Shown: positions 1 through 50,873 of the stretch, piece after piece
How positions within the stretch are numbered: position 1 is the stretch's first letter
How the letters are laid out: each line of letters begins with the position of its first letter
Assembly: GCA_029005135.1 (NCBI GenBank)
Contig: JAQXFO010000009.1
Span: forward strand, 1-50,873
Origin: Lachnospiraceae bacterium
GTDB lineage: Bacteria > Bacillota > Clostridia > Lachnospirales > Lachnospiraceae
DNA: 50,873 nt
Reading direction: 5' to 3'
The notes under the pieces: model-generated
Seen by the model: only the letters and a program-made list of their open reading frames with translations
What the model was told of the DNA's origin: nothing
Database searches by the model: none
Program-made: the position numbers and the translations under genes

Positions 1-48
1 TATCCAAAATCTTTGGCTGATTTTTGTATCAGGTTATGCGTTTAACCT

Positions 49-77
49 TTGCCTGACGCCCCGCTTCACCGTAAAAT
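49..77 (+). promoter_or_regulatory. Predicted sigma-A promoter of the MATE gene
   Basis: A -35-like TTGCCT (49-54) is followed after 17 bases by a -10-like TAAAAT (72-77). It lies about 28 bases before the start codon at 105, and a clear AGGAGGTG ribosome binding site sits in between. Only sequence similarity supports it. Confidence 0.5.
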
Positions 78-104
78 GAAGGCACATTCCTCAGGAGGTG
101 CCTT

Positions 105-1505
105 ATGTTATCGTCCCTTACCGGCAGATCAGCTGTCGAAGCCGGGTTCTTCCGCCGCGTGCTTGGCATCGCGGTCCCCGTCACCCTGCAGGCCATGCTG
201 CAGTCGTCCTTCAGCATCGTCGATCAGATCATGATCGGCCAGCTGGGCAGCACCGCCATCGCCGGTGCCGGTCTGGCCGGCAAATTTATCTCGATCTATT
301 CTGTCATCGTCTCAGCCGTCGGTACCGTGGCCGGTATCATGATCGCCCAGTATCTGGGCCGGGAAGACCGGGCGGAGGTCCGCCGCAGCTTCTTCCTCAA
401 CATCACCGCCGCAGCCGCCGTGGCCGCCCTTTTCCTTGTGGTGTCCCTCGTCATGCCGGAGCGCATCCTGGGCCTCTATATCCGGGACAAAGCCGTCATC
501 GCCGAAGGCGCCGTCTACCTGCGTCTCATCGCCTGGACCTATCTCCCGGCGGCGGGCACGACGCTGACCGCCGCCCTGCTGCGTTGTCTCGACCGGGCTT
601 CCTATCCGCTGTATGCCGGCTTTGGCGCCGCCATACTCAACACACTGCTTAACTATCTGCTGATCTTCGGTAAGGCCGGCTTGCCGCCTCTGGGCATCCG
701 GGGTGCCGCCCTGGCGACCCTCCTCTCTCAGCTGGCGGGCTTTGTGATCCTCCTCGGGCTGATGCTGATACGTCTGCCCCGCTGCCGGGCCCTGCTGAAC
801 GGCCGCGATCCCGCATCGGGAGAGGCGCTTCGGACCGCTCGTGCCGGCCGTGCTTACTATCTGGCCTATCTCATGATGCTCATGCCCATCCTGGCCAATG
901 AGTTTCTGTGGAGTCTCGGTGAAAATGTCTACGCGGTCATCTACGGCCGCCTCGGCACGGACGCCAGCACCGCCATGACCCTCACCAACCCGATCCAGGG
1001 CCTTATGATCGGCGCCCTCTGCGGTCTGTCCCAGGCCGCCGGCGTCATCATCGGCCGCCGTCTCGGTGCCGGGGAAAAGGACAAGGCCTATCGGGAATCC
1101 CGTCAGCTTCTTATCTGCGGGCTTAGCGGCGCTGTCCTTCTGTCCTGCGTCGTGATCCTTATCAGCGTCTTCTATGTCCGCCTCTTCCGGGTTGGTGACC
1201 CGGTCAGGCTGCTGACGACTCAGATCCTCACCGCCTACGCCATGGTGCTGCCCTTCAAGGTCCTCAACATGATCCTGGGCGGCGGCATTTTACGAAGCGG
1301 CGGTCAGACCGCCGTTGTTATGGTGATTGATATTATCGGCACCTGGCTCTTCGGCGTTCCGCTGGGACTTCTCGGTGCCTTCGTGCTGCAGCTGCCGGTT
1401 CCGGCCATCTATTTTCTCCTGTCCCTGGAGGAAGCTGTGCGTTTCCTGATCTCAGTGATCATCTTCCGCCGTCGGCGTTGGATGACTACCCTTAAGACAG
1501 CCTGA
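105..1505 (+). CDS. MATE family multidrug/cation antiporter
   Basis: A 466-residue, very hydrophobic protein of about twelve membrane segments, the normal size for the MatE (multi antimicrobial extrusion) family. The N-terminal half has the typical FSIVDQIMIGQLG and GLAGKF stretches, and the second half repeats the fold (NPIQGLMIGALCGLSQAAGVIIG). Family members export cationic drugs or metabolites in exchange for Na+ or H+ across the cytoplasmic membrane. The start at 105 is set by AGGAGGTG seven bases upstream. It is a one-gene unit with its own promoter and terminator, convergent with the catabolic operon, so a role in that pathway is possible but not shown. The substrate cannot be read from sequence. 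Confidence 0.9.
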   Translation: MLSSLTGRSAVEAGFFRRVLGIAVPVTLQAMLQSSFSIVDQIMIGQLGSTAIAGAGLAGKFISIYSVIVSAVGTVAGIMIAQYLGREDRAEVRRSFFLNITAAAAVAALFLVVSLVMPERILGLYIRDKAVIAEGAVYLRLIAWTYLPAAGTTLTAALLRCLDRASYPLYAGFGAAILNTLLNYLLIFGKAGLPPLGIRGAALATLLSQLAGFVILLGLMLIRLPRCRALLNGRDPASGEALRTARAGRAYYLAYLMMLMPILANEFLWSLGENVYAVIYGRLGTDASTAMTLTNPIQGLMIGALCGLSQAAGVIIGRRLGAGEKDKAYRESRQLLICGLSGAVLLSCVVILISVFYVRLFRVGDPVRLLTTQILTAYAMVLPFKVLNMILGGGILRSGGQTAVVMVIDIIGTWLFGVPLGLLGAFVLQLPVPAIYFLLSLEEAVRFLISVIIFRRRRWMTTLKTA

Positions 1506-1509
1506 CAAA

Positions 1510-1567
1510 AGGACCGTGAAGGGCAGCCGTCAGCCTCTGACGCGCTCCCTTCACGGTCCTGTTATTT
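1510..1567. terminator. Bidirectional intrinsic terminator between convergent units
   Basis: Perfect 14-bp arms (1510-1523 and 1547-1560) enclose a 23-base loop. A T-rich tail (GTTATTTATT) follows on the + strand. On the - strand the hairpin is followed by TTTTG. It fits the end of the MATE transcript and of the leftward catabolic operon. Confidence 0.8.
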
Positions 1568-1592
1568 ATTGTCGGTATGGTGATCCCGTATC

Positions 1593-2777
1593 TCAGCGGG
1601 TCAGTGCTCTCATCACGGCGCCGTAGGCTTCGCAGACTTTTTCCAGTTCGGCGATCTCGATGTACTCGTCATCGGTATGGGCCAGATTCTCTCTGGACGG
1701 ACCGAGGCCGAAGGTCTTGATCCCGGCTTCGCCGGCATAATGGCTGCCGTTGGTGCAGAAGCTGTACTGTGTCACCTCCGGTGTCTGCCCGATGGCATTG
1801 AGTTCTGTCTTAACAGCCTGAACGAAATCATCATCCTCGCTGTACAGCCAGCCCGGGAAGAAACGCTCGCCGGTGATGGTATTGCCGGTCCAGCAGGTCT
1901 CTTCGCCGACAGCATAGGATACCTTCGCCTTGATGGTCGGATCTTCAGCCATCAGCTTGTCGATCAGCTCCTGAAGCGGAGCCAGGACACTTTCCTTTGT
2001 CTCACCGACCAGCAGCCGGCGGTCATAGGTGGCCTTGCAGTAGGACGGCACGACGGAAGCCCCCGGATACGGTGTGGACTTGATATCCGTCAGTTCAAGG
2101 ATGCCTTTGCCCAGTACCGGATGCTCGGTGCAGGGCAGCTTGGTGATGGCATCAACGACCTTGCACATGCTGTAAACCGCATTCAGACCCTTGTCCGGGT
2201 TGGCGGAATGGGCCGGGATACCAAAGGTCTCCACGACGATCTCGGCACGGCCTCTCTGGCCGATCTTGAGGTTGCACAGTGAGGCTTCGCCGATCACAAC
2301 GTAATCCGGCTTGACAGCCTTGCTGATTTCACGGGCAGCGACGCCTTCGAAGCATTCTTCGTGAACAACGCCGTCAACATAGATCTCACCGGCAAAGTCG
2401 CGGTTCGTATCCCTGGCAAAGAAGCAGGCAGCGGCAGTGTAGGCCGCCACGGCGCCCTTCATATCAGAAGTGCCGCGTCCGTACATCTTGCCGTCAATGA
2501 TCTCGGCGGCGTACGGATCCTTCGTCCAGGCAGCCGGATTGGCCACCGGTACGGTATCAATATGACCGTCGAACAGGATCTTTTTGCCCGGTCGATTGCC
2601 CTTGATCACGCCGATAACGTTGCCGTAATCATCGGTCACAACATCGTCAAAACCGTTGGCGGTCATATAAGCCTTCAGCTCGCTGACAACGCCGTCTTCG
2701 TGGCCTGAGTAGCTCTGACTGTTGATCAGCTTTTTCGTCAGGGCAATCAGCTCTTCTTTTCTTTCAGCACTCAGCAT
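1593..2777 (-). CDS. ygeY: YgeY-like M20 family metallohydrolase
   Basis: A 394-residue M20/ArgE/DapE-type zinc hydrolase. Visible motifs, in order: FDGHIDTVPV (metal His and Asp), GRGTSDMKGA (bridging Asp), VVHEECFEG (catalytic and metal Glu) and a C-terminal GPSRENLAHTDDEY (metal His). The HEECFEG and SHYAGEAGIKTFG stretches resemble YgeY, the hydrolase that accompanies anaerobic urate/purine genes in enteric and gut bacteria. The start at 2777 (MLSAER) is preferred over an upstream in-frame Met at 2813, because AAGAGG lies nine bases before it. It is the last gene of the leftward operon. By analogy it would hydrolyse an amide, carbamoyl or amidine bond late in heterocycle breakdown; the substrate is inference. 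Confidence 0.85.
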   Translation of the reverse strand: MLSAERKEELIALTKKLINSQSYSGHEDGVVSELKAYMTANGFDDVVTDDYGNVIGVIKGNRPGKKILFDGHIDTVPVANPAAWTKDPYAAEIIDGKMYGRGTSDMKGAVAAYTAAACFFARDTNRDFAGEIYVDGVVHEECFEGVAAREISKAVKPDYVVIGEASLCNLKIGQRGRAEIVVETFGIPAHSANPDKGLNAVYSMCKVVDAITKLPCTEHPVLGKGILELTDIKSTPYPGASVVPSYCKATYDRRLLVGETKESVLAPLQELIDKLMAEDPTIKAKVSYAVGEETCWTGNTITGERFFPGWLYSEDDDFVQAVKTELNAIGQTPEVTQYSFCTNGSHYAGEAGIKTFGLGPSRENLAHTDDEYIEIAELEKVCEAYGAVMRALTR

Positions 2778-2852
2778 ATCGTTAATCCTCTTATTTCGCG
2801 GAATTTCAGGCAAAACAGTATCCGCCCGGTGACGAGCGGATACCGGTATGAT

Positions 2853-3350
2853 TTATTCGACAACACTTAATCTGGCATATCCGTCCATGGCATAAAGGCC
2901 CTTGACGGAAGCATCACCCATAATATCTTCAACTTCACCCACATACAGGACATGATCACCGACATCAAGGGTATTGACCAGCTTGCAGGCCAGCCAGAGG
3001 CGGCTGCCCGCGACCATCTTCTGCGGCGCGTTCATCTCATCCGTCAGCGGAAGACCGAGCAGCTCAGCCTTGCCGCCGCTGCGGCCGGAGCAGGTGCCGG
3101 CTCTGAAAGCCGCTTCCTCCAGGCCTTCACCGACGATGCTGAGACCAAAATGGCCGCTTTCGGCGATGCAGGAACCGGAGAAGCCCTTCTTGCTCAGGCA
3201 GGCCGTCACGGTTGCCGGATGATTCGAAGCGTAATTCCACCAGGAGATGGCCATGACGTTTGTCTCACCTGACGGTGCAGCCACCGTCAGGATCGCAAAC
3301 GGGTTCGGCGATGTCAGCTTTTCAGCCTGTCCAATCGTCAGTTTTTCCAT
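2853..3350 (-). CDS. Flavin reductase family (FMN-binding split barrel) protein
   Basis: A 165-residue single-domain protein of the flavin reductase-like family. The opening NPFAILTVAA, the NVMAISWWNY segment (TxSWxxxxS-like flavin contact region) and LWLACKLVNT are typical. Such proteins bind FMN and either supply reduced flavin to a partner or act as small oxidoreductases. Its ATG directly follows the TAA of the TIM-barrel gene (3351), with GGAG inside the end of that gene, so translation is probably coupled. With a PreA-like reductase and an Fe-S flavodoxin elsewhere in the island it may be part of an electron-transfer set; the partner is not known. Confidence 0.8.
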   Translation of the reverse strand: MEKLTIGQAEKLTSPNPFAILTVAAPSGETNVMAISWWNYASNHPATVTACLSKKGFSGSCIAESGHFGLSIVGEGLEEAAFRAGTCSGRSGGKAELLGLPLTDEMNAPQKMVAGSRLWLACKLVNTLDVGDHVLYVGEVEDIMGDASVKGLYAMDGYARLSVVE

Positions 3351-4019
3351 TTATTTCTCCATGTAATCGCAGACCTTGTCGATCTGTTCGGCGAAGGTAC
3401 CGTCAAACTTGTTTTCGAAGAAAGCGCCGCCGATGGTGAAGGCCCAGGAGCCGGCATCCTTAACTTCGTCAAGTCTCTGATAGCTGTTGACAGAACCGGC
3501 AAGGCAGACCGGAGCATCAACACCGGCCACAAAGGCCTTGTTCAGGGCAGCGGCATCGCCTGTGTAGCGATAGCCCAGAAGGTCGAAGCCGTAGACACCC
3601 TTCTTCAGCAGGTTGTTGGCTTCTTCGATCATGCCTTCCGGTGTGCCTTCCAGAACGGACGGACGGCCGGTGATCTGACCGACGAACGGCATATATCTCA
3701 GGTTGTTGGCCTTGCAGTAGTCATTGATGGAATCGAAGTACAGAGTACCCATCAGGATGTCAACGCCGCATTCGACAGCCATCTTGGCGCCGGCCATACA
3801 TTCTTCTTCGGTGTAGGCAACGATTTCCAGGAAAGTTGTCTTGCCGCATTCCTTCATATAGGCATACAGCTTCTTCATGTCTTCCAGCGGCAGACCTTCT
3901 TCTTTGAAGCCCCACAGCTTGGCCTTGGCGTCCTTGCAGGCCTCGAAGATCTCGGCAGCGTTAGCCACTGTGCGGTCGTTGTGTGTCAGCATAACAATGA
4001 GTTCGGGATGTTTAGCCAT
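3351..4019 (-). CDS. TIM-barrel protein of unknown function
   Basis: A 222-residue protein that I cannot assign to a named enzyme. Alternating short strands and helices (LIVMLTHND, AKLWGFKEEG, TTFLEIVAYT, VDILMGTLYF, VYGFDLLGY, DAPVCLAGSV, WAFTIGGAFFE) give an eight-fold beta/alpha barrel pattern. The last two elements resemble the phosphate- or ligand-binding end of HisA/HisF, NadC and KDPG-aldolase-type barrels. It may therefore be a lyase, aldolase or isomerase. It sits between a predicted promoter (4104-4132) and the coupled flavin reductase, so it heads a sub-operon ending with the YgeY-like hydrolase. Ribosome binding site: AAAGGAATG. Confidence 0.7.
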   Translation of the reverse strand: MAKHPELIVMLTHNDRTVANAAEIFEACKDAKAKLWGFKEEGLPLEDMKKLYAYMKECGKTTFLEIVAYTEEECMAGAKMAVECGVDILMGTLYFDSINDYCKANNLRYMPFVGQITGRPSVLEGTPEGMIEEANNLLKKGVYGFDLLGYRYTGDAAALNKAFVAGVDAPVCLAGSVNSYQRLDEVKDAGSWAFTIGGAFFENKFDGTFAEQIDKVCDYMEK

Positions 4020-4103
4020 GATAAATCATTCCTTTCATAAAACTGATATATGATATGTTATTTTGTCGGAAATCTTTTGAGACTGCCCGACAGTAGTCTA
4101 TAC

Positions 4104-4135
4104 ATTATACGTGAAAGTCTTGACAAACTCAAGAC
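4104..4135 (-). promoter_or_regulatory. Internal promoter with inverted repeat over the -35
   Basis: On the - strand TTGAGT (4127-4132) and a consensus TATAAT (4104-4109) are 17 bases apart. A perfect inverted repeat, GTCTTGA-5-TCAAGAC (4117-4135), covers the -35 and part of the spacer, as a repressor or activator site would. It differs from the GntR dyad. The promoter would drive the TIM-barrel, flavin reductase and ygeY genes separately from the upstream operon. Confidence 0.65.
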
Positions 4136-4159
4136 ATGACAGCGCATGACTCCCGTTTA

Positions 4160-4501
4160 TCAGGGATGCGGTGCGCAGCTCCAGCTGATCAGCGCATCAA
4201 CATCACCGATGTTGGTGATCTTGTGACCGGTGGCCGGCGGAATCAAAAGGGCATCGCCCTTCTCCAGTTCATAATAGGTGTCATCTTCCGGGAAATAGAC
4301 CAGAACATGGCCCTGCATGCAGAAGAAAACCTCATGGGCTTCGGCATGCCCCGGATCAAGGCCGCCGACAGCGCCCGGTTTCAGCTGGGAGACGCCAAAG
4401 GTGATCTTGTCGGTGTGCAGATACTCACGAACGAGTTCCTGCTCATCCATAAAGACCTTAGCATCCTTCGGGTGATAAATCTTACCGAGTTTTTCTGCCA
4501 T
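4160..4501 (-). CDS. Small single-domain cupin protein
   Basis: A 113-residue single cupin. The first cupin motif is seen as GHAEAHEVFFCMQGHVLVYF and the second as GDALLIPPATGHKI; the histidines and glutamate (H, H, E, H) can bind a divalent metal. Small cupins of this kind act as isomerases, as epimerases or as accessory proteins to sugar or heterocycle pathways. Ribosome binding site AAGGAGGAA. It closes the first block of the operon (GntR to cupin), just before the internal promoter. The function cannot be fixed from sequence. Confidence 0.8.
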   Translation of the reverse strand: MAEKLGKIYHPKDAKVFMDEQELVREYLHTDKITFGVSQLKPGAVGGLDPGHAEAHEVFFCMQGHVLVYFPEDDTYYELEKGDALLIPPATGHKITNIGDVDALISWSCAPHP

Positions 4502-4580
4502 AGCAATTCCTCCTTAAGCGCATTTATGCCGGGGCGGTCCCGAAGGGCCGTCCCGGTCACTGCATTCATGTCAGGCGGGA

Positions 4581-5030
4581 TTATTTCCCGTCGTTGTAAG
4601 CGCCGGCATTTTCCAGCGGATTGATGCCTGTGTACGGAACGGCGTTGCCGTCGCTGTTGGCACCCTTACCGGTTCTGGTGATCGTACAGCCGGTGTAATC
4701 CACGATGCCGCCGATGGCCACGAAGGGCTTCTTCACTGTCACGGTCACGGATTCCACCACATCACTGGCATCAAAGATCTCGTCAGCGATACGCTGGGCG
4801 ATTCTCTGAACCATCTTGTGCTGTTCCTGTGTGACAACTCTCTTGGCGCAATCGTAGAGGACCAGATAGCTGATGCCCTGTGAATAGTCGTCGTCCTGGC
4901 ACTTGCCCGTCTCATCGGATTCACAGGTGATGTCGACGACGAACTTGGCGCCGAATTTATTTTCCTCCGGGAAATACCCGTGGGTACCCCAGAACTGCAT
5001 GCCTTTGGCGATCGTGGTGCAATTAGACAT
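4581..5030 (-). CDS. FolB-like (dihydroneopterin aldolase) T-fold protein
   Basis: A 149-residue protein. Its N-terminal half (GMQFWGTHGYFPEENKFG, then KFVVDITCES) resembles dihydroneopterin aldolase/epimerase, where YGYHGVLPEERKLGQRFEVD is typical. The later VESVTVTVKKPFVAI matches the end of the T-fold (typical VTVRKPxAPI). The tunnelling fold binds pterins, purines and urate, and the glutamate in the EE(N/R)K segment anchors the ring in characterised members. No other folate gene is near, and its neighbours are purine/pyrimidine hydrolases, so a heterocycle-binding or ring-cleaving role in the island is more likely than folate synthesis. That is inference. It has a longer C-terminal tail (GKGANSDGNAVPYTG) than usual FolB. 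Confidence 0.72.
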   Translation of the reverse strand: MSNCTTIAKGMQFWGTHGYFPEENKFGAKFVVDITCESDETGKCQDDDYSQGISYLVLYDCAKRVVTQEQHKMVQRIAQRIADEIFDASDVVESVTVTVKKPFVAIGGIVDYTGCTITRTGKGANSDGNAVPYTGINPLENAGAYNDGK

Positions 5031-5059
5031 TTCTTATATTCCTCCGCAATTATCCGTAA

Positions 5060-6388
5060 TTAGTCCTGATACGGCTGGCCGGCCCAGAAGTCGCGTGTGC
5101 AGTCCTTGAATTCCTGACGGATGCGTTCTTCGTCGAGGTTCAGGGCGTGACCGTCCTTAGCGACCATGACACCGTTGACATAGACAGCCTTGATATCTTC
5201 CGGCTCTTTTCTCCAGAAGACTTCCTGAACAACGTTCTTCTCATTCAGGTAGATGGCGGCATTGCCTGTCAGTACCTGGAAGTCGGCGCTGTAGCCTTCA
5301 CGCAGGGCACCGACATCCGTGAAGCCGAGACCCTTCGGGCCCATCTCTGTGGCGATCTCGAAGGCCTGCAGCGGGGTCAGAGCGTACTTGGTGTAGTTCT
5401 TGCCCATCTGCATCAGAGCCAGATAGCGCATGTTTTCGAAGAAGTTGCCTTCACCGTTGTCCGTACCGAGACCGACATTGATGCCATTCTTCAGCATATC
5501 GCTGACCGGGGCGATACCGGCGTTGCACAGGGCGTTGGAACGCGGCTGAGTGGAGATGCCGACACCCATGGAACCCATGATGTTCAGTTCGACCGGTTCC
5601 ATGCAGGAGCACTGGTTGGCCCAGGCCTTGCCGCCTTCCCAGAAGCCGATCTTCTTGTAAAGCTCGGCTGTGGTCATGCCGTATTTGTCATAGGCGCACT
5701 TGCATTCGTCCGGACCTTCGTTCATGTGGATCTGGATGATCTCGTCCATGTCGCGGGCCATGCCGGCGGCTTTCTTCAGGAACGGGACAGAGCAGGAGAA
5801 AGTGGTATGGGTGCAGATCGTACCGCGGATATCGTTGTTGCCGGTGGCACGCATGGCCAGAATGAAGTCGGCGTTTTCTTTCAGGTTCTCTTCACCGTTT
5901 TCCGTGCTGATGCGCTCATTGGATTCCAGAGACAGGACGCCCTTGATGCCGGCCTGGCGCAGGACCTTCTCTTCTGTCAGAAGTCTCTTGCCGTTTTCGG
6001 CGAAGGGAGCTTCCAGAATGTCGTTGATCAGGGTAACACCGGTCTTCAGGTGTTCCAGAGAGGCGTATTCGGCGGTGATGCGGATGGTTTCCAGAGTCTG
6101 ACGGTTCTCAACGACCGGCCACCAGAAGTCTTCCAGCAGCGGCTTCAGGCTCAGGTTCGGTTCGACGGCGCCGTGGGCGATCGTCTCATACATATGTGTG
6201 TGAGTACAGGCGAATGTCGGGATGATGATGTTTTCACGAGCATCAAGAACCCCTTCTTTGCCCATCAGTTTCTCGTTCGGAACCACTTCTGTGATCTTGC
6301 CGTCTTCAACAACAAAACCATAGTCTTTCTTTGCTTCGTTTGCGGACATGATGAGCCATCCCGCCATAACACCGGTAATTTTTTCCAT
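5060..6388 (-). CDS. SsnA/TRZ-ATZ-type metal-dependent amidohydrolase
   Basis: A 443-residue amidohydrolase. Metal and catalytic motifs are ACTHTHMYE (HxH), QIHMNEGPDE (third His and Glu), THTTFS and GLGTDNGEGN (Asp), in the usual order; the C-terminal GLREGYSADFQVL-like segment closes the beta-sandwich. The family includes guanine deaminase, chlorohydrolases and SsnA, the ring hydrolase of anaerobic urate breakdown. The start at 6388 (MEKITG) is chosen because AAGGAAAA lies before it and the longer reading frame has no ribosome site. It is one of two such enzymes in the island (the other is at 15725-17089). Likely substrate: an amino- or oxo-substituted purine or pterin ring, or its partly opened product. 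Confidence 0.85.
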   Translation of the reverse strand: MEKITGVMAGWLIMSANEAKKDYGFVVEDGKITEVVPNEKLMGKEGVLDARENIIIPTFACTHTHMYETIAHGAVEPNLSLKPLLEDFWWPVVENRQTLETIRITAEYASLEHLKTGVTLINDILEAPFAENGKRLLTEEKVLRQAGIKGVLSLESNERISTENGEENLKENADFILAMRATGNNDIRGTICTHTTFSCSVPFLKKAAGMARDMDEIIQIHMNEGPDECKCAYDKYGMTTAELYKKIGFWEGGKAWANQCSCMEPVELNIMGSMGVGISTQPRSNALCNAGIAPVSDMLKNGINVGLGTDNGEGNFFENMRYLALMQMGKNYTKYALTPLQAFEIATEMGPKGLGFTDVGALREGYSADFQVLTGNAAIYLNEKNVVQEVFWRKEPEDIKAVYVNGVMVAKDGHALNLDEERIRQEFKDCTRDFWAGQPYQD

Positions 6389-6435
6389 AGCTTTTTTCCT
6401 TTCTTTTATATTATGAAATGTCCAGCATTTCAAAC

Positions 6436-7794
6436 TCACTTAACAGGAATGTAGGCGCCGCTGCCCTTTTCGACATCGACGATGCCGTCCTTCATGACAA
6501 CGCGGCCGCCCTTGATGGTGCAGGTGCACCGGCCTTCCAGTTTAAAGCCTTCGAAGATCGAGTAATCCGTCTTGCCGGCCACGGCCTCCATGCCGTAGGT
6601 CCACTCGCCCGCCTTCGGATCGAAGAAGGCCAGGTCGGCATCACTGCCCGGAGCAATGGTGCCCTTGCGCGGATACAGACCGTAGAACTTCGCCGCGTTG
6701 GTCGAGGTCATCCGGACAAAGGCCGGCATGTTAAGACCGCCCTTGATGACGCCCTCGGAGAAGGCATACATCATGCGTGTCTGAACACCGTCGACGCCGC
6801 AGGGCACCGTCATATAGTTGGTTCCCAGCTTATAACGGCGGGAATACGGGCAATGGTCGGTGGACAGGATCGCGATCTCCTCGTTGACCAGAGCTTCCTT
6901 CAGTCTGTCGGCATCCGCCTGTGAGCGGAGCGGCGGATTCATGGTGTAGAGAGCGCCTTCGCCGCCCTTCATATTCTCGATGGTGAACTGCATGTAGTGC
7001 GGACAGGATTCCAGAATGAAATTCTCATTCCCGGCCGCTTTTTCACGGGCGCGGATCTCCGCTGTCTGACGGCTGCTGGTATGGGCGATGCAGAGGCGGG
7101 TTCCCGTCTCCTTCGCGATGGCCAGCACGTTCTCCACGGCGATCTGCTCGGAGATATTCGGCCGTGTCAGGGACAGAGCCGTCATATCCGACGTATCAGC
7201 CGGGTATTTCTCCTTCATACAGTCTATGATACTCTTTTCCTCGGCATGCACAAGAAGAGTTCCCTTATCATGGATGCTTTCCATGATGTTGCGGAAGTCG
7301 CCCGGCAGAAGGGAGGTATGCGGATAGTAGGTATAGGCCTTGAAATTGCGGATACCCTCATCCAGGATTTCATCGAGGCGGGGCAGCTCTTCGCGCCAGT
7401 TCTCGGTGAAGGTATAGTGCAGAGCAAAGTCGACAGCCGCATCCCGGCCGGCTTCCTTGCGGGCAGCGATGCAGTGCAGGGGATCTTCCCCGACGCCCGG
7501 CTCGCAGAAATCCACCACGGTGGTGGTGCCGCCGGCCAGGGCCGCTTTGGAGCCCGAGTAGAAATCATCGGCGATCGGAATATCGCCGAAACCGCCGAAA
7601 TGCACATGGCCGTCCACGCCGCCCGGCACGACATACTGACCGGCCGCGTCGACCATGTCACAGTCGGGGTAAAGGGCTCTGACATCCGTCTCCGGAGAGA
7701 GCACCGCGGCGATCCGGCCGTTTTCAAGGATCAGAGAGGCCCGGTATTCCCGGCACTCATCGACAACAATACCATTGACAACAGCAGTAACCAT
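6436..7794 (-). CDS. hydA: Dihydropyrimidinase / D-hydantoinase family cyclic amidohydrolase
   Basis: A 452-residue HydA/HyuA-type enzyme that opens cyclic amides (dihydropyrimidines, hydantoins, cyclic ureides). All metal-site elements are present: GGVDGHVHF (HxH), the bridging carboxylated lysine in IRNFKAYTYY, LLVHAEEKS, CIAHTSSR and ILSTDHCPY (Asp). FKAYTYY differs from the usual FKMFMAY context, so the substrate pocket may differ. Ribosome binding site AAGGAGGAA. It follows the PreA-like reductase and precedes the SsnA-like enzyme, the order expected for reduce-then-hydrolyse chemistry on a pyrimidine or purine ring. Confidence 0.88.
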   Translation of the reverse strand: MVTAVVNGIVVDECREYRASLILENGRIAAVLSPETDVRALYPDCDMVDAAGQYVVPGGVDGHVHFGGFGDIPIADDFYSGSKAALAGGTTTVVDFCEPGVGEDPLHCIAARKEAGRDAAVDFALHYTFTENWREELPRLDEILDEGIRNFKAYTYYPHTSLLPGDFRNIMESIHDKGTLLVHAEEKSIIDCMKEKYPADTSDMTALSLTRPNISEQIAVENVLAIAKETGTRLCIAHTSSRQTAEIRAREKAAGNENFILESCPHYMQFTIENMKGGEGALYTMNPPLRSQADADRLKEALVNEEIAILSTDHCPYSRRYKLGTNYMTVPCGVDGVQTRMMYAFSEGVIKGGLNMPAFVRMTSTNAAKFYGLYPRKGTIAPGSDADLAFFDPKAGEWTYGMEAVAGKTDYSIFEGFKLEGRCTCTIKGGRVVMKDGIVDVEKGSGAYIPVK

Positions 7795-7872
7795 GCTTTC
7801 CTCCTTCGTCAGGCGGGGACAGACACGGCGGCCTGTCCCTGGCTGACTGTATCAGTCTGTCTGCTCAGCGCA

Positions 7873-8967
7873 TCAGCCCTTGATGCTGATGGCTTTCTTC
7901 GGGCATTCACCGAAGCAGAGACCGCAGACGCGGCATCTGTCGGCATCGACATGCATATTGCCGGCCTCGTCGAAGGTTCTGGCGCGGTAGGCGCAGGTCG
8001 TGACACAGCGGTTGCAGTGGACGCACTTGTCGGCTTCGAAGACGAAATCCGCCGGGGAGACTTCATTCAGCTTGCTGTTCTTAAGCGACAGGCGGGAGAC
8101 CGAAGCGATATCGGCATAGCCGTATTTGTCCATCAGGTCGGACAGGCCCCTGGTGAGTTCTTTGAAGACCTGCGGACCCTTGACGATGGCGGCGGTACAG
8201 ACGCCGACACAGGAGGCACCGGCCATCAGCATCTCAAGAGCCGCTTCGGCATTGGTGACACCGCCGAGACCGATGATCTGTTTGTCGGTGTTGGCGGCGA
8301 TATCATGGACGTAGCGCAGGGCGATCGGCAGGATCGGGGCACCGGTCATATAGCCGTAGCCGCTGCCGCCCAGCAGGGGCTGACCTGTGGCCACATTGAC
8401 ACGGTAAGTCGGGCCGATGGAGTCGATGGCAGTGATGGCATCGGCACCGGCGGCGTCGCAGGCCTGAGCGATAGCTTCCGTATCCTTCCAGTTGCCGTTG
8501 ACCTTGGTGATGATCGGGATCGTGATGACCTTCTTGAGAGCTGCCAGAAGATCAACGAGGTCAGCCGCTTCCGTATAGCCATTGACCAGCTCGATCATGT
8601 CGGCTCCGGCATCCTCGCACATCTGAGCGATCTCAAGGGTCTCATCCAGACCGCCGTAGCCGTATACACTGGCGATCAGCGTCTTGACACCCAGGGCTTT
8701 CGCTTTTTTGATCTGTTCATCGCGCCACCAGGTCATCGGCATATCGGAGCCGCCTTCGTTGTTCAGAAGGCTGAGATTGCCGTTGGCGATCATGTGACGG
8801 GTCGTATTGACAGCGCCCTTGATCGTGATGGACTTTGTGACGACGGCGCCGCAGCCGTTATTGGCGCAGGCAGCCAGCTGCTCGGCATCCCAGCCGCAGG
8901 GACCGGAACCGAGAACAAACGGGGAATCCAGTTCAATACCGCAAAGTGTTGTTTTGATATTTGCCAT
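7873..8967 (-). CDS. PreA-like DHOD-fold flavoprotein with two 4Fe-4S clusters
   Basis: A 364-residue fusion of a dihydroorotate dehydrogenase-type barrel (about 1-300) and a C-terminal 2x[4Fe-4S] ferredoxin domain (CVHCNRCVTTC and CRVCGLCFGEC). The nearest known group is PreA, the catalytic subunit of NAD-dependent dihydropyrimidine dehydrogenase (E. coli PreA is about 411 residues). FMN-binding end motifs are visible (IIGLGGVTNAEAALEMLMAGA). The loop that in PreA reads IELNFSCPH and carries the catalytic cysteine is here IELVNGYTEAADL, with no Cys. No PreT-like NAD-binding subunit is adjacent. It may reduce a different ring or use another electron donor. Ribosome binding site AGGAGGG. Confidence 0.82.
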   Translation of the reverse strand: MANIKTTLCGIELDSPFVLGSGPCGWDAEQLAACANNGCGAVVTKSITIKGAVNTTRHMIANGNLSLLNNEGGSDMPMTWWRDEQIKKAKALGVKTLIASVYGYGGLDETLEIAQMCEDAGADMIELVNGYTEAADLVDLLAALKKVITIPIITKVNGNWKDTEAIAQACDAAGADAITAIDSIGPTYRVNVATGQPLLGGSGYGYMTGAPILPIALRYVHDIAANTDKQIIGLGGVTNAEAALEMLMAGASCVGVCTAAIVKGPQVFKELTRGLSDLMDKYGYADIASVSRLSLKNSKLNEVSPADFVFEADKCVHCNRCVTTCAYRARTFDEAGNMHVDADRCRVCGLCFGECPKKAISIKG

Positions 8968-8991
8968 TGATACACCCTCCTATTTCAGCCA

Positions 8992-9441
8992 TCAGGCCAT
9001 CTTTAAATATTCCAGGGCCGCTTCTATACGTACAATATAGCCAGTGCAGCGGCAAAGGTTCCCATTGAGATAGGCTTTGACCTCATCGTAATCCGCGTCC
9101 GGCAGTTCCTTCTTGAGAGCATAGGCCAGGACCACAAAGCCCGGTGCGCAGTAACCGCAGCCTTCACCGCCAACACGGATCAGGCAGTCGACGATTTTCT
9201 CGGCCTCTTCCCCGAGGCCCTCCGTCGTGATGATCTCGGCGCCGTCGGCGCGGGCGCTCAGATACTCGCAGCTGCATGTCGGTTTGCCGTTGATCAGAAC
9301 CGTGCAGGTGCCGCAGGCACCGTCATTGCAGCCGATCTTAACAGACGGACAGCCGTTTTTGCGCAACGTATCGGCCAGGAATTCCGATTCGGTGACTTCC
9401 AGACGTTTTTTCTTTCCGTTTAATATGACATTAATCTGCAT
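8992..9441 (-). CDS. xdhC: Xanthine dehydrogenase-type 2Fe-2S subunit
   Basis: A 149-residue electron-transfer subunit of the molybdenum hydroxylase family. It has the plant-type cluster motif GCNDGACGTC...C and the second cluster motif CGYCAPGFVV...CRCTGY. It carries electrons from the molybdenum centre to FAD. The start at 9441 is supported by GGAGGAG and by an 11-base overlap with the end of the FAD subunit gene; an upstream in-frame Met at 9567 has no such support. Subunit letters differ between species. Confidence 0.93.
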   Translation of the reverse strand: MQINVILNGKKKRLEVTESEFLADTLRKNGCPSVKIGCNDGACGTCTVLINGKPTCSCEYLSARADGAEIITTEGLGEEAEKIVDCLIRVGGEGCGYCAPGFVVLAYALKKELPDADYDEVKAYLNGNLCRCTGYIVRIEAALEYLKMA

Positions 9442-10228
9442 CGGCAAGCTCCTCCACAGCTCTCCGGGCAAAGACCCGGCAGAGTTCCCGGCGGTATTCA
9501 GCCGAACCGCGGTAATTGGATCCAAAGGTAAAGCTGCCGGCGATACGATCCGCCAGTGCCGGCGCATCGGCGGCGGTGATCCGGCGGCCGTTCATATCCG
9601 CCATCACCTCGGATGCCAGACGGGCCGGACCCGGGAAGACACCCGCCGCTATCGTCCAGACCCCTTCGGTCCTGGCTGCCGACAGGCAGAATATCGAATA
9701 ATCGTTGTAGGATTTCCGCATCATCTGAACGACAGCACGGGCACCGGCCTTCGGGAGACGGATCTCTACCAGGATGTCCCGGAACGGCTTTTTCAGGGTC
9801 ATGTATTCCGCCAGCGGGATCTCACCGCTGTTGTGGAACTTCAGCACGGCCCCCAGCGCCATCAGCGTCGGGATAATATCGGAAAAACCGAAACGGGAAG
9901 CCACATGACCGCCGATCGTGATCGCATTTCTCAGCTGCACGCCGATCAGGTGCTCCACCGCCCGCGTCAGCGCTTCATCATAGCGTTCCTTGAGCAGCGG
10001 GCTTGTCTCGATGTCCCGCAGGCAGGTTGAGGCGCCGATGGCCACGCCATCCTCGCGTTCTTCGATATAATCCAGGCCGCAGGCGCCCAGATCGATGGCG
10101 GTGCCGATCATCAGGCGTGTCCTCTTCAGAAATGTACAGCCGCCGATGACGTAATTGTTCTTTCTCTTTGTCAGAAGGGCGTAGGCCTCATCAAGGTCCG
10201 CCGGTCTGACGTATTCACGAATCTGCAT
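9431..10228 (-). CDS. xdhB: Xanthine dehydrogenase-type FAD-binding subunit
   Basis: A 265-residue FAD subunit of the CoxM/XdhB family. It starts with REYVRPADLDEAYALL, then has the FAD-loop segment NYVIGGCTFL, IGASTCLRDIE and QLRNAITIGGHVA (typical xRNxAtIGGN). It passes electrons on to NAD+ or a ferredoxin. It overlaps the molybdenum subunit by 14 bases at its start and the Fe-S subunit by 11 bases at its end, so the three are translationally coupled. Ribosome binding site AAAGGAGG. Confidence 0.92.
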   Translation of the reverse strand: MQIREYVRPADLDEAYALLTKRKNNYVIGGCTFLKRTRLMIGTAIDLGACGLDYIEEREDGVAIGASTCLRDIETSPLLKERYDEALTRAVEHLIGVQLRNAITIGGHVASRFGFSDIIPTLMALGAVLKFHNSGEIPLAEYMTLKKPFRDILVEIRLPKAGARAVVQMMRKSYNDYSIFCLSAARTEGVWTIAAGVFPGPARLASEVMADMNGRRITAADAPALADRIAGSFTFGSNYRGSAEYRRELCRVFARRAVEELADAD

Positions 10229-12548
10229 GGGCGGCCTCCTTTTCTCTGATGGCTTTCAGCACCTTTTCCGGTGTGACCGGCAGGGAATCGAAATGGATGC
10301 CCAGGGCATTGAACAGCGCATCGGTGATGGCCGGTGCCGGGGAGCCTGTGGCGATCTCGCCGAGGGATTTGGCCCCGAAGGGACCCGTCGGCTCATAGCT
10401 TTCGATGAATTCGAGGCTCATGCGGGGCATGTCCATCTGACAGGGTATCTTGTAGCTCTCCAGATCCCGGCTGAGATTGCGATGATCCCTGCCGTACTGC
10501 ACCTCCTCGAACATCGTCATGCCAATGCTCTGGGTGATGCCGCCCATGGCCTGTACACGGGCATTGATCGGATTGAGCACGCGGCCGCAGTCAATAGCCG
10601 AAGCCATGTTGATCAGGCGGTAATACCCGGTATCCTTGTCAACCTCAATCTCCACGCAGGTGGCCACATAGGGACTGGGCGCAAAGCTGTCGGGGAAGGA
10701 GGCGCTGACCACCAGGGGGTCGCCGCCGCCCCAGTAGAAGCCCCATTTATCGGAAAATTCGATCAGGTCCATCAGACGCTCGCCGGTGCGGGCCAGATAG
10801 AAGACCTCATCGCGGAATTCCAGCGGTTCATCCTCGGGAAGACCGGCCGTCTCGCGGACGCATTTCCACAGAAGCGTCTTCATCTTCTCGGCAGCCAGCT
10901 TGGCGGCGCTGCCGCAGCGGTAGGTATTCGAGGAAGCATAGGTGCCCGGATCGAAGGGTGTCGTGGCGGTATCCGCCGCCATCAGATGAAGATGGTCAAG
11001 ACTGACCTCCAGCACTTCGGCGACGATCTGAAGCATCACGGTGTTCGAACCGGTGCCGATGTCGGCATGGCCTGTGAAGATACAGAAGGAACCGTCGGAG
11101 TTCATCGTGATGTTCACATTGCCGCGGTCAACGCGGGGAACACCGGAAGCATGGGACGCGATGCCCAGGCCGACGCCGCGGACGAGGCGTCCCTCCGGCA
11201 AACTCCTGTTGCGCTTGCTGTCCCAGTCGATCTGGTCCATGGCGCTCCGGATGCACTCCGGCAGCGTCGAGCTGCCGATATAGGCGGGATCGTCCGGCAG
11301 ATAACCGTTCATAACCGGGTGGGAGTCACCGACCTTCGCGATATTTTTCAGGAAAATGTCCGGCAGTTCCAGTCCCATCTCATCGGCCAGATGACGGGCC
11401 GCCACATTGAGCAGGAAGCAGTTCTGTGTGGCACCGAAGCCGCGGAAAGCGCAGCCTTCGACTTTATTGGTAAAGACGCTGTACTGATCGATGCGCATGG
11501 CTTCGACCCGCGGGAACAGGGCATAGGAATTGCGGATGCCCGTCTCCATAACGTCCTCGGAGATCTCGGAGTAGGCGCCGGCGTTCTGATAGCCGGTGGC
11601 GTGAAAGGCCTTGAAAACGCCGTTCCTGTCGGCACCGACGGTGAGCTCCAGCTCGTATTCATGCCGTGTACCGATGGCGATCATCGCTTCCTCACGGCTG
11701 AAGATCAGGTAAGCGGGACGTCCGGTCAGATAGGTGACCAGGGCGCACCAGCAATAGGGCGTGAAAATATTCTTGCCGCCGAAGCCGCCGCCGACCTGCG
11801 CCTTGATGACGCGGACCTTGCGCCGGTCGATGCCCAGGCTTCGCGCCACATCTTCCTGCATGGCGTCGGCCGCCTGTGTCGGGGCGTACACCGTCAGATA
11901 ACCGCGGTCGTCATAGTAGGTATAGGCGCGATGGGTCTCCAGCTGGGTGTGGATCTGCTGCGGCGTGTAGATCTTGACATGGGTCACATGATCACAGGCC
12001 TCCAGCGTCTTCTCCAGATCGCCGTAGTTGCGATAGCTGTGGTGAACCTGGTTTTTCTCGGGGCAGTATTCCCCAATCAGATTCTCCTGAATATACATCT
12101 CATCCAAATGCTCGCCGTGGACGATGATGTCACTCTCCAGTGCCTGACGAAAATCCATCAGGGGCTCATGCTTTTTCCAGGTGATCTTGATGAGCTTGCG
12201 GGCTTTTTCCGCCGCTTCCTCCGTCTCGGCGGCCACAAGCGCGACGACCTCGCCCTCATAACGGCCGACCTTGTTGAGGATATGGCGTTCAAACGGCGTA
12301 TAGTTCCAGCCGAAGTTGGTCATGACAGGCGTGTCCTCCCAGGTGAAGATGCGGACTACGCCGGGAACCTTCATGGCGACAGAGGCATCGAAGGATTCAA
12401 CTTCTGCAAAAGGATAGGGGCACATGACGGCTTTCACCGCCAGAGCATCGTCGCGCAGAGTATCGGCCATGTAGACCGGTCTGCCCAGACCCAGTGCCCG
12501 GCCCTCAACGCGAGGTATTTCTTTTGTAATGTAAGTGAACTTGTCCAT
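10215..12548 (-). CDS. xdhA: Xanthine dehydrogenase-type molybdopterin subunit
   Basis: A 777-residue catalytic subunit, normal length for the large subunit of three-gene molybdenum hydroxylases. Landmarks: early RPVYMADTL, VGGGFGGKN (molybdopterin contact), GCAFRGFGATQ (substrate-orienting Arg), FTGHADIGTGSNTV, and GAKSLGEIATGSPA with the base glutamate near the C-terminus. Family members hydroxylate purines, pyrimidines, nicotinate or aldehydes. Purine is favoured by the neighbours but not proven by sequence. No cofactor-insertion (XdhC/CoxI-type) or molybdate genes are in the window, so they must lie elsewhere. It follows GntR after 29 bases. Confidence 0.9.
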   Translation of the reverse strand: MDKFTYITKEIPRVEGRALGLGRPVYMADTLRDDALAVKAVMCPYPFAEVESFDASVAMKVPGVVRIFTWEDTPVMTNFGWNYTPFERHILNKVGRYEGEVVALVAAETEEAAEKARKLIKITWKKHEPLMDFRQALESDIIVHGEHLDEMYIQENLIGEYCPEKNQVHHSYRNYGDLEKTLEACDHVTHVKIYTPQQIHTQLETHRAYTYYDDRGYLTVYAPTQAADAMQEDVARSLGIDRRKVRVIKAQVGGGFGGKNIFTPYCWCALVTYLTGRPAYLIFSREEAMIAIGTRHEYELELTVGADRNGVFKAFHATGYQNAGAYSEISEDVMETGIRNSYALFPRVEAMRIDQYSVFTNKVEGCAFRGFGATQNCFLLNVAARHLADEMGLELPDIFLKNIAKVGDSHPVMNGYLPDDPAYIGSSTLPECIRSAMDQIDWDSKRNRSLPEGRLVRGVGLGIASHASGVPRVDRGNVNITMNSDGSFCIFTGHADIGTGSNTVMLQIVAEVLEVSLDHLHLMAADTATTPFDPGTYASSNTYRCGSAAKLAAEKMKTLLWKCVRETAGLPEDEPLEFRDEVFYLARTGERLMDLIEFSDKWGFYWGGGDPLVVSASFPDSFAPSPYVATCVEIEVDKDTGYYRLINMASAIDCGRVLNPINARVQAMGGITQSIGMTMFEEVQYGRDHRNLSRDLESYKIPCQMDMPRMSLEFIESYEPTGPFGAKSLGEIATGSPAPAITDALFNALGIHFDSLPVTPEKVLKAIREKEAAHADS

Positions 12549-12577
12549 AGGTCTCCGTTTTGCCGCCCCGAAGGCGT

Positions 12578-13324
12578 TCAGATTTTTTTGCGCACGACCA
12601 GGTGAGGAATCACCCGATCGATAAAATACTCTTCCGAATACAGCACCGGATTCGACCGAAGGTCGTAGCCGACCTCGCAGAGATAAAACAGGGCTGTTGT
12701 CATAGGTACTTCCAATGCTTCGGATACTTCCTTCGTCACCGGCATCGCCCGCACCTCGGCCAGATTGGTCTCGACACTGGTGCCGCAGAATTTCTCAAGG
12801 AAAGAAAAGACGGTCTGCGTCAGGTCCTTTTCGGTGTAGGCCCGGGTAATCAGACGGGCCGGCACATAGTCGATGCAGAAGATGCCCGGCTTTTCGTTGG
12901 CCCGGATCATACGGGCCATCCGGAGGACTTCCTCGCCCTCTTCGATCTGAAGATGCTCCGCCAGTTCGGCGTCAGCCCGTTCCGTGCGGTAGGTCACCCC
13001 TTCGATCCGCGCCGTCTTGCCTGTCATGCGGATCGTCTGAAGAAGCTCATAATTCAGGTCCAGCCGCGTCCGGGCGCTGACGACGGGCTTGTTGATCAGC
13101 GTCCCGATGCCGTGCTTTCGTGTGATCCAGCCTTCTCTCTCCAATCGTGTCAGACACTCGCGGATGATGTTGCGGCTGACATTGAATTCTTCCGCCAGAT
13201 CCTTCTCCGGCGGCAGCACTTTGACATCGGCGAAGCGGCCTCTCTGAATCTCATTGAGAAGATCCTGGGTGATCGATGTCGACAGCTGCGTTGTCTTTTT
13301 CTGATTTTTTTCCATTTTCCCCAA
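12578..13324 (-). CDS. GntR/HutC-type regulator with UTRA ligand domain
   Basis: A 248-residue transcription factor. The N-terminal winged helix-turn-helix is clear (LPPEKDLAEEFNVSRNIIRE, then CLTRLEREGWITRKHGIGT), and the C-terminal half fits the UTRA ligand-binding domain (LRMARMIRANEKPGIFCIDY, PVLYSEEYFIDRVIPHLVV). It is the first gene of the molybdenum hydroxylase operon, and its own promoter carries the best copy of a dyad that recurs at two other promoters here, so it probably represses itself, the importer and the FGGY kinase, with a pathway compound as inducer. The start is either TTG at 13324 (AGGGGAG nine bases upstream) or ATG at 13315; this cannot be decided from sequence. Confidence 0.92.
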   Translation of the reverse strand: MGKMEKNQKKTTQLSTSITQDLLNEIQRGRFADVKVLPPEKDLAEEFNVSRNIIRECLTRLEREGWITRKHGIGTLINKPVVSARTRLDLNYELLQTIRMTGKTARIEGVTYRTERADAELAEHLQIEEGEEVLRMARMIRANEKPGIFCIDYVPARLITRAYTEKDLTQTVFSFLEKFCGTSVETNLAEVRAMPVTKEVSEALEVPMTTALFYLCEVGYDLRSNPVLYSEEYFIDRVIPHLVVRKKI

Positions 13325-13332
13325 TCGTCTTA

Positions 13333-13375
13333 TCTCCCCTCCGGAAACGGGGAGACGGCCGGTGTCAGCCGGCCG
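13333..13375 (-). promoter_or_regulatory. Tandem hairpins in the GntR leader, one over the ribosome site
   Basis: In the leader RNA two hairpins abut. The first is CGGCCGG-6-CCGGCCG (13356-13375). The second is TCTCCCC-9-GGGGAGA (13333-13355), whose 3' arm holds the AGGGGAG that would serve as ribosome binding site. The structure could limit translation of the regulator. There is no T-run, so it is not a terminator. Confidence 0.5.
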
Positions 13376-13394
13376 CTACAGGTATCTGCCCGTT

Positions 13395-13415
13395 AAAATA
13401 GGTAGTACCTATTTT
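13395..13415. promoter_or_regulatory. GntR operator copy 1 (own operon)
   Basis: A perfect dyad with ten-base arms around a central G; the core is ATAGGTAGTACCTAT. It begins two bases downstream of the predicted -10 and so would cover the transcription start. Copies with the same spacing lie at 22091-22111 and 25026-25042. Assignment to the GntR protein encoded next to it is inference from position and repetition. Confidence 0.8.
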
Positions 13416-13416
13416 G

Positions 13417-13445
13417 ATAATAGCATCTTATAGAGAGCGCGTCAA
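13417..13445 (-). promoter_or_regulatory. Promoter of the GntR-molybdenum hydroxylase operon
   Basis: On the - strand TTGACG (13440-13445) and TATTAT (13417-13422) are 17 bases apart, close to the sigma-A consensus. The operator lies directly downstream. Confidence 0.75.
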
Positions 13446-13459
13446 CCGCTGCTTCTTTT

Positions 13460-14083
13460 TCAGAAACCGAATTTTTCCGCCAGGGCCTCGCTGTCGACCG
13501 CTCCGGTGATCCAGGTGTTGGCCGTGGTCATATTCTGGACTCTGACTTCACCGCTTGCCGGCAGGGAAGCCAGGGCCGCCTTCACAGCCTCATCAGTTCC
13601 GCGGGCCCAGAAGGTATGCACAGCACCCAGAGTACAGGCCGCCTGCTCTCTCTCATGAAGGAGCGCCGCATCATCGCAGAGCGGAGCCACCGGATAGGAG
13701 CTCCAGGCGAATTCGCAGGGGATGCCAAAGTCTGTCATCACGCGGACCATATCCTTGAAAGCCCGGTAATTGACGGCAGCGGCACCGTCGGCTGCCAGGC
13801 GCCATACCGGTCCTTCGCTCTCAACCGTCACCTCCGTGCCGCCCAGCACCACCGTGCCGTTAGCCCAGGTTTCGATAAGGGCGCCGTTCTTTTCCGTCAC
13901 TGTCGGCAGCGTCAGCTCCGCCGGAGCATCCAGGCGCATTTCCAGTGTCAGCATGCGGCGGCCGGCCAGCATGCGGTTATCAAAAGACAGATCCGCGGCA
14001 TCATCGCACAGTGCCAGGAACATATTCAGGACATGCTGCCAGCTGAAGCGTTCCGTCAGATCCAGATCAGTCACTTTTCCCAT
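13460..14083 (-). CDS. Unknown 207-residue protein coupled to the Mch-like enzyme
   Basis: I do not recognise the family. It is soluble, without signal peptide or membrane segment. It has an N-terminal helical part (ERFSWQHVLNMFLALCDDAA), a strand-rich middle and a C-terminal part (GEVRVQNMTTANTWITGA). Its ATG overlaps the TGA of the Mch-like gene (TGATG), with GGAGGAAG inside that gene, so the two are made together and are probably functional partners. Base composition is like the neighbours. It ends only about 15 bases before the GntR promoter, and I see no terminator in between. Confidence 0.7.
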   Translation of the reverse strand: MGKVTDLDLTERFSWQHVLNMFLALCDDAADLSFDNRMLAGRRMLTLEMRLDAPAELTLPTVTEKNGALIETWANGTVVLGGTEVTVESEGPVWRLAADGAAAVNYRAFKDMVRVMTDFGIPCEFAWSSYPVAPLCDDAALLHEREQAACTLGAVHTFWARGTDEAVKAALASLPASGEVRVQNMTTANTWITGAVDSEALAEKFGF

Positions 14084-15063
14084 CAGATTCTTCCTCCATC
14101 TCCCAAAAAGGCATTTTCCAAAGCTGTCTGGCCAATCCGGCCCGTGGAATACGTATGGCCGGTCCGCACATTAAAGAAATTGATCTTGCAGGGGGCATCC
14201 CAATCGCGGGGCACGAAGGCCCAGTTGTTCTGACAGCGCGCAAACAGCTCCTGGAAGGGGACGCCGTACACATCATCCGGATTCTTGGAGAACGGGATGT
14301 CATCCAGCATGCCGGTGATGGCCTCGTCATCGGCATCAACGGTCAGATTGGCTTCCTGGCCGTAGATCAGGCAGTCGTTGACACGGCCGTAGGCGACAGA
14401 CTCGTCATCCACGATGGAGACCAGGGGCGTCGTCGCGTTGCCTTCAAGGATCTGATCCATCGAAAAGCCCCGGTCATAGACCGTCGGCAGAGCCTGCTCC
14501 ACGTTGCGGGCGCAAACCTGTACCGCCCCTGTCATACAGGCGGTCCTTGCCGCCATAATATAGATCTGGTCGGGACGGACGCCGCAGGCGGCGGCGATAG
14601 CATCCGTCAGTTCCTCATCGGGCATCTCGGTGGTCTGCACGCCGCAGACGACCTTGCGCGGCGACGGATCACGGTAAGCCACCGACCGGGCAAAATGATC
14701 GGCGCCGATCACGGCACGAATCGGGCCGGAGACGACCTGCGGGGCGCCGTGCCAGTCCACACGGACCGAGGCCACGTAAGACGCCATCTCGCAGACAGCC
14801 GGATTCTCCGTCACGACCTGAAGCCCCGGCACCAGATAATGATCAAGCTGCAGCATGGTGTAGGACAGTTTTCCCAACCCGCCCATGCCGATCTCGGCGA
14901 AATACTTGCCGGCACGGAATCCGCCCTTGCAGCGAATGCCCATATCCAGCACCACCGCGCCGTTCGCCAGAGTGAAGACACCGATATTCAGCCGGTCGGC
15001 CTTCGGGATCACGTCATTCTCAACGATCGCCGCAGCGGCATCATTGACGCTCCAGTGAGTCAT
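14083..15063 (-). CDS. Homologue of methenyl-tetrahydromethanopterin cyclohydrolase (Mch)
   Basis: A 326-residue protein that lines up along its whole length with archaeal and methylotroph Mch (about 316-320 residues). Shared landmarks: GGFRAGKYFAEIGMGGLG (47-64), ACMTGAVQVCARNVE (175-189), YGRVNDCLIYG (225-235), VYGVPFQELF (265-274) and NVRTG (298-302). Mch opens the five-membered imidazolinium ring of methenyl-H4MPT by adding water. This organism's type is not expected to use H4MPT, and no other C1 gene is present, so the enzyme probably performs related ring hydrolysis on another compound, perhaps an imidazole or imidazolone from purine breakdown. That last step is inference. Ribosome binding site AAAGGAG. 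Confidence 0.8.
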   Translation of the reverse strand: MTHWSVNDAAAAIVENDVIPKADRLNIGVFTLANGAVVLDMGIRCKGGFRAGKYFAEIGMGGLGKLSYTMLQLDHYLVPGLQVVTENPAVCEMASYVASVRVDWHGAPQVVSGPIRAVIGADHFARSVAYRDPSPRKVVCGVQTTEMPDEELTDAIAAACGVRPDQIYIMAARTACMTGAVQVCARNVEQALPTVYDRGFSMDQILEGNATTPLVSIVDDESVAYGRVNDCLIYGQEANLTVDADDEAITGMLDDIPFSKNPDDVYGVPFQELFARCQNNWAFVPRDWDAPCKINFFNVRTGHTYSTGRIGQTALENAFLGDGGRI

Positions 15064-15076
15064 GGCTTTTCTCCTT

Positions 15077-15703
15077 TCATTCCTGCGGCTTGCCGTTTTT
15101 CAGAGCCGTGGCGATCAGAGCCAGTCTCTGAGCGACAGTCTTGACATTGGCCATGCCCTTCTCATCCTCGGCGGCGCCCTGAGCCATGCGATCCTGACTC
15201 CAGACGGCAGCGCCGGCATAGACACCCAGACCGCCGTTGACCACCGTCATACCCTGAGTATGGAACCAGCCCAGCAGGGTGTTGATCGCACATTCCTGAC
15301 CGCCGTTCCGTGTTCCGCCCACCGCCAGCGCGGCGCCGGCCATGTAGAGACGGCAGTTCGGGTCATCCTTCTGGATCAGGTATTCGGCGCGGAAACGGGA
15401 CAGGAAACCGCTCAGCTGCGGCGTAATGCCCATCTCGTAGACCGGGGAGGCCAGCAGGATGCCGTCATATTCCCACAGTCTGGTATTCCAGTCTGCCATA
15501 TCGTCATTGTACAGCACGCAGTGGGGCACTCCCTTCTTGACACAGGCGTTGCAGCCCATGCAGGGGGCGATCTTCTTGCCGGCCAGGTACAGAATATCCA
15601 CAGACACATCGGCGATCTCTTCGGCATAGGCTTTGGCCTGCTCGACAGCATAGGCCGTTGAGGCTTTGCGGGCACTGCCGCACACAAACAGCAAACGAGT
15701 CAT
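15077..15703 (-). CDS. Iron-sulfur flavodoxin-like NAD(P)H/FMN oxidoreductase
   Basis: A 208-residue flavodoxin-fold protein. The N-terminal CGSARKASTAYAVEQA is the FMN phosphate-binding loop (compare GSPRKxGNT). CMGCNACVKKGVPHC (C-x2-C-x2-C-x7-C) fits the compact cluster motif of archaeal and clostridial iron-sulfur flavoproteins (ISF), and LLASPVYEMGITPQL is the second FMN loop. Such proteins move single electrons between ferredoxin or NAD(P)H and a partner. It lies 13 bases upstream of the Mch-like gene in the same operon, suggesting that a redox step feeds the cyclohydrolase-type step. Confidence 0.83.
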   Translation of the reverse strand: MTRLLFVCGSARKASTAYAVEQAKAYAEEIADVSVDILYLAGKKIAPCMGCNACVKKGVPHCVLYNDDMADWNTRLWEYDGILLASPVYEMGITPQLSGFLSRFRAEYLIQKDDPNCRLYMAGAALAVGGTRNGGQECAINTLLGWFHTQGMTVVNGGLGVYAGAAVWSQDRMAQGAAEDEKGMANVKTVAQRLALIATALKNGKPQE

Positions 15704-15724
15704 AGTTTTTCCATCCTTTTCATG

Positions 15725-17089
15725 TTAATGCGTTTTGATCCAGTCATTCATATACTCAATGGCCTCGCGGGCCACTTCTCTCTCATCCAGACCGCAGGCG
15801 AACTGTCCCTTGTGATAGGCGATCCTGCCGCCGACGATCGTCGTTTCGATATTTTCCTGACTCGAATTGTACATCAGCGTTGCCAGCGTATTGAAGTTCG
15901 GCGCTGAACGAAGGAAGGTCGGATCATAGATGAACATATCTGCCTTCTTGCCGACCTCCAGAGAACCGATATCGGTGCGATGCTCGGCTCTGGCCGCATT
16001 GACAGTGATGAAATCCAGCATGTTCTGCGCCGTCATGGCCGTCGGATCCTTCATATAGCCCTTCTGAAGCAAAAGGCCCATCTTCAGCGACTCGACCATA
16101 TCGGAGCTGTTATTGCTGCCGGCGCCGTCCGTTGCCATCGTGATATTGATGCCCCGGCGCATCATCTCGGTCATCGGCGGGATGCCGGAGCCGAGGATCG
16201 TGTTGGCCATGGGACAATAGACGACATTGACGCCGTAACGGGCAAAGGTTTCGATCTCATGGGGCTTGATCACCACATCGTGAACCGCCAGAAGCTTATC
16301 GCTTAAGAAACGGTGCTCCTCCATGACCTCCACCAGATCCTTCCCAAAATGCTTCTGTGTCCAGACATTGTCGTCTTCCGTTTCCAGCACATGCATGGTG
16401 TAGGGCGTCCCGGTCTTCTCACTGTAATCGACGACGGCATCGTACAGCTCGGGACTGCCGCCCCAGGAGACTGAGATACCCGGCCAGACTGTATTCAGCG
16501 GATGTGTACCGTCCTCGAAGAAGGTCTTGAGCTCGTGGGTGCGGGCAATGGCTTCCTTCGGCGGCAGGATCATGCTGGGATGCGTGTTCATATCTTCGCC
16601 GCAGGAGTGGAAACAATCCATGAAAATGCCGCGGATACCGATCTTTTCCATGGTAAGACCGCTAATGTAGCCGAAGTCGATCGTCGACTGGAGATAGCAG
16701 AAGTCAGCCAGCGTCGTCACGCCGCTGCGCAGGCTTTCCATCGCGGCCAGCTTGCAGGCCAGCTCGAACATCTCCGGTGTGATGTGGGGGCCGCAGCGGA
16801 AGGGACAATCCTGCAGCCAGCCTACCAGATCCTTATCGGCGCCGAGATCCTTCAGAAGAGACTGGAACACATGGACGTGCATGTTGTGCATGCCCGGAAA
16901 CAGCGTCTTGCCGGTGCCGTCCAGCTCCTGTTTCGCTGTCCATTCCTTTTTCGGCAGATGGCCGATCGCCGCGATGGTGTCACCCCGGATCGCCACATCC
17001 ACAGACGGCAGCACCGTCCTGCCGGCGTCCTGGGTATAAACAGTGATATTGCGGATCATGAGGTCCGCGGTGTTGGGATATTGAATCAT
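15725..17089 (-). CDS. Second TRZ/ATZ-type amidohydrolase (MtaD/guanine deaminase-like)
   Basis: A 454-residue amidohydrolase. Metal and catalytic motifs: GMHNMHVHV (HxH), YTMHVLETEDD (His and Glu), LLAVHDVVIKPHE (His) and ATDGAGSNNSSDM (Asp). The last motif and VYCPMANTILGSGIPPMTEM resemble the MtaD/DadD nucleoside deaminases and s-triazine hydrolases more than SsnA. It would remove an amino group from a purine-like ring or open it hydrolytically. The start at 17089 (MIQYPN) has AGGCGGTG six bases upstream; an earlier Met at 17110 is less well placed. It heads the block amidohydrolase, flavodoxin, Mch-like, unknown protein. Confidence 0.85.
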   Translation of the reverse strand: MIQYPNTADLMIRNITVYTQDAGRTVLPSVDVAIRGDTIAAIGHLPKKEWTAKQELDGTGKTLFPGMHNMHVHVFQSLLKDLGADKDLVGWLQDCPFRCGPHITPEMFELACKLAAMESLRSGVTTLADFCYLQSTIDFGYISGLTMEKIGIRGIFMDCFHSCGEDMNTHPSMILPPKEAIARTHELKTFFEDGTHPLNTVWPGISVSWGGSPELYDAVVDYSEKTGTPYTMHVLETEDDNVWTQKHFGKDLVEVMEEHRFLSDKLLAVHDVVIKPHEIETFARYGVNVVYCPMANTILGSGIPPMTEMMRRGINITMATDGAGSNNSSDMVESLKMGLLLQKGYMKDPTAMTAQNMLDFITVNAARAEHRTDIGSLEVGKKADMFIYDPTFLRSAPNFNTLATLMYNSSQENIETTIVGGRIAYHKGQFACGLDEREVAREAIEYMNDWIKTH

Positions 17090-17217
17090 ACGTTCACCGC
17101 CTTTCAACATGACAAGGTTCCGTTTTAGGCAGGGCTCTCTGCCCGCTTCGGCAGGACTTACTTCCTATATAAAAGACAATATGGAAATGAGCCGTTTCTG
17201 CCCGGTGGATCACCGAA

Positions 17218-17234
17218 GGATCGTTTCCCGATCC
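17218..17234 (-). promoter_or_regulatory. Leader hairpin before the second amidohydrolase
   Basis: A perfect six-base stem with a five-base loop (GGATCG-ggaaa-CGATCC in the RNA) lies 130 bases before the gene in the 220-base gap 17090-17309. I found no clear promoter in that gap, so it may be part of a longer transcript from the importer operon. Confidence 0.4.
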
Positions 17235-17240
17235 TCTGTA

Positions 17241-17279
17241 GAAACAAGGGCACCCAAACCCGAAGATTAAGATGCCCCT
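17241..17279 (-). terminator. Weak terminator after the importer operon
   Basis: On the - strand AGGGGCATC pairs with GGGTGCCCT across a loop of about 15 bases, and TTGTTTC follows. The U-run is poor, so read-through into the amidohydrolase/Mch block is plausible. Confidence 0.5.
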
Positions 17280-17309
17280 GTCAATTACCATTTTTGATTA
17301 TGACGCCCT

Positions 17310-18827
17310 TCAACCGGCTTTGACGTTGTCCAGACGATTACCGGCCATCAGCATACCGACAGTCTCGATGTCGGCATCTTTGGCATCCATTTCGCCGAGG
17401 ATCTCGCCTTCATAGATAACGCCGATGCGGTCACTTAAGGAGAAGATCTCATCAAGTTCTGTTGAAATGAGCAGAACAGCGCAGCCGGCATCACGTGCCG
17501 CCACGATCTGCTCGTGGATAAACTCCGTCGCGCCGACGTCAACGCCGCGAACCGGGTGAACCGCCAGAAGGAGCTTCGGATCCTTATCCAGCTCACGAGC
17601 CACGACCAGCTTCTGCTGGTTGCCGCCGGAGAGGGAGCTGCCCTCATAAGCGATGTTGGTTGTCTTGACGCCGTAGTGTTTAACCAGCTCTTCGGCGTGG
17701 GCATCCAGTTCCTTCCACTTCAGGAACGGGCCGTTCTGGTATTCCGTATTATAGAAGGTATCCAGGATCAGATTATCCCGGATGGAAGCCGACATGATCA
17801 TACCGACATGCTGGCGGTCTTCCGGAATATGAGCCATGCCGCAATCCAGAATTTCCTTCGGCGAGGCCTTGGAAACGTCCTTGCCGTTTATCTTAACAGT
17901 GCCTGTTCTCTTGCACAGACCTGCAATAGACTTGATCAGTTCGCTCTGGCCGTTGCCGTCGACACCGGCGACACCGTAGATCTCACCGGCACGGACCTGC
18001 AGACTCAGGCCGCGGACAGCTTCGACGCCGCGGGCATCGTGGGCATGAAGATCTTTGACCTCCAGAACCACATCGCCGGCCTTGCATTCCGCTTTGTCAA
18101 CTTCGAACTTGACATCACGGCCGACCATCATGGTCGCCAGACCGCGGGCATCCGTCTCTTCCGGTTTCACAGAGCCGACCACTTTACCCAGATGAAGAAC
18201 CGTGATGATACTGCTGATCGTCATGACTTCATTCATCTTGTGGCTGATGAAAACGACGCCTTTGTTTTCGCTCAGCAGATTGCGCACGGCGACAAACAGC
18301 TCCTCGGTCTCCTGCGGCGTCAGAACAGCCGTCGGTTCGTCAAGAATCAGCAGGTCGCAGTTGCGGTAAAGGGCCTTAAGAATTTCGACACGCTGCTGCT
18401 GTCCGACTGTCAGAGAGGACACTTTGGCATAGGGATCAACGGCCAGGCCGTAGCGCTTTGACAGCTCAAGCAGCTTTTCGGCAACACTCTTCTTGTCGAT
18501 GAAAAGCTTATTCTCATTCAGGCTGAGAATCACGTTTTCGACAACGGAGATGGTCGGGATCAGCATGAAGTGCTGATGAACCATACCGATTCCGTTATCA
18601 ATGGCATCCTTCGGAGATGTGATCGACACTTCTTTACCATCCACGAAGATCTTGCCTTCGTCCGGCTTGGCCAGGCCATAGAGAACCTTCATCAGCGTTG
18701 TCTTGCCGGCGCCGTTCTCGCCCAGCAGGGTATGGACCTCGCCGCGTTCAAAGGTGACATCGACTTTGTCGCAGGCCACTGTGCCGGGATAAATTTTGGT
18801 AATACCCTTCATTTCGATAAAGCTCAT
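17310..18827 (-). CDS. Nucleoside-type ABC importer ATPase (two ATP-binding domains)
   Basis: A 505-residue double ATP-binding subunit of the BMP/NupA-YufO type. Domain 1 has Walker A GENGAGKTT, signature LTVGQQQRVE and Walker B LLILDEPT. Domain 2 has GVDGNGQSE in place of Walker A, LSGGNQQK and LLLAVHPVRGVDVGA instead of a standard Walker B, the usual degenerate form in this family. It powers uptake through the two permeases upstream. The start at 18827 (MSFIEM) is chosen because GGGAG lies nine bases before it; ATG 18836 would be too close. Substrate class is probably a purine nucleoside or base. Confidence 0.92.
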   Translation of the reverse strand: MSFIEMKGITKIYPGTVACDKVDVTFERGEVHTLLGENGAGKTTLMKVLYGLAKPDEGKIFVDGKEVSITSPKDAIDNGIGMVHQHFMLIPTISVVENVILSLNENKLFIDKKSVAEKLLELSKRYGLAVDPYAKVSSLTVGQQQRVEILKALYRNCDLLILDEPTAVLTPQETEELFVAVRNLLSENKGVVFISHKMNEVMTISSIITVLHLGKVVGSVKPEETDARGLATMMVGRDVKFEVDKAECKAGDVVLEVKDLHAHDARGVEAVRGLSLQVRAGEIYGVAGVDGNGQSELIKSIAGLCKRTGTVKINGKDVSKASPKEILDCGMAHIPEDRQHVGMIMSASIRDNLILDTFYNTEYQNGPFLKWKELDAHAEELVKHYGVKTTNIAYEGSSLSGGNQQKLVVARELDKDPKLLLAVHPVRGVDVGATEFIHEQIVAARDAGCAVLLISTELDEIFSLSDRIGVIYEGEILGEMDAKDADIETVGMLMAGNRLDNVKAG

Positions 18828-18859
18828 ATTTGACATCTCCCGTAAAATCATTCTTCGAT

Positions 18860-18925
18860 GGTGCCCCGCGGGAGGATTCCCCCGCGGGGGCACCTGCTTT
18901 TTTCATAATAAGCGGCAGAGCCGCT
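18860..18925 (-). promoter_or_regulatory. Intercistronic GC-rich hairpins between binding protein and ATPase
   Basis: Just after the binding-protein gene the RNA can form AGCGGC-3-GCCGCT followed by TTATT (18911-18925), a weak terminator. A very stable stem of about 13 bp (18860-18894) with no U-run on this strand follows. Together they could cut down transcription of the ATPase gene and protect the 3' end of the binding-protein message. On the + strand the second stem is followed by a T-run but no gene precedes it. Confidence 0.55.
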
Positions 18926-18958
18926 CTCAGGCCGGGGCCTTACCCCGTCTGACCGGTA

Positions 18959-20041
18959 TTACAGTTTAGAGAAATCTTCCTTATCAAGAGCTCTCTGATA
19001 GTAATCAGCGATGATCGCTCTTTCTTCATCGGTCAGCTTGTCGGCATAAGCACCGCCGAAATCAGTGATGGTGATAACGCCTTCGGCAGCACCGACGGAG
19101 ACGGCACCGGAGCCAAGTTCACCGCGGATAGCGCTGTCGATAGCCGCTTCGATACCGATGGTGGAGTTCTGAACGACCGCGCAGATAACGCTCTCGCCCT
19201 GATCTCTGTAGTCAGAGACGGCGCAGACATTGACAACACCGGACTCTGTGCACTGCTGAATGGCGCCGATACCGGCAGCATCGCAGTTTTCTGTGATGGT
19301 ATCGCAACCCTGGTTGATCAGCTCCTGTGTGGCCTGCTTGGCCTTCAGCTGATCGTCATAGGAACCGGTGTAAACGATGGTCACTTCGGCGCCCGGATGA
19401 ACCATGGCGGCGGCCTTCTTCAGGGCTTCGCCCCACAGGACAGTGGTATCGCCTTCAAGAGCGTTGACGCAGCCGATCTTGCCGTTTTCGGAAGTCAGAC
19501 CGCAGACAACACCTGTCAGGAAACCGAATTCATAGGAGCCCAGGTCGATACCGGCAAGGTTCGGATCCTGACCGGACATGGAGCTTGTGTTGATGAACTG
19601 GATGTCCGGATAATCCGCAGCCACTGTCTTGGAGGTGTCCAGGAACTCGGCGCCGTGGGCGACGATGATCTGGTAACCGGCATCGGCATAACCGCGCATG
19701 GTGGTTTCGAAGTCAGTCGGCTGAAGTGATTCGGAGAAGTTGGTGGTGCAGCCATATTTGGCAGCCGCATTGGTCAGGGCGTCGGCAGCCAGCTGGCTCC
19801 AGCCGCCGTCATTGGCAGAACCGGACAGCAGAAGGCCGATCTGGATAGCGGAATAATCAACCTCTTCGGATTCCGCTTCGGCTTCGGATTCGGCCTCGGA
19901 TTCCGCGACAGATTCCGCGACAGACTCTTCTTTGGACTCAGCCGGAGCGGCTTCGGATGAAGACGCGGCGCTGCCGCAGCCGGCCATGAGGCCAACAGCC
20001 ATCAGAACCGACAAACCCAGTGCAAGTACTTTCCTCTTCAT
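18959..20041 (-). CDS. BMP-family nucleoside-binding lipoprotein (copy 1)
   Basis: A 360-residue basic membrane protein (BMP/PnrA) family solute-binding lipoprotein. It has a signal peptide with lipobox LMAGC (Cys 22), a long Ser/Glu/Ala linker (about 25-65) and then a periplasmic-binding-protein fold with GLLLSGSANDGGWSQ near the start and VVCGLTSENGKIGCVNAL. Characterised members bind purine nucleosides outside the membrane. It lies between the permeases and the ATPase. A second copy (22534-23616) shares long stretches such as SGSANDGGWSQ and VYTGSYDDQLKAKQ, showing gene duplication. Confidence 0.92.
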   Translation of the reverse strand: MKRKVLALGLSVLMAVGLMAGCGSAASSSEAAPAESKEESVAESVAESEAESEAEAESEEVDYSAIQIGLLLSGSANDGGWSQLAADALTNAAAKYGCTTNFSESLQPTDFETTMRGYADAGYQIIVAHGAEFLDTSKTVAADYPDIQFINTSSMSGQDPNLAGIDLGSYEFGFLTGVVCGLTSENGKIGCVNALEGDTTVLWGEALKKAAAMVHPGAEVTIVYTGSYDDQLKAKQATQELINQGCDTITENCDAAGIGAIQQCTESGVVNVCAVSDYRDQGESVICAVVQNSTIGIEAAIDSAIRGELGSGAVSVGAAEGVITITDFGGAYADKLTDEERAIIADYYQRALDKEDFSKL

Positions 20042-20135
20042 GTTTTCCCCTTTCTCTTATGGAGATAATCATAAAACATAAGCTTTATTTGCAGCGGTAC
20101 GGGCTTCCTCCTCCCATCCCGCGGGCAAATCCTGA

Positions 20136-21011
20136 TCAGGCGCTCTTCTTATACGGCAGGCCGAGGGAGGCCGGATCCTTGACGTTTCTCGAGAAGGCGC
20201 AGAGGGCAACGATGATCAGAATGTACGGGATCATCAGGGCCACTTCGTACGGGAAGGAGCCGCTGCCCGCCTGGAGACGGAAGGACAGTGTTTCGCCGGC
20301 ACCGAAGATCAGGACACCGGCGAAGGTGCCGAAGGGCGTGTATTTGCCGAAGGTAACGGCAGCCAGAGCGAAGAAGCCGCGGCCGGAAGACATATTTTCG
20401 GTGAATTTACTCAGAAGACCGGTCGACAGGAAGGCGCCGCCGAAACCGACGAACATGGAGCTGACAATCGCGGCTTCGTAACGAAGCTTCTTAACACTGA
20501 TACCCATGGATTCGACAACGGTCGGATTCTCGCCGACAGAACGGAAGCGGATGCCGGTGTTGGTTTTGTACATGAAGATCCACATCAGGATGATGCAGAC
20601 AAAGCCGATATAAATCGGGGCCGAGAAGCCGAGGGCATCCTTGGCGAACTGCTGCTGGACTGTGACGGCGTCAGTCTTGAAGGCACGGTTCAGTGTGGTC
20701 GTCAGGCCGGCGCCGATCAGGTTGAAGGCGATACCCAGAACGGTCTGGTTAATGTTGAACTCGATGACCAGGACGGCGAAGATAAGGCCGAACAGAGCGG
20801 AGGCCAGCATCGCACACAGGGCGCCGAGCCAGATGTTGTTCAGGTAATAGCTGGCTACGACAGCGACATAGGCGCCAAGGATCATCATACCTTCGGCTGC
20901 CATATGAACAATACCGGTCATCTCCAGAAGCAGAACGCCGAGGGCTGCGAACAGCAGCGGCGTGGAGTAAATTATCATAGAAGTGATGAATGTCACTATC
21001 GAACTATTCAT
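20136..21011 (-). CDS. Nucleoside-type ABC importer permease 2
   Basis: A 291-residue, highly hydrophobic permease of the branched-chain/nucleoside (BPD_transp_2) group. The family hallmark, usually GxxNIGxEGMMLxGAF, reads GIVHMAAEGMMILGAY here, about 35-50 residues in. It overlaps the first permease by 8 bases (21004-21011), with GGAGGATG inside that gene, so the two chains are co-translated to form the membrane channel. Confidence 0.9.
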   Translation of the reverse strand: MNSSIVTFITSMIIYSTPLLFAALGVLLLEMTGIVHMAAEGMMILGAYVAVVASYYLNNIWLGALCAMLASALFGLIFAVLVIEFNINQTVLGIAFNLIGAGLTTTLNRAFKTDAVTVQQQFAKDALGFSAPIYIGFVCIILMWIFMYKTNTGIRFRSVGENPTVVESMGISVKKLRYEAAIVSSMFVGFGGAFLSTGLLSKFTENMSSGRGFFALAAVTFGKYTPFGTFAGVLIFGAGETLSFRLQAGSGSFPYEVALMIPYILIIVALCAFSRNVKDPASLGLPYKKSA

Positions 21012-22053
21012 GGATCATCATCCTCCTCTTCTCATTTCTTGCTGCGGCCACTCTGGCAACAACGTCGACCAGAACAAATATGATAACCATGGCACGGATC
21101 AGGTCAACGGCTGACGACGGGATCTTACTGAACATCTGCAGCGAGTTGCCGCCGCTCTTCAGAGCGCCGATCAAAATACCGCCCAGGAACATACCGACAG
21201 GTGCCGTTCCGCCGAGGAGGGCCACCGCCATGCCGTCGAAGCCGTAGTTGCTGGCAACGCCCTTGAGGAGTCGATGCTGAACACCGAGAACTTCGATGGC
21301 ACCGGCCAGACCGGCGAAACCACCGGCCAGGAACATGGCCAGAAGACGATTGGTCCGGACATTCAGACCGGCGTATTCGGCGGCCGCATTATTCTGACCG
21401 ACGACACGCATACCGAAGCCGGCACGCATCTTCCACAGGAAGACGCCGTAGAAGACAAGGCTGAGAACCATCAGGATAATGCCGCAGTGAAGCTTGGCAC
21501 TCTCGTTGAGCCAGGGCAGCCAGTACTTCTCGTCAAACATCATGGTCTGGGGAGCCGTGCTGTTCGGATCCTGGATCGGGCCGGCGACCATGTAGAGAAC
21601 CAGGTACTGCATAACGTAGTTCAGCATAACGGTCGTGATAACTTCGTTGGCACCGAAGGCTACCTTCAGGACACCGATCAGAAGGCCGCAGAGACCGCCG
21701 CCGATGAAGCCGGCAACAATGGCCACGAGAATAACAAGAGCCGCCGGACCCGGCATGTACAGAACGACCAGGGTTGAACACAGGGCGCCGGCGTACATCT
21801 GACCTTCCGCACCGATATTGATCAGGCCGCAGCGATAAGCGAAAGCATAGCTGAGACCCGTCAGCGTCAGTGTTGTCATCTTACTGGTAGTTGTCGCAAA
21901 ATTCGCCAACGAGCCGAACGCGCCTTTGAAAATAAGGCTGAAGGCTGAAAGCGGGTTCTCGCCTATGGCCAGGATCAGGAGCGATCCCGTCAGGCAGGCA
22001 AGAAGAATGGATACGAGCGGGCTTGCGACCCTAATGGCTTTGTTCTTGTTCAT
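21004..22053 (-). CDS. Nucleoside-type ABC importer permease 1
   Basis: A 349-residue permease of the YufP/NupB type. It has CGLINIGAEGQMYAGAL (hallmark) and later GFDGMAVALLGGTAPVGM, both typical of nucleoside and ribose permeases. First gene of the importer operon, 38 bases downstream of a GntR-type operator. Gene order is permease, permease, binding protein, ATPase. Confidence 0.91.
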   Translation of the reverse strand: MNKNKAIRVASPLVSILLACLTGSLLILAIGENPLSAFSLIFKGAFGSLANFATTTSKMTTLTLTGLSYAFAYRCGLINIGAEGQMYAGALCSTLVVLYMPGPAALVILVAIVAGFIGGGLCGLLIGVLKVAFGANEVITTVMLNYVMQYLVLYMVAGPIQDPNSTAPQTMMFDEKYWLPWLNESAKLHCGIILMVLSLVFYGVFLWKMRAGFGMRVVGQNNAAAEYAGLNVRTNRLLAMFLAGGFAGLAGAIEVLGVQHRLLKGVASNYGFDGMAVALLGGTAPVGMFLGGILIGALKSGGNSLQMFSKIPSSAVDLIRAMVIIFVLVDVVARVAAARNEKRRMMIHE

Positions 22054-22090
22054 TCTCTTTCCCTTACTTTGATTCGTTAGTTTTTTCCGG

Positions 22091-22111
22091 AAAATAGGTT
22101 GTACCTATCAA
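22091..22111. promoter_or_regulatory. GntR operator copy 2 (importer operon)
   Basis: Core ATAGGTTGTACCTAT, same spacing as copy 1, lying just downstream of a predicted -10 (22119-22124, - strand) and 38 bases before the permease start. It implies co-regulation of import with the molybdenum hydroxylase operon. Confidence 0.78.
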
Positions 22112-22118
22112 CACAACC

Positions 22119-22148
22119 AATTTACCAAATTTCCGGCTTTTGTGTCAA
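22119..22148 (-). promoter_or_regulatory. Proximal promoter of the importer operon
   Basis: TTGACA (22143-22148) and TAAATT (22119-22124) on the - strand with an 18-base spacer. The operator overlaps the predicted start point. Confidence 0.6.
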
Positions 22149-22195
22149 TCCGCTTTCGGGCATTTTTACCAAAAATCCCGCTGTTTACGCATCGA

Positions 22196-22224
22196 TTTAT
22201 ACACCCTACACAAATAAAGTCAAC
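22196..22224 (-). promoter_or_regulatory. Distal tandem promoter of the importer operon
   Basis: TTGACT (22219-22224) and TATAAA (22196-22201) on the - strand with a 17-base spacer. It would give a second transcript that also reads through the operator. The 480-base gap 22054-22533 contains this, the proximal promoter, the operator and two terminators; I see no gene in it. Confidence 0.55.
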
Positions 22225-22300
22225 GACTTTTGTGAAAGAGGGCAAGACAATTCGTTGGGCCTTAGATGTTCGGCAAGCCAAAATAGGACTGACAAGTAAC

Positions 22301-22347
22301 AAAAGCCCTGTTCCGGACACTGCCTTGTATCCGAACAGAGCTTTTTT
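22301..22347. terminator. Bidirectional terminator-like hairpin upstream of the importer promoters
   Basis: AAAAGC-CTGTTCCGGA pairs with TCCGAACAG-GCTTTT across a loop of about 12 bases; T-runs lie on both sides. It would shield the importer promoters from read-through out of the second binding-protein gene. Confidence 0.65.
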
Positions 22348-22420
22348 GAATAAACGCATTATATAGCGCCCGATTTCATATGTCAAACAAAAATCCGCAG
22401 CGGTTTTCCGATTGCAGGCA

Positions 22421-22449
22421 TAAAAACGGGCCGGACAGTTGTCCGGCCC
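22421..22449 (-). terminator. Terminator of the second binding-protein gene
   Basis: A perfect ten-base stem (GGGCCGGACA / TGTCCGGCCC, 22428-22449) followed on the - strand by GTTTTTA. It makes copy 2 of the binding protein a one-gene unit. Confidence 0.8.
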
Positions 22450-22533
22450 TCATTATCTCGTTTTATCGACAGTTTTTCGGTATGCGAAACCGTTTTGTCC
22501 GCGACACAGGTCGTGCCGCTCACATCATGCGTA

Positions 22534-23616
22534 TTATTCGACCAGTGTGGCCAGGTCTGTTGTCTTGGACAGCTCCCAAAGCTCTTCAATCTGAGCCTTC
22601 TGCTCATCTGTCAGCTTGTCGGCATATTTGCCGCTGTAGGATGACAGGGAGATAACGCCGACATCAGCGCCCATGACATTGGCACCGGCCGGCAGTTCGC
22701 CGGCGATAGCCTTCTCAACAGCGATCTCAATACCAAGCTTGGCATCCTGGATCACGCTGAGGAAGCAGCTTTCGCCTTCAACCGTCTGATCGGAGACAGC
22801 ACCGACATTGATCAGGCCGTCTTCGTCGCACTGCTGGATGGCACCGATACCGCAGGCATCGGCATTCTGTGTGATAACATCAACGCCCTGCTCTTCAAGG
22901 GCCTTGACGCTCTGTTTTGCCTTCAGCTGATCGTCATAGGAACCGGTGTAAACAGAGAGAACTTCCACATCCGGGTTGATGTACTTGGCACCGGCCTCAA
23001 CACCGGCAACCCAGGCGATGATGGAGTCGATCTCGTTGGAGCCGATAGCGCCGATCTTGCCGGCTTCGGTAGCCATGGCAGCCGCGACACCGTTCAGGAA
23101 GCCGAGCTGGAAGGTAGCGAAGTCAACACCGGCGACGTTCGGTTCCTGACCGGACTGGGCTGATGTGCAGATGAAGAAAACATCCGGATAATCCGGAGCG
23201 ATCAGTTTGGCTGTGTCGAGGAACTCGGCACCGTGGGAAACGATAATGTTATAGCCGGCATCGGCATAGCCCTTCATGATGGCTTCATAGTCGGTGCTGG
23301 CGATGGATTCTGTGTAGTTAACTTCGCAGCCGTACTTTTCGGCAGCGGCGCCGGCAGCGTCGGCACCCATCTGGCTCCAGCCGCCGTCATTGGCGGAACC
23401 GGACAGCATAACGCCGATCTTCAGAGCGCTGTAATCAATCTCAGTAGATTCAGCGGTTTCTTCGGCGCTGGATTCTGCGACAGATTCGACTGCGGATTCT
23501 TCTTTTGACTCAGCCGGAGCCGCTTCGGAAGAGGAAGCGCTGCCGCCGCAGGCGGTCAGAAGGCTGATGGCCATGACGGATGTCAGGGCAAGAGCGACGA
23601 TCTTTTTCAGTTTCAT
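22534..23616 (-). CDS. BMP-family nucleoside-binding lipoprotein (copy 2)
   Basis: A 360-residue paralogue of the protein at 18959-20041, with the same design: lipobox LLTAC, acidic Ser/Glu/Ala linker, VMLSGSANDGGWSQ, IIVSHGAEFLDTAK and VYTGSYDDQLKAKQSVKAL. Ligand-loop residues differ between copies, so it may widen the substrate range of the one permease/ATPase set. It has its own promoter and terminator and, unlike the importer operon, no GntR-type dyad, so it is probably made under different conditions. Ribosome binding site GAGGAGGAAAGG. Confidence 0.92.
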   Translation of the reverse strand: MKLKKIVALALTSVMAISLLTACGGSASSSEAAPAESKEESAVESVAESSAEETAESTEIDYSALKIGVMLSGSANDGGWSQMGADAAGAAAEKYGCEVNYTESIASTDYEAIMKGYADAGYNIIVSHGAEFLDTAKLIAPDYPDVFFICTSAQSGQEPNVAGVDFATFQLGFLNGVAAAMATEAGKIGAIGSNEIDSIIAWVAGVEAGAKYINPDVEVLSVYTGSYDDQLKAKQSVKALEEQGVDVITQNADACGIGAIQQCDEDGLINVGAVSDQTVEGESCFLSVIQDAKLGIEIAVEKAIAGELPAGANVMGADVGVISLSSYSGKYADKLTDEQKAQIEELWELSKTTDLATLVE

Positions 23617-23636
23617 AATCCTTTCCTCCTCAAGGA

Positions 23637-23660
23637 TTCTGCCGTTTTTATCCGGCAGAA
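23637..23660 (-). promoter_or_regulatory. Leader hairpin before binding-protein copy 2
   Basis: A perfect eight-base stem (TTCTGCCG / CGGCAGAA) in the 5' leader, ending about nine bases before the GAGGAGG ribosome binding site. A second small hairpin (CGTGT-4-ACACG) lies just upstream. No match to a known riboswitch core was seen. Confidence 0.5.
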
Positions 23661-23711
23661 AAGTGTCCCGTGTTTTGACACGAAACCTTCAAAACGAGAT
23701 AACTTTTTTGT

Positions 23712-23740
23712 AACGTACACCGAGAAGCAGGAAAAGTCAA
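23712..23740 (-). promoter_or_regulatory. Predicted promoter of binding-protein copy 2
   Basis: TTGACT (23735-23740) and TACGTT (23712-23717) on the - strand, 17-base spacer. The -10 is imperfect. The 239-base gap to the divergent gene at 23856 holds this promoter and the leader hairpins. Confidence 0.45.
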
Positions 23741-23855
23741 TCTGAATTTCTGTTTTCTTGTTTTTTTAAGAATTCTATGACACAATGAAATCAGACAATT
23801 TTCCGTGTCCCGTCTTATTAACAGAATATAGGGTACGGCAGAAAAGAGGATTCTT

Positions 23856-24200
23856 ATGAATTTTACAAAAACAAAACCTCAGTTTGTCGAAGAGCTCATT
23901 TTCCGGGTCGATCCGGCCTATATCGACGCCTACATCGAGGCCGATTATGAGACCTTCGGCAAGACCCTGAGCCGCTATCCCGGTTATCTGGGCGGCGAAG
24001 TCTGGGCCAGCAAAACCGAGCCCGGCCTGCTCCACAACATCATTTTCTGGGAAAGCGAGGAAGCTCTTCGTGCCATTCCCAAAGAGGTGGCCGCGGAATG
24101 CGACGCCCGCCTCAACGCCATCGTCGGGGAGGGCCGCATCACCTTTGTCGCCGCCCGCCACGCATCGGAACCCTTTGAAAAAATTGCGGAGGTGAAATGA
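23856..24200 (+). CDS. Small ABM-like dimeric alpha-beta barrel protein (TIGR03792-like)
   Basis: A 114-residue protein with the strand-helix pattern of the antibiotic-biosynthesis-monooxygenase-like fold: VEELIFRVDPAYIDAYIEAD, then YPGYLGGEVW and LLHNIIFWESEEALRAIP. It resembles the uncharacterised TIGR03792 group. The role is unknown; such proteins can be small oxygenases, isomerases or regulators. Its TGA overlaps the ATG of the following SDR gene, so the two are coupled and divergent from the binding protein. Confidence 0.7.
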   Translation: MNFTKTKPQFVEELIFRVDPAYIDAYIEADYETFGKTLSRYPGYLGGEVWASKTEPGLLHNIIFWESEEALRAIPKEVAAECDARLNAIVGEGRITFVAARHASEPFEKIAEVK

Positions 24201-24931
24201 TCATGGACTTTACCAATCGTATCGCCGTCGTCACGGGAGCCACCTCGGGCATCGGCGAGAGCACGACTCTGAAGCTGCTGGAAAAGGGTGCCGTCGTCCT
24301 GGCTGTCGGCCGCAATGAGGAGAAGGGGCGTCAGCTGGCCGCCCGCCCGAACTGCCGCTTCTATGCCTGTGATCTGGCGGATGCCGATGCCGTCGAAGCG
24401 CTCTGCCGGAGCATTGCCGCCGATTACCCGAAGCTGGACATCCTCATCAATAACGCCGGCATGTCCCTCGACGGCACCGTCGAATCCCTGAGCCTTGATG
24501 ACTGGCACCGGATCTTTGCCCTCAACGTGGACAGCCTCTTCCTGATGAGCAAGTACCTGATCCCGCTGATGCGTGCCAACGGCTACGGCCGGATCGTCAA
24601 CATCGCTTCCACTGCCGGCGTTGTGGGTGCCTGGAATCTCCACGCCTACTCGGCCACCAAGGGTGCTGTCATCCAGCTGACGAAGAGCATGGCCTGCGAA
24701 TATGCCAAAGAGAACATCCTCGTCAATGCCGTCGCCCCCGGCGGCACGCTGACACCGCTGATGGCTGCCATCGGCGACGGAGACCTCGAGGCCTTTGCCT
24801 CCCTCTTCCCCATCGGCCGTCTGGGGCAGCCTGAAGAGATCGCCAACGCCATCGTCTACGCCGCCAGCGACGAAAGTTCCTTCATGAGCGGCAGCGTCAT
24901 CATGGTTGACGGCGGATTTACCTGTGTCTGA
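24197..24931 (+). CDS. Short-chain dehydrogenase/reductase
   Basis: A 244-residue classical SDR with VVTGATSGIGES (NAD(P) binding), ILINNAGMS and the catalytic Ser-Tyr-Lys set in IVNIASTAGVVG and HAYSATKGA, ending with a GSVIMVDGGF-type tail. It resembles FabG/BdhA-like oxidoreductases; the substrate (sugar, alcohol or keto acid) is not predictable. The ATG at 24197 overlaps the upstream stop; ATG 24203 is an alternative, both behind GGAGGTG. It precedes the FGGY kinase, whose substrate it might prepare. Confidence 0.88.
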   Translation: MIMDFTNRIAVVTGATSGIGESTTLKLLEKGAVVLAVGRNEEKGRQLAARPNCRFYACDLADADAVEALCRSIAADYPKLDILINNAGMSLDGTVESLSLDDWHRIFALNVDSLFLMSKYLIPLMRANGYGRIVNIASTAGVVGAWNLHAYSATKGAVIQLTKSMACEYAKENILVNAVAPGGTLTPLMAAIGDGDLEAFASLFPIGRLGQPEEIANAIVYAASDESSFMSGSVIMVDGGFTCV

Positions 24932-24979
24932 CACCGGCGGCACGGCCGGACTCCGCCGCAGGCCCCGGCATAAAGATAA

Positions 24980-25008
24980 TTGACACCGCTCCTGTTTCAT
25001 GATATGAA
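24980..25008 (+). promoter_or_regulatory. Promoter of the FGGY kinase gene
   Basis: TTGACA (24980-24985) and TATGAA (25003-25008), 17-base spacer. The GntR-type dyad lies about 18 bases downstream of the -10. Confidence 0.65.
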
Positions 25009-25025
25009 TTATTTGTTGAAACTGT

Positions 25026-25042
25026 TATAGGTTGAACCTATT
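25026..25042. promoter_or_regulatory. GntR operator copy 3 (FGGY kinase)
   Basis: Core ATAGGTTGAACCTAT, a perfect dyad of seven-base arms around a central G, in the same position relative to the promoter as the other two copies. It links the kinase to the heterocycle regulon. Confidence 0.78.
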
Positions 25043-25087
25043 TCACAAAGACTTTTCAGCGATATTGTTGAAAGAAAGGAATTTTTC

Positions 25088-26617
25088 ATGAGCGAATATA
25101 TTCTTGGTATCGATATTGGTACGACTTCTCTGAAAGCTGCCGTCTATGATCACAGCGGCAAACAGCAGGCTGCCGCCGTCGTGGAATACTCTCTTCTGAC
25201 GCCGAAAGCCAACATCGTGGAAGCCCCCTGCAATATTTACATGGACTCCATCAAAAAATGTATGGACGTCATCGCTGCCAAGGGTGTTATCAACACGAAA
25301 GACATCACCGTTGTCGGCTTCTCGGTTCAGGGCGAGACCCTCTGCCTCCTGGATAAGGACGGTCAGCCGCTGATGAATGCCATCGTCTGGATGGACAACC
25401 GCGCCGGCGCCCAGGCGGAAGAGCTCCGCGCCAGATTCGGCGATGAAAAGTGCTACGAGGTCACCGGTCAGGTCAGCTTCGAGGCCTGCTGGCCCGCCGC
25501 CAAGCTCCTCTGGGTCAAGGAAAACACACCGGAGATCTTCGAGGCGACCCGTCACTTCCTGCTTCTTGAAGACTATGTCATCTATCAGCTGACCGGGCGT
25601 TTCGTCGCCGAGGGTTCTCTGCTGACCTCTACCGAATACTGGGATATCCGCACCAAGACCTACTGGAAGGATATGCTCGACTTCATCGGCATCGATGAAG
25701 CCTGCCTGCCTGAGATCCGCGAATCCGGCGAAGTGGTCGGCACGATCCTGCCGGAGATGGCCGAACTCCTGGGCATCTCCCCAAAGGCTCAGATCACCAC
25801 GGGCTGCCTGGATCAGGTCGCCGGTGCCATCGGCGTCGGCAACATCCGCCCGGGCATTTTCTCCGAAAATATCGGCGCCGCCCTGGCCATCTGCGTCCCG
25901 ACAGCCAAGCTCACCTACGATCCGAACCGTCAGATGCCGATCCATTACTTCGCCATCCCGGATACCTATATGATGCATACCTTCACCACCGGCGGTATGT
26001 GCCTGCGCTGGTTCCGCGACGGCTTCTGCCAGCCCGAGATCGATATGCAGAAGCTGACCGGCATCGACGCCTACGACCTGATGGGCCGTGAAGCCGATTC
26101 CGTCCCGGCCGGTGCCGACGGCCTCGTCATGCTGCCTCATCTGCAGGGTTCCATGGCTCCGGACGTCAACCTCAATGCCAGAGGCGTCTTCTATGGTGCC
26201 ACTCTGCAGCACACCAAGGCCCACTTCGTCCGCGCCATCATGGAAAGCCTGGGCTTCCTGATCTGCCGCAACCTTGAGGCGATCAACGCCATGGGTCTGG
26301 AAGTCAAGCAGATCCGCACCATGGGCGGCGGCTCCAAGTCCGATATCTGGAACCAGATCAAGGCCGACATCACCGGCAAGACGCTGAATGTCACCTATTC
26401 CTCTCAGGATACCGCCTGCCTTGGCGCCGCTATCCTGGCCGGCAAGGCCGCGGGCATCTTCGAAAGCATTGAATCCGCCGTGGATTCCATGGTCTCCATC
26501 CGCAAAACCTTCGAGCCGAATCCGGCCAACCGCAAGGTCTATGACAAGACCTATGCCATCTTCAAGAAGCTGTTCAACGCCCTGACCCCGGTCTTTGAGG
26601 ACAGTGCCGCCGAATAA
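25088..26617 (+). CDS. FGGY-family carbohydrate kinase (xylulokinase-like)
   Basis: A 509-residue kinase of the glycerol/xylulo/ribulokinase family. N-terminal ATP-fold motif ILGIDIGTTSLKAAVYD, substrate-side segment NAIVWMDNRA, hinge TTGCLDQVAGAIG and the C-terminal signature IRTMGGGSKSDIWNQIKADI. The family phosphorylates sugars and polyols. Given the shared operator with the purine-like operon and nucleoside importer, its sugar may come from an imported nucleoside or from a linked pathway, which is inference. Closest named group is xylulokinase, but the substrate residues cannot be assigned from this sequence alone. Confidence 0.88.
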   Translation: MSEYILGIDIGTTSLKAAVYDHSGKQQAAAVVEYSLLTPKANIVEAPCNIYMDSIKKCMDVIAAKGVINTKDITVVGFSVQGETLCLLDKDGQPLMNAIVWMDNRAGAQAEELRARFGDEKCYEVTGQVSFEACWPAAKLLWVKENTPEIFEATRHFLLLEDYVIYQLTGRFVAEGSLLTSTEYWDIRTKTYWKDMLDFIGIDEACLPEIRESGEVVGTILPEMAELLGISPKAQITTGCLDQVAGAIGVGNIRPGIFSENIGAALAICVPTAKLTYDPNRQMPIHYFAIPDTYMMHTFTTGGMCLRWFRDGFCQPEIDMQKLTGIDAYDLMGREADSVPAGADGLVMLPHLQGSMAPDVNLNARGVFYGATLQHTKAHFVRAIMESLGFLICRNLEAINAMGLEVKQIRTMGGGSKSDIWNQIKADITGKTLNVTYSSQDTACLGAAILAGKAAGIFESIESAVDSMVSIRKTFEPNPANRKVYDKTYAIFKKLFNALTPVFEDSAAE

Positions 26618-26662
26618 GCGCCCCCTTACGTATACTTTCCATTCTCATAAAAAGCCTTTTGC

Positions 26663-26715
26663 AACAGAGAAGGAACCGGCTGCAGCCGGTTCCTTCTCTG
26701 TTGTCTTTATTCTTT
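26663..26715. terminator. Very strong bidirectional terminator
   Basis: A 40-base perfect palindrome (26663-26702, 19-base arms around GC) with T-rich sequence on the + side and AAAAAGCC on the other. It separates the FGGY kinase from the convergent dehydrogenase operon. Confidence 0.88.
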
Positions 26716-26732
26716 TTCGGTCGGTAAAGCCG

Positions 26733-27035
26733 TCAGGTATCGGATTCGACGACCATGCCCTCCTCGACTGCCGTCAGGCAGGTCCTGACCCGGGGCACGC
26801 CGTTGACCGTCATCACGCAGTCATTGCAGTGGCCGATGCCGCAGAACACCCCCCTCGGCTCGCCTCTTTTCCGGGTATGCCGGAAAACCCGGATGCCCAG
26901 CGCCGTCAGTGCCGCCGCCACCGTATCCCCTTCCCGGGCCGTCACCGGCTCCCCGTTATAATAGAATGTTACGGTCCCGGCCTCCGGCAGTGTGCCGAGA
27001 ACAGGATGCTCTGTGATATGTCTGACTTCCTTCAT
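26733..27035 (-). CDS. 2Fe-2S subunit of an amino/imino-acid dehydrogenase complex
   Basis: A 100-residue small ferredoxin-like subunit with VTFYYNGEPVTAREGDTVAAAL and the cluster motif CGIGHCNDC...C, as in the small subunit of hydrogen cyanide synthase (HcnA), opine oxidase or hydroxyproline/proline dehydrogenase complexes. It carries electrons between FAD subunits. Last of four genes, one base after the BFD gene. Confidence 0.85.
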   Translation of the reverse strand: MKEVRHITEHPVLGTLPEAGTVTFYYNGEPVTAREGDTVAAALTALGIRVFRHTRKRGEPRGVFCGIGHCNDCVMTVNGVPRVRTCLTAVEEGMVVESDT

Positions 27036-27036
27036 G

Positions 27037-27309
27037 TTAGTCTTCCTCTTCCCCCGCCAGTGCCTTCAGCGTCGAGGCCTGCGCCGGTATCCGTGCATGA
27101 ATATGATTGTCAATAGTACCGTCGCGGCCGCTTAGTGCTTTGATAAGCCGCATCAGTTCCCGCTGGCAGGTCCGTCCCTGGCAGGTCCCCATGCCGGCGC
27201 GGGTGTATTTCCGCACTTCACCGGGATCGACAAGCCCCAGTTCGACCGCCTCCCGGATCTCCCCGTAGGTCACTTCCTCACAGCGGCAGATGATCGTATC
27301 GTCTCTCAT
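27037..27309 (-). CDS. BFD-like 2Fe-2S subunit
   Basis: A 90-residue protein with the four-cysteine pattern of the bacterioferritin-associated ferredoxin type (IICRCEEVT ... MGTCQGRTCQ). In related complexes this domain is either a separate small chain or fused to the FAD subunit; here it is separate. Its start overlaps the stop of the DAO-type gene (ATGA). Confidence 0.85.
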   Translation of the reverse strand: MRDDTIICRCEEVTYGEIREAVELGLVDPGEVRKYTRAGMGTCQGRTCQRELMRLIKALSGRDGTIDNHIHARIPAQASTLKALAGEEED

Positions 27310-28511
27310 AAAGCTGACACCTCCCTGATACCCGGACGGTTCGGATCGTAAGCCGTCACATCATAACCGATAGGCCTTTCCTCCAGAAGGGCCGCCCCGA
27401 TCTCTCCCAACGTCGGCGCCATGATAAGGACGCTGCCGTAACCGGCGGAGACCGCCAGATTCTCATAAGGCGCCACATAGCCGAAGAAGGGCTTCCCGTC
27501 ATGGGTAAAGGGCACCGGCGAGATCCAGGAACGGACCACGCGGCAGTTCTGAAGGACCGGGCAAAGCGCGATGGCCCAGCGGCTCATATCCCTCACATAG
27601 GAAGCCGGCAGCCTGTCGGGCATCGCCCCGATGACGTGGCTTCTCTGACCGATAATCAGATTGCCGTGAATATCGGGCGACAGAACCCCCTCAAAAGCAT
27701 CCAGCCGGGGCATCGTCTCAAATTCTCCCTCCTCCAGGTACGCGGCGGCCTGACGTTCCATCGCAAAGCGCCGCCCGTGGAGGGTGTTGATGACATTTTT
27801 GACCGGCATCTCTGCCTGACGCTCCATCACAAGGCAGGCTCCGCCGATATAATAATTCGGCAGCGCCAGGTTCAGCGTAAGGAAAATGTCCCTGGTCCAG
27901 GCGCCGGCCGCCACCAGGTATTTTTCCGCCCGGATGACAGTGCCGTCCGACAGGCACACGCCGGTGATCCGGGTTCCGGTGTGCTCAAACCCCGTAACAC
28001 AGCCGCTTTCGACCCAATCCATGCCGCGCCGCCGGGCGTCGGCAAAGAGGCCGTAGATCGTCTGCATCGGGTCGATGATCCACTCCTCGCGGTACCCGCC
28101 CCCCGTGTATCCCTCAAGGTTCAGGTGCGGCTCCCGCGCCGCGATCGCCTCCAGGCTGAGTTCCTCCCAGACCATGCCGCTCTCCCGGAGAAAGGCTCCG
28201 TCGGTCTCACACATGGCCTTCTCGCTGTCGTCCCGATAGAGAAGGATATTGCCCTGAGTCCGGAAGCCCGTGGGGCGGCCCAGTTCCTCATCCAGATGAC
28301 GGAAACGTTCCAGCCCGTGAAGGCTCATGGCGGCCACGGCCGCATCCTCCCGCCCATCGTGGATCAGAAGCGCCGTGTTGCCGGTGGAAGCGCCGCTGCC
28401 AAGGCCGCGGCCGTCGATCAGCACGACCCGGCGGCCGCGGACTGCCAGCTCCCGGGCCGTGGACAAGCCCACAAAACCCGAACCGATTACCGCAAAGTCA
28501 TAAGTCTTCAT
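27306..28511 (-). CDS. DAO-family FAD-dependent amine/imino-acid dehydrogenase subunit
   Basis: A 401-residue FAD enzyme with an N-terminal dinucleotide fold (DFAVIGSGFVGLSTARELA) and the D-amino-acid oxidase family C-terminus (AVSAGYGSVLIMAPTLGEIG). Relatives (glycine/sarcosine oxidase, HcnC, D-proline or hydroxyproline dehydrogenase) oxidise the C-N bond of amino or imino acids. The substrate is unknown. It overlaps both neighbours by the ATGA pattern, so the four genes form one complex. Confidence 0.87.
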   Translation of the reverse strand: MKTYDFAVIGSGFVGLSTARELAVRGRRVVLIDGRGLGSGASTGNTALLIHDGREDAAVAAMSLHGLERFRHLDEELGRPTGFRTQGNILLYRDDSEKAMCETDGAFLRESGMVWEELSLEAIAAREPHLNLEGYTGGGYREEWIIDPMQTIYGLFADARRRGMDWVESGCVTGFEHTGTRITGVCLSDGTVIRAEKYLVAAGAWTRDIFLTLNLALPNYYIGGACLVMERQAEMPVKNVINTLHGRRFAMERQAAAYLEEGEFETMPRLDAFEGVLSPDIHGNLIIGQRSHVIGAMPDRLPASYVRDMSRWAIALCPVLQNCRVVRSWISPVPFTHDGKPFFGYVAPYENLAVSAGYGSVLIMAPTLGEIGAALLEERPIGYDVTAYDPNRPGIREVSAL

Positions 28512-30025
28512 GAGTCTGCCTCCTTTCCGCGATAAAGGCCGCGCACCTCATCCGCCATGGCCGAGGGCACGATCAGAGACACCACCGCTGTCCGGTCATA
28601 AGCCTCTATCGTTCTGACAGAGCCGACACGGGCCCGGCAGACAGGCCGTCCCTCTCTGTCGCAGGCCGTCACGGTATCGCCGGCTGACGGCAGGGGCAGA
28701 TATTCCCAGGCGAAAAACACCTCGCTCTGATCTGCCCTCCCCTCCGCAGCGGGGCGGATCATAAAGCAGGCCTGGCCGGGGCACATGGCCACGCAGCGGC
28801 CGCAGCCGATACAGCGCGCCGCATCCACAACAGGACGGCGGCTGATGTCATCGCCGATGGTGATGGCACCGGCCGGACAGTTTTTCTCACAGGGATTGCA
28901 GGGAATGCCCTGCCGGCATTCGATCACCGCCTTCGGCCGGGTCGGATCGCCCTCATAAGCCGCCGCCCCCGGCAGCTCCGACAGGGTCTTGTCGACATGC
29001 CGGATCGTTTCGATCATCCGAAGATGCGGCGCGGCTTCGGCCTCCGCCGCCTCATCCGTCATGAGGCCCAGACGGGCAGCGGCATACAGCCCGGCGGCAG
29101 CACCCTTTTCAATGGCCACCGACGCTTCCTCCACACCCGACGCATCGCCGGCAGCAAAGATGCCGGGAACACTGGTCATCATCCTGTTGTCCTGGCGGAT
29201 GCACCGCTGCCGCCTGACGGGATCCCAGGCGATCTCACAGCCGGCCAGCTCGGCCAGACCTGTCAGCGGAGACAGCCCGACCGCCAGACAGACGGTATCG
29301 GCCTCCAGCACCCGCTCACTGCCGGGCACCATCGCAAAGTGCTCATCGACACGGGCGATCACCACGGCCTCGACGCCGTCGCGGCCCCGGACTTCCGCTA
29401 TGGTGTGCTGTGTCAGAATGGGAACGCCGGCCCGGCGCAGCTTCGCGGCATGAACCTCATAGCCGCCCAGGGAGGGCGCCGCTTCGATCAGACAGTCAAC
29501 GGCGATACCGGCCTGCAGCAGCTGATAGGCCACGATGAGGCCGACATTGCCGCCGCCCACCATCACCACATGCCGGCCGATGGCCACGCGCCGGCAGTTC
29601 ACCAGGGTCTGGGCCGCCCCGGCAGTCATGACCCCCGGCAGCGTCCAGCCCGGGAAGGGCAGGGCATTTTCCCCGGCACCCACCGCCAGAATCACCGTCC
29701 GGGAGCGGACACGGCTGCCATTATCGAGGGCTGCGTCAAAGCCGCCCTCTTCCGCCGGCTCGATCGCACAGACCGCCGTCGACAGGCAGTACTCTGCCCC
29801 GGCGCGCCGGCTCTCCTCATAATAGCGCTCCGCCAGACGGATGCCGCGAACACCGGCGCACACCTCGGCCGAACCGAAAAACTTATGGATCTGCTTGACC
29901 AGCTGACCGCCGGGCTTTTCCGCCTGATCAACCGTCAGTACAGAAGCGCCGCGTTCCGCCAGCACCCTGGCGGCCGTCATGCCGGCCGGACCGGCGCCGA
30001 CGATCAGAGCATCGATTTGTCTCAC
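28508..30025 (-). CDS. FAD/NAD(P) oxidoreductase subunit with ferredoxin domain (HcnB-like)
   Basis: A 505-residue protein with two dinucleotide folds (VGAGPAGMTAARVLAE near residue 9 and VVMVGGGNVGLIVAYQL in the middle) and a ferredoxin-like insert with cysteines in IPCNPCEKNCP and CIGCGRCVAMCPGQAC. It is probably the electron-accepting subunit of the dehydrogenase complex, passing electrons to NAD(P) or ferredoxin. The start is GTG at 30025 with AAGGAGA ten bases upstream. It begins only about 30 bases after the terminator of the upstream alcohol dehydrogenase, so the two may share transcription by read-through. Confidence 0.87.
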   Translation of the reverse strand: MRQIDALIVGAGPAGMTAARVLAERGASVLTVDQAEKPGGQLVKQIHKFFGSAEVCAGVRGIRLAERYYEESRRAGAEYCLSTAVCAIEPAEEGGFDAALDNGSRVRSRTVILAVGAGENALPFPGWTLPGVMTAGAAQTLVNCRRVAIGRHVVMVGGGNVGLIVAYQLLQAGIAVDCLIEAAPSLGGYEVHAAKLRRAGVPILTQHTIAEVRGRDGVEAVVIARVDEHFAMVPGSERVLEADTVCLAVGLSPLTGLAELAGCEIAWDPVRRQRCIRQDNRMMTSVPGIFAAGDASGVEEASVAIEKGAAAGLYAAARLGLMTDEAAEAEAAPHLRMIETIRHVDKTLSELPGAAAYEGDPTRPKAVIECRQGIPCNPCEKNCPAGAITIGDDISRRPVVDAARCIGCGRCVAMCPGQACFMIRPAAEGRADQSEVFFAWEYLPLPSAGDTVTACDREGRPVCRARVGSVRTIEAYDRTAVVSLIVPSAMADEVRGLYRGKEADS

Positions 30026-30053
30026 TGTAACGGGTCTCCTTCCTGTTTGAGTT

Positions 30054-30092
30054 AAAAAAAAGATCCCCAGCCGTTTGTCGGAGCCGGGGACC
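30054..30092 (-). terminator. Terminator of the alcohol dehydrogenase gene
   Basis: A CCCC(G)GGC-type stem (30062-30092) followed on the - strand by eight T (30054-30061). On the + strand the same stem is followed by TGTTTTT. Confidence 0.75.
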
Positions 30093-30136
30093 TGTTTTTG
30101 AAAATGCTATGTCAGACTGTCAGTCTTTGGTTTATC

Positions 30137-31285
30137 TTACATTAAGCCCTTATACAAGTCAACGATTTCTTCCACCGAGGTGTCGCGCGGGTTGCCCGGA
30201 CGGCAGGCATCGGCGTAGGCACTTTCGGCCAGGAACGCCACATCCTCTTCCTTCAGAATGCCTTTGAGGTCAGCCGGAATACCGACATCGGCGCTCAGCT
30301 GCTTGACGGCGGCGATGGTAGCCAGAGCCGCATCATCATCACTCATGGCATCGATGCCCTCGACGCCCATGGCCTTACCGACGGCGCGGTATCTCTTGCC
30401 GGCCACCGGCAGGTTGTATTCCAGCCCCGTCGGCAGAATGATGGCACAGGCCACACCGTGGGGTGTATCATACAGGGCCGACAGACCGTGGGCCATGGAA
30501 TGAACGATGCCCAGCCCGACATTGGAGAAGCCCATACCGGCGATATACTGGCCGAGAGCCATGCCTTCGCGGCCCTCCGGCGTATTCTGAACGGCGCCTC
30601 TTAAGCTGGCGGAGATCAGACGGATGGCTTCCAGATGGAACATATCGGAGATGGCACAGGCGCCTTTGGTGATGTAGCCTTCAATAGCATGGGTCAGCGC
30701 ATCCATACCGGTGGCGGCGGTCAGGCCCTTCGGCATGGTGGCCATCATATCCGGATCGACGACAGCGATCTCGGGGATGTCATTGGTATCGACGCAGACG
30801 AACTTGCGTTTCTTCTCCACATCGGTGATAACGTAGTTGATCGTGACTTCGGCGGCTGTGCCGGCGGTTGTCGGAACGGCGATCGTGAAGGTGGCGTGCT
30901 TCTTGGTAGGCGCCACACCCTCCAGGGATCTGACATCGGCGAATTCCGGATTCTCGGCGATGATGCCGATGGCCTTGGCGGTATCCATGGCGGAGCCGCC
31001 GCCGATGGTGACGATCATATCGGCGCCGGAAGCCTTGAAGGCAGCCACACCGTTCTGAACATTGGCGATCGTCGGATTGGCCTTGATGTCGCTGTAGATC
31101 TCATAGGGGATGCCGTTGTCATCCAGGATAGCCGTAACCTTCTGAGCCACGCCGAATTTCAGCAGATCCGGGTCTGTGCAGACAAAAACCTTCTGATAGC
31201 CGCGGGCTTTGATCTCCGTCGGGATATTGGCGATGGCGCCTTTGCCGTGATAAGAGATCGTGTTAAGAACGATTTTATTGACCAT
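30137..31285 (-). CDS. FucO-like iron-containing alcohol dehydrogenase
   Basis: A 382-residue group III alcohol dehydrogenase. NAD-binding GGGSAMDTAKAIG, then PTTAGTAAEVT and the metal-ligand region GMDALTHAIEGYITKGA with later SMAHGLSALYDTPHGVA resemble lactaldehyde reductase (FucO, about 383 residues). Such enzymes interconvert short aldehydes and alcohols with NADH and Fe2+. It may handle an aldehyde (for example glycolaldehyde or lactaldehyde) released nearby; the substrate is not known. Ribosome binding site AAGGAGG. Confidence 0.9.
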   Translation of the reverse strand: MVNKIVLNTISYHGKGAIANIPTEIKARGYQKVFVCTDPDLLKFGVAQKVTAILDDNGIPYEIYSDIKANPTIANVQNGVAAFKASGADMIVTIGGGSAMDTAKAIGIIAENPEFADVRSLEGVAPTKKHATFTIAVPTTAGTAAEVTINYVITDVEKKRKFVCVDTNDIPEIAVVDPDMMATMPKGLTAATGMDALTHAIEGYITKGACAISDMFHLEAIRLISASLRGAVQNTPEGREGMALGQYIAGMGFSNVGLGIVHSMAHGLSALYDTPHGVACAIILPTGLEYNLPVAGKRYRAVGKAMGVEGIDAMSDDDAALATIAAVKQLSADVGIPADLKGILKEEDVAFLAESAYADACRPGNPRDTSVEEIVDLYKGLM

Positions 31286-31327
31286 GATAGTGCTGCCTCC
31301 TTAAAAAAGTAGTGATCGGATGCTGTT

Positions 31328-31357
31328 ATCATACCACCTGACTGGGGTGTTTGTCAT
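31328..31357 (-). promoter_or_regulatory. Promoter of the alcohol dehydrogenase gene
   Basis: ATGACA (31352-31357) and TATGAT (31328-31333) on the - strand with an 18-base spacer. Confidence 0.6.
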
Positions 31358-31380
31358 TTCTTTATCAGGGATTCCTTCCC

Positions 31381-31409
31381 TTGCGGAAAGGCTTTTTTCA
31401 TTATAAAAT
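31381..31409 (+). promoter_or_regulatory. Promoter of the NUDIX gene
   Basis: TTGCGG (31381-31386) and TAAAAT (31404-31409), 17-base spacer, divergent from the alcohol dehydrogenase promoter. Confidence 0.5.
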
Positions 31410-31471
31410 GGAATCCGTCCCGGCGGCACCGCCCGACCGGGGTATCTTTCCCGACAGAAAGAGAGGCACTC

Positions 31472-31993
31472 ATGGAATACTTCGATATCTATAATGATAA
31501 AAAAGAAAAAACGGGCCGCACCCTGCCGCGTAAGGGCAGCTTCCTTCAGGAAGGCGAGTATCAGCTGATTGTCCTGGCGCTGATCGAGCGTCCCGATCAC
31601 CGTTTCCTCATCACCCGGCGTTCTCTGACGAAAAAATGGGCTGCCGGAGCGTGGGAGGTGCCGGGCGGCGGCGTCCAGGCCGGCGAAAACTCCCTTGATG
31701 CCGTCCTCCGCGAAGTCCGCGAAGAGACAGGCCTCACGCTTGCCGGTGATGAGGGCCGCTGTGTCTACACCTATTCGAATGTCGACACGGTGCGCGGCGA
31801 CAACTATTTCGTCGATATTTATCATTTCCGGACCAATTTCGACGAGACCGGCGTGACGATCCAGGATTCCGAGGCCATCGACTTCCGGATCGCGGCCTTC
31901 CCGGAGATCCGGGCTCTGGCCGAAGAGGGCAGCTTCCTTCATTATGAACGGATCCTGCAGGCCTTCGCGGCCGAAGGCTATGCGGTGCCGTAA
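31472..31993 (+). CDS. NUDIX hydrolase
   Basis: A 173-residue NUDIX protein. The 23-residue Nudix box is complete: G(GVQAG)E(NSLDAVL)REVREETGL. The N-terminus (EYFDIYNDKKEKTGR) resembles the Idi/YfcD group of nucleotide- or diphosphate-cleaving housekeeping enzymes. The substrate is unknown. Single gene; ribosome binding site AGAGAGG. Confidence 0.9.
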   Translation: MEYFDIYNDKKEKTGRTLPRKGSFLQEGEYQLIVLALIERPDHRFLITRRSLTKKWAAGAWEVPGGGVQAGENSLDAVLREVREETGLTLAGDEGRCVYTYSNVDTVRGDNYFVDIYHFRTNFDETGVTIQDSEAIDFRIAAFPEIRALAEEGSFLHYERILQAFAAEGYAVP

Positions 31994-32034
31994 GGGCTGA
32001 CCGCCCCCGCCGAAGGGCGGCACTGATTCGTGTC

Positions 32035-32063
32035 TTGACAATTCCGTCAATTAACGATAAATT
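32035..32063 (+). promoter_or_regulatory. Promoter of the polyamine operon
   Basis: TTGACA (32035-32040) and TAAATT (32058-32063), 17-base spacer. Transcription would start near 32070, leaving about 365 bases of leader before speA. Confidence 0.65.
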
Positions 32064-32069
32064 TGTCTT

Positions 32070-32375
32070 GTTAATAGACATTCTGTATGTCTATTCAGCG
32101 AAAGGTCTATCGGATGGATATCCGTAAAAAGCTCATCGGACAGGGCTGACCACTGCCGAAGCGGTAAAAGCCGCGTATTGATCGAGTTAAAAGCTCAATT
32201 TTATAAGTTGGTTACTTCATAACCCGTGCCGCCGCGCACACCACTTGTGAAACGTTCAATAAGCAGTCCAGTGTTTTGCTGATAGACTCACAGAGAATCG
32301 TTTATTACCATGATCGGAGAGGCCTCTTTGACCGCGCCCGCGGGATGATGGCCCATCCCTGTTTATGATAGCGCA
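32070..32375 (+). ncRNA. Structured leader RNA upstream of speA, unassigned class
   Basis: No reading frame with a ribosome site is visible in the 441-base gap 31994-32434. The leader can form a nine-base 5' hairpin (32073-32095). A closing stem GGTCTATC (32104-32111) / GATAGACT (32281-32288) then encloses several small hairpins, among them CGGAT/ATCCG, GCGG/CCGC, GGTTA/TAACC and GTGC/GCAC. Three of the elements contain the repeated string TAAAAGC or TAAAAAGC. Downstream lie CCGC/GCGG and GGGATG/CATCCC hairpins and an intrinsic terminator. CAGTGTT near 32268 can pair with the 3' arm of that terminator, offering an antiterminator. This is the layout of a riboswitch or attenuator; I could not match it to lysine, T-box, SAM, Mg or guanidine leaders. 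Confidence 0.6.
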
Positions 32376-32407
32376 AGCAGTGTTCGCACAGGAACACTGC
32401 TTTTTTT
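32376..32407 (+). terminator. Leader terminator (attenuator) before speA
   Basis: Perfect ten-base arms AGCAGTGTTC / GAACACTGCT with a six-base loop and a run of seven or eight T. It lies about 28 bases before the speA start, so most transcripts would stop here unless antitermination occurs. Confidence 0.88.
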
Positions 32408-32434
32408 ATTCTGACTATGTGAGGTATTGCCGTC

Positions 32435-33895
32435 ATGGATATGCAAAATCAGAAGCGCGCGCCGCTCTACGAAGCCCTCGAAAGATTCCGCCGCCAGAGG
32501 GTCGTCCCCTTTGACGTGCCCGGCCACAAGAGAGGCCGCGGCAATCCCGAACTTGTCGAGCTTCTGGGCCAGCGCTGCGTCGGCATCGATGTGAATTCCA
32601 TGAAGCCCCTGGACAATCTCTGTCATCCGGTATCGATCATCCGTGATGCCGAAGAGCTGGCGGCCGATGCCTTCGGCGCCGCCCACGCCTTCTTTATGGT
32701 CGGCGGCACCACCTCCGCGGTACAGGCCATGGTGCTGACCGCCTGCAAGGCCGGTGACAAGATCATCCTTCCCCGCAACGTCCACAAAAGTGCTATCAAC
32801 GCCCTTGTTCTGTGCGGCGCCGAACCCGTCTACATCGATCCCAAGGTCGATGTGAAGCTCGGCATCCCGCTGGGCATGGAGCTGGCGGATGTCCGCCGCG
32901 CCATGGAAGAGAACCCCGACGCCAAGGCACTTCTGATCAACAACCCGACGTACTACGGCATCTGTTCGGATCTGCGCTCTCTGGTGAAACTGGCCCATGA
33001 ACACCACATGCTGGCCCTGGTCGACGAGGCCCACGGCACGCATTTTTACTTCAGTGATGAACTGCCCGTCTCCGCCATGGCCGCCGGCGCCGATATGGCG
33101 TCCGTCTCCATGCATAAGTCCGGCGGTTCCCTGACCCAGAGTTCCCTGCTTCTGACCGGTCCGGCCATGAACGCCGGCTACGTCAGCCAGATCATCAATC
33201 TGATGCAGACCACCAGCGCGTCCTACCTGCTGATGTCAAGCCTGGATATCTCCCGCCGCAATCTGGCGCTGCGGGGCCGCGAATCCTTTGAAAAGGTCGC
33301 CCGCATGGCCGAATATGCCCGCCGGGAGATCAATGATATCGGCGGTTACTACGCCTACGGCCGCGAGCTGATCAACGGCGCCAGCGTCTACGATTTCGAC
33401 GTGACAAAGCTTGCCGTGCTGACCCAGACCATCGGCATGGCCGGCATCGAGGTCTATGACCTGCTCCGCGACGAATACGATATTCAGATCGAGTTCGGCG
33501 ATATCAGCAACATCCTGGCCTATATTTCCATCGGGGATTCCCTGCAGGACATCGAGCGTCTCGTGGGAGCGCTGGCGGACATTGCCCGCCTGTACGCCCA
33601 GCCGGAAAAGGAGCTGTTCTCGGCGGAATACATTTCCCCGAAGGTCTGCGCGTCACCGCAGAAGGCCTTCTACGCCGACAAGGAATCCCTGCCCCTGCGT
33701 GAGACCCGGGGCCGGATCTGCGCCGAATTCGTCATGTGCTATCCGCCGGGCATCCCGATCCTCGCCCCCGGCGAGATGATCACCGACGAGATCCTTGACT
33801 ATATCATCTACGCCCGCGAGAAGGGCTGTCAGATGCAGGGGCCCGAGAGCCTCGATATATCCCGACTGAATGTCCTGAAGGAGGGCACCTACTGA
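32435..33895 (+). CDS. speA: Biosynthetic arginine decarboxylase (aspartate aminotransferase fold)
   Basis: A 486-residue Orn/Lys/Arg decarboxylase of the short Bacillus SpeA type. Early FDVPGHKRG, the cofactor segment LALVDEAHGTH and the PLP lysine in SVSMHKSGGSLTQSS (Lys 228) are clear. It converts arginine to agmatine in the cytosol. Lysine or ornithine cannot be excluded by sequence, but aguA and aguB in the same operon argue for arginine. It is the first gene after the attenuated leader and overlaps the next gene by one base (TGATG). Confidence 0.9.
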   Translation: MDMQNQKRAPLYEALERFRRQRVVPFDVPGHKRGRGNPELVELLGQRCVGIDVNSMKPLDNLCHPVSIIRDAEELAADAFGAAHAFFMVGGTTSAVQAMVLTACKAGDKIILPRNVHKSAINALVLCGAEPVYIDPKVDVKLGIPLGMELADVRRAMEENPDAKALLINNPTYYGICSDLRSLVKLAHEHHMLALVDEAHGTHFYFSDELPVSAMAAGADMASVSMHKSGGSLTQSSLLLTGPAMNAGYVSQIINLMQTTSASYLLMSSLDISRRNLALRGRESFEKVARMAEYARREINDIGGYYAYGRELINGASVYDFDVTKLAVLTQTIGMAGIEVYDLLRDEYDIQIEFGDISNILAYISIGDSLQDIERLVGALADIARLYAQPEKELFSAEYISPKVCASPQKAFYADKESLPLRETRGRICAEFVMCYPPGIPILAPGEMITDEILDYIIYAREKGCQMQGPESLDISRLNVLKEGTY

Positions 33896-34751
33896 TGGCC
33901 TACTGGTTCGAAGAAATGCACACGGGCAATGTCAAGATGGGCATCCGTGTGGAACAGCAGCTTTTCAGCGCCCAGAGTGAATATCAGCGCATCGACGTCT
34001 TCCAGTCGCCCGAGTTCGGCCGTTTTCTGGCCTCCAACGGCAGCGTGATCTTCTCCGAGGCCGATGAATTCACTTATGATGAGATGATCGTCCACGTGCC
34101 GATGGCCGTCCATCCCCATGTCCGCCGCGTGCTGGTCATCGGCGGCGGCGACGGCGGCGTCGCCCGTGAACTGTCCCACTACAGCGAGATCGAGGAGATC
34201 GACGTGGTGGAGCAGGACAGCCTCTTCATCGACGTCTGCAAGACCTGGTTCCCGGACAACGCCTGCGGCCTGGAGGATCCCCGCGTTACCGTCTATAACG
34301 AAAACGGCCTGCGCTTCCTCCGCTCCCGCGTTAATTATTACGATCTTATCATCAATGACTGTACCGATCCCCTCGGCCATGCCGCCGGCATGTTCACCAA
34401 GGAATTCTACGGCAACAGTTACCGGGCGCTCCGTGAGGACGGCATCATGGTCTATCAGCACGGCAGCCCCTTCTATGACGAAGACGAGGAAAGCTGCCGG
34501 GCCATGCACCGCAAGGCCTTCAAGAGCTTCCCGATCCACCGGGTCTATCAGGCCCATATCCCGACCTGCCCCGCCGGCTACTGGCTGTTCGGCTTTGCGT
34601 CGAAGAAGTACCACCCGCTGCGGGATCTGGATATCCGGCGCTGGGAGGATCGTCACATCAAAACCTGGTATTATACCACCCACCTGCACCGCGGCGCCTT
34701 CATGCTGCCGCGCTATGTGGAGGATCTTTTAACCGAGGAGGAAACAAGACT

Positions 34752-34755
<4 letters not shown>
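33895..34755 (+). CDS. speE: Spermidine synthase homologue with altered donor-site residues
   Basis: A 286-residue Rossmann-fold aminopropyltransferase homologue. GGGDGG (83-88), the catalytic Asp in NDCTDPLG (155) and the preceding DEFTYDEM (57-64) align with SpeE. In characterised enzymes the last motif reads Y(H/Q)EM and this residue contacts the aminopropyl group of decarboxylated SAM; here it is Asp 62. The adenine-contact DG is NG (137-138), and DP(I)GPA is DPLGHA. There is no SAM decarboxylase (speD) in the operon. It may use another donor or acceptor, or be regulatory. It overlaps both neighbours (TGATG and ATGA). Confidence 0.85.
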
Positions 34756-36011
<1,256 letters not shown>

Positions 36012-36081
36012 ACCACGTTGCCTGCCAGCGGCTGTCCGGGGGCTATCCCTGCCGGACAGCCATTTTTTAAGGAAAATGCCT

Positions 36082-37217
<1,136 letters not shown>

Positions 37218-37221
<4 letters not shown>

Positions 37222-38345
37222 GACTGCCCTCAGAACCCTCCGGCTATACCATGCCGGCCGAATACGCCCGCCACGACGGCACCCTGATGATCTGGCCCGT
37301 CCGTCCCGGCAGCTGGGGCCGTGATCCGAAGGCGGCGCAGGAGGCTTTCAGCGCTGTTATCCGGCAGCTGGCCTTTCACGAACGGGTCTTCCTCCTGGCA
37401 GATCCGGCTGACGCCGATGACGTCCGGAATCGCTTTGCCGATCTCAGCTCCCGCGTCACCGTCCTGCCTGTGCCCACCGACGACGCCTGGGCCCGTGACG
37501 TGGGTCCGACCATCGTGACGAAAAAGGACGAAGCCGCCGGCATATCCTGGCGCTTCAACGCCTGGGGCGGCACTTATGACGGCCTCTACGCCCACTGGGA
37601 AAAAGACGATGCCGCTGCCGAAGCTTTCTGCCGCGCCGTCAATCTGCCTGTCATCCGCTATGACGATTTTGTCCTGGAGGGCGGTGCGATCCACACTGAC
37701 GGCGACGGCACCCTTATGGTGACCGAAAGCTGTCTCTTAAGCCCCGGCCGCAATCCCGCTCTCACGAAAGAAGCCATCGGCGAGTGCCTGATGAAGGCGC
37801 TGGGCACCGACAAGATCCTCTGGCTGCCCCGCGGTATTTATCAGGATGAAACCAACGAGCACGTGGACAACGTCTGCGCCTTTATCGCCCCGGGCGAAGT
37901 CGTGCTGGCCTGGACCGACGATGAGACGGATCCCCAGTATGCCCTGTCCCGGGCCGATCTCGATTATCTGGAAGCCCAGACGGATGCCCGCGGCCGCCGC
38001 CTGAAGGTTCATCTTCTGCCGATCCCTGATCATCCGGTGCTCATCCGGGAGGATGATATGGCCAACTTCGTCTTCGAGGAAGGGGAAGACACCCGGGAGG
38101 CCGGCGAACGTCTGGCTGCCAGCTACGTCAATTTTTATTTTGCCAACGATTGTCTCCTGGTGCCGCAGTTCGGCGGGGAAAATGCCCCCTCCGACGCCCG
38201 CGCCCGCCGCATCCTGCAGGAGCTCTGCCCCCATCGGGAGGTCATCGGCATCCCGGCCCGGGCCATCCTGACCGGCGGCGGCAATATCCACTGCATCACC
38301 CAGCAGATTCCCGAAGGTGTCATCAAAGGAGGTTTGTCATGTTAA
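37218..38345 (+). CDS. aguA: Agmatine deiminase
   Basis: A 375-residue peptidyl-arginine-deiminase-fold enzyme: agmatine to N-carbamoylputrescine plus ammonia. Visible: [43 protein letters not shown] and the catalytic cysteine in [13 protein letters not shown] near the C-terminus. Normal family length. ATGA overlap with nspC and a seven-base overlap with aguB. Confidence 0.95.
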
Positions 38346-39211
38346 CCTGTGTTGCTGCCGTTCAGATGTCCTGCACCGCATCGGTGGAGGAAAATATCGC
38401 CCGCGCCGACGCTCTGGTGCGCCGTGCCGCCAAAGAGGGCGCGCAGATCATCCTGCTGCCCGAGCTCTTCGAGAGGCCGTATTTCTGCCAGGAACGGCGC
38501 TATGAGTATTACGATTATGCGCTGCCCTGCGGGGATAACCCGGCGGTACAGCATTTTGCAAAGCTCTGCGCCGAGCTGGACGTCGTCATACCCGTCAGCT
38601 TTTATGAACGTGACGGTCAGGTGCTCTACAATTCCGTCGCCATGATTGATGCCGGCGGCGAGATCCTGGGCGTTTACCGCAAGACACACATCCCGGATGA
38701 CCATTATTATCAGGAAAAATTTTATTTTACGCCGGGCAACACCGGCTTCCGCGTCTTCCGCACCCGCTTCGGCTGGGTCGGCTGCGCCATCTGCTGGGAT
38801 CAGTGGTTCCCGGAAGGCGCCCGGGCTATGGCCCTGATGGGCGCCGATGTCCTGCTCTATCCGACGGCCATCGGCAGCGAGCCGATCCTTAATGTGGACA
38901 GCTCCGGTCACTGGCGCCGCACCATGCAGGGGCACGCCGCCGCCAACATCATACCGGTGGTCTGTGCCAACCGCTGGGGCACCGAGACCGTGACACCCTG
39001 CGAGGCCAACGGCGGTCAGTCCTCGGCCCTGACCTTCTACGGCTCCAGCTTTATCACCGATGAGACCGGCGATACCGTCATCACCGCCGACCGCAGCGGC
39101 GATACCGTCATCACCGCCGCCTTTGATTTCGACGCCATTAACCGCGAACGCCTCTCCTGGGGGCTCTTCCGTGACCGCCGTCCCGCCATGTACCACAAAA
39201 TCTGTGAATAA
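38339..39211 (+). CDS. aguB: N-carbamoylputrescine amidase
   Basis: A 290-residue nitrilase-superfamily amidase that turns N-carbamoylputrescine into putrescine, CO2 and ammonia. The catalytic triad is visible: Glu in ILLPELFE, Lys in [10 protein letters not shown] and Cys in [13 protein letters not shown]. The start at 38339 ([11 protein letters not shown]) has AAAGGAGG seven bases upstream, so the longer open frame is not used. It completes the arginine to putrescine branch. Confidence 0.95.
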
Positions 39212-39223
39212 AGGAGCCTTCTT

Positions 39224-39958
39224 GTGGATAACTCCCTGCGTTTAGACCGTTTTGTGTCGGAAAGTCTCCAGATCACACGCAAAGAAAGCAAAGCCCTGCT
39301 CTCCCGCGGCAAAATCACCGTCAATGACGTCATCGAAAAAAACGGCAGCCGCCATGTGGCGGCTGCCGATATCATACAGGCAGACGGTATTGTCCTGAGC
39401 CGGTCGGAGCACGTCTATCTCATGCTCAATAAACCGGCGGGCATCGTGAGCGCCAGCCGTGCCTCCGATAGCGCCGCGGCTGCCGGCTATGCTGAGACCA
39501 CCGTGACGGATCTGGTCCGGGAAGCCTTCCCGCGGCGAGAGCTCTTTCCCGCCGGGCGCCTCGACAAGACCAGCACCGGCTTCATCCTTCTGACCGACGA
39601 CGGCATCCTGGCCCACGCTCTTCTGGCCCCCGGCCGCCACGTTCCCAAAACCTATGAGGTCGTCATCGATACCCCGCTGACAGAAGCTATGATCACCGGC
39701 TTCGCTGCCGGGCCCGTCCTGGCGGACGGCACCCGCCTCGACGGCGCGGAGGTCCGAGCCCTGTCCGCCGACGGTCTCACCGTCGAAGTGATTCTGCATC
39801 AGGGCGTCTATCATCAGATCAAGCGTATGTTCGGCCTCTTCGATGCCGGCGTCAATGCCCTGCACCGCACCGCCATCGGACCGGTCCGTCTGGATCCGTC
39901 GCTGAAGCCCGGTGACTGGCGCCCTCTGACCGGGGAAGAACTGGCGTCCCTCCGCTGA
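39224..39958 (+). CDS. RsuA/RluE-family pseudouridine synthase
   Basis: A 244-residue protein with an N-terminal S4 RNA-binding domain (LRLDRFVSESLQITRKES) and a pseudouridine synthase domain with the catalytic Asp in GRLDKTSTGFILLTDDG. This group modifies one uridine of 16S or 23S rRNA. The start is GTG at 39224 with AAAGGAG overlapping the aguB stop, so it is probably transcribed with the polyamine operon although the function is unrelated. An ACGGCC/GGCCGT stem follows, without a T-run. Confidence 0.88.
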   Translation: MDNSLRLDRFVSESLQITRKESKALLSRGKITVNDVIEKNGSRHVAAADIIQADGIVLSRSEHVYLMLNKPAGIVSASRASDSAAAAGYAETTVTDLVREAFPRRELFPAGRLDKTSTGFILLTDDGILAHALLAPGRHVPKTYEVVIDTPLTEAMITGFAAGPVLADGTRLDGAEVRALSADGLTVEVILHQGVYHQIKRMFGLFDAGVNALHRTAIGPVRLDPSLKPGDWRPLTGEELASLR

Positions 39959-40021
39959 CAAGCCGGACACAGGCCCGGCGCAGCCCTGCCGCAATCACGG
40001 CCGCGTTCACGGCCGTCCTGA

Positions 40022-40957
40022 TCACAAAAGGCAGATATCCCGGTTCCGAAGTTCCCGGTGTACCGCGTTGAGCACGCGCTTTTTGTCCGTACTCCAGAGA
40101 GGTGCCATAAGCGAGCTCCGCGGCCCGTCCCCGGTCAGCCGGTGGATGACCACCGAAGTCGGCAGACAGGACACCGCCTCCGCCGTCAGGGACACATACT
40201 CTTCAAAGCCGAGAGGGCGGATCTCTGGCAGCATTCCCGCCTCACCGCCGTCCTTACCGGTCGTCTGCGCTTCATAGCATTCACCCAGCGGCGTTCCCTT
40301 CAGGATGTGCAGCAGCTGCAGCTTAATGCCGTCGGTCAGTTTCCCGACCTGCCGCACCGTTTCCAGCATCGCCTCTTTGTCCTCGCCGGGGAGACCCAGA
40401 ATCACATGAGTGATGCGGTGAATCGGCCGTTCGCCCAGATGGGCCATAGCCTCCTCATAGACCACATACGGATAGCCCCTGTTGATAAGGGCCGCGGTCT
40501 CATCATGGCAGGTCTGCAGCCCCAGTTCTATCCACAGAGGCTTAATCGCTGCCAGACGATCGAGCATCCGCAGCACCTCACCGCCGAGACAGTCCGGCCT
40601 CGTCCCGATGGCCAGCGCCGCCACGTCCTCCCGCAGGGCGGTCCGGCGGTAAAGCCGCTCCAGCTGATCCAGATCCCCGTAGGTCCCGGTATAGCTCTGA
40701 AAATATGCGATAAAGCGCCTGATTGATTTTCCCTTCTCACCCAGACGTGCCCGGGCCCAGGCCACCTGATCCTCTGACGCCATAGCGGCCGGAGCCGCAA
40801 AATCGCCTGAGCCGCCCGCCGAGCAGAACAGACAGCCGCCGACGCCGGCGGTGCCGTCACGATTCGGGCAGGACACCGCCCCCGACAACGCCAGTCGGTA
40901 GACCTTCTCGCCAAATTGCTGCCGGCAGTAGCCGTTTGTCGTCAGATACGTTCTCAT
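40022..40957 (-). CDS. Radical SAM protein of the YhcC/TIGR01212 group
   Basis: A 311-residue radical SAM enzyme. The 4Fe-4S cysteines lie in CPNRDGTAGVGGCLFC (the wide spacing seen in this group), followed by FIAYFQSYTGTY and IELGLQTCHDETAALINRGY. The ELP3/MiaB-like core suggests tRNA modification or a similar task; the group is not biochemically defined to my knowledge. It is transcribed leftward after the small unknown gene at 40972. Confidence 0.88.
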   Translation of the reverse strand: MRTYLTTNGYCRQQFGEKVYRLALSGAVSCPNRDGTAGVGGCLFCSAGGSGDFAAPAAMASEDQVAWARARLGEKGKSIRRFIAYFQSYTGTYGDLDQLERLYRRTALREDVAALAIGTRPDCLGGEVLRMLDRLAAIKPLWIELGLQTCHDETAALINRGYPYVVYEEAMAHLGERPIHRITHVILGLPGEDKEAMLETVRQVGKLTDGIKLQLLHILKGTPLGECYEAQTTGKDGGEAGMLPEIRPLGFEEYVSLTAEAVSCLPTSVVIHRLTGDGPRSSLMAPLWSTDKKRVLNAVHRELRNRDICLL

Positions 40958-40971
40958 AGACCGTCCCGTCC

Positions 40972-41499
40972 TCAGACACCCGTCAGTCGTTCCAGACAGG
41001 CTCTCAGAGCTGCCGCCTCTGTCTGCCTGTCAAAATGCTCATAGACCGCCAGACAGTCCCGCATTGCCCCTTCATTGGCCGGATCGGTGTTGAGCGCCAC
41101 ATCCTGCAGGATATGGAAGGCCTGATCCAGCACCTCGTAGATCTTCCCGGAATACCGGCCGAGCCAGCTTTCGTACAGCATCGCCAGCTTCGTCAGCGCG
41201 GCCGCGATCTCGGCATCATGCCGGACCTCAAGGTCCTCAAGAATGCGAATGCCCTGATAAAAATGCTCCACGCTCGCCGCATAGGACCGCGCCTTCGCTT
41301 CCGTCTCCGCCCTCGCGATCAGCGCTGCGCCCTCGGCATAGCCGGCACCCAGGACTGCCTCGCCGCCCACGACGGAGGCTTCCGCCTGCCGGGCGTAGAC
41401 CGCGCGCATCGCCGCGTAGACCGCTTCCTCTTCATCTTCCGCAGCTTCGTTTTCATCAGCCTGCCAGTTAAGAACACGCCGGATATCGTCTTCTTTCAT
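40972..41499 (-). CDS. Unknown 175-residue helical (TPR-like) protein
   Basis: I do not recognise the family. It is rich in Ala and Glu, almost all predicted helix, with a stretch (EAKARSYAASVEHFYQGIRIL, then VRHDAEIAAALTKLAMLYESW) that looks like tetratricopeptide-type helical pairs. No signal or membrane segment. A strong promoter lies upstream (41562-41590) and yhcC follows after 14 bases. Confidence 0.6.
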   Translation of the reverse strand: MKEDDIRRVLNWQADENEAAEDEEEAVYAAMRAVYARQAEASVVGGEAVLGAGYAEGAALIARAETEAKARSYAASVEHFYQGIRILEDLEVRHDAEIAAALTKLAMLYESWLGRYSGKIYEVLDQAFHILQDVALNTDPANEGAMRDCLAVYEHFDRQTEAAALRACLERLTGV

Positions 41500-41561
41500 C
41501 GTTGTCTTCTCCTGTTTTCTGTCTTTCGCACAGCCGGTGATACCGGCTCTGCCTGACCCTT

Positions 41562-41590
41562 ATTATAGGGAACGACACCGGCAGGGTCAA
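41562..41590 (-). promoter_or_regulatory. Strong promoter of the 40972-41499 / YhcC unit
   Basis: TTGACC (41585-41590) and a consensus TATAAT (41562-41567) on the - strand, 17-base spacer. Confidence 0.8.
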
Positions 41591-41623
41591 AGCCCGCCGC
41601 ATCTTTACGCTTCAAAACGGCAA

Positions 41624-41655
41624 AAGGTACCGGCAGACCGCCCGAAGCGGTCATA
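41624..41655 (-). terminator. Terminator of the surface-protein gene
   Basis: A long stem (AAGGTA-CGG ... GACCGC, loop TTCG type, returning through CGGTC and TACCTT) followed on the - strand by TTGCCGTTTTG. Confidence 0.65.
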
Positions 41656-41710
41656 CCGATACCTTGAAAAAAGGGGTTTTATAAAACGCCGCTGCCGGCA
41701 CATCTTGCGG

Positions 41711-44700
41711 TTAGCCGGCGGCGATGGTCTCCGTGATCATGGCAAAATTGCCGTTGCCTTTATTCTCTCCGACATAGCCCAGGAAATAGAAGCTGCTGCC
41801 GGCAGACTGACTGCCGCCCATAGCGGCCCTGACATAGTCCGTGACGCCTTCACGATAGGTTGCGGAATCCGAGATCAAAAGGATCGGATTCCGTGTCTGA
41901 CCCATCAGCTGACCGCCGACAAGGGCATCCGGATAATGGGCATCGCTGCCGTGCGCAAAGCCGGTGCCGTCTGTGATCGAAGCGCCGCATTCTTCCGTAT
42001 AATAATCGGCAATAAGGCGCGATGTCTCATAGCGGTCTCTGCCGCCCAGGCGGACGCTGGTCTTACCGGCGGCGGCCTCAGAGGACACCGTGGCTTCGGA
42101 ACCCAGCAAAATAACATTTTTAATACCGGCTCGGCGGATTCTGTCCAGCGTTGCCGCATCCACGGCACCGTTGCTATGAGCCAGAAGGACCGGATAATGT
42201 TCGGAATAGCTCATCGCCGATGCCGACAGCGCATCGGCCGCCTTCGCACCCGTTGCCACCAGGACCGTATCGACAGTGGGATCCGCGGCGATCACCGCGT
42301 CAAAAACAGCCGCCGCCGTCTCATAACGGTTGGCTCCGGCAATGGTGCGGAAGCCGGTTACGCCGCAAGCCTTCAGGGAATCCGTTACCGCCGATGCAAA
42401 ACCTCTGCCGATGAAAACAACATTTTTGACGCTGTCCCAACGGCCGGTGAGCAGCGTCCTGACCGGTTCAGACAGACGGGCGGTGGATGTCAGCAGTATC
42501 GGAAGGCCTGTCACGCCGGCGTAGGCATTGGCCGACAGGGCATCCGGGAAATCATTGCCTTTCACAAGAATAACCGTATCGGGGGAAGCGCCGGCACCAT
42601 GAGCGGTCTCATAGGCACTGACCGCAATGGCGCAGGCTGTCTCATAACGGGTATCACCCGCCACGGTGACAAACCGGCGCTCCGGTTCACCGATAAGGGC
42701 ACTGCGGTTCTCCGTGTCGACAAAAAGTGAGGTTTCAAACCAGCCGTCGGCAGATTTGAAGGATACCGTCACAACCTGATCCAGATAATCGCAGGCCAGA
42801 GTCCCGCCTGTCAGATTTTTCCTCAGTGACACGCTCAGGGTACGGTCAGCAATAACTTCCACCGTCGTCTCCCCGGCCGCTTCGGCGGCGGCAGCCGCCT
42901 CGGCTGTGCCGATAAAGAAAGCCGACAGGGTATCCTCTGTAAAGGACAGCGTCAGTGTCATGGCGTAATTATTAGAGGCCGGTGTGCCGACAGTCGTCAT
43001 GACGGCGGCAGAAGCCGGGATACGCGTATCGGCAGCCTTCAGAGTATAGGGGCTCTCATCGTGATAATCGCCGGTTTCCAGTGTCATTGCCTCCGCATCC
43101 AGAAGGAGATAGCGGCCGAAAAGGGAGCGGCCCAGATCTTCAGTACCGGCCAGATATTTCGTCAGATGACTGCCGGAAACCGCGATGATGTTCATGAGAG
43201 TCTCGTCCTCAAGAACCGGGATCTGATAGCGGTATCCCGCTGTCAGCACATCGTTTTTGAGAACCTCGGCCGGCGTGCCGGCGATCCAGTTATCCGGATC
43301 GTACCCGTTTTCCAGCACATCGTCGTACAGGCCTTTAACCAAATAGGGGTAAGACGTGCTGGCGATCGACAGATTCAGAATACGGCTGCCGTCACCGCTG
43401 ATGCCCAGAGAAGCCTCAGCGACCTTGAACATGGCGGTCATATTGGTGACCCTCAGTGTCTCTTCGTAGTAATACGGGTCCGTATTCAGCTCATCCGTCG
43501 GTGTCAGCGAAGCCGCTTCCACTATGCTGCTGTAGCCGTACCAGGTCTGCTTTGAGGCAGAGCGGCAGGCCGTGTCAAAGACCGTACTCAGCGAAGCAAC
43601 CGGGAAGACGAAGTAGCAGGCCTCTTTGCCCGCGGAGGTCGTGCCGTTTTTCGCATTCGGCAGGATCCAGCCGATCTCATCCTCCGGAGCCGCCTCCGCC
43701 GTACCGGCATAGGCACGGTCATAGCTCAGGCTTTTCATCAGACACTTAAGGTACATTTGACCGTCTTTGACATACAGACGACGGGAATCTGTCGACAGCT
43801 TGTCTGTCGTCACTTTAGCGGCCTCGTAGACACCGTCCCGCGGGATCAGTGCCTGTACCGCAGCCACAATAGCTTCGGCCATGGCGTTGACCACACTTTC
43901 GGCCGTCTCTTTCTCATCGGCGGCTTCGACAGCGGCTGTCAGCGCTGCCGCCGTGCTGTCGGTGAAAATGCTCAGATCCGCCGGCACCATCGCCAGGGCA
44001 TCCGCCAGAGCCTGTGGCTTTTGCACAAAGGTGCCGATAAAATTGTTTCCGTCATTCTCCGCCGTTACCTGCACAGAATAGACATCCTCACCGGTAAAGG
44101 TGTATTCATAACGGCCGAGGGCGGTGTTCCACTCGCCCTTTTCGGCGACGGCGTAACCCTCGCGGGAGAGCTCCAGCGTATAGGTTTTGGCGGCATCCAG
44201 ATGATTAACGCTGTAGAGGCCAACCACATCGGGACTGGTCTCTTCAATGATGACGTTGCCCTCACTGTCCGTCAGCCTGACCGTGACATCGGTAAAGCTG
44301 ACCGTAGCGAAGGCCTTGCTCTCATCCCAGAAGGAAGCCTGACAGGTAAAACCGAAATCGTCCGCCGCCGGTTTTTCTGTCAGATTGGCGACGGCATTCG
44401 TGATGGCCTCGGCCATGGCCGCAATCGCCTCGGCGGCACCGGGCTCGTCGGCAGCTTTGCCGTAGACAACAGCCGCCACAGCCTGCTCGACAGCCGCCGC
44501 CGATTCCTCCGTATATCCGGACAGATCCGCAGGCACGGTTGCCAAAGCCTCATCCACCGCCGTGTAATCCGCCGCGTTGTCGGTCAGGATCAGTTTCCCC
44601 TCGGCACGGCTGACCGTTATCTTGCGTGTATACCAGCGATCCTTCTTAGCGGAATGGAAAGCGGCATTGACAGCCGTCTCCATACTGTCCTTCGGAATGT

Positions 44701-45475
44701 CGATCACAAAGCGTGACAGCCCGTCGGTTTCAGAGACAGCCAGCGGAACGACCGCCTCCTCAACGACCTGATCACCGGCGCCCAGATACATCTTGTCATA
44801 GGCGTTTGAATTCATGACCAGTGTCAGGGTGTTGGCATAAGTGTTGGAATTCGGACCCCCGACCGTGTAGACCGAAGCCTCATTCACCTTCAGCATGGCG
44901 ATGCTGTTCTCGACCGTCAGGGCCATGGTTCCCTTGTAATCATCCGTCACCAGAGTCTTTTCCGCCATATCCAACACAAAAAGACGGGGATAGAATGCCG
45001 CTTCCAGTGTGCCGGAACCCTCTTCGTAGGCGGTCAGTTTGGATTTACTGACAGACACCATCGGTATCTCCACCGGTCCCGATGAGAGATCGGCTGTCAC
45101 CGGAACCGCGAATTCATACTTACCGTCGGCATTGACGCTGTACGCCAGCCAGCTGTCCTTCTGATAACCGGCGGCTACCGCCTCTTCATAGGTGCCGGGA
45201 ATCAGATACTCATAAGAAGTACCGGACAGCGCCACCTTCAGCACCGTCCCATTCTCATCGGTCTCCAGAGAAGCCGAGGCCGCTTTAAACATGCCGGTGT
45301 TATTGGTGATGGTCAGAACCTCCGCGGTGACACCGTTGATCCTCTCTTCAGCTTCCGATGCCGGTGCTTCCTGCGCCGGCTGTGACGTCGGCAGCGATTC
45401 TGCCAAAACCGTCACACCTGACATCGACATCACCAGCGCACCGGCCAGTAGGATGCTTATGCCTCTTTTTATCAT
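41711..45475 (-). CDS. Large secreted CWB2 cell-wall protein with repeated NEAT-like modules
   Basis: A 1254-residue exported protein. Signal peptide (MIKRGISILLAGALVMSMSG, cleaved near ALA/ES at 25-26). Then two modules (about 52-170 and 183-298) with NTGMFKAASASLE ... YLIPGTYEEA and TLTLVMNSNAYDKMYLGAGD; two FIVAR-like helical spacers (about 300-370 and 487-545) around a Cna-B-like strand domain (about 374-485); three more modules (about 548-655, 672-800, 810-925) repeating MFKVAEASL and FFIGTAEAA; and three CWB2 cell-wall binding repeats (GDTRYETA, GANRYETA, GRDRYETS; about 935-1254). The modules resemble NEAT-type ligand-binding domains. With the cobalamin riboswitch in its leader it may capture corrinoids at the surface; that is inference. 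The start at 45475 has AAAGGAG. Confidence 0.87.
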   Translation of the reverse strand: MIKRGISILLAGALVMSMSGVTVLAESLPTSQPAQEAPASEAEERINGVTAEVLTITNNTGMFKAASASLETDENGTVLKVALSGTSYEYLIPGTYEEAVAAGYQKDSWLAYSVNADGKYEFAVPVTADLSSGPVEIPMVSVSKSKLTAYEEGSGTLEAAFYPRLFVLDMAEKTLVTDDYKGTMALTVENSIAMLKVNEASVYTVGGPNSNTYANTLTLVMNSNAYDKMYLGAGDQVVEEAVVPLAVSETDGLSRFVIDIPKDSMETAVNAAFHSAKKDRWYTRKITVSRAEGKLILTDNAADYTAVDEALATVPADLSGYTEESAAAVEQAVAAVVYGKAADEPGAAEAIAAMAEAITNAVANLTEKPAADDFGFTCQASFWDESKAFATVSFTDVTVRLTDSEGNVIIEETSPDVVGLYSVNHLDAAKTYTLELSREGYAVAEKGEWNTALGRYEYTFTGEDVYSVQVTAENDGNNFIGTFVQKPQALADALAMVPADLSIFTDSTAAALTAAVEAADEKETAESVVNAMAEAIVAAVQALIPRDGVYEAAKVTTDKLSTDSRRLYVKDGQMYLKCLMKSLSYDRAYAGTAEAAPEDEIGWILPNAKNGTTSAGKEACYFVFPVASLSTVFDTACRSASKQTWYGYSSIVEAASLTPTDELNTDPYYYEETLRVTNMTAMFKVAEASLGISGDGSRILNLSIASTSYPYLVKGLYDDVLENGYDPDNWIAGTPAEVLKNDVLTAGYRYQIPVLEDETLMNIIAVSGSHLTKYLAGTEDLGRSLFGRYLLLDAEAMTLETGDYHDESPYTLKAADTRIPASAAVMTTVGTPASNNYAMTLTLSFTEDTLSAFFIGTAEAAAAAEAAGETTVEVIADRTLSVSLRKNLTGGTLACDYLDQVVTVSFKSADGWFETSLFVDTENRSALIGEPERRFVTVAGDTRYETACAIAVSAYETAHGAGASPDTVILVKGNDFPDALSANAYAGVTGLPILLTSTARLSEPVRTLLTGRWDSVKNVVFIGRGFASAVTDSLKACGVTGFRTIAGANRYETAAAVFDAVIAADPTVDTVLVATGAKAADALSASAMSYSEHYPVLLAHSNGAVDAATLDRIRRAGIKNVILLGSEATVSSEAAAGKTSVRLGGRDRYETSRLIADYYTEECGASITDGTGFAHGSDAHYPDALVGGQLMGQTRNPILLISDSATYREGVTDYVRAAMGGSQSAGSSFYFLGYVGENKGNGNFAMITETIAAG

Positions 45476-45580
45476 GCTCACTCCTTTTCCCGGGCATAAA
45501 AAACGCCCGTCATCCGCTGTATCGGTCCCGTCTTCGACCGATCCGGGGTCACCCCCTGACATAAGATGCACAGGCTGTTG

Positions 45581-45613
45581 AAAACACCGGCAGTCCATAA
45601 CCTGAACTGCCGG
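45581..45613 (-). terminator. Hairpin with U-run in the riboswitch expression platform
   Basis: In the RNA CCGGCAGT pairs with ACTGCCGG across an 11-base loop and is followed by TGTTTTC. It lies between the riboswitch and the gene and is a candidate regulated terminator. A second hairpin (ATCGGTC-8-GACCGAT) lies further downstream. Confidence 0.6.
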
Positions 45614-45665
45614 CGCACCAGTATCCGTCTATGATTATCCACGGAGAACTCGTCCGCCTGCTTGT

Positions 45666-45961
45666 GATCCCGAACATGGTAATTCTCCTGACTTGCGTTT
45701 TGAAAACATAACCCGGAAACGTCATCTGACATCTCCGCGCTCTGACCCCTGTTTTCCTGGCCACCACCTGTCTTCTCACAGAACTCTGCAATGACGGATT
45801 TTCATCCCCGCTGTCCCTGACAGCATCGGTATGGCCTAACGCTCACAGTGCCGGTCGCGTGGGGCTTTGCACCCCTTTCCTTTCTCATGCGTCTCCTGGC
45901 GCGCGGCACTCACGGCCGCTCCCGCTTTTGCAGAAACGCATTACGTGTTCGTTATCGGATC
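45666..45961 (-). ncRNA. Cobalamin (adenosylcobalamin-type) riboswitch
   Basis: A long closing stem pairs 45961 inward (GATCC, CGAACA, GTAAT, then TGCGTT) with the 3' end (AACGCA, ATTAC, TGTTCG, GGATC at 45666). Inside, GGAAAGGGGTGCAAAGCCCC and then CGACCGGCACTGTGAGCG (45840-45880) match the conserved core GGGAA-GGTGAAAATCC-CCCGC-ACTGTAAGCG. CAAGTCAGGAGAATTACCAT (45676-45695) matches the B12 box. The spacing and order are those of the family. Such elements usually switch genes off when coenzyme B12 is plentiful. The 538-base gap 45476-46013 is filled by promoter, riboswitch and expression platform. Confidence 0.92.
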
Positions 45962-45983
45962 TGTATTTTTTAAAGTAATTAAA

Positions 45984-46013
45984 ATTTTATCACCACAAAA
46001 AAGGGTTTGTCAA
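45984..46013 (-). promoter_or_regulatory. Promoter of the cobalamin-riboswitch transcript
   Basis: TTGACA (46008-46013) and TAAAAT (45984-45989) on the - strand with an 18-base spacer, in an A/T-rich island. Transcription would start about 15 bases before the riboswitch. Confidence 0.75.
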
Positions 46014-46907
46014 TTACGGCGTCCCAAACTGTTCCTTCAGGAATGCGATACCCTGTTTCATGCAGGCGATGCGGTTCTCCATCGACGTATCCTCCACCAG
46101 ATTGCGCCACATACGGAAGTTGTACGTCGCCATATCGTCAAAGGTAAAGACACATTCCATGGTAATCGTATTGTCGTAACCGATCTCCTTCAGCGTCTCG
46201 CCGATATCGTGCCAGTTGACCCGGGTGTTGTGGAAGGGAATACCGCGGTTCGGTTCCGAGACATGGAACTGGCCGATGTGGCCCTTCGCGCGCCGGATGG
46301 CCGCGCAGAGGTCATCCTCCTCGATGGACAGGTGGAAGATATCCAAAAGCAGCTGGCAGTGATCGCTGCCGACCAGCTCCCGGAACGCCAGGCCTTCCTC
46401 GACGGTATTGATAATGTAATTTTCAAAACGATTCAGGATCTCCAGGTTAATAACGATGTTGTAATCCTCCGCCGTCGGCATAACGCGGCGCAGGGATTCG
46501 ACAGCGTTCATGGTGCGGTCGTACTTGACCTGCGGTGTGATGACGTCCTTATAATAATCATTGGGCCAGTTGCTGTAGAGAACGCCGCCGATCTCGGTGC
46601 CGCCCAGAAGTGAGGCCGCCTCAATGGCGCGCTTCAGGTGCTCCTCTGCATAATAGCTGGCAAATCTATCGCCGAGGCGCATATCAAGCCCCGACGGATA
46701 GCCGAAGCAGAACAAAAGCTGAAGGCCCTGATCCTCGGCCAGTTTTCTGATTTCCGCTGTTTTCTGACGATCCCCCATCAGAGCCTCATCCGGCGGTCGA
46801 AATTCTACCGTATCGGCACCGGTCTCCTTCACCTGTCTGAAAAAAGTCTTCAGATCAGCCGGATCAAAATAATGACCCCAGGTCATGCGATGAACACCGT
46901 ATTTCAT
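46014..46907 (-). CDS. Tagatose/psicose 3-epimerase-like sugar isomerase (TIM barrel)
   Basis: A 297-residue member of the xylose-isomerase-like TIM barrels. The four metal ligands of ketose 3-epimerases are in place: Glu in VINLEILNRFE, Asp in LLLDIFHLSIEE, His in GQFHVSEPNRG and Glu in ITMECVF. It would interconvert ketohexoses or related sugars (for example fructose and psicose). It lies downstream of the sugar ABC importer and a cupin, fitting uptake and conversion of a rare sugar. Its stop abuts the promoter of the next transcript. Ribosome binding site GAGGGAG. Confidence 0.88.
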   Translation of the reverse strand: MKYGVHRMTWGHYFDPADLKTFFRQVKETGADTVEFRPPDEALMGDRQKTAEIRKLAEDQGLQLLFCFGYPSGLDMRLGDRFASYYAEEHLKRAIEAASLLGGTEIGGVLYSNWPNDYYKDVITPQVKYDRTMNAVESLRRVMPTAEDYNIVINLEILNRFENYIINTVEEGLAFRELVGSDHCQLLLDIFHLSIEEDDLCAAIRRAKGHIGQFHVSEPNRGIPFHNTRVNWHDIGETLKEIGYDNTITMECVFTFDDMATYNFRMWRNLVEDTSMENRIACMKQGIAFLKEQFGTP

Positions 46908-46942
46908 AACAACTCCCTCAATTCTTTCTTAAATGAAAAACA

Positions 46943-46968
46943 AGTCTGCCGTGTTGCCACAGCAGACT
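46943..46968 (-). terminator. Terminator after the cupin gene
   Basis: AGTCTGC pairs with GCAGACT (inner part GTG/CAC) and is followed on the - strand by TGTTTTTC. It lies between the cupin and epimerase genes, so the epimerase depends on read-through or an unseen promoter. Confidence 0.7.
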
Positions 46969-47000
46969 CATCTCCGTATCTCAAATGATCAGACTTCCGA

Positions 47001-47402
47001 TCAGGCCTTGTACAGAGCCTGGATCTCTTCGATCTGGGCAGCTGTCAGGCTGATGACATCGCTGTTTTCCATGCTTGTGTTGGAATCTTCGATGAGGATC
47101 ATCTTGGTGTCTTTGGTTGTGATGGTGTTGTGCCACAGCGTCGCCGGAATGTTATAGACCTTGTTCGGCTCCATGACTGTCTTGGAGAAGGCCAGGCCGT
47201 TCTCCGTCTCAACGGCAGAAATCAGTGTGCAGGTGCCGGCGATCAGAACGAACAGCTCATCTGTCTTGTTGTGACGTTCCAGGTTATCGATACCTGTGAT
47301 GTCATTGGCCGGCTTCCAGTTCTTGATACCGACTGTCCATTTTTCGTTTTCGAATACGCGCTGCATGCCTTCACCGCTGAATTCGTAGTTAAGAATCTGC
47401 AT
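47001..47402 (-). CDS. Cupin-fold protein of unknown function
   Basis: A 133-residue single cupin: ERHNKTDELFVLIAG (first motif) and MEPNKVYNIPATLWHNTI (second motif). It resembles small sugar-pathway cupins that act as isomerases or sensors. No stronger assignment is possible. Ribosome binding site GGAGGGA. It is flanked by terminators on both sides (47478-47505 upstream, 46943-46968 downstream). Confidence 0.75.
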   Translation of the reverse strand: MQILNYEFSGEGMQRVFENEKWTVGIKNWKPANDITGIDNLERHNKTDELFVLIAGTCTLISAVETENGLAFSKTVMEPNKVYNIPATLWHNTITTKDTKMILIEDSNTSMENSDVISLTAAQIEEIQALYKA

Positions 47403-47477
47403 AATACTATCCCTCCGTAAAACCTTCTTAAATGTATGATGATGTGAAAAAATGACACCGTCATCTTTTCTCTGAAA

Positions 47478-47505
47478 AAGGGGTCTGGGATAGCCCAGAC
47501 CCCTT
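47478..47505. terminator. Terminator of the sugar-binding protein gene
   Basis: Perfect 12-base arms (AAGGGGTCTGGG / CCCAGACCCCTT) with a four-base loop; on the - strand five T follow. Confidence 0.88.
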
Positions 47506-47536
47506 CTGTTACTTATGATATCTCTCTCGAAAAGAA

Positions 47537-48853
47537 TCAGCCGTGAAGAGCGGCGTTCATCTCAGCAAGAGCGTCTTCGGCAGTCATCTGACCCAGCAGG
47601 GCAGCCTGGTTTGTCGGTACCCATGTGTTGTTGATGAAAGCAGAAACAGTTTCTGTAGACGGCAGGATGCCGGCAACAGCGGTCGCCTCAGCGGAAACAG
47701 CCTGATACTTGTTAGCGGCGAATTCTTCTGTCGCTGTCACGTTGTCAGTACCAAGGCCCTTGCCTGTGTGCTTGAACCATGCTGTACCGCCTTCACCGGT
47801 GGTCATGTAGGTGTAGAAGTCCCAGGCAGCGTCTTTGTTTTCGCACTTCTCATAGATAGCCAGTTCTGTGTCGCCTGTGCATGTCCACTGACCCTTGTCA
47901 GAGCCCGGGAACACGAAAGCGTCGCAGTCATCGCCGTAGGTGTCGATCCAGTTCTGAGAAGAACCGATGTGGTGGATGATCATAGCGACCTGACCTGTGG
48001 CGAATTCGTCTTTGATTTCAGCGAAAGCGGCGTTGACGGAAGCTTCCGGAGCCCAGCCGTTTTCATAGATGCTCAGATAAGCCTTGTAAGCTTCAACAGC
48101 TTCCGGAGTTGTCAGATCATCCCAGGAAGCGCCGTAAGCATACAGGAAGTTGCCGAGATGTTCCTGACCGCCGCCGGCACCACGCATACCATAGCCGTAG
48201 ACGTCAGTTTTGCCGTCGCCGTCGGTATCCATTGTGCACTTCTCGCAGACATCGAGGAACTCTTCGATCGTGGTCGGAACTTCGACGCCGGCGGCAGCGA
48301 AGATCGACGGACGATAGTAGACATACAGCGGTTCCAGAGTCCAGGGCAGGATGTTGATTGTTTCAGTGTTGGTAGCGCTTCTCATAACATCCCAGGCCGC
48401 ATCGCTGATCTGACCCTTGTCAGCCCAGCTGTCAACATAGGAAGTCATGTCGGCCAGAAGGCCGTTGGCCACGTACAGGCTGCCGGATGACGCTTTGAAG
48501 TTGGAGATATCCGGGCCGCCGCCGCCCATGATGGTTGTGAAGGTGTCTTCCATGAAGCCGCCGCTGTTCCACGGGAACTCTTCGGCTGTCACGGTGATGC
48601 CTTTGCCGTTGGATTCGTTGTAAGCTTTAACGATATCCTGGATGCAGGCGCTGTCTTCGGGTGAATCGGCCCAATACCAATAGGTCAGGGCAACCGGTTC
48701 GGATGATTCCTCAGCCGGAGCTTCGGATTCAACGCTGCTTTCTGCGGTGCTTTCAGCCGGAGCCGGAGCTTCGCTGGAGCTCTGAGAAGAGCCGCAGGCT
48801 GTCAGGCCGAGAACCATAACGCCTGTCAGCACGAGTGCTAAAACTTTTTTCAT
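47537..48853 (-). CDS. Sugar-binding lipoprotein of an ABC importer
   Basis: A 438-residue family 1 extracellular solute-binding protein. Signal peptide with lipobox GLTAC (Cys 20), an acidic Ser/Glu/Ala linker to about 52, then LTYWYWADSPEDSACIQDIV and YNESNGKGITVT typical of MalE-type binding proteins. It delivers a sugar to the two permeases encoded upstream. The exact sugar is unknown; the nearby epimerase suggests a ketose or an oligosaccharide containing one. Ribosome binding site AAGGAGGAAG. Confidence 0.93.
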   Translation of the reverse strand: MKKVLALVLTGVMVLGLTACGSSQSSSEAPAPAESTAESSVESEAPAEESSEPVALTYWYWADSPEDSACIQDIVKAYNESNGKGITVTAEEFPWNSGGFMEDTFTTIMGGGGPDISNFKASSGSLYVANGLLADMTSYVDSWADKGQISDAAWDVMRSATNTETINILPWTLEPLYVYYRPSIFAAAGVEVPTTIEEFLDVCEKCTMDTDGDGKTDVYGYGMRGAGGGQEHLGNFLYAYGASWDDLTTPEAVEAYKAYLSIYENGWAPEASVNAAFAEIKDEFATGQVAMIIHHIGSSQNWIDTYGDDCDAFVFPGSDKGQWTCTGDTELAIYEKCENKDAAWDFYTYMTTGEGGTAWFKHTGKGLGTDNVTATEEFAANKYQAVSAEATAVAGILPSTETVSAFINNTWVPTNQAALLGQMTAEDALAEMNAALHG

Positions 48854-48884
48854 TTCTTACTTCCTCCTTGTTGTTATCTCTCAA

Positions 48885-48909
48885 TCCCGCCGCCGCCATG
48901 GCGGCGGGA
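48885..48909 (-). promoter_or_regulatory. Intercistronic GC hairpin before the binding-protein gene
   Basis: A nine-base stem CCCGCCGCC / GGCGGCGGG with a five-base loop and no T-run, between the MalG-type permease and the binding-protein gene. Such stems often mark mRNA processing sites that let the binding protein be made in excess. Confidence 0.5.
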
Positions 48910-48941
48910 ATAAGCACACGGTTAATAAATGATGCGGAGCA

Positions 48942-49781
48942 TCAGCCCTTAACGGCACCGGCTGTCATACCGGCAACCAGGTACTTCTGGGCAAAGAAGA
49001 ACATGATGATGACCGGAAGGCAGGTGATGATACCGCCGGCGCAGAGCATACCCCAGTCAACACCCAGCTGACCGATCAGCGTGCTCAGGGCCACCGGGAT
49101 CGTACGGCTGGCCGGGTTGGTCATCAGAGAAGCCAGAGTGTATTCGTTCCAGGCCTGCATGAACATGTAGACACCGGCGGCCAGAAGGCACGGCGCCAGA
49201 ACCGGCAGGAAGATCCGGAGGAAGGCACCGCGTCTGGTGCAGCCGTCAACGAGGGCGGCTTCTTCCAGATCAAAGGGCACGTCACGGATAAAGCCCTGGA
49301 TCAGCCAGACCGAGAACGGAATGGAGAAGGTCGCATAGGCCAGGACCATACCGAAGTGGCTGTACAGAAGACCGAGGGAACTCATGATGGAATACAGCGG
49401 GATCATCAGAAGAACCGTCGGGAACATGTTGTTGGAAAGGAACAGGCACATCAGGATCTTGCGGCCCTTGAAGTCATAACGGGCGAAGGAGTAGGCCGCC
49501 AGGGTGGAAACCACCAGAGACAGCACCGTGGTGCCGACGGCAATGATCAGCGAGTTGCCCATGTACTTCAGGAAGTTGAAGTAACCGAACAGATCCTTGT
49601 AGTGCGCCCAGGTAAAGTTGGCAGCCCAGTACTGCACCGGTTTACTGATGATGTCGGCATCCGGCTTGACCGATGTGACGAACATCCAGTAATACGGGAA
49701 CAGGATAAACAGTGTGAAAAGAATCAGGGGCAGCCAGATCTGGAAGATACGGCTTGCTTTGAATTTTTTCTTACTCTTCAT
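48942..49781 (-). CDS. MalG-type sugar ABC permease
   Basis: A 279-residue permease with about six membrane segments. The ATPase-docking EAA loop is clear (DLEEAALVDGCTRRGAFLRIFLPVLAP). It pairs with the MalF-type permease 14 bases upstream. No ATPase gene is linked, so a shared MsmK/UgpC-type ATPase encoded elsewhere is expected, as is usual in Firmicutes. Confidence 0.92.
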   Translation of the reverse strand: MKSKKKFKASRIFQIWLPLILFTLFILFPYYWMFVTSVKPDADIISKPVQYWAANFTWAHYKDLFGYFNFLKYMGNSLIIAVGTTVLSLVVSTLAAYSFARYDFKGRKILMCLFLSNNMFPTVLLMIPLYSIMSSLGLLYSHFGMVLAYATFSIPFSVWLIQGFIRDVPFDLEEAALVDGCTRRGAFLRIFLPVLAPCLLAAGVYMFMQAWNEYTLASLMTNPASRTIPVALSTLIGQLGVDWGMLCAGGIITCLPVIIMFFFAQKYLVAGMTAGAVKG

Positions 49782-49795
49782 TTTCTCGCCCCCTC

Positions 49796-50701
49796 TTAAC
49801 TCTGCTTAAAGGTACTTCTCAGGTACGGGATCGCCGCGAACAGCATCAGGACCGTCATGATGATGGCCATCGCGGAGGCGTAGCCGAGGTTCAGGACCTT
49901 GCCTTCCTGATATGTCAGAACGGCGATGGTCGTTGTGGCCTTGGCCGGGCCGCCGCCTGTCAGGTTCAGGATGATATCTACGGAGTTGCAGACCCAGATG
50001 ATACGAAGGAGCAGTGTAACGAACAGTGTATTCTTAATAGAAGGAATCGTAACACGGAAAAGCTTCTGCAGCTTGGTGGCACCGTCGATGTCGGCAGCCT
50101 CCAGCATCTCACCGGAGACACCCTGCAGAGCGGCCAGGATCATCAGGGCGAAGAACGGAATGCCCTGCCAGACCAGCGTGATGATCGTCATCGGCATCGC
50201 CAGGCTGACATTGGACAGGAAGTCGATACCTTTGTCCAGCACCCCGAGTTTGATCAGAAGATCGTTGATGACACCGAGTTCGCCGTTGTACATCCATCTC
50301 CAGATAAGACCGATCAGAACACCGGAGGTGAGCCACGGGATCATCTGCAGTGATCTGAACTCTCCGCGGAATTTAAATTTCTGATTGAGCAGCAGCGCCA
50401 GAAGAAATCCGAAGAAGAACTGGAACCCGACGCCGAAGAAGACCCAGATCAGCGTTCTGCCGAAGGACGGCCAGAAATTCTTGTTGGCGGTCAGAATATC
50501 GACGTAGTTCTTAAGACCGATCCAGGCAGTCCTGTTCGGGTAACGAAGGTCATAACTCTGGAAGCTGGAAATCAGAGCCTTCGCAACGGGAATAAAGACG
50601 ATGCAGATCATGATGATCAGCGCCGGTGCCAGAAGAAGGTAAGGGTTGATATCGACCTTATGCCTTTTTCTGGGCTTCGTGTTAGTAGCTTTCATAGACA
50701 T
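49796..50701 (-). CDS. MalF-type sugar ABC permease
   Basis: A 301-residue permease with an N-terminal basic stretch (KPRKRHKVDINPYLLLAPALI), six membrane segments and the EAA loop (EMLEAADIDGATKLQKLFRVT). First gene of the sugar operon. The start at 50701 (MSMKAT) has GGAG eight bases upstream; ATG 50695 behind GGGGA is equally possible, while the open frame to 50761 overlaps the operator and is unlikely. Confidence 0.9.
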   Translation of the reverse strand: MSMKATNTKPRKRHKVDINPYLLLAPALIIMICIVFIPVAKALISSFQSYDLRYPNRTAWIGLKNYVDILTANKNFWPSFGRTLIWVFFGVGFQFFFGFLLALLLNQKFKFRGEFRSLQMIPWLTSGVLIGLIWRWMYNGELGVINDLLIKLGVLDKGIDFLSNVSLAMPMTIITLVWQGIPFFALMILAALQGVSGEMLEAADIDGATKLQKLFRVTIPSIKNTLFVTLLLRIIWVCNSVDIILNLTGGGPAKATTTIAVLTYQEGKVLNLGYASAMAIIMTVLMLFAAIPYLRSTFKQS

Positions 50702-50746
50702 TTCCCCATCTCCAACAGTGTTATGTGTGAAACGCCCCTCCCTTAT

Positions 50747-50760
50747 TGTAAGCGCTTTCA
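50747..50760. promoter_or_regulatory. cre / LacI-type operator of the sugar operon
   Basis: TGTAAGCGCTTTCA fits the catabolite responsive element consensus TGWAANCGNTNWCA exactly and has the CGCT-type centre of LacI-family sites. It lies about 40 bases downstream of the -10, where bound CcpA or a LacI-type repressor would block elongation. Confidence 0.8.
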
Positions 50761-50797
50761 CACTGTGTCGAGAGCACCCTTTCAGATGTTCCCCTCA

Positions 50798-50826
50798 AGT
50801 ATAATATTGTGAAAAAAATATGTCAA
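50798..50826 (-). promoter_or_regulatory. Strong promoter of the sugar importer operon
   Basis: TTGACA (50821-50826) and TATACT (50798-50803) on the - strand with a 17-base spacer in an A/T-rich region; near consensus. Confidence 0.85.
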
Positions 50827-50873
50827 CCGCCCTTTTTGCATTTGATATTTTGCACATTTTTTTGAAATAAATT

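Follow-up and report, generated by a model that had tools for sequence, protein, structure and literature searches.

A diverged Mch-type cyclohydrolase homolog and its degenerate paralog in a candidate pterin-catabolic gene island of a Lachnospiraceae bacterium

Results

A 50,873-nucleotide stretch of the genome of a Lachnospiraceae bacterium (contig JAQXFO010000009.1, positions 1 to 50,873; hereafter the window) encodes a full-length homolog of methenyl-H4MPT cyclohydrolase (Mch), here termed MCH, next to a degenerate second Mch paralog, MchS, among importer, amidohydrolase and flavoprotein genes (Table 1). The explanation that we favor, at a probability of about 0.5, is that MCH serves as catalytic subunit in an Mch-type cyclohydrolase that has been repurposed and is probably heteromeric, within an island for the anaerobic catabolism of pterin-like compounds. 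Our best current guess for its substrate, and roughly an even bet, is a lumazine-type pteridine.

Table 1. Predicted genes of the island and of the adjoining gene run in the window
Position	Strand	Product	Basis
1593..2813	-	YgeY-family M20 hydrolase, 491 bits vs cut-off 321	NCBIfam
2853..3350	-	flavin reductase domain protein	profile
3351..4019	-	222-aa protein in same gene run	
4581..5030	-	FolB-Q, dihydroneopterin aldolase family, Gln in place of the pterin-binding Glu	TIGR00525, alignment
5060..6439	-	SsnA-like amidohydrolase	profile
6436..7794	-	D-hydantoinase/dihydropyrimidinase-family hydrolase (HyuA-like)	profile
7873..8967	-	UacX/PreA-like protein (DHO_dh + 4Fe-4S)	profile
8992..9567	-	XdhC-like 2Fe-2S subunit; 137-base overlap with XdhB, true start probably further in	profile
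9431..10228	-	XdhB-like FAD subunit	profile
10215..12548	-	XdhA-like molybdenum hydroxylase large subunit	profile
12578..13324	-	GntR/UTRA regulator	profile
13460..14083	-	MchS, degenerate second Mch paralog, 207 aa, proposed partner subunit	profile, hhalign, conservation
14083..15063	-	MCH, Mch-family protein of 326 aa, full length	family profile match, residue alignment, fold
15077..15703	-	FMN-reductase family protein, Cys-rich motif	profile
15725..17110	-	AMH, amidohydrolase, 8-oxoguanine deaminase/SsnA group, HxH + HxxE; proposed pterin deaminase	profiles, motifs
17310..18893	-	ABC importer ATPase, two ABC domains	profile
18959..20041	-	BMP/PnrA-type substrate-binding protein	profile
20136..21011	-	ABC importer permease (BPD_transp_2)	profile
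21004..22053	-	ABC importer permease (BPD_transp_2)	profile
22534..23616	-	second BMP/PnrA-type substrate-binding protein	profile

A Mch homolog and its degenerate paralog

The family profile PF02289 matched MCH with an E value of 2.8e-71 over all of its positions (1–311 of 311), and the whole fold is common to MCH and the Mch structures 1qlm and 4gvq. Most of the glycine motifs are kept, and R186 and E189 of MCH align with Arg183 and Glu186 of the A. fulgidus enzyme, residues that reportedly have a catalytic role there. The membership of the Mch family that the initial annotation had read from the letters alone is thereby confirmed. MCH differs from Mch proper in that its TIGR03120 equivalog score of 216.9 bits lies below the curated cut-off of 228.8, that Q143 occupies the position of A. 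fulgidus E140, that a degenerate copy follows it and that H4MPT marker genes were not found in its genome; it also falls outside the canonical Mch clade described below. By score, clade and marker genes, MCH is not placed among the true methenyl-H4MPT cyclohydrolases of that equivalog. All seven Mch of the window's own clade (B4) have lost Q93 and G96 and carry S251F, S254N, F272W, P277R and F280D.

The MchS gene overlaps that of MCH by one base. Against a profile built solely from full-length Mch, MchS gave an E value of 5.9e-5 for the whole sequence and 0.027 for the best single domain, and hhalign matched it and its six counterparts to Mch at 99.8–99.9%, which places them in the Mch family. 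Glu186 is lost in all seven MchS and Arg183 in four, and MchS adjoins MCH in every one of the seven B4 loci. The structure model of MchS was weak (pLDDT 63.5), and its alignment included three full-length Mch, hence it is not independent of them. The two proteins probably form a heteromeric cyclohydrolase in which MCH would be catalytic and MchS a pseudo-subunit.

Mch copies and H4MPT marker genes

The source genome (2.15 Mb in 88 contigs, listed as 100% complete) carries three Mch homologs, of which one lies in the window and the others on C8, a contig of 29.9 kb, and no Mch homolog was found in the 60 other relatives searched, 36 of them from the same genus. The initial annotation had seen no further H4MPT gene in the window, and this extends to the contigs of the entire genome, in which Ftr (TIGR03119, PF01913), MptA and RFAP synthase, the genes by which the making or use of H4MPT was judged, all had no match; an H4MPT pathway was rejected on these grounds. 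FolD is present (175 bits). Mch-bearing genomes made up 2 of 392 in a sample of the order and 26 of 398 in a sample of the phylum, the source genome being counted in both. In two further orders, Mch matched in 5 of 22 and in 2 of 3 genomes; these seven were known before, and no new B4 copy was found there. Among the 27 Mch-bearing genomes (the 26 of the phylum sample and G096), Ftr scored over its cut-off in 10, MptA in three and RFAP synthase in nine.

Contamination by a foreign contig is unlikely, as C8 matches the window in GC content (0.573 vs 0.574–0.579) and in tetranucleotides (r 0.97–0.98), and is also disfavored by a syntenic copy on a 143-kb contig of an Oscillibacter MAG. One of the C8 copies (L006:1736-2734, plus strand) forms a very long branch of 3.9 changes per column, keeps E140, R183 and E186 and has a GntR regulator and a RibD_C-like gene as neighbors. 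The other, of B3 type, lies in a second island (L006:4502-19236 and L007) with DAO, Pyr_redox and ferredoxin-like genes, an AMH, a BMP/ABC importer, an Amidohydro_2, an AOR-cluster protein and a MetH-like protein whose match is limited to MetH 2-839 of 1182.

Phylogeny and gene neighborhoods

The Mch tree comprised eight references and 43 full-length rows from 53 locus hits, from which seven MchS, one partial sequence and two fragments had been dropped. Canonical Mch of archaea, proteobacteria and Bacillota formed one clade of 19 rows (support 99/100). Thirty of the 32 non-canonical rows fell into clades that we named B1–B4, with L062 joining B3 at weak support (80/54), and the other two, L038 and the long-branched C8 copy, lay outside them as long branches. 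MCH belongs to B4 (seven rows, 100/100), apart from the canonical clade.

AMH, ABC importer, BMP protein and FMN reductase were each found in six of the seven B4 loci, FolB in five, and Ftr and FhcC in none, in a count in which the window stretch is longer than the other loci, L048 was entered under both B4 and B1/B2, and the FolB of L050 was missed. The seventh locus, L048, has no ABC, BMP, AMH, FMN reductase or FolB in its stretch. The corresponding numbers for the 11 canonical loci of Bacillota were AMH 1, ABC 2, BMP 1, FMN reductase 0, FolB 3, Ftr 9 and FhcC 9. Ftr and FhcC were also absent from the B1/B2 (0/9) and B3 (0/7) loci; these, like B4, combine importers, amidohydrolases and flavoproteins with clade-specific gene sets, including SDR and E1/E2 in eight of nine B1/B2 loci, and DAO, Amidohydro_2 and EcfT (the last named by reading sequences) each in four of seven B3 loci. 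The company that the initial annotation noted around MCH recurs at most B4 loci, and its proposal that the Mch fold had been recruited to catabolism is well supported by the importer and amidohydrolase genes in 6/7 B4 loci, the missing H4MPT markers and the genome's own FolD. On the canonical side, locus L043 has MptA, Ftr, FhcA, FhcB and FhcC over cut-off. The two canonical loci without Ftr and FhcC, L045 (G551) and L056 (G581), lie in genomes without a match for Ftr, MptA or RFAP synthase, and the Mch of L056 adjoins a BMP/ABC importer.

Glutamate-to-glutamine exchanges in FolB and Mch

The FolB of the window is like other FolB in scoring over the TIGR00525 cut-off (87.3 vs 72.15) and in keeping E22, Y54 and K100; it differs in having Gln in place of the pterin-binding Glu74, in belonging to a separate clade and in lying in a genome with no match for FolK. 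It is the sole FolB match of that genome. In a FolB crystal structure Glu74 hydrogen-bonds the pterin product, and that study lists it among the substrate-binding or catalytic residues (PMC11328599). The alignment column that we equate with Glu74, from its distance to E22 and Y54, is occupied by Glu in 22 of 34 FolB sequences and by Gln in 12: Glu in 14 of 14 that adjoin FolK and in 3 of 3 from H4MPT loci (by coordinates also near FolK), Gln in 11 of 11 from islands or similar loci (one of which, L086, has no obvious catabolic company), and five Glu and one Gln among the remaining six. E22 and K100 are kept in all 34 and Y54 in 33. At position 140 of Mch (A. fulgidus numbering), all 19 canonical rows have Glu and all 30 B1–B4 rows have Gln, with Glu kept in L038 and the long-branched C8 copy; a first conservation table used 17 of the 19 canonical rows, and the later listing of this position covers all 51 rows.

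FolB-Q forms one clade (97/96) in a tree that left out two tandem FolB. It was found in 10 of 15 genomes with a Gln-type Mch, the other five having none detected, and in none of the 10 whose Mch are all of the Glu type (25 of the 27 genomes, less G096 and G487; Fisher p 0.001, a test that ignores kinship). Each exchange may be a single event, FolB-Q being one clade, and therefore the counts overstate independence. FolB-Q also occurs away from Mch, at L084 and L087 next to a BMP importer and FMN reductase, and at L088 in the company of Xdh, RibD_C-like and AMH genes. Separately, FolB-matching proteins of ~240 aa, in several of which two halves are seen, occur at L085 and L088–L092, sometimes beside AMH or FMN reductase.

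Because FolB and Mch both exchange a conserved Glu for Gln, and Glu74 of FolB binds the pterin, the pair suggests a 2-oxo pteridine (lumazine) as substrate. Both exchanges fit a compound bearing 2-oxo in place of the 2-amino group, the product expected of a pterin deaminase. Uricase, which has the same fold as FolB, holds its 2-oxo substrate with Gln. That E140 of Mch is the pterin anchor is a guess by analogy. Ftr was considered as a parallel Glu/Gln test and rejected: both copies in the catabolic clusters of G503 (L082, L083), a genome without a match for MptA or RFAP synthase, match 33 of 36 conserved polar positions, and Ftr, being near-canonical there, therefore gives the lumazine idea no support. 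Five strongly diverged Ftr (L077–L081; best pieces 84–144 bits) have lost many of these positions, and their neighbors, where the stretch reaches, are an ECF-type transporter, FGGY-like kinase, aldolase-like, Zn-alcohol-dehydrogenase-like and 474–479-aa amidohydrolase genes (names partly by eye).

Flanking genes

AMH is proposed to be a pterin deaminase. HxH and HxxE, which we take to be the deaminase metal site, are conserved within its cluster. Its best PDB match was 3hpa (153.6 bits; listed merely as an amidohydrolase, and presumably an 8-oxoguanine deaminase), ahead of 2paj (117.4), presumably isoxanthopterin deaminase. Among the best 25 of 59 NCBIfam matches, all were under cut-off and the top one was 8-oxoguanine deaminase (215 bits vs cut-off 532). 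The FMN-reductase family protein we assume to be iron-sulfur flavoprotein-like.

On the other side of MchS, the genes at 1593-12548 include homologs of those for reductive uric acid degradation: YgeY scored over its cut-off, and XdhA, UacX, SsnA and HyuA are family-level homologs under the equivalog cut-offs. In the Oscillibacter MAG (L004) the order is MCH-MchS-GntR-YgeY-XdhA-XdhB-XdhC-UacX-HyuA-SsnA; compared with the window YgeY has moved, MCH-MchS-GntR and XdhA through SsnA are collinear, and identity is 62–90% from GntR on. No FolB was seen in the L004 stretch examined, which ends inside the SsnA-like gene. This set could act in later steps on the pyrimidine part, and could equally be a purine pathway.

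Two open reading frames are likely antisense artefacts: 23984-25000, which has no Pfam or NCBIfam match and overlaps an SDR gene, and 6997-8970, which overlaps the UacX-like gene. Positions 24197-31285 hold an SDR, an FGGY kinase (25088-26617), a ThiO-like DAO, a SoxA-like oxidoreductase with 4Fe-4S and the lactaldehyde reductase FucO (617 bits, cut-off 537), possibly a second sugar/amine module. A 1295-aa open reading frame at 41711-45598 (minus strand) had no NCBIfam match at 1e-20.

Discussion

From gene content and conserved residues we infer a route in which the BMP/ABC importer would take up a pterin, AMH would deaminate it at C2 to a lumazine (2,4-dioxopteridine), the FMN-reductase-family protein would set the dihydro level and FolB-Q would remove the polyol side chain from C6 in a retro-aldol cleavage. 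In the most conjectural step, the Arg186/Glu189 pair of MCH/MchS would add water to a carbon beside N5 and open the ring, this carbon being that of the C6=N5 imine or, if the substrate were a folate, the N5-linked C1 bridge. The Xdh/UacX/HyuA/SsnA/YgeY-like set might then process the pyrimidine that is left, in the manner of reductive uric acid degradation. We know of no precedent for an Mch ring opening on an unconjugated lumazine, which offers no C1 bridge.

A wider proposal, which we think possible but less likely than not, is an undescribed anaerobic pterin-eating route for which related bacteria keep several Mch paralogs, and in which the side-chain genes of each island would fit one natural pterin: SDR and a pyruvate/acetoin-dehydrogenase-like complex in B1/B2 for biopterin, FolB-Q with Fe-ADH/AOR in B4 for neopterin, and DAO, Amidohydro_2, an M20 amidohydrolase and an ECF transporter in B3 for folate. 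Deamination of the pterin would come first, the exchanges in FolB and Mch would serve to bind the resulting lumazine, and the ring-opening hydrolase would be Mch, joined in B4 by its degenerate partner. The same B3 genes, with M20 amidohydrolases in L051 and L059, also suit native chemistry on foreign coenzymes, in which MCH would still hydrolyze a methenyl bridge and, alongside MetH-like and methyltransferase genes and the Ftr/Fhc genes of some genomes, would strip or interconvert the C1 groups on reduced folates or H4MPT taken up from outside, ahead of their breakdown. This is possible but doubtful. It is consistent with the intact R183/E186 pair, with the methyltetrahydrofolate methyltransferase domain of the C8 MetH-like protein (244 bits, domain cut-off 259) and with G503, where L082 has Ftr, FhcB and FhcA next to AMH, DAO and BMP, and L083 has Ftr next to AMH and a BMP/ABC importer; the pairing of AMH with essentially canonical Ftr in these two clusters fits C1 chemistry better than the lumazine reading. 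However, no B4 locus has Ftr or FhcC, all B4 Mch have lost Q93 and G96, B4 is accompanied by FolB-Q, from a family that works on a C6 polyol lacking N10, and E140Q would be unexplained if the pterin head were unchanged.

The initial annotation had proposed an imidazole or imidazolone ring, or an opened purine, as substrate. The former is not favored, as FolB and the Glu-to-Gln exchanges point to lumazine, whereas a purine stays in contention because the adjoining gene set resembles reductive uric acid degradation (PMC12507026) and could serve a purine alone. The substrate would then be a purine, perhaps N7-alkylated, whose imidazole MCH would open at C8 to give an N-formyl aminopyrimidine, N7-C8-N9 mimicking N5-C1-N10; the BMP/PnrA-type importer, the 8-oxoguanine deaminase match of AMH among the best 25 of 59 listed and a Gln suited to a 2-oxo purine as well would all agree. 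We nevertheless consider a purine unlikely, given a FolB over cut-off with intact catalytic residues and no obvious purine use, and a known reductive pathway that names no Mch in the available text of PMC12507026. A salvaged or unknown H4MPT-like coenzyme, imported so that MCH serves the cell's own C1 metabolism, would accord with the intact catalytic pair and nearby importer but is quite improbable in a 2.15-Mb genome with three very different Mch copies, no match for Ftr, MptA or RFAP synthase, and E140Q next to a degenerate partner. Most improbable of all is a housekeeping methenyl-tetrahydrofolate cyclohydrolase: the reaction type is the same by textbook knowledge, but the genome has FolD, on which ground this role was rejected, and Mch had no match in the other relatives searched.

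The proposed pterin-catabolic island resembles the reductive uric acid cluster in having XdhA-, UacX-, HyuA- and SsnA-like and YgeY genes near one another, and adds MCH, MchS, FolB-Q, FMN reductase and a BMP importer; no pterin terms were found in the accessible text describing that cluster (PMC12507026). A catabolic deamination of the pterin ring, such as we propose here, is described for the soil bacterium Variovorax sp. F1, which degrades folate by carboxypeptidase G and a pterin deaminase with products followed to deaminopteroate; neither "cyclohydrolase" nor "amidohydrolase" was found in the available text (PMC9513972). H4MPT genes as such have already been reported in Firmicutes (PMC5020050). 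No description of such a cluster was found in the accessible literature searched, which included parts of PMC5020050, PMC9513972, PMC12507026 and PMC13259868 and lay outside most subscription papers. This silence is a weak sign of novelty.

The presence of Mch is commonly taken to indicate methanogen-type one-carbon metabolism. Surveys based on Mch would be misled by a diverged subfamily whose anaerobic Bacillota hosts lack that pathway. If the substrate reading is true, the island would provide a testable genetic basis for anaerobic pterin and folate breakdown, with a bearing on what becomes of these compounds in the gut, and would illustrate the conversion of a coenzyme enzyme with one kind of subunit into a pair of an active and a degenerate subunit.
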